Origin: a virus
DNA length: 33,230 nt
Direction: 5' to 3' (one strand)
IMG/VR virus record: IMGVR_UViG_3300024999_000269
Coordinates: 1 to 33,230 of that record
Part shown: positions 1 to 33,230 of the stretch, piece by piece
Numbering within the stretch: position 1 is the stretch's first letter
How the letters are laid out: each line of letters starts with the position of its first letter
Program-made: the position numbers and the translations under genes
The notes under the pieces: generated by a model
Told to the model about the DNA's origin: nothing
The model's database searches: none
What the model saw: the letters and a program-made list of their open reading frames with translations, nothing else

Positions 1-114
1 AGTTGTCCCGACACATCATTTAATATGTCACCCCCTCTCTCAAGCTTGCCCCATTTTTGGAGTTTAAAACGACTCCCCCCCCCTAAAAAATTTTTCTCCC
101 CGTTTTTTATTCTA
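1..114. other. Non-coding leader, no gene seen
   Basis: No supported reading frame. The stretch is rich in C runs and A/T runs, with a weak hairpin (GGAGT at 59-63 against ACTCC at 72-76) and an AAAAAATTTTT tract. It may hold the end of an upstream transcript, but there is no convincing terminator. Confidence 0.5.
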
Positions 115-142
115 TTGACTTGCTCAATCCAATTATGATAAT
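115..142 (+). promoter_or_regulatory. Sigma70-like promoter of the first operon
   Basis: TTGACT at 115-120 and GATAAT at 137-142 are separated by 16 bases, just upstream of the first small gene at 171. A second -10 candidate, TATGAT, overlaps it. All genes downstream to about 3261 are collinear and could be read from here. The call is from the sequence pattern only. Confidence 0.6.
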
Positions 143-161
143 AGTGGTAATCATTGGATTG
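125..161. repeat. 9-bp perfect inverted repeat around the -10 box
   Basis: CAATCCAAT (125-133) is the exact reverse complement of ATTGGATTG (153-161). The arms flank the -10 box, and the right arm abuts the Shine-Dalgarno GGAGGT of the first gene. It could be an operator for a dimeric repressor, or an RNA hairpin that hides the ribosome site. Which one cannot be told from sequence. Confidence 0.5.
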
Positions 162-170
162 GAGGTGGCT

Positions 171-293
171 ATGAGTGAGTATGTTTGTAAGCGGTGCGGG
201 TATGATTGGGTGAGCAGAATTAAAAAGCCTAAGTGTTGCCCCCGATGCAAAAGTTACCTGTGGGAAAAGGAGGTAGCAAATGAGTCGGTCTAG
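171..293 (+). CDS. 40-residue zinc-ribbon protein
   Basis: The ATG follows GGAGGTGGCT, a strong Shine-Dalgarno site. The product carries two Cys pairs: C-x2-C at residues 6-9 and CC-x2-C at 22-26. This is the layout of a rubredoxin-like zinc ribbon, and such minimal ribbons are common small DNA-binding or adaptor proteins in phages. Its last 14 bases overlap the next gene in another frame, so the two are probably translationally coupled. No partner or target can be named. Only the zinc-ribbon fold is inferred. Confidence 0.7.
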   Translation: MSEYVCKRCGYDWVSRIKKPKCCPRCKSYLWEKEVANESV

Positions 294-579
294 GCGAGTT
301 TGGAACGAAGTGGCGTACAAGCCTGGGGTCGAAGTGACTGTTGAGCCGATAGAGGGGGCCGCGCCTTCTATAAAGTCTGCGGCTAAGACGGTGCGCGAGA
401 ATTGGCAGCGTTGTGCTGAATGTGGCAAGGAGATTTGGTCTGAGTTCGGGAAGGAATATTATCATCTTCTTGCGTGTTCCAAGAGCAATGGGATTGGGTA
501 TTACGATGGTGAACGGACTCAGTGTTGTGGTAGGCCGATTAAGGAGCAGGAAGCGATTATGTCGAAGGTGAAGAAATGA
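280..579 (+). CDS. Small Cys-rich protein of unknown function
   Basis: A 99-residue product with a strong Shine-Dalgarno site (AAAAGGAGGTAGCAA) inside the end of the preceding gene. The N-terminal part is basic and the middle has CAEC (residues 45-48), followed later by a single Cys and a CC pair. This suggests one zinc-binding site. I do not recognise a family. It sits between a zinc ribbon and a recombinase with overlapping ends, so it is co-expressed with them. Confidence 0.65.
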   Translation: MSRSRRVWNEVAYKPGVEVTVEPIEGAAPSIKSAAKTVRENWQRCAECGKEIWSEFGKEYYHLLACSKSNGIGYYDGERTQCCGRPIKEQEAIMSKVKK

Positions 580-1160
580 CACGTCAAATGGCTCAAGCGC
601 AGAATCATCCGAAAAAGGACAGCATCATAGCATCGAAGCCGATTACGGATATGGCGAGGATAGCGAAGATCAAAGCTGACTTGTCTTCTAGGCCGCGTGA
701 CTTTGCTCTGTTCACCGTGGGGGTCAACACTGCGTTTCGTGCCTCGGACCTTTTGAGCCTCAAGGTTGGCGATGTGAGGGGTGACGTTATCGAGAAGCGC
801 GAGAAGAAGACTTCAAAGGTCAGGAAGTTTTATCTCAACAACACGATCAAGAAAGCGGTCGCGCCTTTGATCGCAGGGAGGGATGACGATGACTGGTTGT
901 TCGTCTCTGAGCGCGGTGGTGGGCCTCTGACTGTGCCTGCGTTTTCTCAGATGGTGAAGACGTGGTGTTTCAGGGCTGGTCTTAGGGGAGGGTATTCGGC
1001 TCATTCGTTGAGAAAGACCTGGGCAAGATACCAGTACGAGGCTGGTGAATCATTGACGATGATTTCTGATGCGTTGGGTCATGTGTCGGAGAAGGTGACG
1101 CGGGTTTATCTCGGCCTTCAGGTGGAAGATATGAAATCGATGTATATGAGGGAGATATGA
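576..1160 (+). CDS. Short tyrosine recombinase/integrase (catalytic domain)
   Basis: The 194-residue product is a tyrosine recombinase catalytic domain. The expected active-site set is visible: R55 (in FRASDLL), a Lys in the beta-hairpin (K78 or K81), H143-x2-R146 (HSLR), H169 (GH) and nucleophile Y178. Typical phage integrases are 300-400 residues with an N-terminal arm-binding domain and a SAM-like core-binding domain. Here only about 40 residues precede the catalytic domain, so DNA recognition must come from elsewhere or be minimal. The start ATG overlaps the upstream stop (ATGA), with AAGGTG as Shine-Dalgarno. It could integrate the phage, resolve dimers or invert a segment. No attachment site is recognisable nearby. 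Confidence 0.85.
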   Translation: MTRQMAQAQNHPKKDSIIASKPITDMARIAKIKADLSSRPRDFALFTVGVNTAFRASDLLSLKVGDVRGDVIEKREKKTSKVRKFYLNNTIKKAVAPLIAGRDDDDWLFVSERGGGPLTVPAFSQMVKTWCFRAGLRGGYSAHSLRKTWARYQYEAGESLTMISDALGHVSEKVTRVYLGLQVEDMKSMYMREI

Positions 1161-1300
1161 AACTCTGCATCAAATGCGGCGGCGAGGTCAAGAGCAAGAA
1201 GGGTGTCTATTGCCCTGCGTGTCTCAAGAAGATTTGCCAGCCACGTTTCAATGGACGGCGCGGGGTTATCATGCCTGATTATAAAAGGAGGTCACTGTGA
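1157..1300 (+). CDS. 47-residue zinc-ribbon protein
   Basis: The ATG overlaps the recombinase stop codon. The product has C-x2-C at residues 4-7 and C-x2-C at 19-22, a compact zinc ribbon, with a further Cys at 27 and a basic C-terminal tail. It is too small to be an enzyme and is likely a DNA- or protein-binding accessory of the recombinase operon. The function is unknown. Confidence 0.65.
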   Translation: MKLCIKCGGEVKSKKGVYCPACLKKICQPRFNGRRGVIMPDYKRRSL

Positions 1301-1425
1301 GTGTTTTTGACGTTCCTATCACCGACGAGAACAGCGAGTTCCTAGAGCGCGTTGCTATCATCATGGAAGGTGAGAAGTGCGATGAGGCGAGGGCTGTGGA
1401 GATTGCGAAGGAGACGACAAAGTGA
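1297..1425 (+). CDS. 42-residue acidic small protein
   Basis: GTG start preceded by AAAAGGAGGTCACT, a near-perfect Shine-Dalgarno site inside the upstream gene. The product is acidic and helical, with the segment ERVAIIMEGEKCDEARAVEIA. This resembles a short phage motif (hydrophobic, EG, then E/D-A-R/E-x-x-A) seen in small accessory proteins. Its end overlaps the next gene by GTGA. The function is unknown. Confidence 0.55.
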   Translation: MSVFDVPITDENSEFLERVAIIMEGEKCDEARAVEIAKETTK

Positions 1426-1748
1426 CCGACTCTCCCGACCTCTACGCGATTATCGAACTGATGGGCCGGCAGACAATAGCCGGGAAGGTGAGCGAGTACA
1501 GCCTTGGTGGGACATTTGTGCGCGTTGACGTGCCTGCTGTTGGTGGCAATGTCGGATTTACCAAACTATTCGGGGCGCAAGCGATTTACGGCACGTTTGT
1601 GGATCGGGATGTTTGTTTGGCTGCTGCTGAAAAGTTGGGTCGGGTGCCGGTGACTGTCTACGATTTAGGAGCAGTGACGGCAGAGGCGGTGAAGCAGAGG
1701 CTTTTGGAGTCAACACGTGTGGATGGCTATGACGACCCACCGTTTTAG
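1422..1748 (+). CDS. Conserved phage/plasmid accessory protein, unknown function
   Basis: A 108-residue product with GTG start overlapping the previous stop. The N-terminus (Y-A-I-I-E-L-M-G-R-Q-T-I-A-G-K-V-S) matches a pattern I know from short conserved accessory proteins of phages and mobile elements, which begin with an ELMGH/R-x-x-x-AG core in a beta-rich fold. The biochemical role of that group is not established to my knowledge. The C-terminus ends in DDPPF, a possible short linear motif. Confidence 0.6.
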   Translation: MTDSPDLYAIIELMGRQTIAGKVSEYSLGGTFVRVDVPAVGGNVGFTKLFGAQAIYGTFVDRDVCLAAAEKLGRVPVTVYDLGAVTAEAVKQRLLESTRVDGYDDPPF

Positions 1749-1754
1749 ATAACA

Positions 1755-1807
1755 CCCGCGCTGCGGGGGAGGAGTCTAACGGTTTGAATTAACCCGCCTG
1801 TCGGGTT
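1755..1807 (+). other. Two adjacent RNA hairpins between small genes
   Basis: CCCGC (1755-1759) pairs with GCGGG (1763-1767), and AACCCG (1791-1796) pairs with CGGGTT (1802-1807) across a 5-base loop. Neither is followed by a T run, so they are not classic terminators. They may be processing or stability elements. Confidence 0.4.
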
Positions 1808-1845
1808 CGATGTCTGGTTATGGCGCGCGGTGATCGGAGACTAAA

Positions 1846-2022
1846 ATGGATTTTACTTATGACCAAGCAAGAGATTTATTTGAAGCATTCGGCGGGGATG
1901 AAGAAACGGTGATAACTGTAACTCTCGTAACAAATGGGCATAGTGGACCTGGCCTGTATGCCAGCTTTACAGACTATCCCGAAGAGGGAGGCATCTTTCT
2001 TGGCGACGAAGAAGCACCATAA
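1846..2022 (+). CDS. 58-residue acidic protein of unknown function
   Basis: ATG 1846 follows CGGAGACTAAA. The product is very acidic, with a DEE pair near residue 19 and DEEAP at the C-terminus, and has a short beta-like core (TVITVTLVT). Small acidic proteins of this sort are common in phage early operons, where some mimic DNA. I do not recognise a family. Confidence 0.5.
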   Translation: MDFTYDQARDLFEAFGGDEETVITVTLVTNGHSGPGLYASFTDYPEEGGIFLGDEEAP

Positions 2023-2032
2023 CCAACAAGCT

Positions 2033-2049
2033 CACCGGCTCGTCCGGTG
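2033..2049 (+). other. Intergenic hairpin (6-bp stem)
   Basis: CACCGG (2033-2038) pairs perfectly with CCGGTG (2044-2049) over a 5-base loop. Its shape (6-bp stem, 5-base loop) is the same as the hairpin at 1791-1807. No T tract follows. Confidence 0.4.
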
Positions 2050-2109
2050 CAGCGGGAGTTCCGCCGCCATCTGCGCGGCCATAACGAGGATGATTGGCGA
2101 GGAGGAATG

Positions 2110-2286
2110 ATGACTATAACGATACCAATCCTGGGGATGCTGTCTTGTATCACCGGGCTAGCTTATCTTAAATGGCAGAGGACAATAGACCCAAAGTGGC
2201 GCGATGTGTGGTTTAGAGTGGCGCTTATAACAGCTTACTTCATAAACTTTTTCGTGCTGATACTAATGCTAAAGGAGACACCATGA
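2110..2286 (+). CDS. Small two-helix membrane protein
   Basis: The start is set by AGGAGG (2100-2105), four bases before ATG 2110. ATG 2107 and an upstream GTG at 2047 in the same frame are less well placed. The 58-residue product has two hydrophobic stretches (about residues 3-19 and 37-53) separated by a charged WQRTIDPKWRDVW segment. It is probably an inner-membrane protein. Possible roles are superinfection exclusion or holin-like activity, but nothing in the sequence decides this. The stop overlaps the next ATG. Confidence 0.6.
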   Translation: MTITIPILGMLSCITGLAYLKWQRTIDPKWRDVWFRVALITAYFINFFVLILMLKETP

Positions 2287-2552
2287 AAAAGCTACTGGTA
2301 GCGGTAATGATGCTATGGTCGGGGGTGGCGTGGGGGTACGACCTGCCAAAAGAGATGAATAAAACATTTGAGCTTACACGGACTTCATTCTTTGAGCTGG
2401 GTTTCTATAACGGGGCGCTTTGTGCCGTCAAGGCCACGAACAAGTACAAAGAATTGGTGGATAAGGGGCAAATCTCCGGGGCCAATGATTGGCTAGAACA
2501 ACAGTTGAACCTATGCCTGAAAAAAGCCAAGAAAAAACACGACATTAAATAG
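2283..2552 (+). CDS. Exported small protein with Sec signal peptide
   Basis: An 89-residue product with Shine-Dalgarno AAAGGAGACACC. Residues 1-18 form a clear Sec signal (KK, hydrophobic core, cleavage near AWG-YD). The mature part of about 70 residues is helical and charged with two Cys residues (in ALCAVK and LNLCLKK) that could form a disulfide in the periplasm. It is translationally coupled to the membrane protein upstream, so the pair may act together at the envelope. The function is unknown. Confidence 0.7.
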   Translation: MKKLLVAVMMLWSGVAWGYDLPKEMNKTFELTRTSFFELGFYNGALCAVKATNKYKELVDKGQISGANDWLEQQLNLCLKKAKKKHDIK

Positions 2553-2560
2553 GAGGCCCC

Positions 2561-2824
2561 ATGAGCGAAAATAGCGACCTGCGGGAGAGGGCGAGGGAGG
2601 TACTAACCCGGCTCGATACTTGGTCCTACGTTGACGGTATAAACGTAGCCACTCAAGTAGTATACGACGCTGAAGATATAATTCAAAATCTTCTAAAAGC
2701 CCTTGACGCCACCGAGCGGGAGGAAAGGGAGCGGTGCGCGTATCTATCTGAGAAGCATGGATGTTGGACCTTTGACTGCGGGGATAAGATTGCTGCCGCC
2801 ATCCGGCGCGAAGGGGGGAAGTGA
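2561..2824 (+). CDS. Phage protein with ERERCAxL...IAAAIR motif
   Basis: An 87-residue product with start set by AGGAGGCCCC. The C-terminal half has a pattern common in small phage proteins: an E-rich stretch, then ERERCAYLSE, a short Cys-containing loop, then GDKIAAAIR. The group has no established function. The stop codon TGA abuts or overlaps the start of the next gene. Confidence 0.65.
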   Translation: MSENSDLRERAREVLTRLDTWSYVDGINVATQVVYDAEDIIQNLLKALDATEREERERCAYLSEKHGCWTFDCGDKIAAAIRREGGK

Positions 2825-3261
2825 TGAGTACCAGCTTAAAAATGGATCACACGCAATTGAGGATTGATTTACTGATGCACGAACTCGCCACCCTCCGCGC
2901 CAGATTGGATAAACCTATTACTTTCTGCCCCGAGTGCGGCTGCTCTGACATTGTAGAACTGCACTTCGCACAAAGGACGGAAAAGGGACATAGCTACTGC
3001 ATCCGTTGCAAACAGGAACTTTTCAAAGGCGTTGACTACTCAGAGGTTATTGCTGCGAATATTGAATCCCTTCGCGCCGCCCTTGCCGAGATGACGGAGA
3101 GGGCGAGGAAGTTGGGGGAGGCGGTGCTTGAGGATCACTCGAAAGATTGTAAGCACTGCTCACTGGCAACCGATAATGAAGCCAACTGCAACGAGCTTCG
3201 AAAACGGCCAACGTGCTGCGACTGCCCCGCCTGCACAAGAGCGCGGGAGGTCGTTAAGTGA
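2824..3261 (+). CDS. Zinc-ribbon protein with C-terminal Cys cluster
   Basis: ATG 2824 is chosen over GTG 2821; AAGGGGGG lies just upstream. The N-terminal coiled segment is followed by CPECGCSDIVELHF and a later CIRC, a zinc ribbon (about residues 35-65). After a second helix the C-terminal 50 residues hold eight Cys (CKHC, NCNEL, CCDCPAC), likely a second zinc site. It looks like a phage adaptor or nucleic-acid-binding protein. No catalytic motif is seen. Confidence 0.6.
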   Translation: MSTSLKMDHTQLRIDLLMHELATLRARLDKPITFCPECGCSDIVELHFAQRTEKGHSYCIRCKQELFKGVDYSEVIAANIESLRAALAEMTERARKLGEAVLEDHSKDCKHCSLATDNEANCNELRKRPTCCDCPACTRAREVVK

Positions 3262-3289
3262 GCGACATTGTCTACTCGCGTTCGTACTG

Positions 3290-3445
3290 ATGACGGCGGC
3301 GAACTGGAAAGTAAAAACTCCGCGTGACAAGAACTTTCTCCTGTGGCTCTTAACTCAGGAATGCGAGTTGCGAGGCCGTGGGCCGTGCATGGGGCAGAAG
3401 ATTTATCATCATACCTCGACAGGTGGCACGTCGTTGACTGTATGA
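3290..3445 (+). pseudogene. 5' remnant of a DUF968/Ref-like nuclease gene
   Basis: The 51-residue frame reads TPRDKNFLLWLLTQECELRG, a passage with CMGQK, then HHTSTGGTSL, and stops. This matches the N-terminal half of the intact nuclease at 4244-4570 (TPRDKKYLSWIRKQPCIRG, then HHEGDRGMGIKASDY). The second half, with the CHxCHxxxH metal site, is missing. The break coincides with the left edge of the RHH-HNH cassette. DNA identity with the intact copy is low, so it is an older homolog, not a fresh duplicate. A 10-codon frame (GTG 3258) with a good Shine-Dalgarno ends exactly on the ATG, so initiation may be coupled. Confidence 0.6.
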
Positions 3446-3453
3446 TTTTTTAC

Positions 3454-3481
3454 TTGATTTGTAATACTGTCACAGTATATT
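3454..3481 (+). promoter_or_regulatory. Cassette 1 promoter with 15-base palindromic operator
   Basis: TTGATT (3454-3459), a 16-base spacer and TATATT (3476-3481) form a good sigma70 promoter. The spacer and -10 contain the perfect palindrome ATACTGT-C-ACAGTAT (3464-3478). Ribbon-helix-helix proteins commonly bind such dyads over their own promoters, so autorepression by the next gene is likely. Confidence 0.65.
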
Positions 3482-3519
3482 CTGCGCACAGATTGCATTT
3501 TGCTATATAGGAGAATCTC

Positions 3520-3654
3520 TTGAACAGAACAATCAGCATCCCAAAGCAGTGTGATGATAAATTGGTGAAAGAGAAAAAAGAAACTGGCCTTACGATTTCC
3601 GAAATTATCCGTCGGGCGCTCGACAACTATTTTCACGAACGGAGCAAAGCATGA
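3520..3654 (+). CDS. Ribbon-helix-helix (Arc/CopG-like) protein, copy 1
   Basis: A 44-residue product with TTG start behind ATAGGAGAATCTC. The fold signature is clear: a beta-strand near the start (RTISIP), helix A (residues 10-21), a turn at TGLT, and helix B (SEIIRRALDNYF, 27-38). It shares 27 of 44 residues with the copy at 8332. RHH proteins act as dimers that insert their strands into the DNA major groove, usually as repressors. The stop overlaps the ATG of the HNH gene (ATGA), tying their translation together. No toxin gene is next to it, so an antitoxin role is less likely. Confidence 0.85.
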   Translation: MNRTISIPKQCDDKLVKEKKETGLTISEIIRRALDNYFHERSKA

Positions 3655-4244
3655 TCGGGCGGAGATTCCATCGTCTTGTAGTGGTGTCTAAAGCTGAACC
3701 AGAAAAGCAGAGAACAAGATGGAATTGCGTTTGTGATTGCGGGAAAGACCATATAGTTAAAAGTAAGTACTTGTTAAACGGTGAGGTCAAGTCATGTGGA
3801 TGTTTAAAGTACGACGCCACAGCAAACCAGACGCATGGAATGAGCAATTCTCCAATTTACCATGTGTGGTTTCAGATGAAACAACGATGCAATAATGTCA
3901 ATAATACTGATTATTTTCTTTACGGTGGCAGAGGAATTACGGTTTGTGATAGGTGGAGTAAGTCGTTTGAAAATTTCTTCGAGGATATGGCTCCAGGCTA
4001 CAGTAAGGGGTTATCACTAGATAGAATAAACAATGACAAGGATTATTCTCCAGAAAACTGCCAGTGGGCAACACTCGAAACTCAAGCGAACAATCGCAGA
4101 AATAATGCCGTTATTGTGATGGACGGTGTGTCCAAGACTATGGCCCAATGGTCACGGCACCTTGGCATTAATTATTCCACCATAAGAAACAGGTGGAGAG
4201 TTGGCTTAACTCCAGAAAAAATCTTATGCAAAAAGGTGAGATAA
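3651..4244 (+). CDS. HNH homing endonuclease (AP2/HNH type) with C-terminal HTH
   Basis: A 197-residue product. The N-terminal third has a zinc-finger-like region (CVCDCGK near 26-32 and SCGC near 48-51). The nuclease core reads GLSLDRINNDKDYSPENCQW followed by AT-x3-Q-x2-N-x-R-R (about 119-148), the standard phage HNH signature. The C-terminal 35 residues (AQWSRHLGINYSTIRNRW) look like a helix-turn-helix or NUMOD-type specificity module. Such enzymes cut cassette-free alleles and spread their own gene by repair. It lies directly behind the RHH gene and interrupts a nuclease gene, which fits homing into a conserved target. Confidence 0.85.
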   Translation: MIGRRFHRLVVVSKAEPEKQRTRWNCVCDCGKDHIVKSKYLLNGEVKSCGCLKYDATANQTHGMSNSPIYHVWFQMKQRCNNVNNTDYFLYGGRGITVCDRWSKSFENFFEDMAPGYSKGLSLDRINNDKDYSPENCQWATLETQANNRRNNAVIVMDGVSKTMAQWSRHLGINYSTIRNRWRVGLTPEKILCKKVR

Positions 4245-4570
4245 TGAGCCAACCGAAATATTTAGCTGACCTCCGAAAACCCCACACACCTCGGGACAAG
4301 AAGTATCTTTCATGGATACGAAAACAACCATGTATCAGAGGACATCAAGCACCTTCAATACCTCACCATGAAGGGGATAGAGGCATGGGTATTAAAGCCA
4401 GCGACTACAGCACGTTGCCAATGTGCCACCGCTGCCATATGGAAAGGCATCGGGTCGGGAAAAATATCTACAATTTATGGAACATTGACTTTGAAGCAAT
4501 TATTGCCCGAAACAAAATACAGTACGAAACGCAAACTGGCAGAAAAATTCTTGACAATTCCAAAAAATGA
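4244..4570 (+). CDS. DUF968/Ref-like HNH-family nuclease
   Basis: A 108-residue product with start at ATG 4244 overlapping the HNH stop and AAAAGGTGAG as Shine-Dalgarno. The core has the family order: TPRDKKYLSWIRKQPCIRG, then PHHEGDRGMGIKASDY, then MCHRCHMERH. The HH pair and the C-H-x-C-H-x3-H cluster would build the beta-beta-alpha metal site. Relatives such as phage P1 Ref and lambdoid DUF968 proteins are recombination-linked nucleases. A broken homolog sits upstream at 3290, so this copy may be the functional replacement. Confidence 0.75.
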   Translation: MSQPKYLADLRKPHTPRDKKYLSWIRKQPCIRGHQAPSIPHHEGDRGMGIKASDYSTLPMCHRCHMERHRVGKNIYNLWNIDFEAIIARNKIQYETQTGRKILDNSKK

Positions 4571-4586
4571 GGGGGAGAGTATCGTT

Positions 4587-4796
4587 ATGGCAAAGTTACC
4601 ACATCAACTTAGAGTCATTGAAGAACGCCAAGAACTTGACGAGAAGCGACAGAAGTTGACCGCGTTTATTGGTGGCGAACTGTACCGGAAACTTGACAAC
4701 ATGGAGCAGTCGCGGCTAAACCGGCAGTTGGAAGCAATGACGCTGTACTCGAACATTCTTGTCGAACGTATCGCTGCATTCGGGGAGGACGAATGA
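4587..4796 (+). CDS. crAss001_48-like small phage protein
   Basis: A 69-residue product behind GGGGGAGAG. The helical pattern R-V-I-E-E-R-x-E-L-D-E-K-x-x-K-L-x-x-F-I followed by L-x-x-M-E-Q-x-R-L-x-R-Q and Y-x-x-I-L-x-E-R-I matches a family of small helical proteins in many unrelated phages. Its function is not established. The stop overlaps the next start (ATGA), so it belongs to the operon running towards terminase. Confidence 0.65.
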   Translation: MAKLPHQLRVIEERQELDEKRQKLTAFIGGELYRKLDNMEQSRLNRQLEAMTLYSNILVERIAAFGEDE

Positions 4797-5146
4797 GCAC
4801 ACACAACTGTACCAAGCAAACTAACACTGTCTGCGGTAACTGCGGCGATTGTAAACCGAAAAAGTTTGACATCCCGGCAGAAGAAGTCGAAACCCTATCC
4901 GGCTTTGAAGCACTAAAAGCCCTACCGATGGAACAGCGACTCGTCTTCCTCCTTCAGACCTTGGACAGACTGATGAAGTCGAATCTCTCGAAGCAGAAGC
5001 ATCCGGCGCTGACGAGAAGCCAGATGGACGAGAATCACGAGAGACATGGGGCGGCGAAAGCGTATCAGGACACGTCGAAATTCGTCACCGGGCTGTTCGG
5101 GGAAGAACTGAGGGCGCTGTTGATACCGAAGGAGGAACTGCATTGA
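4793..5146 (+). CDS. Hypothetical protein with N-terminal Cys motif
   Basis: A 117-residue product overlapping the previous gene by ATGA. The N-terminus has CTKQ and CGNCGDC, possibly a zinc or disulfide motif. The rest is helical and charged, with a central L-rich segment (RLVFLLQTLDRLM). I do not recognise a family. It ends within the TTG start of the following gene. Confidence 0.55.
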   Translation: MSTHNCTKQTNTVCGNCGDCKPKKFDIPAEEVETLSGFEALKALPMEQRLVFLLQTLDRLMKSNLSKQKHPALTRSQMDENHERHGAAKAYQDTSKFVTGLFGEELRALLIPKEELH

Positions 5147-5403
5147 CTTTCCGACCGAATGAACTTGCTGAAAAACGCGCTAATGAATCAGATGATTGCC
5201 GCAAATGGACCCCAAGAGACGCGCTACTCGCCTGTCTCAGAGACTTGGAAAACGGCGAGATTAACCCTGAACGGCTGGTGATAAGTTATACCGTCCGTGT
5301 AGACGAAACCTCTGTTGATTACAACTTCTACGCCGCGAACGTGACGACGATGGAACACGCGGGACTTCTTGCAATGCAATTACATAGAGTAACTGGGAGG
5401 TAA
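5143..5403 (+). CDS. Conserved phage protein of unknown function
   Basis: An 86-residue product with TTG start overlapping the upstream TGA; GGAGG lies eight bases before. The middle (WTPRDALLACLRDLENGEIN) and the C-terminal helix (MEHAGLLAMQLHRVTG) fit a small phage family of unknown role. The compact size and position two genes before terminase suggest DNA metabolism support, but this is only context. Confidence 0.55.
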   Translation: MTFRPNELAEKRANESDDCRKWTPRDALLACLRDLENGEINPERLVISYTVRVDETSVDYNFYAANVTTMEHAGLLAMQLHRVTGR

Positions 5404-5405
5404 CA

Positions 5406-5714
5406 GTGGCAACTCAAGCCGGCGAGATCGAGCACGATTCTTCATGGGTGAATTTCTACCGTCTCTACAAACTTCACAAACCCGATGGCACGGTCAACGA
5501 GTTCAAACAGTGGATGGCGTCTTTAGGAGAGTTGCAGAAAACGATCAAGGAATGCCCCTGGTGCAAAGGATTACCGGCTCTGAGGGTGCATCCGAGTGAC
5601 GAGCAGCTAGTCTATGGGGTCGGTTGCGAAAACGATTTCTGCGCGGTAAATCCTGAACTTAACGAGGTCTTTGACAATCCTGAAGAAGCTATCTTGGAGT
5701 GGAACAATGTCTGA
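5406..5714 (+). CDS. Lar-like restriction alleviation family protein
   Basis: A 102-residue product with GTG start after GGGAGGTAACA. Residues from about 50 match the Lar pattern: ECPWCKGLPALRV, then a VGCENDFC-A-V-N-P segment, then F-D-N-P-E-E-A-I-L-E-W-N. The two Cys pairs form a zinc knuckle. Lar of the Rac prophage alters host type I restriction-modification so that incoming DNA is spared. The family is broad, so an anti-restriction role here is plausible but not proven. The first 45 residues are an added helical segment. It overlaps the small terminase gene by eight bases. Confidence 0.65.
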   Translation: MATQAGEIEHDSSWVNFYRLYKLHKPDGTVNEFKQWMASLGELQKTIKECPWCKGLPALRVHPSDEQLVYGVGCENDFCAVNPELNEVFDNPEEAILEWNNV

Positions 5715-6339
5715 CGAAATCATCGAGATTTTTCCATCGACCATCGAGACTCCGACCATCAAGCGTAAGAAGCTCAGCAAGAAATCCCTTGCCAAGCGTC
5801 AGAAGCAGAAGGAAGAACAGGGCTTTACGGGGCAAGAGATCAACATTGTGAAAGCGCATCTCTTCAATCCTGACGCGACACGGCTGGAAAAAGCCAAAGC
5901 AGCGGGTCTTATAGGCAAAGATGCGACGATAGCGAATAAGGTGACAACGACTCTTGAAAAGGTAAAGGAAAAGACTAGCAACAACCTCCGTCTACAGGAA
6001 CTCCTTGCTCTTAAAAACGCGGGGGTCGAGAAGATTGCTACGGTTGTAGCCGACGCGATGAATGCTGAACAGGCGTTCAGAGGGCGGGAAACGACGATTG
6101 AAGACGGCAAACTGGTGACGAAGGAAGTCATCAAGATGTATCCCGACCATCGAGCGAGAATGGACGCGGCAAAGTTTGCTGCGGAGGCGCAACAGGCGAT
6201 GCCGGAGAAGAAGGTTGTCATCGAAGAGTTCAAGTACGAGCAGAAAGTCCAGCTTATCGCAGAGGTCAAGGCGAATCCGAGCATGTTGGCGGATCTTCAG
6301 AAGATGCTTGAGATGAAACAACAGGGGGCTGGAGAATGA
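5707..6339 (+). CDS. Putative terminase small subunit
   Basis: A 210-residue product with ATG 5707 inside the end of the previous gene. A basic N-terminal tail (KRKKLSKKSLAKRQ) is followed by FTGQEINIVKAHLFNPDATRLEKAKAAG, a helix-turn-helix-like region typical of small terminase subunits that read the packaging site. A central helical part and a charged C-terminal part (EEFKYEQKVQL onward) would serve oligomerisation and contact with the large subunit. The assignment rests on this layout and on the place just before the large subunit. Confidence 0.65.
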   Translation: MSDEIIEIFPSTIETPTIKRKKLSKKSLAKRQKQKEEQGFTGQEINIVKAHLFNPDATRLEKAKAAGLIGKDATIANKVTTTLEKVKEKTSNNLRLQELLALKNAGVEKIATVVADAMNAEQAFRGRETTIEDGKLVTKEVIKMYPDHRARMDAAKFAAEAQQAMPEKKVVIEEFKYEQKVQLIAEVKANPSMLADLQKMLEMKQQGAGE

Positions 6340-6509
6340 ATTATATCTTTCTAGTCGGTTTGATATTGTTGCAAGCAGGTTTGATTGTGTTGCAAGTTGT
6401 TTTAATAAGAAGAGAACCAACTGATTTTATAGTTGGATTTGGCGTATTCAATATAATTATCAACGTGGTGTTTGGTATCATGAATATCATAAATCTTTTC
6501 AGGTTGTAA
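6336..6509 (+). CDS. 57-residue two-helix membrane protein
   Basis: ATG 6336 overlaps the upstream stop, with GGAGA as Shine-Dalgarno. Two hydrophobic segments (about residues 3-24 and 31-55) flank a short RREPTD loop. The gene is clearly more AT-rich than both terminase genes. A membrane protein between the terminase subunits is unusual and suggests a late insertion, possibly an exclusion or lysis-tuning gene. No homology is recognised. Confidence 0.6.
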   Translation: MNYIFLVGLILLQAGLIVLQVVLIRREPTDFIVGFGVFNIIINVVFGIMNIINLFRL

Positions 6510-6510
6510 C

Positions 6511-8256
6511 ATGACTAACGCCCTTCAACAATTCGAAGACCTCAGTGCCGATCAGATAGCGGAGTTGATCGCTGACTTGAAGATGTCCGTGGATTTTGAG
6601 GAATACGCCAGGACGAAGCTCAAGGTGCAGCCAAGGGAGGGAGGCGGCTTTGAGCGTTTCATACTTAACGGTCCACAACGACTTTATGAAAAGATTGAAA
6701 GAAAAATCATAGCCAAAGGCCGTTTGGTCAGAGTGGTTATTTTGAAAGGCAGGCGGCAGGGCATAACAACGCTTTTTTCTGGGAAAAATTACCAGCATGT
6801 TACGAGCAATCCAAGCACATATTGCATGCAAATTACACACGAACCTGCTGCGAGTGAGTTCATTTTCAAGATGGTCAAACGCTTCCACAACAATATCCCG
6901 GCAAAAGAAAGGCCAGATGTCCTCGCCAACAATGCCCGTCTTTTAGAGTTCAACAACGCACAAGGAACGGGCCTTGATTCTGCTTTTCGTGTTGCGACTG
7001 GCGGTAAAGATGATGTTGGTTCAGGGCAAGCAGTGCATCGACTGCATATATCTGATGCCTTTAAACTGCCCCGCGAAAATGCAGAAGGTCTGATTAAGGC
7101 TGTACTGCCATGCGTACCTCCCGAACCAGGTACAGAAGTAGTGATTGAAGGCACAGCAGACGGCGTTGGGGGGGAAGTATACCGAAGATTTTGGGGGTGC
7201 CGCTTTAGGTATTTTGTGAAAAGGCTGGACGATAACGGTGAACCAATGGTCGAAGAGGAAATCAACGAATCTGCCAATAAGTCAAATAACTACACGGCAG
7301 TCTTCTTTCCCTGGTTTATTTTTGAACTCAATAGGATGCTTGTACCTTCTGATTTTGTTTTAACAGAAGAAGAGATCGAAATAAAAACTCAGTTCAATTT
7401 AGATGACGAACAGATGTATTGGCGCAGATACACGATTGATAATGATGCCGATGGCATTATTGAGAAATTTAACGAAATGCACCCTTCTACACCAGAAGAG
7501 GCGTTTCTTTCAACTGGAGTTCCAGTTTTTGACAACAAAAAGATTGCGGCTTTTAGAGATGCAGCAAAACCGCCCAAAGTACGTTATTCGTGTATGCCGT
7601 CAACGGGCGTATGGTACGCAAAAGAAGACGGAGAACTCCGTGTGTGGCAAGAACCTAAAGTCGGAGCATCGTATATCATCAGTGCTGACGTGGCCGAAGG
7701 TCTTGAAAGCGGAGATTTCGATTCGGCTGATGTTATAGACCACCGGACAGGCGAACAAGTGGCCCATCTCCATGGCAAATGGCCTCCCAAGATATATGGT
7801 CAAATACTGGTGTCTCTTGGTAGAAGATATAACGTGGCGTATTTAGCCCCTGAGCGCAACAACCATGGCCTTACGACTGTCACCGAAATAGTTGACTCCG
7901 GATACCCTAGAATCCACATGGAGATGGTCCCTGAACCGCCAGGCAAACCACGTAAACGGTGGGGATGGGTAACGAGTTCCAAGACAAGAACCGAGATCCT
8001 TGACACTCTCAAACTTGAGTGTATCGAAGGGACTCACGGCATAAATTGCGCCGAAACATTCAGCGAAATGCTTGGCTTCAAAAAGTGTGGATCGAAAGAA
8101 GAAGCTGAACAAGGTTGGCACGATGATAGAGTTATTTCCATAGCCATTGGCAAGTATTTACGCCTAAAGGTCCCAATCCCTCAACGTCCGAAACCATCTC
8201 ATATTAAAGAAGGTAGAAGTTCAGGTGGTAATAGGGGGGGGTGGGGGGGTGTATGA
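6511..8256 (+). CDS. terL: Terminase large subunit
   Basis: The 581-residue product is the ATPase-nuclease motor that packages DNA into the prohead. The Walker A variant is KGRRQGITT (79-87). The Walker-B-like strand is HRLHISDAF (176-184), with a single acidic residue, as in the group where this reads HxSEhAf. The C-terminal nuclease has its first Asp in SADVAEG (D393), then AYLAPERNNHG (E448), and a late HDDRVISIAIG. Length is normal. The last residues (GGNRGGWGGV) are encoded by long G tracts and end at the left border of cassette 2, so the native C-terminus may have been slightly altered. Confidence 0.93.
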   Translation: MTNALQQFEDLSADQIAELIADLKMSVDFEEYARTKLKVQPREGGGFERFILNGPQRLYEKIERKIIAKGRLVRVVILKGRRQGITTLFSGKNYQHVTSNPSTYCMQITHEPAASEFIFKMVKRFHNNIPAKERPDVLANNARLLEFNNAQGTGLDSAFRVATGGKDDVGSGQAVHRLHISDAFKLPRENAEGLIKAVLPCVPPEPGTEVVIEGTADGVGGEVYRRFWGCRFRYFVKRLDDNGEPMVEEEINESANKSNNYTAVFFPWFIFELNRMLVPSDFVLTEEEIEIKTQFNLDDEQMYWRRYTIDNDADGIIEKFNEMHPSTPEEAFLSTGVPVFDNKKIAAFRDAAKPPKVRYSCMPSTGVWYAKEDGELRVWQEPKVGASYIISADVAEGLESGDFDSADVIDHRTGEQVAHLHGKWPPKIYGQILVSLGRRYNVAYLAPERNNHGLTTVTEIVDSGYPRIHMEMVPEPPGKPRKRWGWVTSSKTRTEILDTLKLECIEGTHGINCAETFSEMLGFKKCGSKEEAEQGWHDDRVISIAIGKYLRLKVPIPQRPKPSHIKEGRSSGGNRGGWGGV

Positions 8257-8263
8257 AATTAGC

Positions 8264-8292
8264 TTGACTTTTGATTAGTCGTTACGTATAGT
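8264..8292 (+). promoter_or_regulatory. Cassette 2 promoter
   Basis: TTGACT (8264-8269), 17-base spacer and TATAGT (8287-8292) make a strong sigma70 match directly behind terL. Only a short dyad CGT-T-ACG sits in the spacer, unlike the clear palindrome of cassette 1. Transcription would serve the RHH and HNH genes and probably the downstream small genes. Confidence 0.7.
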
Positions 8293-8331
8293 GCGCTTGT
8301 GAATTACATCTGCCCACAAAGGAGCAAGCGC

Positions 8332-8466
8332 ATGAACCAAACAATTAGCCTGCCAAAGAACTACACCGACAAGCTAAAACAAGAAAAAGCATCTACCGGA
8401 CAAACCATGTCAGAAATTATCAGACGCGCCCTGGATCTCTATTTCGAGAAAAGGGAGCGCGGCTAA
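8332..8466 (+). CDS. Ribbon-helix-helix (Arc/CopG-like) protein, copy 2
   Basis: A 44-residue product with start at ATG 8332 behind AAAGGAGCAAGCGC. Strand QTISLP, helix A from residue 10, turn TGQT, and helix B SEIIRRALDLYF are plain. Identity to copy 1 is highest in helix B (SEIIRRALD is unchanged) and drops in helix A. The residues on the DNA-contacting strand (Q3, S6 versus R3, S6) differ slightly, which may give each copy its own operator. It probably represses the promoter upstream. The stop overlaps the next start by one base. Confidence 0.85.
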   Translation: MNQTISLPKNYTDKLKQEKASTGQTMSEIIRRALDLYFEKRERG

Positions 8467-8561
8467 TGTCTGACATCCCTTATGGTTATTGTCATTGCGG
8501 CTGCGGTATGAAAACGACTGTAGCCGGGCCAGAAATGGGCAGGTTAAGGGAGAGCCTATGA
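8466..8561 (+). pseudogene. N-terminal fragment of the HNH gene (frame-split)
   Basis: The 31-codon frame reads YGYCHCGCGMKTTVAGP, the zinc-knuckle start usual for this HNH subfamily, then runs out of register and stops. The expected continuation, RNGQVKGEPMRYI, is found in the -1 frame. A one-base loss near 8530-8540, a sequencing error, or a frameshift would explain this. The stop TGA overlaps ATG 8558, so the second part can restart. Confidence 0.55.
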
Positions 8562-9007
8562 GGTATATCCATAGCCATCATCCCAAAGTGCCACTAGAAG
8601 TAAGGTTTTGGAGCAAAGTCAATAAAACCGATACGTGTTGGGAATGGACTGGATATAAAGATCGTTATGGCATTTTTGGGATTGAAGGCAAAAATCTAAA
8701 AGCTCATAGAGTGTCTTGGGAAATTACTTTTGGGCCAGTACCGGAAGGCTTACACGTACTGCACAAGTGCGACAATCCCGGCTGTGTGAAACCAGACCAT
8801 CTTTTCCTTGGCACTCATACCGATAACATGAGGGATATGGTTGTGAAAGGTCGCGGAGGTCGCGCTAAATTGACGTTGGATGAAGTTCGAGAGATACGCA
8901 GGATAGGGCGCTCTGTAAAATCAAAGGTGATTGGAGCACAATACGGACTGTCTGAGTCTCAAGTATGCGCCATTCTCAGAAATGACCAGTGGGCTGCGTT
9001 GCAATGA
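8558..9007 (+). CDS. HNH endonuclease with C-terminal HTH, main part
   Basis: A 149-residue product, possibly restarted at ATG 8558 with its own Shine-Dalgarno (AAGGGAGAGCC). The HNH core is visible as a His in LKAHRVSW, then LHVLHKCDNPGCVKPDHLFL and GT-x-T-D-N-M-R-D-M, the H-N-H zinc-supported fold. The C-terminal segment LTLDEVREIRRIG followed by VIGAQYGLSESQVCAIL is a helix-turn-helix used for target choice. With the upstream fragment the full gene would be about 180 residues. If the N-terminal knuckle is needed, the enzyme is damaged. Confidence 0.8.
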   Translation: MRYIHSHHPKVPLEVRFWSKVNKTDTCWEWTGYKDRYGIFGIEGKNLKAHRVSWEITFGPVPEGLHVLHKCDNPGCVKPDHLFLGTHTDNMRDMVVKGRGGRAKLTLDEVREIRRIGRSVKSKVIGAQYGLSESQVCAILRNDQWAALQ

Positions 9008-9270
9008 ACATCTATGGATACCAAACAGTCAAGCCGATGACAAAAGAAGAACTTAAACGCAAATGGCCCACGTCTCAAAACACGCTGCACATCCCGCTCC
9101 ACGACTTCATGAAACTCCCCTGCGAGACACCGGAAGCGTTAATCACGACGCTGAAGATGCAGATGAGGTTGCATGGGGTGGACTTAGAGCATCATGACGG
9201 GCTAAGAATCGACATCGACTTCAGTGGAAACGTGGTGCGGGTCAAGCCAGAATGGGATTTGCCGTTTTGA
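9004..9270 (+). CDS. Hypothetical protein, paralog of the 9972 gene
   Basis: An 88-residue product whose ATG overlaps the HNH stop; there is no clear Shine-Dalgarno, so coupling is likely. Residues 27-82 (LHIPLHDFMKL then ETPEALITTLKMQMRLHGVD and VVRVKP) align with residues 85-140 of the protein at 9972-10547 (ITISFETFQKM, GKELLSALSVMMRMEGIDV, VKVSVKP). This defines a small alpha/beta domain present twice in the locus. The function is unknown. Confidence 0.6.
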   Translation: MNIYGYQTVKPMTKEELKRKWPTSQNTLHIPLHDFMKLPCETPEALITTLKMQMRLHGVDLEHHDGLRIDIDFSGNVVRVKPEWDLPF

Positions 9271-9536
9271 CGCGCAATCCCTTGAAATGGCATCCGAAGA
9301 TAGAGCCGGTGCTTGAGTTCAAAGGAGTAGTGTACGTGATTCCTCAAAACTCTAATAGGTTTGGTCATGCGAGGTATTTTGTGACCGAGGTAGAAGAAGA
9401 CGTGATGGTAAAGGTTGGCGACATCCCTACCTGGTCAGGCGACTGGCAACGTGCCGCATTACGACAGATTGGCGCAACCGACGAAGATATAACCGCAGCG
9501 ATAGTCTATGCGAGACTTACGGGGGAGACGGTATGA
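9252..9536 (+). CDS. Hypothetical 94-residue protein
   Basis: It starts at ATG 9252 inside the previous gene, or at TTG 9267, which overlaps its stop. The N-terminal half is beta-rich (VLEFKGVVYVIPQ, ARYFVTEVEEDVMVKVGDI). The C-terminal half has two helices (WQRAALRQIGATDEDITAAI). No family is recognised. The gene overlaps the next by ATGA, keeping the operon compact. Confidence 0.55.
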   Translation: MGFAVLTRNPLKWHPKIEPVLEFKGVVYVIPQNSNRFGHARYFVTEVEEDVMVKVGDIPTWSGDWQRAALRQIGATDEDITAAIVYARLTGETV

Positions 9537-9679
9537 CTGATGATCCTTTCAAAGAAGCGAACAAAGTTGCAAAAGAATCTTTCTATGAGATATTTGCCGC
9601 GCCACTTTCCCCAACAGTTTTCAAGACAGCTTTTGATGATTCGTATTTTGACGATGCACAGGAGGAACGTTTGCCATGA
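9533..9679 (+). CDS. 48-residue acidic small protein
   Basis: ATG 9533 overlaps the previous stop and GGGGGAGACGGT serves as Shine-Dalgarno. The product is acidic with two Asp-rich ends (MTDDPF and DDSYFDDAQEE) around an aromatic middle. It overlaps the next gene by ATGA. There is no known family. Confidence 0.5.
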   Translation: MTDDPFKEANKVAKESFYEIFAAPLSPTVFKTAFDDSYFDDAQEERLP

Positions 9680-9975
9680 CTGACTCAAAAACACACGAAC
9701 GCTGCATCTGTCGCGTCTACATCAGCGCCTCAGACCTTGCGAAAGAAGGAATGCCGTTGCCTCATGGAGCAGAGATATTGAGGATCATGCCTGTCTCTGA
9801 TATATGGAATGACGACAGAGGTTTCTTTGACCACGTGATGATCCTGCGTCACGAAGACTTGCCGGAAGTACCGATAGGCCAACCTGTCCCGTTGCGAAGG
9901 ATTGTAGTCGAGGTCAGTGAACGCGAACTCGGCGCTTATACGAAGATGGTTCACAAGAAAGCGAGGTTTGAATGA
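9676..9975 (+). CDS. Hypothetical 99-residue protein
   Basis: The start follows AGGAGGAACGTTTGCC. The N-terminus has HERCICRVYISASDL and the rest is a mix of strands and charged loops (VMILRHEDLPEVP, RRIVVEVSERELG). It is compact and soluble, probably a small phage DNA-metabolism or regulatory protein, but no motif decides this. It overlaps the 9972 gene by ATGA. Confidence 0.55.
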   Translation: MTDSKTHERCICRVYISASDLAKEGMPLPHGAEILRIMPVSDIWNDDRGFFDHVMILRHEDLPEVPIGQPVPLRRIVVEVSERELGAYTKMVHKKARFE

Positions 9976-10547
9976 CCTACGACAACCGTGATGGCAGGAA
10001 GACATTGAAACAAGCGCATGATGAACAGAATGATTCGCCTCTAGGACCATGGCACTCAATGCGCGATAAAATACTTGGCATTGGCGCGAAGCCGGAAGAT
10101 TATATGATTACTGCAACAGAGCATGCGAAGCAACAGGCGCTTGCTGAAGCTACACGCAAGCAATATGAAGCCTACATGAACCAGTATTCACCGCCGAACT
10201 TTGACAGACCTCCCCCGAAACCGACCTCCATCACCATCTCTTTCGAAACCTTCCAGAAGATGCAGATCGAGTCAGGTAAGGAATTACTCTCTGCGTTGTC
10301 TGTGATGATGCGTATGGAGGGGATTGACGTAGCAGAGGCGGATAAGATCACGATTGAGATTGGGGATGAGGTTAAGGTTAGTGTGAAGCCGAATATACCG
10401 TATGATTGGAAGTATAAGAGTATACACAAGCCGAATAACTACGCTCAATCAATGCTGGACTCCTACTATGGGCAAGCAGCACAGCAAATTGCGAATGACA
10501 TCGACAGACAAATCCTCGACAGCATCAGGAATGAAAATAAAAGTTGA
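9972..10547 (+). CDS. Hypothetical protein with the duplicated alpha/beta domain
   Basis: A 191-residue product. The N-terminal 80 residues are helical and charged with a Pro-rich hinge (PPNFDRPPPKP). Residues 85-140 repeat the domain of the 9004 protein. The C-terminal 50 residues form a helix-rich tail (AQQIANDIDRQILDSI). The stop codon lies inside the TTGACA -35 box of the next transcription unit. No family is recognised. Confidence 0.6.
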   Translation: MTYDNRDGRKTLKQAHDEQNDSPLGPWHSMRDKILGIGAKPEDYMITATEHAKQQALAEATRKQYEAYMNQYSPPNFDRPPPKPTSITISFETFQKMQIESGKELLSALSVMMRMEGIDVAEADKITIEIGDEVKVSVKPNIPYDWKYKSIHKPNNYAQSMLDSYYGQAAQQIANDIDRQILDSIRNENKS

Positions 10548-10573
10548 CAACGAATAATCTTTGGGGGTATTTA
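10544..10573 (+). promoter_or_regulatory. Promoter for the first structured RNA
   Basis: A perfect TTGACA (10544-10549) overlaps the end of the preceding gene; TATTTA (10568-10573) follows after 18 bases. It points into the non-coding stretch starting near 10580 and onward to three small genes. Confidence 0.6.
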
Positions 10574-10575
10574 AT

Positions 10576-10975
10576 CGGCAGACCAAGAGTAAGTGAGTAA
10601 CAACCTAAAACTAAATAGCTGCACCGGCATTTGCCGTTTAACCCCCTTGGGCGTTACTTACTTTCTTGGTCGATTGTAAAAGTCTCCCCAAGGGGGTTTC
10701 CTTATCCTTACTGTATGCCGTATCAGTGGGGGTTATGGTGCGACGGTGAATAAGCGGGGATTGGCTAGCACCGACCTAGACGAATCACAGAGGGCGTCAA
10801 GGCCACCAAAGTATCGGTGCCGTACCAACGGGTCTGTGAGCGGATAAGCGAGAGGATAACTTCGCAGGACACAATGCGCGGTTCTCGTTGATGCCGTAGT
10901 TGCCGAACCTACTTTCTAAGCACTTCTATGCTTGGGGGGAAGGGGGGGCTTGACTACGGCATCACTCAAGGGATT
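10576..10975 (+). ncRNA. Candidate structured RNA with pseudoknots (RNA 1)
   Basis: A stretch of 440 bases without a gene. Stem A pairs 10581-10601 with 10653-10671 (19 pairs, one 2-base bulge). Its loop holds a hairpin CGGCATTTGCCG (10625-10636) and the sequence AACCCCCTTGGG (10640-10651). That sequence pairs perfectly over 12 bases with CCCAAGGGGGTT (10687-10698), crossing stem A, which makes an H-type pseudoknot. Further stems are 10768-10774 with 10814-10820, 10786-10791 with 10833-10838 (a second pseudoknot), 10890-10900 with 10953-10963 (11 perfect pairs) and 10916-10922 with 10929-10935. It could be a trans-acting phage RNA or a leader controlling the genes after 10991. I do not recognise a known family. 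Confidence 0.6.
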
Positions 10976-10990
10976 CATCGAGGACATCAA

Positions 10991-11185
10991 ATGACTAAAG
11001 AAGGTTTTAAAAGAGTCTTACGTGCAATTCTATATTGGCTTTATCCACAGCAAGGAGCGATTGACGCTTTACAGAAGAAGGTAAAAGCGCAAGAGGCGCT
11101 AATCCAGACGATCAGAGCTAACCGGCAAAGCATTTTGAATGAGAATGCAAAATTGTGGGCAGAGATAGATAAGCTGAGGGGGTAG
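10991..11185 (+). CDS. 64-residue coiled-coil small protein
   Basis: ATG 10991 follows GAGGACATCAA; an in-frame upstream ATG (10928) lies inside the RNA 1 stems and is rejected. The N-terminus is amphipathic (FKRVLRAILYWLYP), possibly membrane-touching. Residues 22-64 make a long coiled coil ending in WAEIDKLRG. Small proteins of this shape occur as phage structural helpers or regulators. The function is unknown. Confidence 0.6.
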   Translation: MTKEGFKRVLRAILYWLYPQQGAIDALQKKVKAQEALIQTIRANRQSILNENAKLWAEIDKLRG

Positions 11186-11191
11186 TTAATT

Positions 11192-11407
11192 ATGAAGGTG
11201 GGAGATCGGGTCACTTGGGTACACTGCACTCGTCGCGGGAAAAGCAGAATCCAATTTTCGTCGCGAGAGGGGAAGATTGAGCGTTTGACCGAAACCAATA
11301 TTACCGTGAAGTATCGTGGTGAGTTGGTGCATCTCCGTCCTGACAAGGTGCGGCTGAAAGGGCAGCGGCTCGAACTCACAGAAATGATAATGGGAAAGTG
11401 GTCATAA
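11192..11407 (+). CDS. SH3-like barrel small phage protein
   Basis: A 71-residue product behind GAGGGGG. The sequence begins KVGDRVTWVHC, continues FSSREGKIERL and ITVKYRGELVHLRPDKVRL, and ends GQRLELTEMIMG. This is a conserved small phage family with an SH3/KOW-like beta barrel, judged from the alternating strand pattern. Such barrels often bind nucleic acid or partner proteins. No functional study of this group is known to me. Confidence 0.65.
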   Translation: MKVGDRVTWVHCTRRGKSRIQFSSREGKIERLTETNITVKYRGELVHLRPDKVRLKGQRLELTEMIMGKWS

Positions 11408-11430
11408 CAACTATTCCATCGGAGGCGGAC

Positions 11431-11640
11431 ATGAATTGGAAATGCGAATTTTGCGGCAAAGATAACGACCCCTTTAAATGTCAGTTTGGGGAAGAATCCG
11501 ACCTCCTAGAAAGAGCGGCTAAAGCCATTGACAACCTCAAGGGCATGTCTGGGTCTATGGCGCGTGTCCAGTATGATAACGGCAAAGGACACGCACGGCT
11601 GATAGAAGAGCTTGTTGCTGCAAGTCGAAATAAAACTTGA
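11431..11640 (+). CDS. 69-residue protein with N-terminal Cys pair
   Basis: ATG 11431 is preceded by GGAGGCGGAC, which is why it is chosen over a GTG at 11398. WKCEFCGKDNDPFKC at the start is a probable half zinc site with a third Cys. The helical rest (LLERAAKAIDNL, ARLIEELVAAS) may dimerise. The stop codon is embedded in a TTGACA box (11637-11642), as with the gene before RNA 1. Confidence 0.55.
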   Translation: MNWKCEFCGKDNDPFKCQFGEESDLLERAAKAIDNLKGMSGSMARVQYDNGKGHARLIEELVAASRNKT

Positions 11641-11673
11641 CAAATGTCTTCTTTGTGTGTTTTGGTAATTTTC

Positions 11674-11829
11674 ATGAACAAGCCCTTGTGGTTAATTAAT
11701 TTGCTAAAGGACTTGAAAAGAGAAGGTGAGATGCCTGTGACGCATACAGGCGAGATTATGATTCTTGTCAACGTGTCACAAGGAGGTATTCAGGATGCGA
11801 AGGTATCGGTTTCCAAGACTATAAGGTGA
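11674..11829 (+). CDS. Possible small DUF2292/YezD-like protein
   Basis: A 51-codon frame: helix LINLLKDLKREGEM, then a strand-rich end (IMILVNVSQGG, AKVSVSKTIR) that resembles the helix-strand-strand pattern of small YezD/DUF2292 proteins ending in a K-x-I-R motif. The Shine-Dalgarno for ATG 11674 is poor; ATG 11731 has a good one (AGAAGGTGAG) but yields only 32 residues. Two inverted repeats lie within it (GCCTGT/ACAGGC near 11733-11751), so the stretch could instead be RNA. Moderate doubt. Confidence 0.4.
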   Translation: MNKPLWLINLLKDLKREGEMPVTHTGEIMILVNVSQGGIQDAKVSVSKTIR

Positions 11830-12081
11830 GGGCGCAAGCCCTTTATGTGCGAGGGTTCCGGTTGGGCGCCCCATAGCGGCAGCACTGACGAGCCGCGTGA
11901 CCCTTCGGGGTTGAGCCTGTGACCGAAAGGCATAGGAAACCGGTGACTTTGGGGGTAGAAAGAACCCCCGACAAATAATTTTCGGAATCTTAAAGTCGCC
12001 TCCTCGATGGTGGAGGATGATTGAACGAGAGGGCCGGATGGTAATCAAGGGAACTTGACGCTATCCGGCCCTTTCTTTTTT
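11804..12081 (+). ncRNA. Candidate structured RNA with tetraloops and terminator (RNA 2)
   Basis: Nearly every segment folds. A closing stem CGGTTTCC (11807-11814) pairs with GGAAACCG (11935-11942). Inside are GGGC-GCAA-GCCC (11830-11841, GNRA loop), TGGG/CCCA near 11863-11873, GCGGC/GCCGC (11876-11880 with 11892-11896), CCC-TTCG-GGG (11901-11910, UUCG loop), and CCTGTG/CATAGG with an inner CC-GAAA-GG (11916-11936). Further stems are an 8-bp one at 11943-11950 with 11992-11999, GGGGGT/ACCCCC (11951-11969), and CCTCC/GGAGG (11999-12016). It ends at a rho-independent terminator. It is either a free-standing phage RNA or an attenuator before the portal gene. No known family was recognised. Confidence 0.6.
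12031..12081 (+). terminator. Rho-independent terminator before the portal gene
   Basis: GGGCCGGAT (12031-12039) pairs with ATCCGGCCC (12063-12071), extended by a wobble and a GC pair, and is followed at once by TTTCTTTTTT. This is a classic intrinsic terminator. It lies 12 bases before the portal ATG, so transcription of the head genes needs read-through, antitermination or a promoter I do not see. Confidence 0.85.
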
Positions 12082-12092
12082 GGAGTAACAAC

Positions 12093-14195
12093 ATGGCACA
12101 AGCAATCGACGGCGTATCAAGCATCGGATTTCATAAAATCAGACCTCCAAGCGCCGTCTTTGCCGAACAAGCCTCCAAGACCCCTGCCCCGCAAGACAAC
12201 CCTATCATCTCTCCCCTTTCTGGATACATCGCCAAATGTTGGGACGCTGCGAAAATGGCGAAGCAGCCGATTGAACAGCAGATGCTTAGAAATCTTCGAA
12301 TGGATAACGGCATCTACGAAGCTGATGTTCTGGCGGCAATCAGGGAAATGGGCGGGTCTGAAGTCTACGTCCTTTTGACCGCGAAACTCTGTAGAGCGGC
12401 GGAAACGTGGATCAACGACATCCTCCGACCGATAGACGACAAGCCGTGGACGATTCAACCGACTCCGTTAGCGCAACTCTCTCCTGACCTCGAAGCCGAA
12501 ATCATGAACGAGACTGAGATGGTTTATCAGGAAGTCTTAGCTCAAATCATGCAGGCTGGGGAGATGTTCAACCTCTCCGACATCAAGGACGAGATCAGGG
12601 AATACGCAACCACGAAACGCGACAAGGCTCTGAGGGAAGTGCAGGAAGAAGCCGTCCGACGTTGCGCGAGAATGTCGCAGAAGATAGACGACCAGATGAC
12701 CGAAGGGGGCTTTCATGATGCACAGTGGGCCTTTGTCTCGGACTTCGTAAGACTCAAGGCCGGCATCATCAAGGGTCCGGTAATACGCTACACCAAAAAA
12801 CCTGAATGGGTGCGTAACGGTGCGGATTGGTCAATAAGCGCAGAAGCAAGTTTGCGCCCTACTTACGAACGAGTTTCCCCGTTTGACCTTTATCCCGCCC
12901 CTGATTCGAGAAATCCCGATGACGGTTATTTGATCGAGAGAATCCCCCTGACTCGTAAAGGTCTTTGGGAGATGATCGGCGTCCCTGGCTACTCGGAAGA
13001 GAACATCAGGACCGTCATTCGTGAGTACGGCGTTGGAGGAAAGAGAGAACAGCTTTCAATCGACTCTCAACGAGCCATGTTCGATTTCGGTTCCACCGAC
13101 TCCCTTTACAAGTCGGACAAGATGGACGGTCTGGAATTTTGGGGATCGGTTCCCGGCTCGATGCTTTTAGATTGGGGCATGAAAGACCTCGACCCTGAAG
13201 AAGAGTACGAAATCAACGCTATCATGGTCGGGTCGTATGTCATCAGAGCAATTCTCAATCCCGACAAATTAGGGCGAAAGCCGTACTCAGTAGACTCCTA
13301 TCACCGCGTTCCCGGTTCCTTTTGGGGTAAGGGCGTTCCTGAGTTAATGGCAGATGCGCAGCACCAGGCGAATGTCGCGGGTAGGGCGATTGCCAACAAT
13401 GCAATGCTGGCTTCAGGACCGATTATTGAAGTCAACACCGACCGTTGTGGTGAAAACGAAAAGTTACACCCCTGGAAAATCTTTCAGTCAACCAACGCTC
13501 AAATGTTGGAAGCCCCCGCCGTCAGAGTCTACAACATTCCTATCGTCGTGCAACAGCTTCAGGCCGTTTTGGAAGTCTGGTCAACCATCGCAGAAGATCA
13601 GACCGGCATTCCCCGGTGGGCCTACGGCAATACCAGCATTGGCGGTGCAGGGTCTACGTCTTCCGGCCTGTCCATGCTCATGACTTCCGCTTCCCGAAAC
13701 ATCAAGGAAGCAATCGCTCACATTGATCGCGTCTTCTCCGGCTGTGTCTCTCGGACCTATGACTTCAACATGCTCTACGACGCCGACGAAAGCATCAAGG
13801 GAGATGCGAAAGTCGTGGCAAGGGGTTCCGCAGGGTTCATGGCGAAGGAACAGAAGACCGTTCGCACGAACGAGATCCTTGCCGCTACCAACAACCCGAT
13901 AGACTCGCAAATCATGGGTATACCCGGCAGAGCAAAATTGCTCAAGGTGGCGCTGCAAGGACTCGATATTCCGGTTGACGACATCATCCCCGATGAAAAC
14001 GGACTCAAGGAGATCATGGCGAAAATCGAGGAACAGCAGAAACAGCAACTTCTTCAGTTGCAGCAGAAAGGTTCCTCTCCGATGGGTGGTTCTCCGACAG
14101 GCATGAACGGGCCGTCTCCCGGTCCCGCGCCTCAGACCTTAGACCCTGCGGGGAATCCTGCGGGTGGGGCTGATATGCAGGGGTTAGCGGCATGA
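12093..14195 (+). CDS. Portal protein (P22-like, large)
   Basis: The 700-residue product is the size of P22-type portals (725), which form the dodecameric ring at the special vertex where DNA enters and the tail attaches. Typical parts are an N-terminal helical segment, a wing with WTIQPTP and long helices (DLEAEIMNETEMVYQEVLAQ), a mid section YERVSPFDLYPAPDSRNPDD characteristic of podovirus portals, a crown-like VVQQLQAVLEVWSTIAEDQT region, and a Gln-rich, Gly/Pro-rich C-terminal barrel tail (EEQQKQQLLQLQQKG). TGGAGTAACA is the Shine-Dalgarno. The next gene overlaps its stop. Confidence 0.88.
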   Translation: MAQAIDGVSSIGFHKIRPPSAVFAEQASKTPAPQDNPIISPLSGYIAKCWDAAKMAKQPIEQQMLRNLRMDNGIYEADVLAAIREMGGSEVYVLLTAKLCRAAETWINDILRPIDDKPWTIQPTPLAQLSPDLEAEIMNETEMVYQEVLAQIMQAGEMFNLSDIKDEIREYATTKRDKALREVQEEAVRRCARMSQKIDDQMTEGGFHDAQWAFVSDFVRLKAGIIKGPVIRYTKKPEWVRNGADWSISAEASLRPTYERVSPFDLYPAPDSRNPDDGYLIERIPLTRKGLWEMIGVPGYSEENIRTVIREYGVGGKREQLSIDSQRAMFDFGSTDSLYKSDKMDGLEFWGSVPGSMLLDWGMKDLDPEEEYEINAIMVGSYVIRAILNPDKLGRKPYSVDSYHRVPGSFWGKGVPELMADAQHQANVAGRAIANNAMLASGPIIEVNTDRCGENEKLHPWKIFQSTNAQMLEAPAVRVYNIPIVVQQLQAVLEVWSTIAEDQTGIPRWAYGNTSIGGAGSTSSGLSMLMTSASRNIKEAIAHIDRVFSGCVSRTYDFNMLYDADESIKGDAKVVARGSAGFMAKEQKTVRTNEILAATNNPIDSQIMGIPGRAKLLKVALQGLDIPVDDIIPDENGLKEIMAKIEEQQKQQLLQLQQKGSSPMGGSPTGMNGPSPGPAPQTLDPAGNPAGGADMQGLAA

Positions 14196-14767
14196 TAATG
14201 ACCGGCGATAACGAAAACGGGATTCCTGAAGTCGTCAAGGTCGATGCCTTAACAAATGACCTGGTGGTTATCACTCAGGACCATCACGGCATCCATCAGA
14301 AAATCGCTTTCACGGTGACGCACAAGTTTGTCAACATCGCCTCGGAAGGGACGGCGTTTCTCTACTTCGTGACTCCGGCAATCGCCAGTGGGCTGGTGCA
14401 TTTCAAGCCTTCGCTGTTGACGAGTGATGGCCCGAATGTCGATGTCGAGATGTACGAAGGCGGGACGGTCGCAGCGAATGGAACGGGACTGACGCCGGTC
14501 AACAGGCATCGGTACAACCCGGTAGCTAGTGCGATGGTGAGCACCTTTTTCCACACCCCGACGACGCCGAATCCGACCTTGAAGATCGACTCCGACTTTC
14601 TCGGTGGTGGAACGGGAGTCGGCATCAGCAAGACAGGGGCGGGGGCTATTGTCGAAAACGAAATTGTTCTCAACCCTGGAACCAAATATTTCATCAAGGT
14701 TACTAACAACGGTGCCGCGACAGTCAACGTACATCTCAAGCTGTTCTGGTACGAGGAATCATATTGA
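14192..14767 (+). CDS. Putative virion/head decoration protein
   Basis: A 191-residue product with overlapping start (ATGA). Nearly all beta: HKIAF-like strands, LVHFKPSLLTSDGPNVDVEM, YEGGTVAANGTGLTPVNRHR, then PGTKYFIKVTNNGAATVNVH near the C-terminus, a jelly-roll-like pattern. Proteins with a GPxVxVExYEGG...VNRxR core occur near capsid genes of many uncultured phages and are likely capsid accessory proteins. Direct evidence for its role is missing. Confidence 0.6.
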   Translation: MIMTGDNENGIPEVVKVDALTNDLVVITQDHHGIHQKIAFTVTHKFVNIASEGTAFLYFVTPAIASGLVHFKPSLLTSDGPNVDVEMYEGGTVAANGTGLTPVNRHRYNPVASAMVSTFFHTPTTPNPTLKIDSDFLGGGTGVGISKTGAGAIVENEIVLNPGTKYFIKVTNNGAATVNVHLKLFWYEESY

Positions 14768-15024
14768 TAACCGACACGAGACTTCTAGGCGAGTTAAACG
14801 AACTCAAGGATTCGCGCTTCTACGAGCACCTTCTGAAACTGAAGGAAGATGCCAGCGAAGAAATCGACAATGCCGCTTCAGACAGAGTGGCGAACGTCGC
14901 AATCGGAAAACGGAGAATCCTGAAAGAGATCATTGAAGAAATCGACAACGCCTTGAACAACTTTCAGAGTCTCAAGGCGAAGGAAGCAACCAGTAAGACA
15001 GTGAACATGAGCAAGACATTCTGA
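14764..15024 (+). CDS. Small helical protein in the head operon
   Basis: An 86-residue product with TTG start overlapping the previous stop. Highly charged, almost all helical (ELNELKDSRFYEHLLKL, ILKEIIEEIDNALNNF), with no hydrophobic core long enough for a membrane. By place between portal and scaffold it may be an assembly helper. No family is recognised. Confidence 0.55.
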   Translation: MITDTRLLGELNELKDSRFYEHLLKLKEDASEEIDNAASDRVANVAIGKRRILKEIIEEIDNALNNFQSLKAKEATSKTVNMSKTF

Positions 15025-15050
15025 CCGGGACTCCGGCCCTCCGGCCCCGG
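15025..15050 (+). other. GC-rich hairpin between head genes
   Basis: CCGGG (15025-15029) pairs with CCCGG (15046-15050), with CCGG/CCGG inside around a 4-base loop. It begins right after the stop codon. There is no T run, so it may stabilise or split the transcript rather than end it. Confidence 0.4.
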
Positions 15051-15096
15051 CATTTAACATTGGGATTCGCTTAAAAGCGCCCCTTGGAGGCAGTAA

Positions 15097-16053
15097 ATGG
15101 AAGACGGAGCAACGAAAGCCAGAAAAGAAAAGGAAAGGTTGATCAAGTTGGAACAGGAGCGTCTTCAAGCGTTAGCCGGCGAGACTGACACGACACCAGA
15201 AGTCGAAACCGAAGGGACTCCCGAAGTGGCCCCTGAAGTCGAGACTCCCGTTGTCGAGGTTCCTCCCGACCAGAAGTACGAAACGCTGCTGGCTAAGTAC
15301 AACTCTGAAGTCCCCCGACTCCATTCGTGGAATCGGGAAAAGGACGAGAAGATTGCGACATTGACCAACGAGATCACCAACCTTCAGCGCCAGATCATCG
15401 AACTGCAAACGGCATCGGTCCCTGAGACTGATGACGAAGGCAAACCGCTGTACCGCTCGCCGCACGTCACTGATGAGATTCGTAAATCGGATACCTATCA
15501 GTATTACCTCGCGGAGTTTGGACAGACCTATGCCGAACGTCAAGCCGAAATGTCGATCCTGGCCGCGCAAAATACGGTCAAGCCCGTCGAGGATAGAATG
15601 AACTCGAACGAGGCCGAGACTGCCGAAGAACGATTCCACCGGGAACTCCACGAACTCTGCACCGACTGGATCGATGTCAAACGAGGCATCAACGTAGACC
15701 CTGCTTTTGTCGGCTGGCTCAATGAGACGTTTGCACTGAAAGCGTTCCAGGAAGCAGCTTACGAAGGCGACATTCACAGCATGGCGAACATCATCAACCG
15801 CTTCAAATCAACCATCAAACTACCGGAAACCCCTGTGAAGCGAGAAATACCCGCTCATCTGGCCGCACCTGCAAAGACAGGCGGTGGCGCTCAGACGATC
15901 ATTGAGAACAACAAGGGGAACGTCATGAAAATGACCGACCTTGAAGCCTTGTATCAGGACTTTTCCAGAGGTCTGTACCGTGGGAAAGAACAGGAGTACG
16001 AGGCGAAGAAGCGGGAATTTCTGCAAGCTAAGGCAGAGGGCAGACTGGTTTAA
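15097..16053 (+). CDS. Putative scaffolding protein
   Basis: A 318-residue product just before the capsid gene, start set by TTGGAGGCAGTAA. It is acidic and helical: a charged N-terminal helix, a Glu/Pro/Val-rich linker (about residues 30-57), a coiled coil (KIATLTNEITNLQRQIIELQ), a helical core and a basic C-terminal helix. That layout and position match scaffolding proteins that guide coat assembly and leave the prohead. No protease domain is seen. A minor possibility is an internal core protein. Confidence 0.65.
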   Translation: MEDGATKARKEKERLIKLEQERLQALAGETDTTPEVETEGTPEVAPEVETPVVEVPPDQKYETLLAKYNSEVPRLHSWNREKDEKIATLTNEITNLQRQIIELQTASVPETDDEGKPLYRSPHVTDEIRKSDTYQYYLAEFGQTYAERQAEMSILAAQNTVKPVEDRMNSNEAETAEERFHRELHELCTDWIDVKRGINVDPAFVGWLNETFALKAFQEAAYEGDIHSMANIINRFKSTIKLPETPVKREIPAHLAAPAKTGGGAQTIIENNKGNVMKMTDLEALYQDFSRGLYRGKEQEYEAKKREFLQAKAEGRLV

Positions 16054-16064
16054 GGAGAGTCACA

Positions 16065-17006
16065 ATGTCTGTCAATCGAGTAGCAGGTTATCCCGATCTT
16101 TCCAGCTCGGGAGCAAGCGTTTACACCCCGGCAATTTACGCGATGGAACTTTTGGAGAAGTTCTATCTCTCCACCGTCTTTGCCAACATCTCCAATTCCA
16201 AGTACGAGGGAAGCATCTCAAAACAGGGCGATAAAGTTATCATCCGGACTCGCCCCGACGTGACTATTTTTGATTACGTCAAAGGTATGTCGCTGCGTGA
16301 GCACCGGCAGACTCCCGAATCCTCGACCGTTGAGCTGTTGATCGACAAGGCGAAAGCCTACGCCCTCAACATCGATGACATCGACAAGATCCAGAACGAC
16401 ATCGACGCAATGGCTGCCTGGGCCGAAGACGGCGGCAAACAGCTTGCCATTTCCATCGACCGTTCGATTCTCAACGCAATCGATGCCGACGCTTCTGCTT
16501 TGAATACCGGTGCGACTGCCGGCAAAATCTCCGCGTCCTACAACATGGGCGTTACTGGGACCCCTGTGGTCATCACCAAAGCGAATGCGCTGGACGTGAT
16601 TCAGGACATGTGCTCCGTCATCTCCGAACAGGACTGCCCCGACACCGACCGCTGGCTGGTTCTTCCCGAGTGGTGGTTCAACCTGCTCAACAAAGGCGAC
16701 CTCAGAAGGGCCGATGTAACCGGCGACCAGACCAACAAGGTCATTCGTAACGGCTACAAAGGTCAGATTTCCAACTTCGACCTCTACGCCTCCAACAACT
16801 ATGCCGGGGTTACTGACGGTGCGATGACCTGCTGGAACGTGGTCTTCGGTCACAAGTCTGCTTTGACCTTTGCTTCCCAACTCATCAAAAACCGCACCTT
16901 CCCTGATCCCGATTCCTTCGCCACCATCATGGACGGCCTTCAGGTCTACGGCTATGAAGTCGTCAAGCCGACCTCCCTGGGTGTCTGCTACGCCGTCAAA
17001 GGTTAA
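16065..17006 (+). CDS. Major capsid protein (HK97 fold, P22-like coat)
   Basis: A 313-residue product with AAGGAGAGTCACA as Shine-Dalgarno. The order of elements fits the P22-type coat group: N-terminal TPAIYAMELLEKFYLSTVFAN, the E-loop-like region GDKVIIRTRPDVTIFDYVKG, the spine helix DKIQNDIDAMAAWAEDGGK, then WLVLPEWWFNLL, and a C-terminal strand set LQVYGYEVVKPTSLGVCYAV. Length is in the normal range. It is the shell subunit and, with scaffold and portal around it, the best-placed structural gene in the window. Confidence 0.85.
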   Translation: MSVNRVAGYPDLSSSGASVYTPAIYAMELLEKFYLSTVFANISNSKYEGSISKQGDKVIIRTRPDVTIFDYVKGMSLREHRQTPESSTVELLIDKAKAYALNIDDIDKIQNDIDAMAAWAEDGGKQLAISIDRSILNAIDADASALNTGATAGKISASYNMGVTGTPVVITKANALDVIQDMCSVISEQDCPDTDRWLVLPEWWFNLLNKGDLRRADVTGDQTNKVIRNGYKGQISNFDLYASNNYAGVTDGAMTCWNVVFGHKSALTFASQLIKNRTFPDPDSFATIMDGLQVYGYEVVKPTSLGVCYAVKG

Positions 17007-17014
17007 TCTCTTTC

Positions 17015-17038
17015 CCCCCTCGCTTTCATAGGAGGGGG
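17015..17038 (+). terminator. Terminator-like hairpin after the capsid gene
   Basis: CCCCCTC (17015-17021) pairs with GAGGGGG (17032-17038), followed by CAACTTTTAC with only four Ts. It could partly terminate or protect the 3' end of the capsid message. Confidence 0.4.
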
Positions 17039-17061
17039 CAACTTTTACAGGAGACATAGTT

Positions 17062-17508
17062 ATGGCAGCTTATCCTTCGACTACGACCGCCGTGAGCACT
17101 GAGGCAGTTGTTGCCCGTTCTCAGGCGAATCAGCCGTTCATGATCGAGAAGACGTTTGATCTCGACACTCTTCTTTCCGCGAAGATCGCCAATGCAGACA
17201 TCATCAATCTCTTCACCCTGCCGGCGAATCACGTCATTCTTGCAACCCGCATCAAAATTATGGTTGCCAACGTCGGGGCTGGCGGGACTTCGACCCTGAA
17301 GCTCCGTTTCGGGACGACCGACATTTCCGCGACTGCCGACATGCTGACCGTCAACACTGTCGCCGTAGGCGGGAATGCGACCGTCCTGCTTCCTCTTGGT
17401 GTCGGGACTTCTGATGTTCTGGTCAATCTCGTCGCCGCTGTCGGTTCCGGCACGACTACCACGAATCCCACCGTCCTGGTGAAAATGCTCGTTTGTGACA
17501 TGAGCTAA
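17062..17508 (+). CDS. Putative head decoration protein
   Basis: A 148-residue product behind ACAGGAGACATAGTT. The sequence is rich in Ala, Thr and Val and forms regular beta strands (HVILATRIKIMVANVG, TSTLKLRFGT, ATVLLPLGVG, TVLVKMLVCDM). No signal or membrane segment. Such beta-sandwich proteins directly after the coat gene usually stud the capsid surface. The role is inferred from composition and place. Confidence 0.55.
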   Translation: MAAYPSTTTAVSTEAVVARSQANQPFMIEKTFDLDTLLSAKIANADIINLFTLPANHVILATRIKIMVANVGAGGTSTLKLRFGTTDISATADMLTVNTVAVGGNATVLLPLGVGTSDVLVNLVAAVGSGTTTTNPTVLVKMLVCDMS

Positions 17509-17518
17509 GGGGGAGAGC

Positions 17519-18493
17519 ATGGGACAGATATTTGAAACCATGACGTTGCAGGGTGACGGTACTTCTGCCCACAACGTCCTCCAACTCGACGTTCGGGATG
17601 ATGCCCTTCTTGTGGAGGGCACCACTATTCCGACAGACGCTACAGCCGGGTACGCTGTTGGGTGCCGGTTCGTCAAGACCAACGCAAGTACCGGTCAGTG
17701 TGCTGAATGGAGAAATCACGGCACTGCATCGTCCTGTCAGTTCCGTCCGGTAGGCCCGGTACTTGGGTACGGGGTCCACAACGTTCTCAGTTATGTCGCT
17801 TCTGCTGGTGGTGATGCGGCTGAGTCAATTGCCATGCCTGAATTTTTCTGGCCGGGTGATCTTACCTTCACTGAGCACAAGACCGCAGGGGCGTCTCCTG
17901 TGACAATCTGCGCTCAACTTCTGACTAACGCGACTCTTGCGATTACCGAAAGCGCCGATCCTTCTACCGACCATGTGTACAACGTGGCAACTCTGCGAAA
18001 CGGGATCTCTCCGAATTGGGACATCGTGGCGGCTGGAACCCACACGACTGCCGGGGGCGCGGCTGCTGAAGACATCACGATTGCCGGGGTGGTAGCGACA
18101 GACCTCGCATTTGCGACTTATTCAGCGACAAACGACACTGATGCAATTCGCGCAGTGGCTGCTGGTGCCGGCAAGATCACCGTTACCATGTCGGCAGATC
18201 CTTCGACGGTTCACGGACTCCATTACGTAGTCTTCAGGCCGCGTGGCAGTTTCAAACCGACTCACTACATCGTTGCAGCCGGGACACATACGACTGTTGG
18301 TGGGGCCGCTGCGGAAGCAATCACCATTTCGGGAGCGTTGGTAACTGACATTCCGATTGTCCACTACCACACCACCAACGACACCGACACGATCAAGTCG
18401 GCAGTAGTCACCGCCAATACCCTGACTGTGACGATGACTGCCGATCCATCCACGGCTCATAAGCTGAATTACATGCTTTTGAGAGCCTACTAA
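17519..18493 (+). CDS. Virion surface protein with internal repeats
   Basis: A 324-residue product. The N-terminal domain (about 25-75, core GTTIPTDATAGYAVGCRFVK) recurs as the next gene. After a degenerate first unit come two clear 82-residue repeats starting at residues 169 and 251, each opening IVAAGTHTT, then GGAAAE-D/A-ITI, and ending ADPSTxHxLxY. The repeated beta domains suggest a capsid-surface fibre or spike with Ig-like repeats. Start GGGGGAGAGC-ATG. Confidence 0.65.
   Translation: MGQIFETMTLQGDGTSAHNVLQLDVRDDALLVEGTTIPTDATAGYAVGCRFVKTNASTGQCAEWRNHGTASSCQFRPVGPVLGYGVHNVLSYVASAGGDAAESIAMPEFFWPGDLTFTEHKTAGASPVTICAQLLTNATLAITESADPSTDHVYNVATLRNGISPNWDIVAAGTHTTAGGAAAEDITIAGVVATDLAFATYSATNDTDAIRAVAAGAGKITVTMSADPSTVHGLHYVVFRPRGSFKPTHYIVAAGTHTTVGGAAAEAITISGALVTDIPIVHYHTTNDTDTIKSAVVTANTLTVTMTADPSTAHKLNYMLLRAY
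18023..18490 (+). repeat. 246-base tandem repeat inside the virion gene
   Basis: Unit 1 starts at 18023 and unit 2 at 18269, in frame. The encoded units share IVAAGTHTT, GGAAAE, TNDTD, TVTM-S/T-ADPST and H-x-L-x-Y. A weaker third unit lies upstream, ending ADPSTDHVYNV. DNA identity has decayed, so the duplication is old. Confidence 0.6.
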
Positions 18494-18511
18494 GTTTGAC
18501 TGTTGAAAGAC

Positions 18512-18533
18512 GGGGAGAAAGCAATTTCTCCCC
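18512..18533 (+). other. Strong intergenic hairpin with GCAA tetraloop
   Basis: GGGGAGAAA (18512-18520) pairs perfectly with TTTCTCCCC (18525-18533) across a GNRA loop (GCAA). No T run follows, so it is not a standard terminator. It may tune the ratio of the two related virion genes around it. Confidence 0.55.
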
Positions 18534-18566
18534 TGATTTGAGCAACCAAACAAAAGGAGATTCCCG

Positions 18567-18824
18567 ATGAGCAAGATATTTGACGCAATCCAATTAGGCG
18601 GCGTTCCTGACCTCAAGGGTGGACAGCGCATCAAGACGCTAATCTATGACGACCTGGGAGACATCCTGCTGGCAACCGGCACGACTGTCCCGACCAACGC
18701 GGGAGTCGGCTTTGCTAAGGGCTGCCTGTTCATCGATACGAACGTATCAACCGGGACAACCGGACTTTACTGCAACAAGGGAACTCGTCTGTCTTGTGAG
18801 TTCACCGCTATTACTCAAGGGTAA
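18567..18824 (+). CDS. Small virion-domain protein, paralog of the 17519 N-terminus
   Basis: An 85-residue product behind AAAAGGAGATTCCCG. Its core (GTTVPTNAGVGFAKGCLFID, then TNVSTG, then GTRLSCEF) matches the N-terminal domain of the preceding gene product (GTTIPTDATAGYAVGCRFVK, TNASTG, GTASSCQF). Stand-alone versions of this domain are common beside phage capsid genes. It likely supplies the same attachment module without the repeats. Confidence 0.65.
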   Translation: MSKIFDAIQLGGVPDLKGGQRIKTLIYDDLGDILLATGTTVPTNAGVGFAKGCLFIDTNVSTGTTGLYCNKGTRLSCEFTAITQG

Positions 18825-18826
18825 CA

Positions 18827-19300
18827 ATGGCAACCATCGTAACTAATGGCGAAACAACTGGTATGTCTGATGTTCCTCCTGAATACGGAGTGAACTACAA
18901 GGAACCTATGAAATTAAGGGAGGCAGCAATGAAAATCGATCTTTTAAACCCACCGAAGTACCTGAAGCAGACCACGACCGGACGTGTCTATCCCTTCTCT
19001 CCGTTCAAAGCGAATCGTGACGACATGGAACCGTATGAGATGCCAGCCGAAGAAGCTCCTGCTCCTGTGGCTGCGGAAAAAGTAAAAGACATAGTAGTAC
19101 CGCCACAGGAAACAAAAGCGCCTTCTGGCGAGGAAATCAAGCGCCTGGAAATTATCAAGGCCGCAATCGCAAAGATTCCTGTCGAGTCTTACGGAAAGCC
19201 TATTGGCAACAAGCCTGCGCTGCCGAAAGTCAAGGACGTTTCTGACCTGGCTGGCTTCAAAGTAACCGCTGTCGAAATACTGGACATCATCAAGGGGTAA
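18827..19300 (+). CDS. Hypothetical protein of the head operon
   Basis: 157 residues from ATG 18827, or 123 from ATG 18929. The latter has the far better Shine-Dalgarno (AGGGAGGCAGCA). The N-terminal part has NPPKYLKQTTTGRVYPFSP, the middle is Pro/Ala/Glu-rich and disordered, and the C-terminal 60 residues form a helical domain (EEIKRLEIIKAAIAKIP to TAVEILDII). It may be a head completion or connector accessory. No family is certain. Confidence 0.55.
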   Translation: MATIVTNGETTGMSDVPPEYGVNYKEPMKLREAAMKIDLLNPPKYLKQTTTGRVYPFSPFKANRDDMEPYEMPAEEAPAPVAAEKVKDIVVPPQETKAPSGEEIKRLEIIKAAIAKIPVESYGKPIGNKPALPKVKDVSDLAGFKVTAVEILDIIKG

Positions 19301-19303
19301 CGC

Positions 19304-22300
19304 ATGAAACGCGGCACTTTACCGATCATCGCAGCTTTTGGGATTATCGCCTGTGTTGAAATCCTCCCTCACGTTTGGGCAGGAGTCGCACTGCCGGCGA
19401 AGACTGATGCCAACAAGATCCAGGGGAAACGGGTCGAAGCTCCGACTGCTGGCGATGACAATGGTGCCTTGGTCTACATCAATGCATCGAGTGCCTACAA
19501 ACATCGGCCTAATGCGGCGGCGAGTGTCGCGGGGAAACTCGATGAAGCGACCTTTGCCGCGTATACCTCACAAGACAGGCTCCTGACTTCGATATTTGCC
19601 GCGTATACCTCGATTGAACGTGCTGGCGGGGCGGGAACATGGGGAAGCATTACCGGAACGCTGAGTGACCAGACGGACTTGAATGAGGCGCTTGGCAACA
19701 AGGTCGATACCTCAGTCTTCACCGCCTATACTTCCATCGACAGGTCGGGTGTCTCCGCTGAAACCTTTACAAATTACACAAGTCAGGACAGAGTGACGGT
19801 AACGACGTTTTCGCAATACACTGCTACAAACAGGTCATGGGGTACGATCACCGGGACGTTAAGCGACCAGACCGATCTTCAGAACGCGCTCAATGCGAAA
19901 CAGGCGACCGTAACCGGGGGAGCAACGACTATCACCGGGAGCGACCTCACTGCGAGTCGGGCGCTTGTTTCGAACACTTCAGGGAAAGTCGCAACGTCTT
20001 CTGTGACCTCGACTGAATTGAGCTATCTGAGCGGGGTAACGTCTTCAGTCCAGACGCAGTTTACCGGGAAGATAGGCACATCAGCTTCCTTTGGCGGCGA
20101 TGTCTCAGGGACGTATGGGGCCATTGTCGTAGGAGACGACACGCACAATCATACGTCTTCGACCATTCCTTCAAACTCATTTACGGCGGCAGGTGTAGTG
20201 ACTTCAGGGGCAGGAAACGCCTCAAAGGTCTGGAAGACTGATGCCTCAGGGAATCCGGCATGGCGGGATGACTTGACTGGTTCAAGTCCGACCTTCGACA
20301 CGGTGGGCGGGGGAACAAACACGTCTTCAACGATGACGCTTGGTTCTGGCGGGACGTTGACTTACTCAGGAACGGGCGTCGTCAATGCTAGCAAGTACAA
20401 GGGCGAAACGGGACCGAGTGCGGTTGAGTTCGCCTACCTTTCCGACCTCGAAAGCGCCATACTGGAAGTTAACGATGTGGTCAATAATCTGACGGCAGGG
20501 GGAACGGCTGTACCGTTAAGCGCGGAACAGGGTAAGGGGCTGAATACTGCTTTTGTCAATTACACTTCCACTGACCGGCTTACCAAAGCATCTTTCACTT
20601 CCTACACCTCCGCCCACAAAACCGCCGACGATCACCCCCAGTACCACACCGACGCGCGGGGGGATGCGCGGTATCCAGTAAAAGACGCACTGACCGTCAA
20701 TGTCATGGATTACATACCTTCCAATCTCCATGCTGGCATTTATGACCGCAGTGGGACAACTGACTTGACTGCATACATAAATACCGCCCTTGATGACGGC
20801 TATGTTTTCTTCCCTCCCGGCACTTACTACCACACCGGGGCGATTACTGTTGATGTATCGAAATCTGGCATTATCGGCGCGGCATACGGCGGCACTCGCT
20901 TTAAGTCTCCAAGTGTTATTACAAATGGAGCGATACAAGTAGGCGATTTTTCATGGTCAACTGGCATCGAATTTATAGAGCAAGCTCCTGAATACTCCGC
21001 GTCACTTTCTCAGTCAGGCACCACAATCACTGTCACTGCTACCGGCCACGGGGCAAAGGCTGGGGAAACCATATATCTACACGAAGCCGTAGGTATCACC
21101 ATCACCGAAGGGTATTACGCTGTTGCAACCGTGCCAACCGCTGACACTTTAACGGTTACGGCGGGGAGTTCTCAAACCGATACCGGGACAGCTTCTATGC
21201 ACAAGCGTCATGGGGTCAACTCTGCCTATTCGGCCAATGCACGATACAACCAGGTGGTAAAGGACATTGTTGTTGAATGCACTGCCGCCACAAAGACCGA
21301 TTCTATTGGCATCAACGTCCATTCTTCATGGTATCCGCTGGTGCAAAACGTCAAAGTTTATGGCTTCTTGCGTGGTATCAAAGCCAACTCTGTAGGGTTC
21401 AGCCTATTTGACAACCTCATTGCAGAGTGGGCTGATAATGACGGTGATTACTTCTCTCAGTTCGTCACTGACAAGACTATCGAAACAGTCCTCTGGCTGG
21501 ATGGCTCAACCGAAGCGCCCCCCGAAGGGTGGGCATGGTCAACCGGCATCGGGCCGCACAACATCTTTTCCAATATCAACGCCAAGAAGACCACTATTGC
21601 CGGAGTGTACGCAGCAGGAACCAACCTCGGCGACATAATCATCAACAACGTACATACGGCGCATACCTGCACCACGTCTGGATGTGGCGGGGGTGTTCTG
21701 TTTAGCAACGCAGGGGATGGCACTGTCAGTTATGCCAACAAGATATTGATAAGCAACGTAGCAACCGACCTAGGGGAGTTTGCTGTCAAGTTTGATGGTG
21801 GGGATACATGGTCGAATGTCACGGTTGCTGGGGTTATCCATACGGCGGATGTCGGTGTCGCAGGCCTTAATACTACGACAGTTAATGGTAAGACCAACCG
21901 CATTTATTACAACGCCGTGCAAGCACCTATGAGTTCAGTAAATAACAACATTCCTCAATGGGATGGTGAAGACGGGCATAGCTTGAAAAGCGGATTGAGT
22001 GTTGTTACCACTGTCGGCAGTCCCGGTTCCGACACCGCCATACCAACTGAAAAAGCAGTACGTACAGCAATCGGCGCGGGAGGGGCAGGCACTCCTGCCG
22101 GGTCTTCTGGTGATTATCAGATAAACGATGCCGGCTCTTTTGGTGGCGGAATTCTCAAACAGCTCGACAGTAACAGTATTGCTGTCGGCGCAGCATCGGT
22201 GATTTCGGAAGATACTAACCGCGCATACTTAGCCATAAAAGGCGGTGCTGGGGCCGGGGTGGTGGAGTTTCAGACTGCCGCCGCCGACGCTGATGGGGCA

Positions 22301-23533
22301 AGTATTGGCATGTTTCAGTTTTCCGACGGTGCATCTAATACTCGCGCTGTTGCCGTAGTTGGTTCGCAATACGGAGCAACAGCCAACAACCGTGGCGGCA
22401 GATTCAGCCTTTTTGCTAAGGAAAACGGCTCAAGCAACTTCGGAGAAACACTAAGGGCTATTTATGGGAAAGTGAAAATAGGGATTAATTCAGGTGCTCC
22501 TACCGACTTGGGAGTTCCTGATGAAGCCCTCGACGTTACAGGTAATGTCAAAATGTCCGGGAGCCTTACTGATGGGACAACCACAAAGACCGTCACGGAA
22601 CTTTGGAACAATGGCGGTGCTGTGAGCCTAGCTTCAATAGCTGCTGGCGGTACGGTTTCATGTTCGCATACCACTGTATTTATAACTAGCGGAGCAGCAG
22701 GGGCAGATACAACTTTACCGGCGGATTGCACTGCCGGGAAAATTATAACAGTGAAAAACAGTTCAGGGGCAGCCCAGGATATTATTGCGGCGAGTGGGTA
22801 CATAGATGATACGCCGGGGCTAGAGTGGCGCATTCCCTCAACAGGTACAGCTTCTTTTATCAGCGAAGGGGCTGCGGCAGGGTGGCAAGCTATAAAACAT
22901 CCTGTCCCTGACTGCGATAATGCGACCACCAGCAAACTCCTGTACGACGAAACTACCAAAACCTACACCTGCGGCACCGATCAAACCGGTGGTAATTGGG
23001 TAGCGACTGGCAGTGATGCGTACCTCTCAGGAAATGCTGGTGTGGGTACAACATCACCAATATTTTCTATTGAATCAAAGGGCGCAACGGCAGGTTCTGC
23101 GCAAATAGCCACCCGAGTTATCGGGGCCGACCTTGGAGCAGGGGGCGGGGGGGGGATAGTCATTCAGGGTGGCAACTCCAACGGTACAAACGGAATGCCC
23201 AAATCAGGGGAGCGTCTTGGATATGTGACCTTTGGTGCAAGGGATACATCAGGCTCACCGGCTAACAGAGCCTCCGGCGATATATACATGCTGGCAACCG
23301 AGGCGCAATCCACCACAGCATTAGGTGGCGATATGATTTTCCGCACAGTTCCCAACACCAGCACGACACGGACCGAGCGGATGCGGATAAAAGAAAATGG
23401 CGTTGTCCGTTTTGTCCCGATAGCTATCCCCGCAAGCTGTGAACTTGGAGACACCTACGTTAACAGCAGCGACAACAAAATGTATAGCTGCACCACCGCC
23501 GGGACACCAGGGAGTTGGACGGCACACTGGTGA
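19304..23533 (+). CDS. Large tail fibre / tailspike with pectin-lyase-like domain
   Basis: A 1409-residue product. Residues 1-26 are signal-like (KRG, hydrophobic, Cys17 in GIIAC), odd for a virion protein. Residues about 80-430 carry repeated F-x-x-YTS-x-D/E-R motifs and twice ITGTLSDQTDL, the trimeric-stalk style of tail fibres. Residues about 480-860 begin NVMDYIPSNLHAGIYDRSGT and FFPPGTYYHTGAI, the usual opening of phage pectin-lyase beta-helix depolymerases. The C-terminal third has GGDMIFRTVP and RTERMRIKENG, typical of fibre tips. It probably binds and may cleave host surface polysaccharide. Confidence 0.8.
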   Translation: MKRGTLPIIAAFGIIACVEILPHVWAGVALPAKTDANKIQGKRVEAPTAGDDNGALVYINASSAYKHRPNAAASVAGKLDEATFAAYTSQDRLLTSIFAAYTSIERAGGAGTWGSITGTLSDQTDLNEALGNKVDTSVFTAYTSIDRSGVSAETFTNYTSQDRVTVTTFSQYTATNRSWGTITGTLSDQTDLQNALNAKQATVTGGATTITGSDLTASRALVSNTSGKVATSSVTSTELSYLSGVTSSVQTQFTGKIGTSASFGGDVSGTYGAIVVGDDTHNHTSSTIPSNSFTAAGVVTSGAGNASKVWKTDASGNPAWRDDLTGSSPTFDTVGGGTNTSSTMTLGSGGTLTYSGTGVVNASKYKGETGPSAVEFAYLSDLESAILEVNDVVNNLTAGGTAVPLSAEQGKGLNTAFVNYTSTDRLTKASFTSYTSAHKTADDHPQYHTDARGDARYPVKDALTVNVMDYIPSNLHAGIYDRSGTTDLTAYINTALDDGYVFFPPGTYYHTGAITVDVSKSGIIGAAYGGTRFKSPSVITNGAIQVGDFSWSTGIEFIEQAPEYSASLSQSGTTITVTATGHGAKAGETIYLHEAVGITITEGYYAVATVPTADTLTVTAGSSQTDTGTASMHKRHGVNSAYSANARYNQVVKDIVVECTAATKTDSIGINVHSSWYPLVQNVKVYGFLRGIKANSVGFSLFDNLIAEWADNDGDYFSQFVTDKTIETVLWLDGSTEAPPEGWAWSTGIGPHNIFSNINAKKTTIAGVYAAGTNLGDIIINNVHTAHTCTTSGCGGGVLFSNAGDGTVSYANKILISNVATDLGEFAVKFDGGDTWSNVTVAGVIHTADVGVAGLNTTTVNGKTNRIYYNAVQAPMSSVNNNIPQWDGEDGHSLKSGLSVVTTVGSPGSDTAIPTEKAVRTAIGAGGAGTPAGSSGDYQINDAGSFGGGILKQLDSNSIAVGAASVISEDTNRAYLAIKGGAGAGVVEFQTAAADADGASIGMFQFSDGASNTRAVAVVGSQYGATANNRGGRFSLFAKENGSSNFGETLRAIYGKVKIGINSGAPTDLGVPDEALDVTGNVKMSGSLTDGTTTKTVTELWNNGGAVSLASIAAGGTVSCSHTTVFITSGAAGADTTLPADCTAGKIITVKNSSGAAQDIIAASGYIDDTPGLEWRIPSTGTASFISEGAAAGWQAIKHPVPDCDNATTSKLLYDETTKTYTCGTDQTGGNWVATGSDAYLSGNAGVGTTSPIFSIESKGATAGSAQIATRVIGADLGAGGGGGIVIQGGNSNGTNGMPKSGERLGYVTFGARDTSGSPANRASGDIYMLATEAQSTTALGGDMIFRTVPNTSTTRTERMRIKENGVVRFVPIAIPASCELGDTYVNSSDNKMYSCTTAGTPGSWTAHW

Positions 23534-23550
23534 TAACTGTAGGAGGTAAT

Positions 23551-23631
23551 ATGACGATAGGAATAATAGGCGTTTCCGTCCCACTGTTGGTATTTCTAGT
23601 TTACGTAATTATATCCTGCTTATTCCAATAG
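23551..23631 (+). CDS. 26-residue membrane micro-protein
   Basis: Perfect Shine-Dalgarno (TAGGAGGTAAT). The product is almost entirely one hydrophobic segment ending SCLFQ. Its position at the head of the lysis region suggests a holin-like or holin-modulating peptide. There is no homology to cite. Confidence 0.5.
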   Translation: MTIGIIGVSVPLLVFLVYVIISCLFQ

Positions 23632-23639
23632 CTCATAAA

Positions 23640-23672
23640 CCCCGCAAACGCCACCAGCTAGAGACGGCGGGG
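23640..23672 (+). other. Weak intergenic stem
   Basis: CCCCGC (23640-23645) pairs with GCGGGG (23667-23672) over a 21-base loop. No T run. Low significance. Confidence 0.25.
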
Positions 23673-23708
23673 ATGATACGAACTTCAAACACTGTGAATG
23701 GAGGTAAC

Positions 23709-23774
23709 ATGAAAAAGACCAAGCCGAGACCAAAACCAGCGCCTAAACCGAAACCCAAAACATACTACGCGTAA
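23709..23774 (+). CDS. 21-residue Lys/Pro-rich peptide
   Basis: ATG 23709 follows GGAGGTAAC. The peptide is made of K/R-P repeats (KPRPKPAPKPKPK) ending TYYA. Such peptides stay extended and basic. It may be a real micro-gene because the Shine-Dalgarno is strong, but function and conservation cannot be judged. Confidence 0.4.
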   Translation: MKKTKPRPKPAPKPKPKTYYA

Positions 23775-23784
23775 GGAGCCGCCT

Positions 23785-24015
23785 ATGCCACCAGAGCATC
23801 TTTGCAAGGAACACAGCGGCATCCTGATGTGGATGAAGATCAACGCCGTCCTCGGTACTGTCGCTGTCACTCTTCTTGGCTATTCCTCGTTCATTCAAGT
23901 GCCAAATTTGCGTTATGACATAGCCAAAGAACAGGCGCAGATGCAGGATAACTTGAACCGGGATATTCAAGCGATTAAGGACCGTATTTCGCGGCTGGAA
24001 GCGCAACTGAGATAG
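23785..24015 (+). CDS. Membrane protein with C-terminal coiled coil, holin candidate
   Basis: A 76-residue product behind AAGGAGCCGCCT. One transmembrane helix (about residues 16-37) is followed by a coiled coil (LRYDIAKEQAQMQDNLNRDI and IKDRISRLEAQL). This resembles small phage lysis-region proteins of the XhlA or class III holin type in arrangement, though the order TM-then-coil is reversed relative to XhlA. It lies four genes before the endolysin, which supports a role in lysis. Confidence 0.5.
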   Translation: MPPEHLCKEHSGILMWMKINAVLGTVAVTLLGYSSFIQVPNLRYDIAKEQAQMQDNLNRDIQAIKDRISRLEAQLR

Positions 24016-24024
24016 GAGGTAGCT

Positions 24025-24105
24025 ATGTGTCTCAACCCCTGTGAGCATCACCAACGTTACGGCTGCTGTCTCCGCGACTGCCCGAACTGGATACCGCCGA
24101 AATGA
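24025..24105 (+). CDS. 26-residue Cys/His-rich micro-protein
   Basis: TAGGAGGTAGCT precedes the ATG. The product holds five Cys and two His (MCLNPCEHHQRYGCCLRDCP), suitable for one zinc site. It overlaps the next gene by ATGA. Compare the similar 28-residue gene at 24748. Confidence 0.5.
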   Translation: MCLNPCEHHQRYGCCLRDCPNWIPPK

Positions 24106-24284
24106 AAGCCGTCCCTCTCGCCATAGCCGAAGCCGTCAACCTCTGCCACATGGCGCGGGAGTGGGCGTATGGTCCGGGAGAACAGCGGTGCATTGACCGG
24201 TGTGAGTTGTTGCTGCAAATGGCTGTTGACGAGCTATTGGAGATGAAGCGTGACGCTAAAAATGTTCCACTGCGAACATCATAA
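24102..24284 (+). CDS. Small helical protein near the endolysin
   Basis: A 60-residue product started by coupling at ATGA. It is amphipathic and helical (MAVDELLEMKRDAK), with three Cys (LCHM, RCIDRC). No known motif. It could be a lysis regulator by position only. Confidence 0.45.
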   Translation: MKAVPLAIAEAVNLCHMAREWAYGPGEQRCIDRCELLLQMAVDELLEMKRDAKNVPLRTS

Positions 24285-24328
24285 CTATGACAGATGGGTG
24301 CATTGTGGCTGGAAGGAGTGCAAACAGT

Positions 24329-24751
24329 ATGAGCAGAATAGACAGTCTCGAACCGGAGTTCGCAGAGAAAGTCAAAGCGTTGATAAAAGCAACGGAGATG
24401 GCGACGCAGCTTAAATGGATCATCACTTCTGGCCGGCGCACGATGGCGGAACAACTCAAGCTGTACGAGCAAGGGAGAACAGCACCGGGTAAGGTGGTTA
24501 CGAATGCGCGTCCCGGTTCATCCGCTCACAATTTTGGACTTGCCGCCGACCTTGCCCCTTTGCGAAGGGATGGCCGTATTTGGTGGGAAGCTCCTAAGTC
24601 GGTATGGCAGAAGATGGCGGATATTGCGCGGGAGATGGGCATGGTATCGGGCTTCTACTTCAAGACCATTTACGATGCACCTCATGTCGAGGATGACGGG
24701 TGGAAAACGGTACAGGCAAAGTGGAAGGCCGGGGAGATCCACGTAGCATGA
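24329..24751 (+). CDS. Endolysin, M15-type L-alanyl-D-glutamate peptidase
   Basis: 140 residues from ATG 24329, which has a good Shine-Dalgarno (GGAAGGAGTG); ATG 24287 in frame has none. The M15 metallopeptidase pattern is complete: TSGRR (33-37), the zinc motif S-x-H-x2-G-x-A-x-D (SAHNFGLAAD, H67 and D74) and a final zinc His in DAPHVED (H119). Such enzymes cut the peptide stem of peptidoglycan to free phage progeny, as in phage T5 endolysin. There is no signal peptide, so it needs a holin. Confidence 0.85.
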   Translation: MSRIDSLEPEFAEKVKALIKATEMATQLKWIITSGRRTMAEQLKLYEQGRTAPGKVVTNARPGSSAHNFGLAADLAPLRRDGRIWWEAPKSVWQKMADIAREMGMVSGFYFKTIYDAPHVEDDGWKTVQAKWKAGEIHVA

Positions 24752-24834
24752 CCTACTGCCCGTATCGCAGGCGTAACGGAGCGCATGGCATGGAGCCGTG
24801 CTGCAAGTATTGCCAATGGAGGGAGGAATTATAA
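24748..24834 (+). CDS. 28-residue Cys-rich micro-protein
   Basis: The ATG overlaps the endolysin stop. The product has CPYRRRNGAHG followed by CCKYCQW, a four-Cys, one-His cluster that could bind zinc. The last A of its stop is the A of the next ATG, so the two are coupled, and its end contains the strong Shine-Dalgarno of that gene. Confidence 0.45.
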   Translation: MTYCPYRRRNGAHGMEPCCKYCQWREEL

Positions 24835-26630
24835 TGCACCGTACAATCCGATATTGTTTGCTCATCCTGCTCATTCTCATCACCGGCAACGCCTGGGGAG
24901 CAAAATGCACATCAACGAAAACTGGCAACTGGTCAGCATTCGGCACATGGAGTTCCGCGACGTGTACCAACGCTTCCAAAGATGTTCCAGGTACAGGCAC
25001 ATTTGCCAACTACTCAGCTGTCGTGTCAACTGGACACACTGTAACAGCTGACCTAAGTGCAAACATCTACGCAACAGTGGTTGAGGGGCATCTACTTCAG
25101 GGGCCGGGAGTTACAACGTCACTGACTGCCTTGCTTACCATTGGCAACGGTGCAGGGAAGGACGGCACGTTCACTTTCGGTGCAGGTTCAACTCTAGCCA
25201 TGGGGGCAAATAACTTTGTTGTCAACAACGCCAATATTCGCAGCAATGCAACACCTAGCGCATGGGCGATTGTTACCGGAACTGGGGCTGTGACTTACGG
25301 GATCACAAATGTAAAGCAGTCGTGGCGGATCAGTTACATCAGTTGGCAAAATACAGGTACGCACTATTATCGTCTGCGGAGTGACGTTGGCGCGGTCACT
25401 ACCGAGTTTTTAGCAGACCATTGCGCCTGGCATGGTACGGCGGCAGTTACTATTGGCACCGGTAGCTACACACCAGCAACAACCCCCATCACAGTAAACA
25501 ACTCAGATTTCTATGACCTCACCGGAAATATTCTGTTTGGGGATACAGGTTTGCCCGGTTCAAACGTGCGTATGTGGAATCACAACACTATGCACCAAAC
25601 AACTACAAAACGCAGTCTGTCACTAGGATTAAGTATGACTACTGACGGTACTGTGTTTGACGGTTGGGATGTGCCTGCAACTTCTTATGGAGGCATCAGG
25701 CATAAAAATATATTTGTATCACACCGCATTGGTGCTTCTGGGGGTACTCATTTTGCGCTAATTGCCGCCACAGGTTTAGCGCCTATTTTGGAGGATTCAT
25801 ACTTTTACAGCCCAGCAACACAGCTTAATTCGCATGGTTTAGCGATTGGCGGGACAAATGCAGCCACTGCCACGGTACAGAATAGTATTTTTGAATATTG
25901 GGGAACCGAACCGAATCAAATATCTCCAGGTTCCAATCTGAATTTGGATTTATTGAATAATATAACAATTAGCCGCGCAGGATCATTTTTAACTATAGGC
26001 AGCACAACCGGGACCACTAACGTCAAAAACAATACTGTGTTTTTTGATGGAGGAACATACAGCAATGGATACGGAGGGCTTGTATTGGTTGAGAATAGCA
26101 ACCATACCGCCGCACTTAATATTACTAACAACATACAGGCCGTAGCAGTTAGCACAGGCACAAAAGACGGAGCGGTTGGGCTCAACAATGCCACGTATAC
26201 ATTTAACATCACGTCGTCAGACTACAATGTGTGGAATGGTATGTCTGCTGCGCTGGCATATTATAATGTTGACTCAGTAGGGGGCACAACCAACGACAGA
26301 TACGATATAAACCCGAGCTTTGTAGATTCTACACGTAGGTTTGCATTATGGGGTGCTACGCAAGGCACGGACGGAACAGACACTGCCGCTATCAATAAAT
26401 TGCTTGCAATCAACGGCTACAACGCCACAACAAAAACACAGAGCGACACGCCATCAGGCGTAACTGTTGCCGATCTTGTGGCATGGGTTCGTGCCGGTTT
26501 CACCCCCACCAACTCCGCGCTGTTAACCGCTGGCGAGGGCGGCACCTACATCGGCGCGGTGCAGCCGGTGATGGCTGGCGGTGCGGATAAACACAGGGGC
26601 TTTGAAATGGGCTTTGAGTTCTCGTTTTAA
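24834..26630 (+). CDS. Exported beta-helix (G8/pectin-lyase-like) protein
   Basis: 598 residues; the start is set by GGGAGGAATTATA. Residues 1-22 are a textbook Sec signal (HRTIRY, LLILLILITG, cleavage after AWG or AKC). The mature N-terminus (GNWSAFGTWSSATC, then VVSTGHTVT) resembles the opening of G8-like domains, and the rest runs as right-handed beta-helix coils with repeated Asn/Ser/Thr turns (NNITISRAGSFLTIGSTTG). It ends in GFEMGFEFSF, an aromatic-ended tail like outer-membrane-targeted proteins. A phage gene for a secreted beta-helix is unusual. It may modify the host surface or be a virion enzyme with a vestigial signal. Confidence 0.7.
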   Translation: MHRTIRYCLLILLILITGNAWGAKCTSTKTGNWSAFGTWSSATCTNASKDVPGTGTFANYSAVVSTGHTVTADLSANIYATVVEGHLLQGPGVTTSLTALLTIGNGAGKDGTFTFGAGSTLAMGANNFVVNNANIRSNATPSAWAIVTGTGAVTYGITNVKQSWRISYISWQNTGTHYYRLRSDVGAVTTEFLADHCAWHGTAAVTIGTGSYTPATTPITVNNSDFYDLTGNILFGDTGLPGSNVRMWNHNTMHQTTTKRSLSLGLSMTTDGTVFDGWDVPATSYGGIRHKNIFVSHRIGASGGTHFALIAATGLAPILEDSYFYSPATQLNSHGLAIGGTNAATATVQNSIFEYWGTEPNQISPGSNLNLDLLNNITISRAGSFLTIGSTTGTTNVKNNTVFFDGGTYSNGYGGLVLVENSNHTAALNITNNIQAVAVSTGTKDGAVGLNNATYTFNITSSDYNVWNGMSAALAYYNVDSVGGTTNDRYDINPSFVDSTRRFALWGATQGTDGTDTAAINKLLAINGYNATTKTQSDTPSGVTVADLVAWVRAGFTPTNSALLTAGEGGTYIGAVQPVMAGGADKHRGFEMGFEFSF

Positions 26631-26639
26631 GGAGGATTT

Positions 26640-27257
26640 ATGAAAATAGCGTTCCGCAAGAAGTGCCACACTATTTACAGCCGCATCATCTGCTTCTGGA
26701 CCTTTGGCAAATACTCTCATTCGGAACTTGTCTTCTCCGATGGCAAAAGTTTTTCCGCTGACGAGTCTGATGGTGGTACACGCTGGAAAGATTCCATTAT
26801 GGACCCTGACGAGTGGGACTTTATCGACATCCCTTGCAATAAGACGCAGGAGAAGGAAATTCGCAAGTTCTGTGAAGGGGAAGACGGTTTGAAATACGAC
26901 ATGATTGGTATCGGTTTTTCCTTCCTTCCAATTCCTATCGGCTGGCAGTCGGCAGAGAAATGGTTTTGCTCTGAAATATGCGCGGCGGCGTTGCAACAGA
27001 TTGGCTACCTGGTCGGCTATACGCCTTCAAGGATTAGCCCGAATAAGCTGTACTCCCTTCTCAAGAGTGAGCGGCGGTTGCGTATTAAGTCCTTGCCGCT
27101 GTCGTTAATCATTTTGCTGCTCACCGGCTGTGCCTCCGTAGCCTGTCCCAAGACTGTACAGGTTGAGGCAGGAACCGGCGTGCGCCATGAGGTAGGGGAA
27201 TCGCCAGTGAAAACCAACACGGCCATTGTACGGGCCACATGGGAGTTGAGGAAATGA
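26640..27257 (+). CDS. Permuted papain-like (YiiX/G6R-type) hydrolase with lipoprotein tail
   Basis: A 205-residue product behind AAGGAGGATTT. Residues 1-145 fit the permuted papain-fold family: H27 in YSHSELVF, KYDMIGIGF, and the nucleophile C110 in WFCSEICAA. Family members are thiol hydrolases or amidases on cell-wall or lipid substrates. Residues 147-164 (RIKSLPLSLIILLLTGC) are a lipoprotein signal with lipobox LTGC, in the middle of the chain. Either this is a fusion or an internal start at TTG 27078 makes a separate 59-residue lipoprotein. Confidence 0.7.
   Translation: MKIAFRKKCHTIYSRIICFWTFGKYSHSELVFSDGKSFSADESDGGTRWKDSIMDPDEWDFIDIPCNKTQEKEIRKFCEGEDGLKYDMIGIGFSFLPIPIGWQSAEKWFCSEICAAALQQIGYLVGYTPSRISPNKLYSLLKSERRLRIKSLPLSLIILLLTGCASVACPKTVQVEAGTGVRHEVGESPVKTNTAIVRATWELRK
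27078..27257 (+). CDS. Possible nested lipoprotein from an internal start
   Basis: TTG 27078 in the same frame as the hydrolase would give (M)RIKSLPLSLIILLLTGC, a complete lipoprotein signal, and a 42-residue mature part starting at Cys164 of the long product. The Shine-Dalgarno is weak (GAGCGGCGG). Outer-membrane spanins are often nested and of this size, but the mature part has few prolines. This is an inference. Confidence 0.35.
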   Translation: MRIKSLPLSLIILLLTGCASVACPKTVQVEAGTGVRHEVGESPVKTNTAIVRATWELRK

Positions 27258-27607
27258 GATACGCAATCGTTGCATTAATTCTTCTGGTGACTTCCGGCGC
27301 ATATGCCGAATGGGAAGGCTTTTCTTTTGCTAACGAAGGCTCTTATACATGCGAGTACGAAAAAGTGACGCGCCTTGTGAATGAAGGCGATGTCGCATGC
27401 AATCATGAGTGGGTTTATGAACCGGAAAGAATCGGTCCTAGCGCAGTGTATGCCGTCTATTGCTCCTGTGGTTGTCCCGATGAAGGGCGCAACAAGATAT
27501 GCAGGAAGTGTCTCAGGAAAGTCAATGAGAGCACTCAGGGCAGAATGGCGAATCCAAAGGAATCCGAATACAGCAAGCTGAACCGGCTGATTGGAGGCGA
27601 GAAATGA
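27254..27607 (+). CDS. Exported Cys-rich protein
   Basis: 117 residues from ATG 27254 (Shine-Dalgarno GAGG, overlap ATGA). Residues 1-18 form a Sec signal (MRYAIVALILLVTSGAYA). The mature protein has seven Cys, including CSCGC and C-x2-C (CRKC), so disulfides or a metal site are likely. It stands between the hydrolase and a lipoprotein, all overlapping, which points to one envelope-acting unit. The function is unknown. Confidence 0.65.
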   Translation: MRYAIVALILLVTSGAYAEWEGFSFANEGSYTCEYEKVTRLVNEGDVACNHEWVYEPERIGPSAVYAVYCSCGCPDEGRNKICRKCLRKVNESTQGRMANPKESEYSKLNRLIGGEK

Positions 27608-27762
27608 GATGGATCTTGATAGCAACACTCCTTGCCGGCTGCGCCTACAACTCTCAGACGGTCAATGCTTATGGAAGTCTCGTCTACTGTCACGGCACCG
27701 TTGATAAGCCTGTTGACGTGAGTACCGATTTCAAGGGCAACAAAGTAACCCCTCTACCGTAA
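27604..27762 (+). CDS. 52-residue lipoprotein, spanin candidate
   Basis: The start overlaps the previous stop. MRWILIATLLAGC is a short lipoprotein signal with lipobox LAGC; the mature part is 40 residues and ends DVSTDFKGNKVTPLP. Small phage lipoproteins with a DKPVDV-x-T element occur near lysis genes. It may be an outer-membrane spanin, although no inner-membrane partner is obvious next to it. Confidence 0.6.
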   Translation: MRWILIATLLAGCAYNSQTVNAYGSLVYCHGTVDKPVDVSTDFKGNKVTPLP

Positions 27763-27772
27763 AGGACAGACC

Positions 27773-28720
27773 ATGAACGAATCATTCAGATACGACAAGG
27801 GATTAGGAGATGCCGCGATTTATATGAGGCTCTTGAACAGTTCAGGCGAGTTCTACGACTTCCTGGCTACGTCATTTGTCTCTGTAGAAACCGCCAACTG
27901 CCAACTCCTGATGACGGAGTTTCCCGACAGTTCAACGGAACAGTCCTGGTACTATGTGACCTTTGATTCTCCTGCCGGGGGGCCGTTTGCTATTGAGATA
28001 GTCCTTGTCTCGACAAGCGAAGTCATCGGATACGATACGGTCTTCTCTTCGACTGAGGCAAGCGAAGCAGGGGAAACGTCTATTGGTGATCTTCTGGACA
28101 TCGTTATCGGAAGATTCGCTAAAATCAACAAGCCGCCGATGATTGATTTCCTGACTGCGGCCAACATGACGATGGACATCATCTACCGAAGACTCATGAC
28201 GAAGAAATCGGAACTCATCCTCGGGTCTTTCTCTCAGGCGGTGTTAGCGAATGCGTCAACCGTGACCCTCCCGACCGATTTCCAGGGGTTTTTTGAGCGT
28301 CCCTATATCTCAGGGTCAACTTGGCATCTCGACCCGTTACCGGGCGAATATCGAGCTTCCCTAACGACTGCCGGCAGACCTCAGTTTTACGAATTGAGGG
28401 GAACGACGATGACCCTGTTCCCGACGACGAGTGCTGCTTTGACTATTGTCGGTCAGTATTACAAAAAGCCGGTCAAGTTTACTGCCTTAACCAACGTCAT
28501 TCCTTACAACGGTCTTATCGATAACGTCCTTCAGGAAGGCATCATCGCCGTTGGTATGACCGGTATGGGCGCGTTACTCGATGCTCAGTTCCAGGCAATC
28601 ATGAGCAAGATGATTGACGAGATTCTTGCTTTCCGATCTCCGAGGACTGTCAGATTCCACTACACCTATGAGAACAGCCAACGTATGCGGGGCGCACACC
28701 CTGACTACTTCAACGTATGA
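27773..28720 (+). CDS. Putative neck/adaptor protein with N-terminal beta domain
   Basis: 315 residues behind AAAGGACAGACC. Residues 1-95 form a beta domain (YDKGLGDAAIYMRLLNSSGE, LMTEFPDSS, YYVTFDSPAGGPFAIEIVLV) of a kind attached to several phage virion proteins. The rest (IGDLLDIVIGRF, then FLTAANMTMDIIYRRLMTKK and VTLPTDFQGFF) looks like a podovirus head-tail adaptor: a helical bundle followed by a beta region with Tyr-rich PQFYEL. It lies just before the DUF6682 adaptor gene. Confidence 0.6.
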   Translation: MNESFRYDKGLGDAAIYMRLLNSSGEFYDFLATSFVSVETANCQLLMTEFPDSSTEQSWYYVTFDSPAGGPFAIEIVLVSTSEVIGYDTVFSSTEASEAGETSIGDLLDIVIGRFAKINKPPMIDFLTAANMTMDIIYRRLMTKKSELILGSFSQAVLANASTVTLPTDFQGFFERPYISGSTWHLDPLPGEYRASLTTAGRPQFYELRGTTMTLFPTTSAALTIVGQYYKKPVKFTALTNVIPYNGLIDNVLQEGIIAVGMTGMGALLDAQFQAIMSKMIDEILAFRSPRTVRFHYTYENSQRMRGAHPDYFNV

Positions 28721-28728
28721 GGTAACTA

Positions 28729-29376
28729 ATGGCGACGATTACCGCAGAATCAGTGATAAACAAAGCGCGGAAGATCCTCAATGATGCGGGGTCGGTGAGA
28801 TGGGATAACGCCGACTTATTGGGCTGGTTAAATTCCGGACAAAAGGAAATCGTCCTTTACAAGCCGAATGCGAATACCGAGACTGCCGTCATTACTCTGG
28901 TCGAGGGAAGCGTCCAGACGGTCACCGGGCTTCAGTTCATCAGGATCATCAGCAACGTCGCATCGAATGGAACGACGGCAACCAGCGTCCCAAGTCCGGT
29001 TGAACAGTCGGTCTTGGACGGACTCTATGCGAACTGGATGGCAGTGACGGCTAACGCGACCCCCAAATATTACTGCTTTGATAGGAAGCTGCTCAAGACG
29101 TTCTTCGTCTACCCGCCGCAACCTTCATCTCCCGGCAAGGTCAGAGTCCTTCAGTCGGCGACTCCTGCGGTGATTCTCATCGGAAATATTTCTTCAGCAA
29201 CGATTCTTGATGACATCTACGAGACACCGTTGATCGATTACATCGTCTATCGAGCCTTCTCCGAAGATACCGAAGTCATTGACGCAGCAAAAAGTGATGC
29301 GTTTTTTCAGAAGTTTGTCGCAGCAATGGGCGGTAAGGCTCAAGCCGAAACCATTGGAGAGATGAATGCGAATTAG
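28729..29376 (+). CDS. Head-tail adaptor, DUF6682 family
   Basis: 215 residues behind GAGGTAACTA. The opening ITAESVINKARKILND followed by VRWDNADLLGWLNSGQKEIV matches the DUF6682 phage adaptor signature (VRW-x-x-x-x-L-L-x-W-L-N-x-G-Q-x-E-I-V). Members sit below the portal ring and join the tail. The middle is beta-rich with KTFFVYPPQPSSPGKVRVL and the C-terminal helix holds IDYIVYRAFSEDTEV. Its end overlaps the next gene. Confidence 0.78.
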   Translation: MATITAESVINKARKILNDAGSVRWDNADLLGWLNSGQKEIVLYKPNANTETAVITLVEGSVQTVTGLQFIRIISNVASNGTTATSVPSPVEQSVLDGLYANWMAVTANATPKYYCFDRKLLKTFFVYPPQPSSPGKVRVLQSATPAVILIGNISSATILDDIYETPLIDYIVYRAFSEDTEVIDAAKSDAFFQKFVAAMGGKAQAETIGEMNAN

Positions 29377-30952
29377 GCTGAAGCCTTTTGGCGGGATCAT
29401 TCCGAAAGCCGACCCTCACTATTTACCTGACTCGGCGGCAGTGACGGCGCAGAACTGCAAATTCACGTCCGGTTCTCTGGAAGCGTGGAAGAATCCTTTG
29501 ACGGTGAACACGCCTTCGAAAGTCGGGACGAAGACCAGCATCTATCTCTACGAAGATCAATACTGGCTGCATTGGGTTGATCTGGATGTGAATGTCGCTA
29601 AAAGCCCTACAGCGACAGATGCGTATAAAAGGATTTACTGGACCGGCGACGGTGCTCCGAAGATGTCGGTCTTGGATGCGATAGTCACCGGAGGGACGGC
29701 CTATCCGAACAACTCCTACCTCTTGGGGGTTCCTGCTCCGGCAATGGCTCCTACTGTCTCGGTGGTCGGGAGTATTTCCGATCCTGACCCGACGCTTGTG
29801 GAATCTCGGACCTACGTCTATCGGTACGTCTCGGCCTATGGTGAAGCCGGTCCTCCGTCCTCTGCTTCCGTAACGGTTGATGTAGCTCCCGGTCAGAGCG
29901 TCGACATTACGAACATGAGCGTGGCCCCTGTCGGGAACTACAACATAGCGACGAAGGAAATCTTCCGCTCCAATACGGGAAGTTCCGATACAGCCTATCA
30001 GTTGGCCGGTTCAGTCGCAGTGGCGACAACGACCTTCTCAGACACGGTAGACTCAGCCGACCTGGGTGAAGTATTGGATAGTCTTTTGTGGGACGTTCCG
30101 CCGACTGACTTGAAAGGGTTAATTGCTCTCCCAAATGGTTGTCTCGCCGGCTACTCAGGAAATGAACTTTGCTACTCAGTCGCCTATCAGCCTCATGCGT
30201 GGCCGTTGAATCAGAGATGGCCCGTCTCCGACGAGATCATGGGCATCGGGGCGTATGGGATGACTGTCTTGGTAACGACCAACGGTGCTCCCCGCATTGC
30301 AACTGGTCAAGACCCGACAGACGTGACGATTGAGAGACTTGAGAACGGTTATGCCTGCACCTTAAAACTCGGTGTCGTGGACATGGGTTACGCCGTCGCC
30401 TATCCTTCGACCGGAGGCTTGATGTCTGCCGGGGTCAATGGGGTGGAACTGATTACCAGGGATATTCTTTCCAAAGACGACTGGCAAGCGTTGGGACTGA
30501 CAAAAGCCTACTTCTACGGGGGGCTGTATATCGGTTTCGGGACAACGACTTTCATCTTCAATCCCGCTACCAAAGACCTGGCGACTCTCTCCGGAATAAC
30601 CGCGACGGCTGGTTATCATGACCCGGCGACTGGCGAACTCTATCTCATGGTGGGGAGCAACATCGTCAAGTGGGATGCCGGGGTGGGGTATCTGACCTAT
30701 ACCTGGAAATCGAAACCGTTTGTCTCTGAGAAACCGATCAATATGAGTTGCGCAAGAGTCTATGCCGACAGTTACCCGGTGACGCTGAAAGTCTACGTAG
30801 ACGGGACTTTGAAGCATACACAGACCGTCGCCAATAACCTGGTCTTCCGCCTGCCTTCAGGCTTTCGTGGCACTGAAATCTCGGCGCAAGTGGAAGGCAC
30901 TGTCAACGTCTATGCGGTGGACATTGCCGAAAGCGTGAGTGAGATGAAATGA
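29366..30952 (+). CDS. Tail hub / nozzle-like protein
   Basis: 528 residues starting at ATG 29366 inside the previous gene. RLKPFGGIIPKADPHYLPDS and AVTAQNCKFTSGSL at the N-terminus match the phage tail proteins that follow DUF6682 genes (P22 gp10-like or nozzle group). An Ig/FN3-like insert (SRTYVYRYVSAYGEAGPPSS) is present near residue 150, followed by beta-propeller-like repeats. It probably forms the short tail barrel. The stop overlaps the next ATG. Confidence 0.65.
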   Translation: MRIRLKPFGGIIPKADPHYLPDSAAVTAQNCKFTSGSLEAWKNPLTVNTPSKVGTKTSIYLYEDQYWLHWVDLDVNVAKSPTATDAYKRIYWTGDGAPKMSVLDAIVTGGTAYPNNSYLLGVPAPAMAPTVSVVGSISDPDPTLVESRTYVYRYVSAYGEAGPPSSASVTVDVAPGQSVDITNMSVAPVGNYNIATKEIFRSNTGSSDTAYQLAGSVAVATTTFSDTVDSADLGEVLDSLLWDVPPTDLKGLIALPNGCLAGYSGNELCYSVAYQPHAWPLNQRWPVSDEIMGIGAYGMTVLVTTNGAPRIATGQDPTDVTIERLENGYACTLKLGVVDMGYAVAYPSTGGLMSAGVNGVELITRDILSKDDWQALGLTKAYFYGGLYIGFGTTTFIFNPATKDLATLSGITATAGYHDPATGELYLMVGSNIVKWDAGVGYLTYTWKSKPFVSEKPINMSCARVYADSYPVTLKVYVDGTLKHTQTVANNLVFRLPSGFRGTEISAQVEGTVNVYAVDIAESVSEMK

Positions 30953-33230
30953 GTCTACCCGACCTCCCTACCATACCGTCGAGTCAGGAGCCGAATACCA
31001 AACGGGCAATCGACATACTGCGCGTCCTCTTTAATTCTCTCAAGAAGAAGGGCGGCTTGGTAGCGGTAAACGACTTGGTAGACGCTGGCCTGGTCAACTC
31101 CTCTCTTCAGGCGACAGGCTCCGAGTATGACAGCGCAATTCCCCCTGCTATAGTCGGTCTGACGGCGACAGGGGCCTTTAGAACTATCATCCTTGAGTGG
31201 GATGCGGTGAACTTTCGAAACTACTCCTACGTCGAATTGTGGCGCTCCACGACTGATGATTTAGGGACAGCGGTTAAGATCGGTACGACGACAGCAACGC
31301 TTTACTCCGACCTCCCGCCTAATGCGTCTTTAGCTGTAACCTATTACTATTGGGCGCGTGTCGTGAGTCGGTCAAACCTCATTGGCCCTTTCAACGCGAC
31401 TGCCGGGACTTCAGCGACGACTGCCAACGACCCTGAATATGTCATTGAAATTCTCGAAAACCAGTTGACCGAAAACGAACTGTACGGAGATTTGCAAAGC
31501 CGAATCAATCTCATCGACACGACCGGGACGGGTCTTATCGACCGGATGGTTTCTGTCGAAGCGGGGGTGGAGACGGCCCTTGCCAACGGGATTTCTACCG
31601 CTCCTTTTGACGAGAATGATACCTACATCGTTGGTGCTTTGGTTTCCTATGACAACTCAATCTACAAGTGCATCCTTGAAATCAACTCGACTCCCGCCCC
31701 GATCCCGACGAACGAGACGTATTGGGTTCTTATTGGAAACTACGCGACCCTGGCTGATATGGTTTCGGCTAACGCGGCGAGTCTGACATCTCTGGATAGT
31801 GAGATAGACGGAATCGGTAGTACGGTTGCCGCACATTCAGGTTACATCACGGCGCTTGAAACGACCGTCAACGACCCTGCTACCGGGGTAACGGCGACTT
31901 CGGGAGCCTTGACAACGCTGACTTCTCGCGTGACGAATACCGAAAACACGAACATCTCTCAGGGTTCAGCTATTACGGCGCTTGAGTCCACAGTAAACAA
32001 TGGTACGACTGGCGTGACGGCGACTGCCTCTGCTCTCTCGACTTTAACGACGAGAGTGACGAATGTCGAAGGCGTGAACACTTCTCAGGCGTTAAGTATC
32101 TCGACACTGCAAACGACTGTCGGGGGGCATACGACTTCGATTCAGACCAATGCTTCATCAATCGACGGTATCCAGGGAAAGTACACCGTCAAGATAGACA
32201 ATAACGGGTACGTCACAGGGTACGGGCTTATCTCTTCCGCAAACGACGGGACGCCTACCTCAGAGTTCATGGTTGTCGCGGATAAGTTCTCAATCGCTCC
32301 GGTGGCGACGAATGGAGACGCGGTTGACAGTTCACCCTTTTTCCATCTGACGACGACGACGACAGTTGACGGAGTGAGTCTGCCTGCCGGCACGTACATG
32401 AAGAAGGCGTTTATAACCGACCTGACAGCGACCAATATCAGGGCGGCGAGTGTCACTGCCGACAGACTTAACGTTACGCTGCTTTCTGCGATCTCAGCCA
32501 ACCTTGGCACAGTGACGGCGGGGGATATTATCTCTGCGACCTACCGAACGTCATCAACCAATGTCAAGCGGATTGACATCAACTATACAACGCAAGGCGA
32601 GATGACTTTTTACGGAGACAGGGGCGACGGTACAGTTACGGTCCTGGCAACTATAGGCATAGGGCAAGTGGAGTCAGATTATTACGTGGGTATTTTTGGT
32701 AACACCAATGCCGGCAATTCCCGCGTTGGTCTGTTTGCTGGAAGCAGTAGTAGTTATGGGCTTGTCGTAAAATCAGAAACAGGCAGCGCGTCATATTTCT
32801 CTACGAATGGCAGTGCTGCGACTGGCGTATATGTCACAGTCACTGGTGCAAATGCTTATGGAGCCAAATTCTATTCTAACGGTACGGGTGGAGTAGGGCT
32901 ACAAGCTACGGGAGTCAGTACCGGAGTTGTCGGCAGCAGTTCAGGAAGTTATGGCGTTTCTGGATTGGGAGTGACGGGGGTGCATGGCAGCGGGAGTAAT
33001 TACGGTGGTGAATTTAACGGTAATGTTTATGGGGCAGTTTTTAATACAGGGTCGTATGGTTCTATAAAGATAGGTTCGAGGACCAGCGACCCGCCAGGTG
33101 CCGAAGGTGGGGGGATGTACTTCAATAGTTCCAGCAATAGATTGAAGGCGTATTCAGTGTATATATCCGGCTATAACGAGGGCAACCCGATTCTTGCCGG
33201 GCCTTCCTGGGTATTTGCCGATTTCACAAC
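30949..33230 (+). CDS. Central tail fibre with J-like tip, 3' truncated by the window
   Basis: Open from ATG 30949 to the window end (760 codons). Near residues 65-160 lies an FN3-type domain (IVGLTATGAFRTIILEWDAV, VELWRST). Residues about 265-405 are repeats of ITALE/STL-TTV-x-(G)VTAT-SALTTLTSRVT-N-E, a trimeric stalk. Residues about 412-440 (YTVKIDNNGYVTGYGLIS, then EFMVVADKFSI) match the tail-tip region of lambda J-like central fibres. Beyond it come Gly-rich repeats (GVVGSSSGSYGVSGLGVTG) of a collagen- or beta-helix-like type. Confidence 0.8.
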   Translation, partial: MSLPDLPTIPSSQEPNTKRAIDILRVLFNSLKKKGGLVAVNDLVDAGLVNSSLQATGSEYDSAIPPAIVGLTATGAFRTIILEWDAVNFRNYSYVELWRSTTDDLGTAVKIGTTTATLYSDLPPNASLAVTYYYWARVVSRSNLIGPFNATAGTSATTANDPEYVIEILENQLTENELYGDLQSRINLIDTTGTGLIDRMVSVEAGVETALANGISTAPFDENDTYIVGALVSYDNSIYKCILEINSTPAPIPTNETYWVLIGNYATLADMVSANAASLTSLDSEIDGIGSTVAAHSGYITALETTVNDPATGVTATSGALTTLTSRVTNTENTNISQGSAITALESTVNNGTTGVTATASALSTLTTRVTNVEGVNTSQALSISTLQTTVGGHTTSIQTNASSIDGIQGKYTVKIDNNGYVTGYGLISSANDGTPTSEFMVVADKFSIAPVATNGDAVDSSPFFHLTTTTTVDGVSLPAGTYMKKAFITDLTATNIRAASVTADRLNVTLLSAISANLGTVTAGDIISATYRTSSTNVKRIDINYTTQGEMTFYGDRGDGTVTVLATIGIGQVESDYYVGIFGNTNAGNSRVGLFAGSSSSYGLVVKSETGSASYFSTNGSAATGVYVTVTGANAYGAKFYSNGTGGVGLQATGVSTGVVGSSSGSYGVSGLGVTGVHGSGSNYGGEFNGNVYGAVFNTGSYGSIKIGSRTSDPPGAEGGGMYFNSSSNRLKAYSVYISGYNEGNPILAGPSWVFADFT

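Follow-up and report, generated by a model that had tools for sequence, protein, structure and literature searches.

A 33,230-nucleotide stretch of viral DNA (IMG/VR record IMGVR_UViG_3300024999_000269, the whole of which we call the window) encodes an enzyme, predicted to belong to a lipid-acting fold group, whose reading frame carries on into a small lipoprotein, signal sequence included. Across related loci this enzyme, by inference cytoplasmic, is joined in frame to several different exported proteins, and in the one case measured both halves are under selection. We favour, at roughly even odds (about 0.5), the reading that these genes form a mosaic cassette where tail-fibre genes meet lysis genes, its lipid-type enzyme having acquired downstream signal sequences as membrane anchors in the manner of the HRASLS enzymes. 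The open frame, the fold of the model, the exchange of passengers, the purifying selection on both halves and the restriction of the tail, among the loci examined, to one clade and L012 are the observations on which this reading is built.

Gene layout and export signals

The window appears to derive from an uncultivated tailed phage, whose phrog_511 protein and two SU10-adaptor-like proteins, encoded by downstream virion genes (27773-30952, + strand), resemble those of Lessievirus-type podoviruses; a tyrosine-recombinase-like ORF, recognised by eye at 576-1160, suggests that it is temperate. The genes of interest lie on the + strand and begin with a 1409-aa tail-fibre-like protein (19304-23533; PHROG 25379 tail protein, E 2.3e-11), a 76-aa protein with one TM segment and a heptad-like segment at its C-terminus (23785-24015; holin-like or short i-spanin-like by eye, with no family match in Pfam or PHROG) and an M15 (VanY) peptidase endolysin (24287-24751; Pfam VanY, E 7.9e-10; PHROG 2649 endolysin, E 3.7e-27). 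The original prediction, that four genes with export signals follow this endolysin, was borne out: signal sequences or lipoboxes are present in all four products, all on the + strand, with only a 28-aa Cys-rich ORF (24748-24834, +; CX13CCX2C) intervening. The first is a 598-aa Thr/Gly/Asn-rich protein (24834-26630, +), predicted to be exported by the strong N-terminal signal sequence MHRTIRYCLLILLILITGNAWGA. It is followed by the fused ORF of the hydrolase and a lipoprotein that we call LipA (205 aa; 26640-27257, +; lipobox LTGC at residues 161-164). The third product is a Cys-rich protein opening with MRYAIVALILLVTSGAYA, its signal peptide ending in AYA before a Glu; the exported character assigned to it earlier stands, while its start is most likely at 27254 (117 aa; 27254-27607, +) and not at 27239, to which the ORF can be extended. 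The last, lp52, is the 52-residue lipoprotein as predicted (27604-27762, +), opening with MRWILIATLLAG before the Cys of the lipobox LAGC.

The four genes had been described as overlapping one another. This holds for the hydrolase, the Cys-rich gene and lp52, which are chained by two 4-nt overlaps, but not for the 598-aa gene, which a 9-nt gap separates from the hydrolase. Each stop/start overlap lies in a copy of GAAATGAGAT (27251-27260 and 27601-27610, both +), a sequence present twice in the window against 0.07 copies expected; in the related locus L002, which lacks the Cys-rich gene, a single copy is found. By our own heuristic for type I and type II signal sequences, used rather than SignalP, a type I or II signal is carried by 5 of the 43 window genes scored (hand-chosen, each at least 50 aa long), three of the five lying in the cluster; the 138 other ORFs of this minimum length include seven with a type I signal and none with a type II signal. 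The segment with the internal lipobox, tested alone with a Met added at its start, also scores as type II. A fifth export candidate, absent from the earlier account, is the tail-fibre-like gene starting at 19304. PADLOC returned no match for five of the proteins, and a defence-system reading was dropped on that ground.

A predicted permuted NlpC/P60 enzyme

Residues 1-150 of the fused ORF (26640-27089, +) form a permuted NlpC/P60-type domain by alignment, AF2 model, Foldseek and PHROG. In a 30-row alignment Tyr25, His27, Glu29, Tyr86, Cys110, Glu112, Pro134 and Leu137 are invariant, so that the His-before-Cys catalytic order (His27, Cys110) is kept in 30/30 rows; the invariant Tyr25 and the nearly invariant Ser39 are candidates for the conserved active-site Tyr and third polar residue of such enzymes. 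Structure prediction, proposed earlier as a check, served well here (mean pLDDT 83.6, with 13 of the first 15 ten-residue blocks at 90 or above) and poorly for the 598-aa protein (pLDDT 30). Foldseek with the hydrolase model recovered 3kw0 and 2if6 at probability 1.00, the best E being 3.3e-3 and none reaching 0.001. Compared through the predicted model, the domain aligns with YiiX of E. coli (2if6; Z 13.9, rmsd 2.4, 128 aligned residues), BcPPNE of Bacillus (3kw0; Z 13.3, rmsd 2.7, 133 aligned), TseH (Z 9.0) and, more weakly, the HRASLS protein H-REV107 (Z 8.1), which presumably shares with it the Y-x-H spacing and a polar residue 12 positions after the His. A profile search of the PDB reached 3kw0 only at E 0.12, and Pfam and NCBIfam searches with the enzyme gave no match. 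The domain does match PHROG 1128 (E 1.5e-35), a family labelled 'enoyl-CoA hydratase/carnithine racemase-like'; unlike that label, the fold points to lipids or lipid-modified proteins, and thereby to a testable chemistry. We conclude from the model that the 'hydrolase' is probably a circularly permuted NlpC/P60 protein with a YiiX/LRAT-like fold, of a group tied to lipids rather than the cell wall.

Permuted NlpC/P60 proteins act on lipids according to three studies (PMC12994826, PMC7387801, PMC3142127). YiiX, BcPPNE and TseH share the predicted fold over residues 1-146, and the permuted proteins have in common the His-before-Cys order and an invariant Tyr two residues before the His. In contrast to these and to Tox-Act1, which like TseH is a T6SS effector and is likened here by its published description only, the window enzyme has no N-terminal signal, and its C-terminus is joined to an exported protein. 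A parallel in layout is offered by the HRASLS/PLAAT phospholipase-acyltransferases, in which a permuted NlpC/P60 core is likewise followed by a C-terminal hydrophobic segment that HRASLS3 needs for activity (PMC4624172); their anchor, however, is a plain C-terminal domain, whereas in the window a signal sequence takes that place, complete with a cleavage motif and followed by a passenger. Another YiiX-like enzyme, LnsA of Staphylococcus aureus, is described in PMC7387801 as required for lipoprotein N-acylation; by that description it has a predicted signal peptide and a partner, LnsB, whereas the window enzyme is fused to a lipoprotein and would be cytoplasmic if the topology proposed below holds. 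Standalone phage members of phrog_1128 (Moraxella Mcat phages, Pasteurella Pm86, Pseudomonas pAN) have the same domain at 32-34% identity; the three translated end at 142-151 aa and lack a hydrophobic tail.

An in-frame join with exchangeable passengers

Beyond the enzyme, the frame runs in phase into a signal or anchor segment, LRIKSLPLSLIILLLTGC (27078-27131, +; mean KD over 15 residues 2.37), which ends in the lipobox LTGC with Cys164 at 27129-27131, and then into LipA, a predicted mature lipoprotein beginning CASVACPKTVQVEAG (27129-27254, +). The lipobox described earlier as internal to the hydrolase thus exists, but it belongs to the signal sequence of a second protein joined in frame, LipA, which stands as a separate gene in L006 and L013. 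To judge from the sequence, the enzyme is complete by about residue 150, beyond which the same frame enters that signal sequence.

Among 12 loci compared, the partner varies. The enzyme is joined to LipA in L002-L005 and to a type I signal followed by a helical Cys protein in L006-L008; in L011 the Cys-rich protein is fused to it, the join lying inside the signal peptide (free MKYIIVALLLLVTTGAYA, fused LPLSLVALLLLVSTGAYA, each before a Gly), and in L012 the passenger is an lp52-like lipoprotein (40% identity, E 7e-8). In L009 and L010 the enzyme stops after RIKSLPLS, just before the hydrophobic segment, and L013 has a DUF1353-like gene in place of the hydrolase. Between the window and L003, pN/pS is 0.031/0.487 for the enzyme, 0.280/0.534 for the hydrophobic segment and 0.053/0.347 for the lipoprotein: in this one measured case, purifying selection acts, within a single frame, on the enzyme as well as on the lipoprotein.

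We rejected an assembly error as the source of the joins, since the LipA fusion occurs in the window and in four contigs of three metagenomes and the helical-protein fusion in three contigs of three metagenomes; the L011 and L012 fusions are known from one contig each, and the four metagenomes that supplied the fused contigs have close accession numbers. An internal start was likewise rejected as a general explanation of the lipobox, the candidate start codons being weak and unconserved. In L003, L006 and L011 the only ATG, GTG and TTG codons lie within the hydrophobic core, at its edge or a long way upstream, which argues against internal starts in those loci. Internal initiation is possible in the window and L002, where a TTG (residue 147) would give MRIKSLPLSLIILLLTGC, and in L012, where a GTG follows GGGGAG. 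The independent fusions may number as few as two, the LPL[ST]L join and that of L012.

The enzyme alone is the rule, and the tail is restricted, among the loci examined, to the window's clade and L012. Within the 80 viral loci listed of 485, 72 have no hydrophobic tail and end 121-171 aa from the match start; the eight with such a tail (205-267 aa) all belong to the window's clade of ten loci; fusions among the other 405 are possible. None of 58 bacterial loci scored (59 loci) has a signal-like tail. Because the standalone relatives (L009, L010 and the great majority of other loci) lack it, the anchor is not essential to the family. Joins of this kind are absent from the titles and abstracts of the open-access papers searched, which is no proof of their absence in print.

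The other small genes are exchanged as well. The Cys-rich protein has seven invariant Cys in six aligned rows, and its relatives (6 loci in one search, 10 in another) were all on contigs encoding the hydrolase or LipA as well; the gene is absent in L002, as LipA is in L011. lp52, which differs from four relatives by 12-18 synonymous and 1-4 nonsynonymous changes and is under purifying selection, is absent in L009; its place there is taken by what looks by eye like a two-helix membrane protein. A counterpart of the 28-aa Cys-rich ORF lies directly 5' of the hydrolase in L002, L003 and L006. The original prediction of one unit did not survive: the 598-aa gene is found in 0/191 fetched loci and other members are missing or replaced locus by locus. 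Several proteins addressed outside the host inner membrane do appear to be encoded, but as an interchangeable assortment and not one conserved unit.

A proposed borrowed membrane anchor

In this phage clade the enzyme frame passes the position of the L009/L010 stop and enters the signal sequence of the next small exported protein, whichever that is. Direction of change, a single polypeptide, topology, cleavage, lipid activity and timing are inferred in the scheme that we propose. The 150-residue enzyme domain would stay in the cytoplasm, while the basic stretch RRLRIK, together with the borrowed hydrophobic segment, would insert N-in/C-out into the inner membrane and so tether the enzyme to its lipid substrate, as the C-terminal hydrophobic anchor does for HRASLS enzymes. 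The passenger, here LipA, would be displayed in the periplasm and, if host signal peptidase II cuts the lipobox, would then be freed to reach the outer membrane. Export of the Cys-rich protein and of lp52 would be separate, through coupled translation, and the 598-aa protein would be an exported accessory insert. The recurrent fusion may also be a tolerated by-product of deletion rather than a selected state.

A stronger proposal from the same data, which we consider distinctly unlikely, is a polyprotein: one chain would comprise the permuted NlpC/P60 enzyme, cytoplasmic and acting on lipids (as a phospholipase or as a lipoprotein acyl-transferase/amidase), together with an exported passenger. 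The internal signal sequence would thread this chain into the inner membrane, host signal peptidase I or II would separate the two parts, recombination at signal sequences and at stop/start junctions would swap passengers between phages, and the enzyme would weaken or re-acylate the host envelope. The in-frame joins themselves offer a natural experiment: they bear on the ability of bacterial signal peptidases to process long internal signals and on the way in which phages put together genes that target the envelope.

Lysis and superinfection exclusion as rival readings

Against the borrowed-anchor reading stands that of a plain lysis cassette with two-component spanins, in which LipA or lp52 would be the o-spanin, the 76-aa protein or an uncleaved Cys-rich protein the i-spanin, and the hydrolase fusion incidental. 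We hold this to be possible but unlikely. As with Rz/Rz1-type spanins, small lipoproteins (about 40 residues when mature) lie in the lysis neighbourhood, after the endolysin, and the Cys-rich gene and lp52 share a stop/start overlap. The 76-aa protein with either lipoprotein would present an estimated 80 or so periplasmic residues, above the 62-residue minimum reported in PMC6139136. That gene, however, precedes the endolysin and lies about 3 kb from the lipoproteins, against a widest i-/o-spanin separation of about 1 kb described in the same paper, although in L003, which lacks the 598-aa gene, its homologue and LipA are about 1.3 kb apart. LipA has weak PHROG matches to Rz-like spanins (E 0.1 and 0.16; phrog_11621 at E 0.026 within the fused protein), but these begin within the signal sequence and fall mostly on it; searched against spanin families, LipA alone gave E 0.1 or worse and lp52 no match. 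The Cys-rich protein keeps its AYA cleavage site in 6/6 rows, and is absent in L002 and fused in L011. Unlike Rz/Rz1 pairs, the window has no clear i-spanin partner beside its lipoproteins and no significant family match, and neither LipA nor lp52 has, by eye, the hydrophobic C-terminal stretch of a unimolecular spanin. Titles and abstracts on phospholipases with spanins yielded nothing useful. The earlier view of more than a plain spanin pair is reasonable given the fold of the enzyme, with host-envelope remodelling as a possible role and the spanin role of the small lipoproteins kept as a rival reading.

A scan of neighbours covered 45 loci and 122 of 180 neighbour genes, 123 with the L147 fusion added by hand. 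Tail-fibre and tail-fibre-assembly families were the commonest among those listed (13, 12 and 10 members). Lysis functions comprised the PHROG 894 endolysin (3 members; 25 of 114 PHROG families listed), Peptidase_M15_3 (3 members) and, with one member each, Muramidase, Phage_lysozyme, Hydrolase_2 (the L147 fusion itself), PG_binding_1, CHAP and GTA_holin_3TM (25 of 38 Pfam families listed). Because the tail-fibre rows are larger than the lysis rows, a lysis-time role is not favoured.

The exported proteins might instead change the host surface after infection, acting in superinfection exclusion or surface conversion, with the hydrolase likewise modifying lipids or lipoproteins; this we regard as improbable. 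It would suit a temperate phage, as suggested by the recombinase-like ORF, and LipA of L013 weakly matches the Cor superinfection-exclusion family (phrog_1119, E 0.0021, residues 11-33), but the match covers essentially the lipobox. Other phages with the enzyme also encode an exported protein before the endolysin, namely a 605-aa lipobox protein with a Beta_helix match in L109 (11449-13266) and a 269-aa protein in L111 (reverse complement); by eye, however, such proteins are unconserved among the phages, and the 598-aa gene recurs in none of the 191 loci.

The 598-aa and tail-fibre-like proteins

The 598-aa gene was seen in the window contig only: tblastn found it in none of the fetched loci, a pattern scan of viral contigs and a search in phages gave no relative, and we ruled it out as a conserved member of a unit. 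A beta-helix had been assigned to its product. That call went unconfirmed, with no Pfam, PHROG or NCBIfam match, the low pLDDT coming from a single-sequence AlphaFold run, and a hydrophobicity autocorrelation at most 2 sd from shuffles at lags 1-8. Kinship to the tail-fibre protein was rejected, the matches (E down to 2e-4) vanishing under composition correction; PDB sequence searches with the 598-aa and 1409-aa proteins, and a genome-contig scan with a 528-aa protein, gave nothing useful.

We consider it very improbable that these two are virion proteins whose hydrophobic N-termini serve as assembly anchors and not Sec signals. The 1409-aa protein does match a tail family, and BcepMigl and PEp14 have annotated tail fibres, a pectin-lyase-like protein and a depolymerase near their phrog_511 homologue. 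Yet the N-terminus of the 598-aa protein shows an n-region and an h-region of textbook form, and among 107 annotated genes from seven cultivated relatives only three scored as type I, the Rz of CF418P1 and two BcepMigl tail fibres (MALKLSNN...) that in our judgement look like false positives of the heuristic. Titles and abstracts on signal peptides of podovirus tail fibres offered nothing useful. The first 34 residues of the 1409-aa protein are hydrophobic and nearly unchanged in relatives, with 2-4 synonymous and 0-1 nonsynonymous differences in five comparisons, of which the L006 and L008 sequences are identical.

An enzyme with exchangeable exported tails

The point of interest here is an enzyme with exchangeable exported tails, an unusual form within a known enzyme family. 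It is the 205-aa hydrolase encoded at 26640-27257, residues 1-153 of which match PHROG 1128 (E 1.5e-35); the name of that family, 'enoyl-CoA hydratase/carnithine racemase-like', is at odds with the modelled fold. Tyr25, His27, Glu29, Tyr86, Cys110, Glu112, Pro134, and Leu137 are invariant in a 30-row alignment. The AlphaFold2 model of the domain is confident (pLDDT at least 90 in 13 of the first 15 ten-residue blocks; 69 and 83 in the remaining two), and its top solved matches are Bacillus BcPPNE (3kw0; VIA Z 13.3) and E. coli YiiX (2if6; VIA Z 13.9), with a Foldseek probability of 1.00 and E of 3e-3 to 9e-3. VIA next ranks TseH, a T6SS effector (Z 9.0), and the human protein H-REV107/HRASLS3 (Z 8.1); all four are permuted NlpC/P60 proteins. 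A fatty acid sits in the YiiX active site, and its analysts proposed that it acts on lipoproteins or other N-acylated proteins (PMC3142127); N-acylation of Staphylococcus lipoproteins is reported to require LnsA, of the same group as YiiX (PMC7387801), and Tox-Act1 is described as a phospholipase (PMC12994826). Given this fold and the lipid-linked group members YiiX, LnsA, and Tox-Act1, we regard the hydrolase as a putative lipid-type enzyme.

Among the matches listed, the enzyme has no fused partner in most relatives. We found 485 viral relatives, and the tail counts rest on 80 of them: a hydrophobic tail is present in eight (205-267 aa in length; mean Kyte-Doolittle hydrophobicity over 15 residues 2.19-2.56), all restricted to the window's clade, and in the remaining 72 the protein ends 121-171 residues after the start of the match. 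Counted as distinct C-termini (n = 57), four are of the hydrophobic kind and 53 stay at or below 0.99 or lack the length needed for a score. The majority of the bacterial loci (58 of 59 scored) end at most 15 residues from the measuring point, the maximum hydrophobicity being 1.88 in one long extension that is not signal-like in appearance; in one bacterial locus the enzyme has a second domain fused to it. This fusion, in a Pseudomonas fluorescens genome (L147, 4001-4945), links the permuted NlpC/P60 domain with a Cell Wall Hydrolase domain (Pfam Hydrolase_2, E 1.7e-17).

The closest set comprises 12 fetched loci, in which the passenger changes from one to the next. In L002-L005, the enzyme carries the same small predicted lipoprotein, LipA, as in the window; in L006-L008, its tail is a helical Cys protein behind a type I signal (total length 252 aa); in L011, its fusion partner is the Cys-rich protein, for which the window has a gene of its own; and in L012, which lies outside the 80 listed relatives, a 67%-identical enzyme has a tail like lp52, the window's 52-aa lipoprotein. 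A TGA stop directly follows RIKSLPLS of the enzyme in L009 and L010, and the enzyme is absent from L013. In L006 and L013, LipA has a start of its own and forms a free gene, and the L011 join falls inside the signal peptide (fused LPLSLVALLLLVSTGAYA|G versus free MKYIIVALLLLVTTGAYA|G in L013). Since the enzyme mostly stands alone, its passengers vary, LipA occurs free, and the L011 join lies within a signal peptide, what had been taken for an internal lipobox of the hydrolase is actually a signal sequence that belongs to a second protein. In L013, a DUF1353-like protein (3404-3757; Pfam E 4.6e-4, under the curated cut-off) directly precedes LipA in the hydrolase's position; the junction GAATGGCATGTTTTAG between these two genes also occurs in L009, and GATGGCATGTTTTAG in L006.

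A probable single polypeptide and its possible export

The selection comparison covers the LipA fusion only. When the window is compared with L003, the enzyme (pN 0.031, pS 0.487), the hydrophobic segment (pN 0.280, pS 0.534), and the lipoprotein part (pN 0.053, pS 0.347) lie in one continuous frame, the pattern expected of a variable signal sequence flanked by two domains under constraint. Possible internal starts exist: a TTG at residue 147 in the window and L002, and a GTG at 151 after GGGGAG in L012. In L003, L006, and L011, start-type codons are confined to the hydrophobic core, its edge, or places far upstream, and because these loci lack suitably placed internal starts, synthesis of enzyme and passenger as one polypeptide is the better, if not proven, general reading. 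The direction of change between the fused and separate states is likewise inferred.

In such a polypeptide, the borrowed signal sequence would tether the enzyme to the membrane as an N-in/C-out anchor and would bring the passenger into the periplasm, where signal peptidase I or II might release it. The open frame, the fold of the model, the change of passengers, the selection, and, among the loci examined, the restriction of the tails are observed; topology and cleavage, together with substrate and timing, are what we infer. As anchor-free enzymes occur in the same clade (L009, L010), the fusion may be tolerated instead of selected. The lipoproteins could also belong to a spanin system, with LipA and lp52 as o-spanins and the 76-aa one-TM protein (23785-24015) as a short i-spanin or holin. 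By our own estimate, the combined periplasmic length of the 76-aa protein and lipoprotein is about 80 residues, above the 62-residue minimum given in a spanin survey (PMC6139136); however, the candidate genes lie about 3 kb apart in the window and about 1.3 kb apart in L003, and the spanin profile matches are weak.

Gene order, export signals, and apparent mobility of the cassette

The record analysed, from an uncultivated virus, has 33,230 bases. The 1409-aa tail-fibre-like gene (19304-23533) is followed by those for the 76-aa protein, the M15 endolysin (24287-24751), a 598-aa exported protein (24834-26630), the hydrolase, the Cys-rich exported protein, and lp52 (27604-27762), 3' of which lie two SU10-adaptor-like genes and then a phrog_511 virion protein. 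A near-identity DNA search of the phage collection with positions 20000-30000 gave zero matches. The phrog_511 protein is matched by 159 phage records, Lessievirus BcepMigl included, 104 of them from Vibrio, at no more than 34.5% identity among the matches listed. A short tyrosine-recombinase-like ORF called by eye (576-1160; AHSLRKTWARYQYEAGESLTMISDALGH) suggests a temperate phage; two HNH-homing-endonuclease-like ORFs, likewise called by eye, lie in the early part (3651-4244 and 8555-9007). There are also three very short ORFs, 23709-23774 (21 aa, MKKTKPRPKPAPKPKPKTYYA), 24025-24105 (26 aa), and 24748-24834 (28 aa), the latter two Cys-rich; the 21-aa type is found again in L003, L009, and L013, and Cys-rich counterparts in L002, L003, L006, L009, and L013.

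All four export signals of the original prediction are present. By a simple n/h/c-region heuristic, five of 43 hand-chosen window genes no shorter than 50 aa are scored as having a type I or type II signal sequence (those at 2283, 19304, 24834, 27254, and 27604), and the lipobox segment within the hydrolase ORF, taken alone with a Met added at its start, counts as type II; the other 138 window ORFs of at least 50 aa yield seven type I and no type II scores. The predicted coordinates were correct apart from the start of the Cys-rich gene, which is more likely 27254, and the proposed overlap holds for the last three genes, chained by the stop/start overlap GAAATGAGAT at both junctions (two copies in the window versus 0.07 expected), with no tight chain over the rest.

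The original prediction is confirmed in part. That the four genes form one unit was not borne out: the 598-aa protein leaves no trace in the 191 fetched loci, and the Cys-rich gene is absent from L002. In the window, the 598-aa gene separates the enzyme from the 28-aa Cys-rich ORF; in L002, L003, and L006, the counterpart of this ORF is directly 5' of the enzyme. L002 has one GAAATGAGAT copy versus two in the window, the state that recombination between these short repeats would leave. The cassette also appears to move between phage lineages, because the L011 phage has no recognisable copy of the window's adaptor protein and, by eye, carries other virion genes. Around more distant relatives (123 neighbouring genes of 45 relatives), tail-fibre and tail-fibre-assembly families are commonest and endolysin or holin families fewer, among the best 25 of 114 for PHROG and 25 of 38 for Pfam.

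Other exported proteins near fibre-like genes

The N-terminus of the 1409-aa protein is hydrophobic and conserved, residues 1-34 showing 0-1 nonsynonymous differences from five relatives; with only 2-4 synonymous differences, the selection test is weak. This signal-sequence-like stretch (19304-19405), conserved in the clade, has an acidic residue inside its hydrophobic part. When the heuristic was applied to 107 genes taken from seven cultivated relatives, three scored as type I, two being BcepMigl tail fibres, which we judge false positives.

In other enzyme-bearing phages, an exported protein lies between fibre-like and endolysin-like genes (roles partly by eye): 605 aa with a lipobox in L109, 269 aa in L111, and 118 aa in L110. 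The L109 protein (11449-13266) combines a Beta_helix match narrowly under the cut-off with a strong lipobox, FTLVG|C, and is flanked by a tail-fibre-like gene and an amidase-like endolysin, both called by eye. Another exported protein, of 132 aa and with a signal peptide by the heuristic, follows an 1815-aa gene in a 61.8-kb relative, G001 (L115, 17826-18224).
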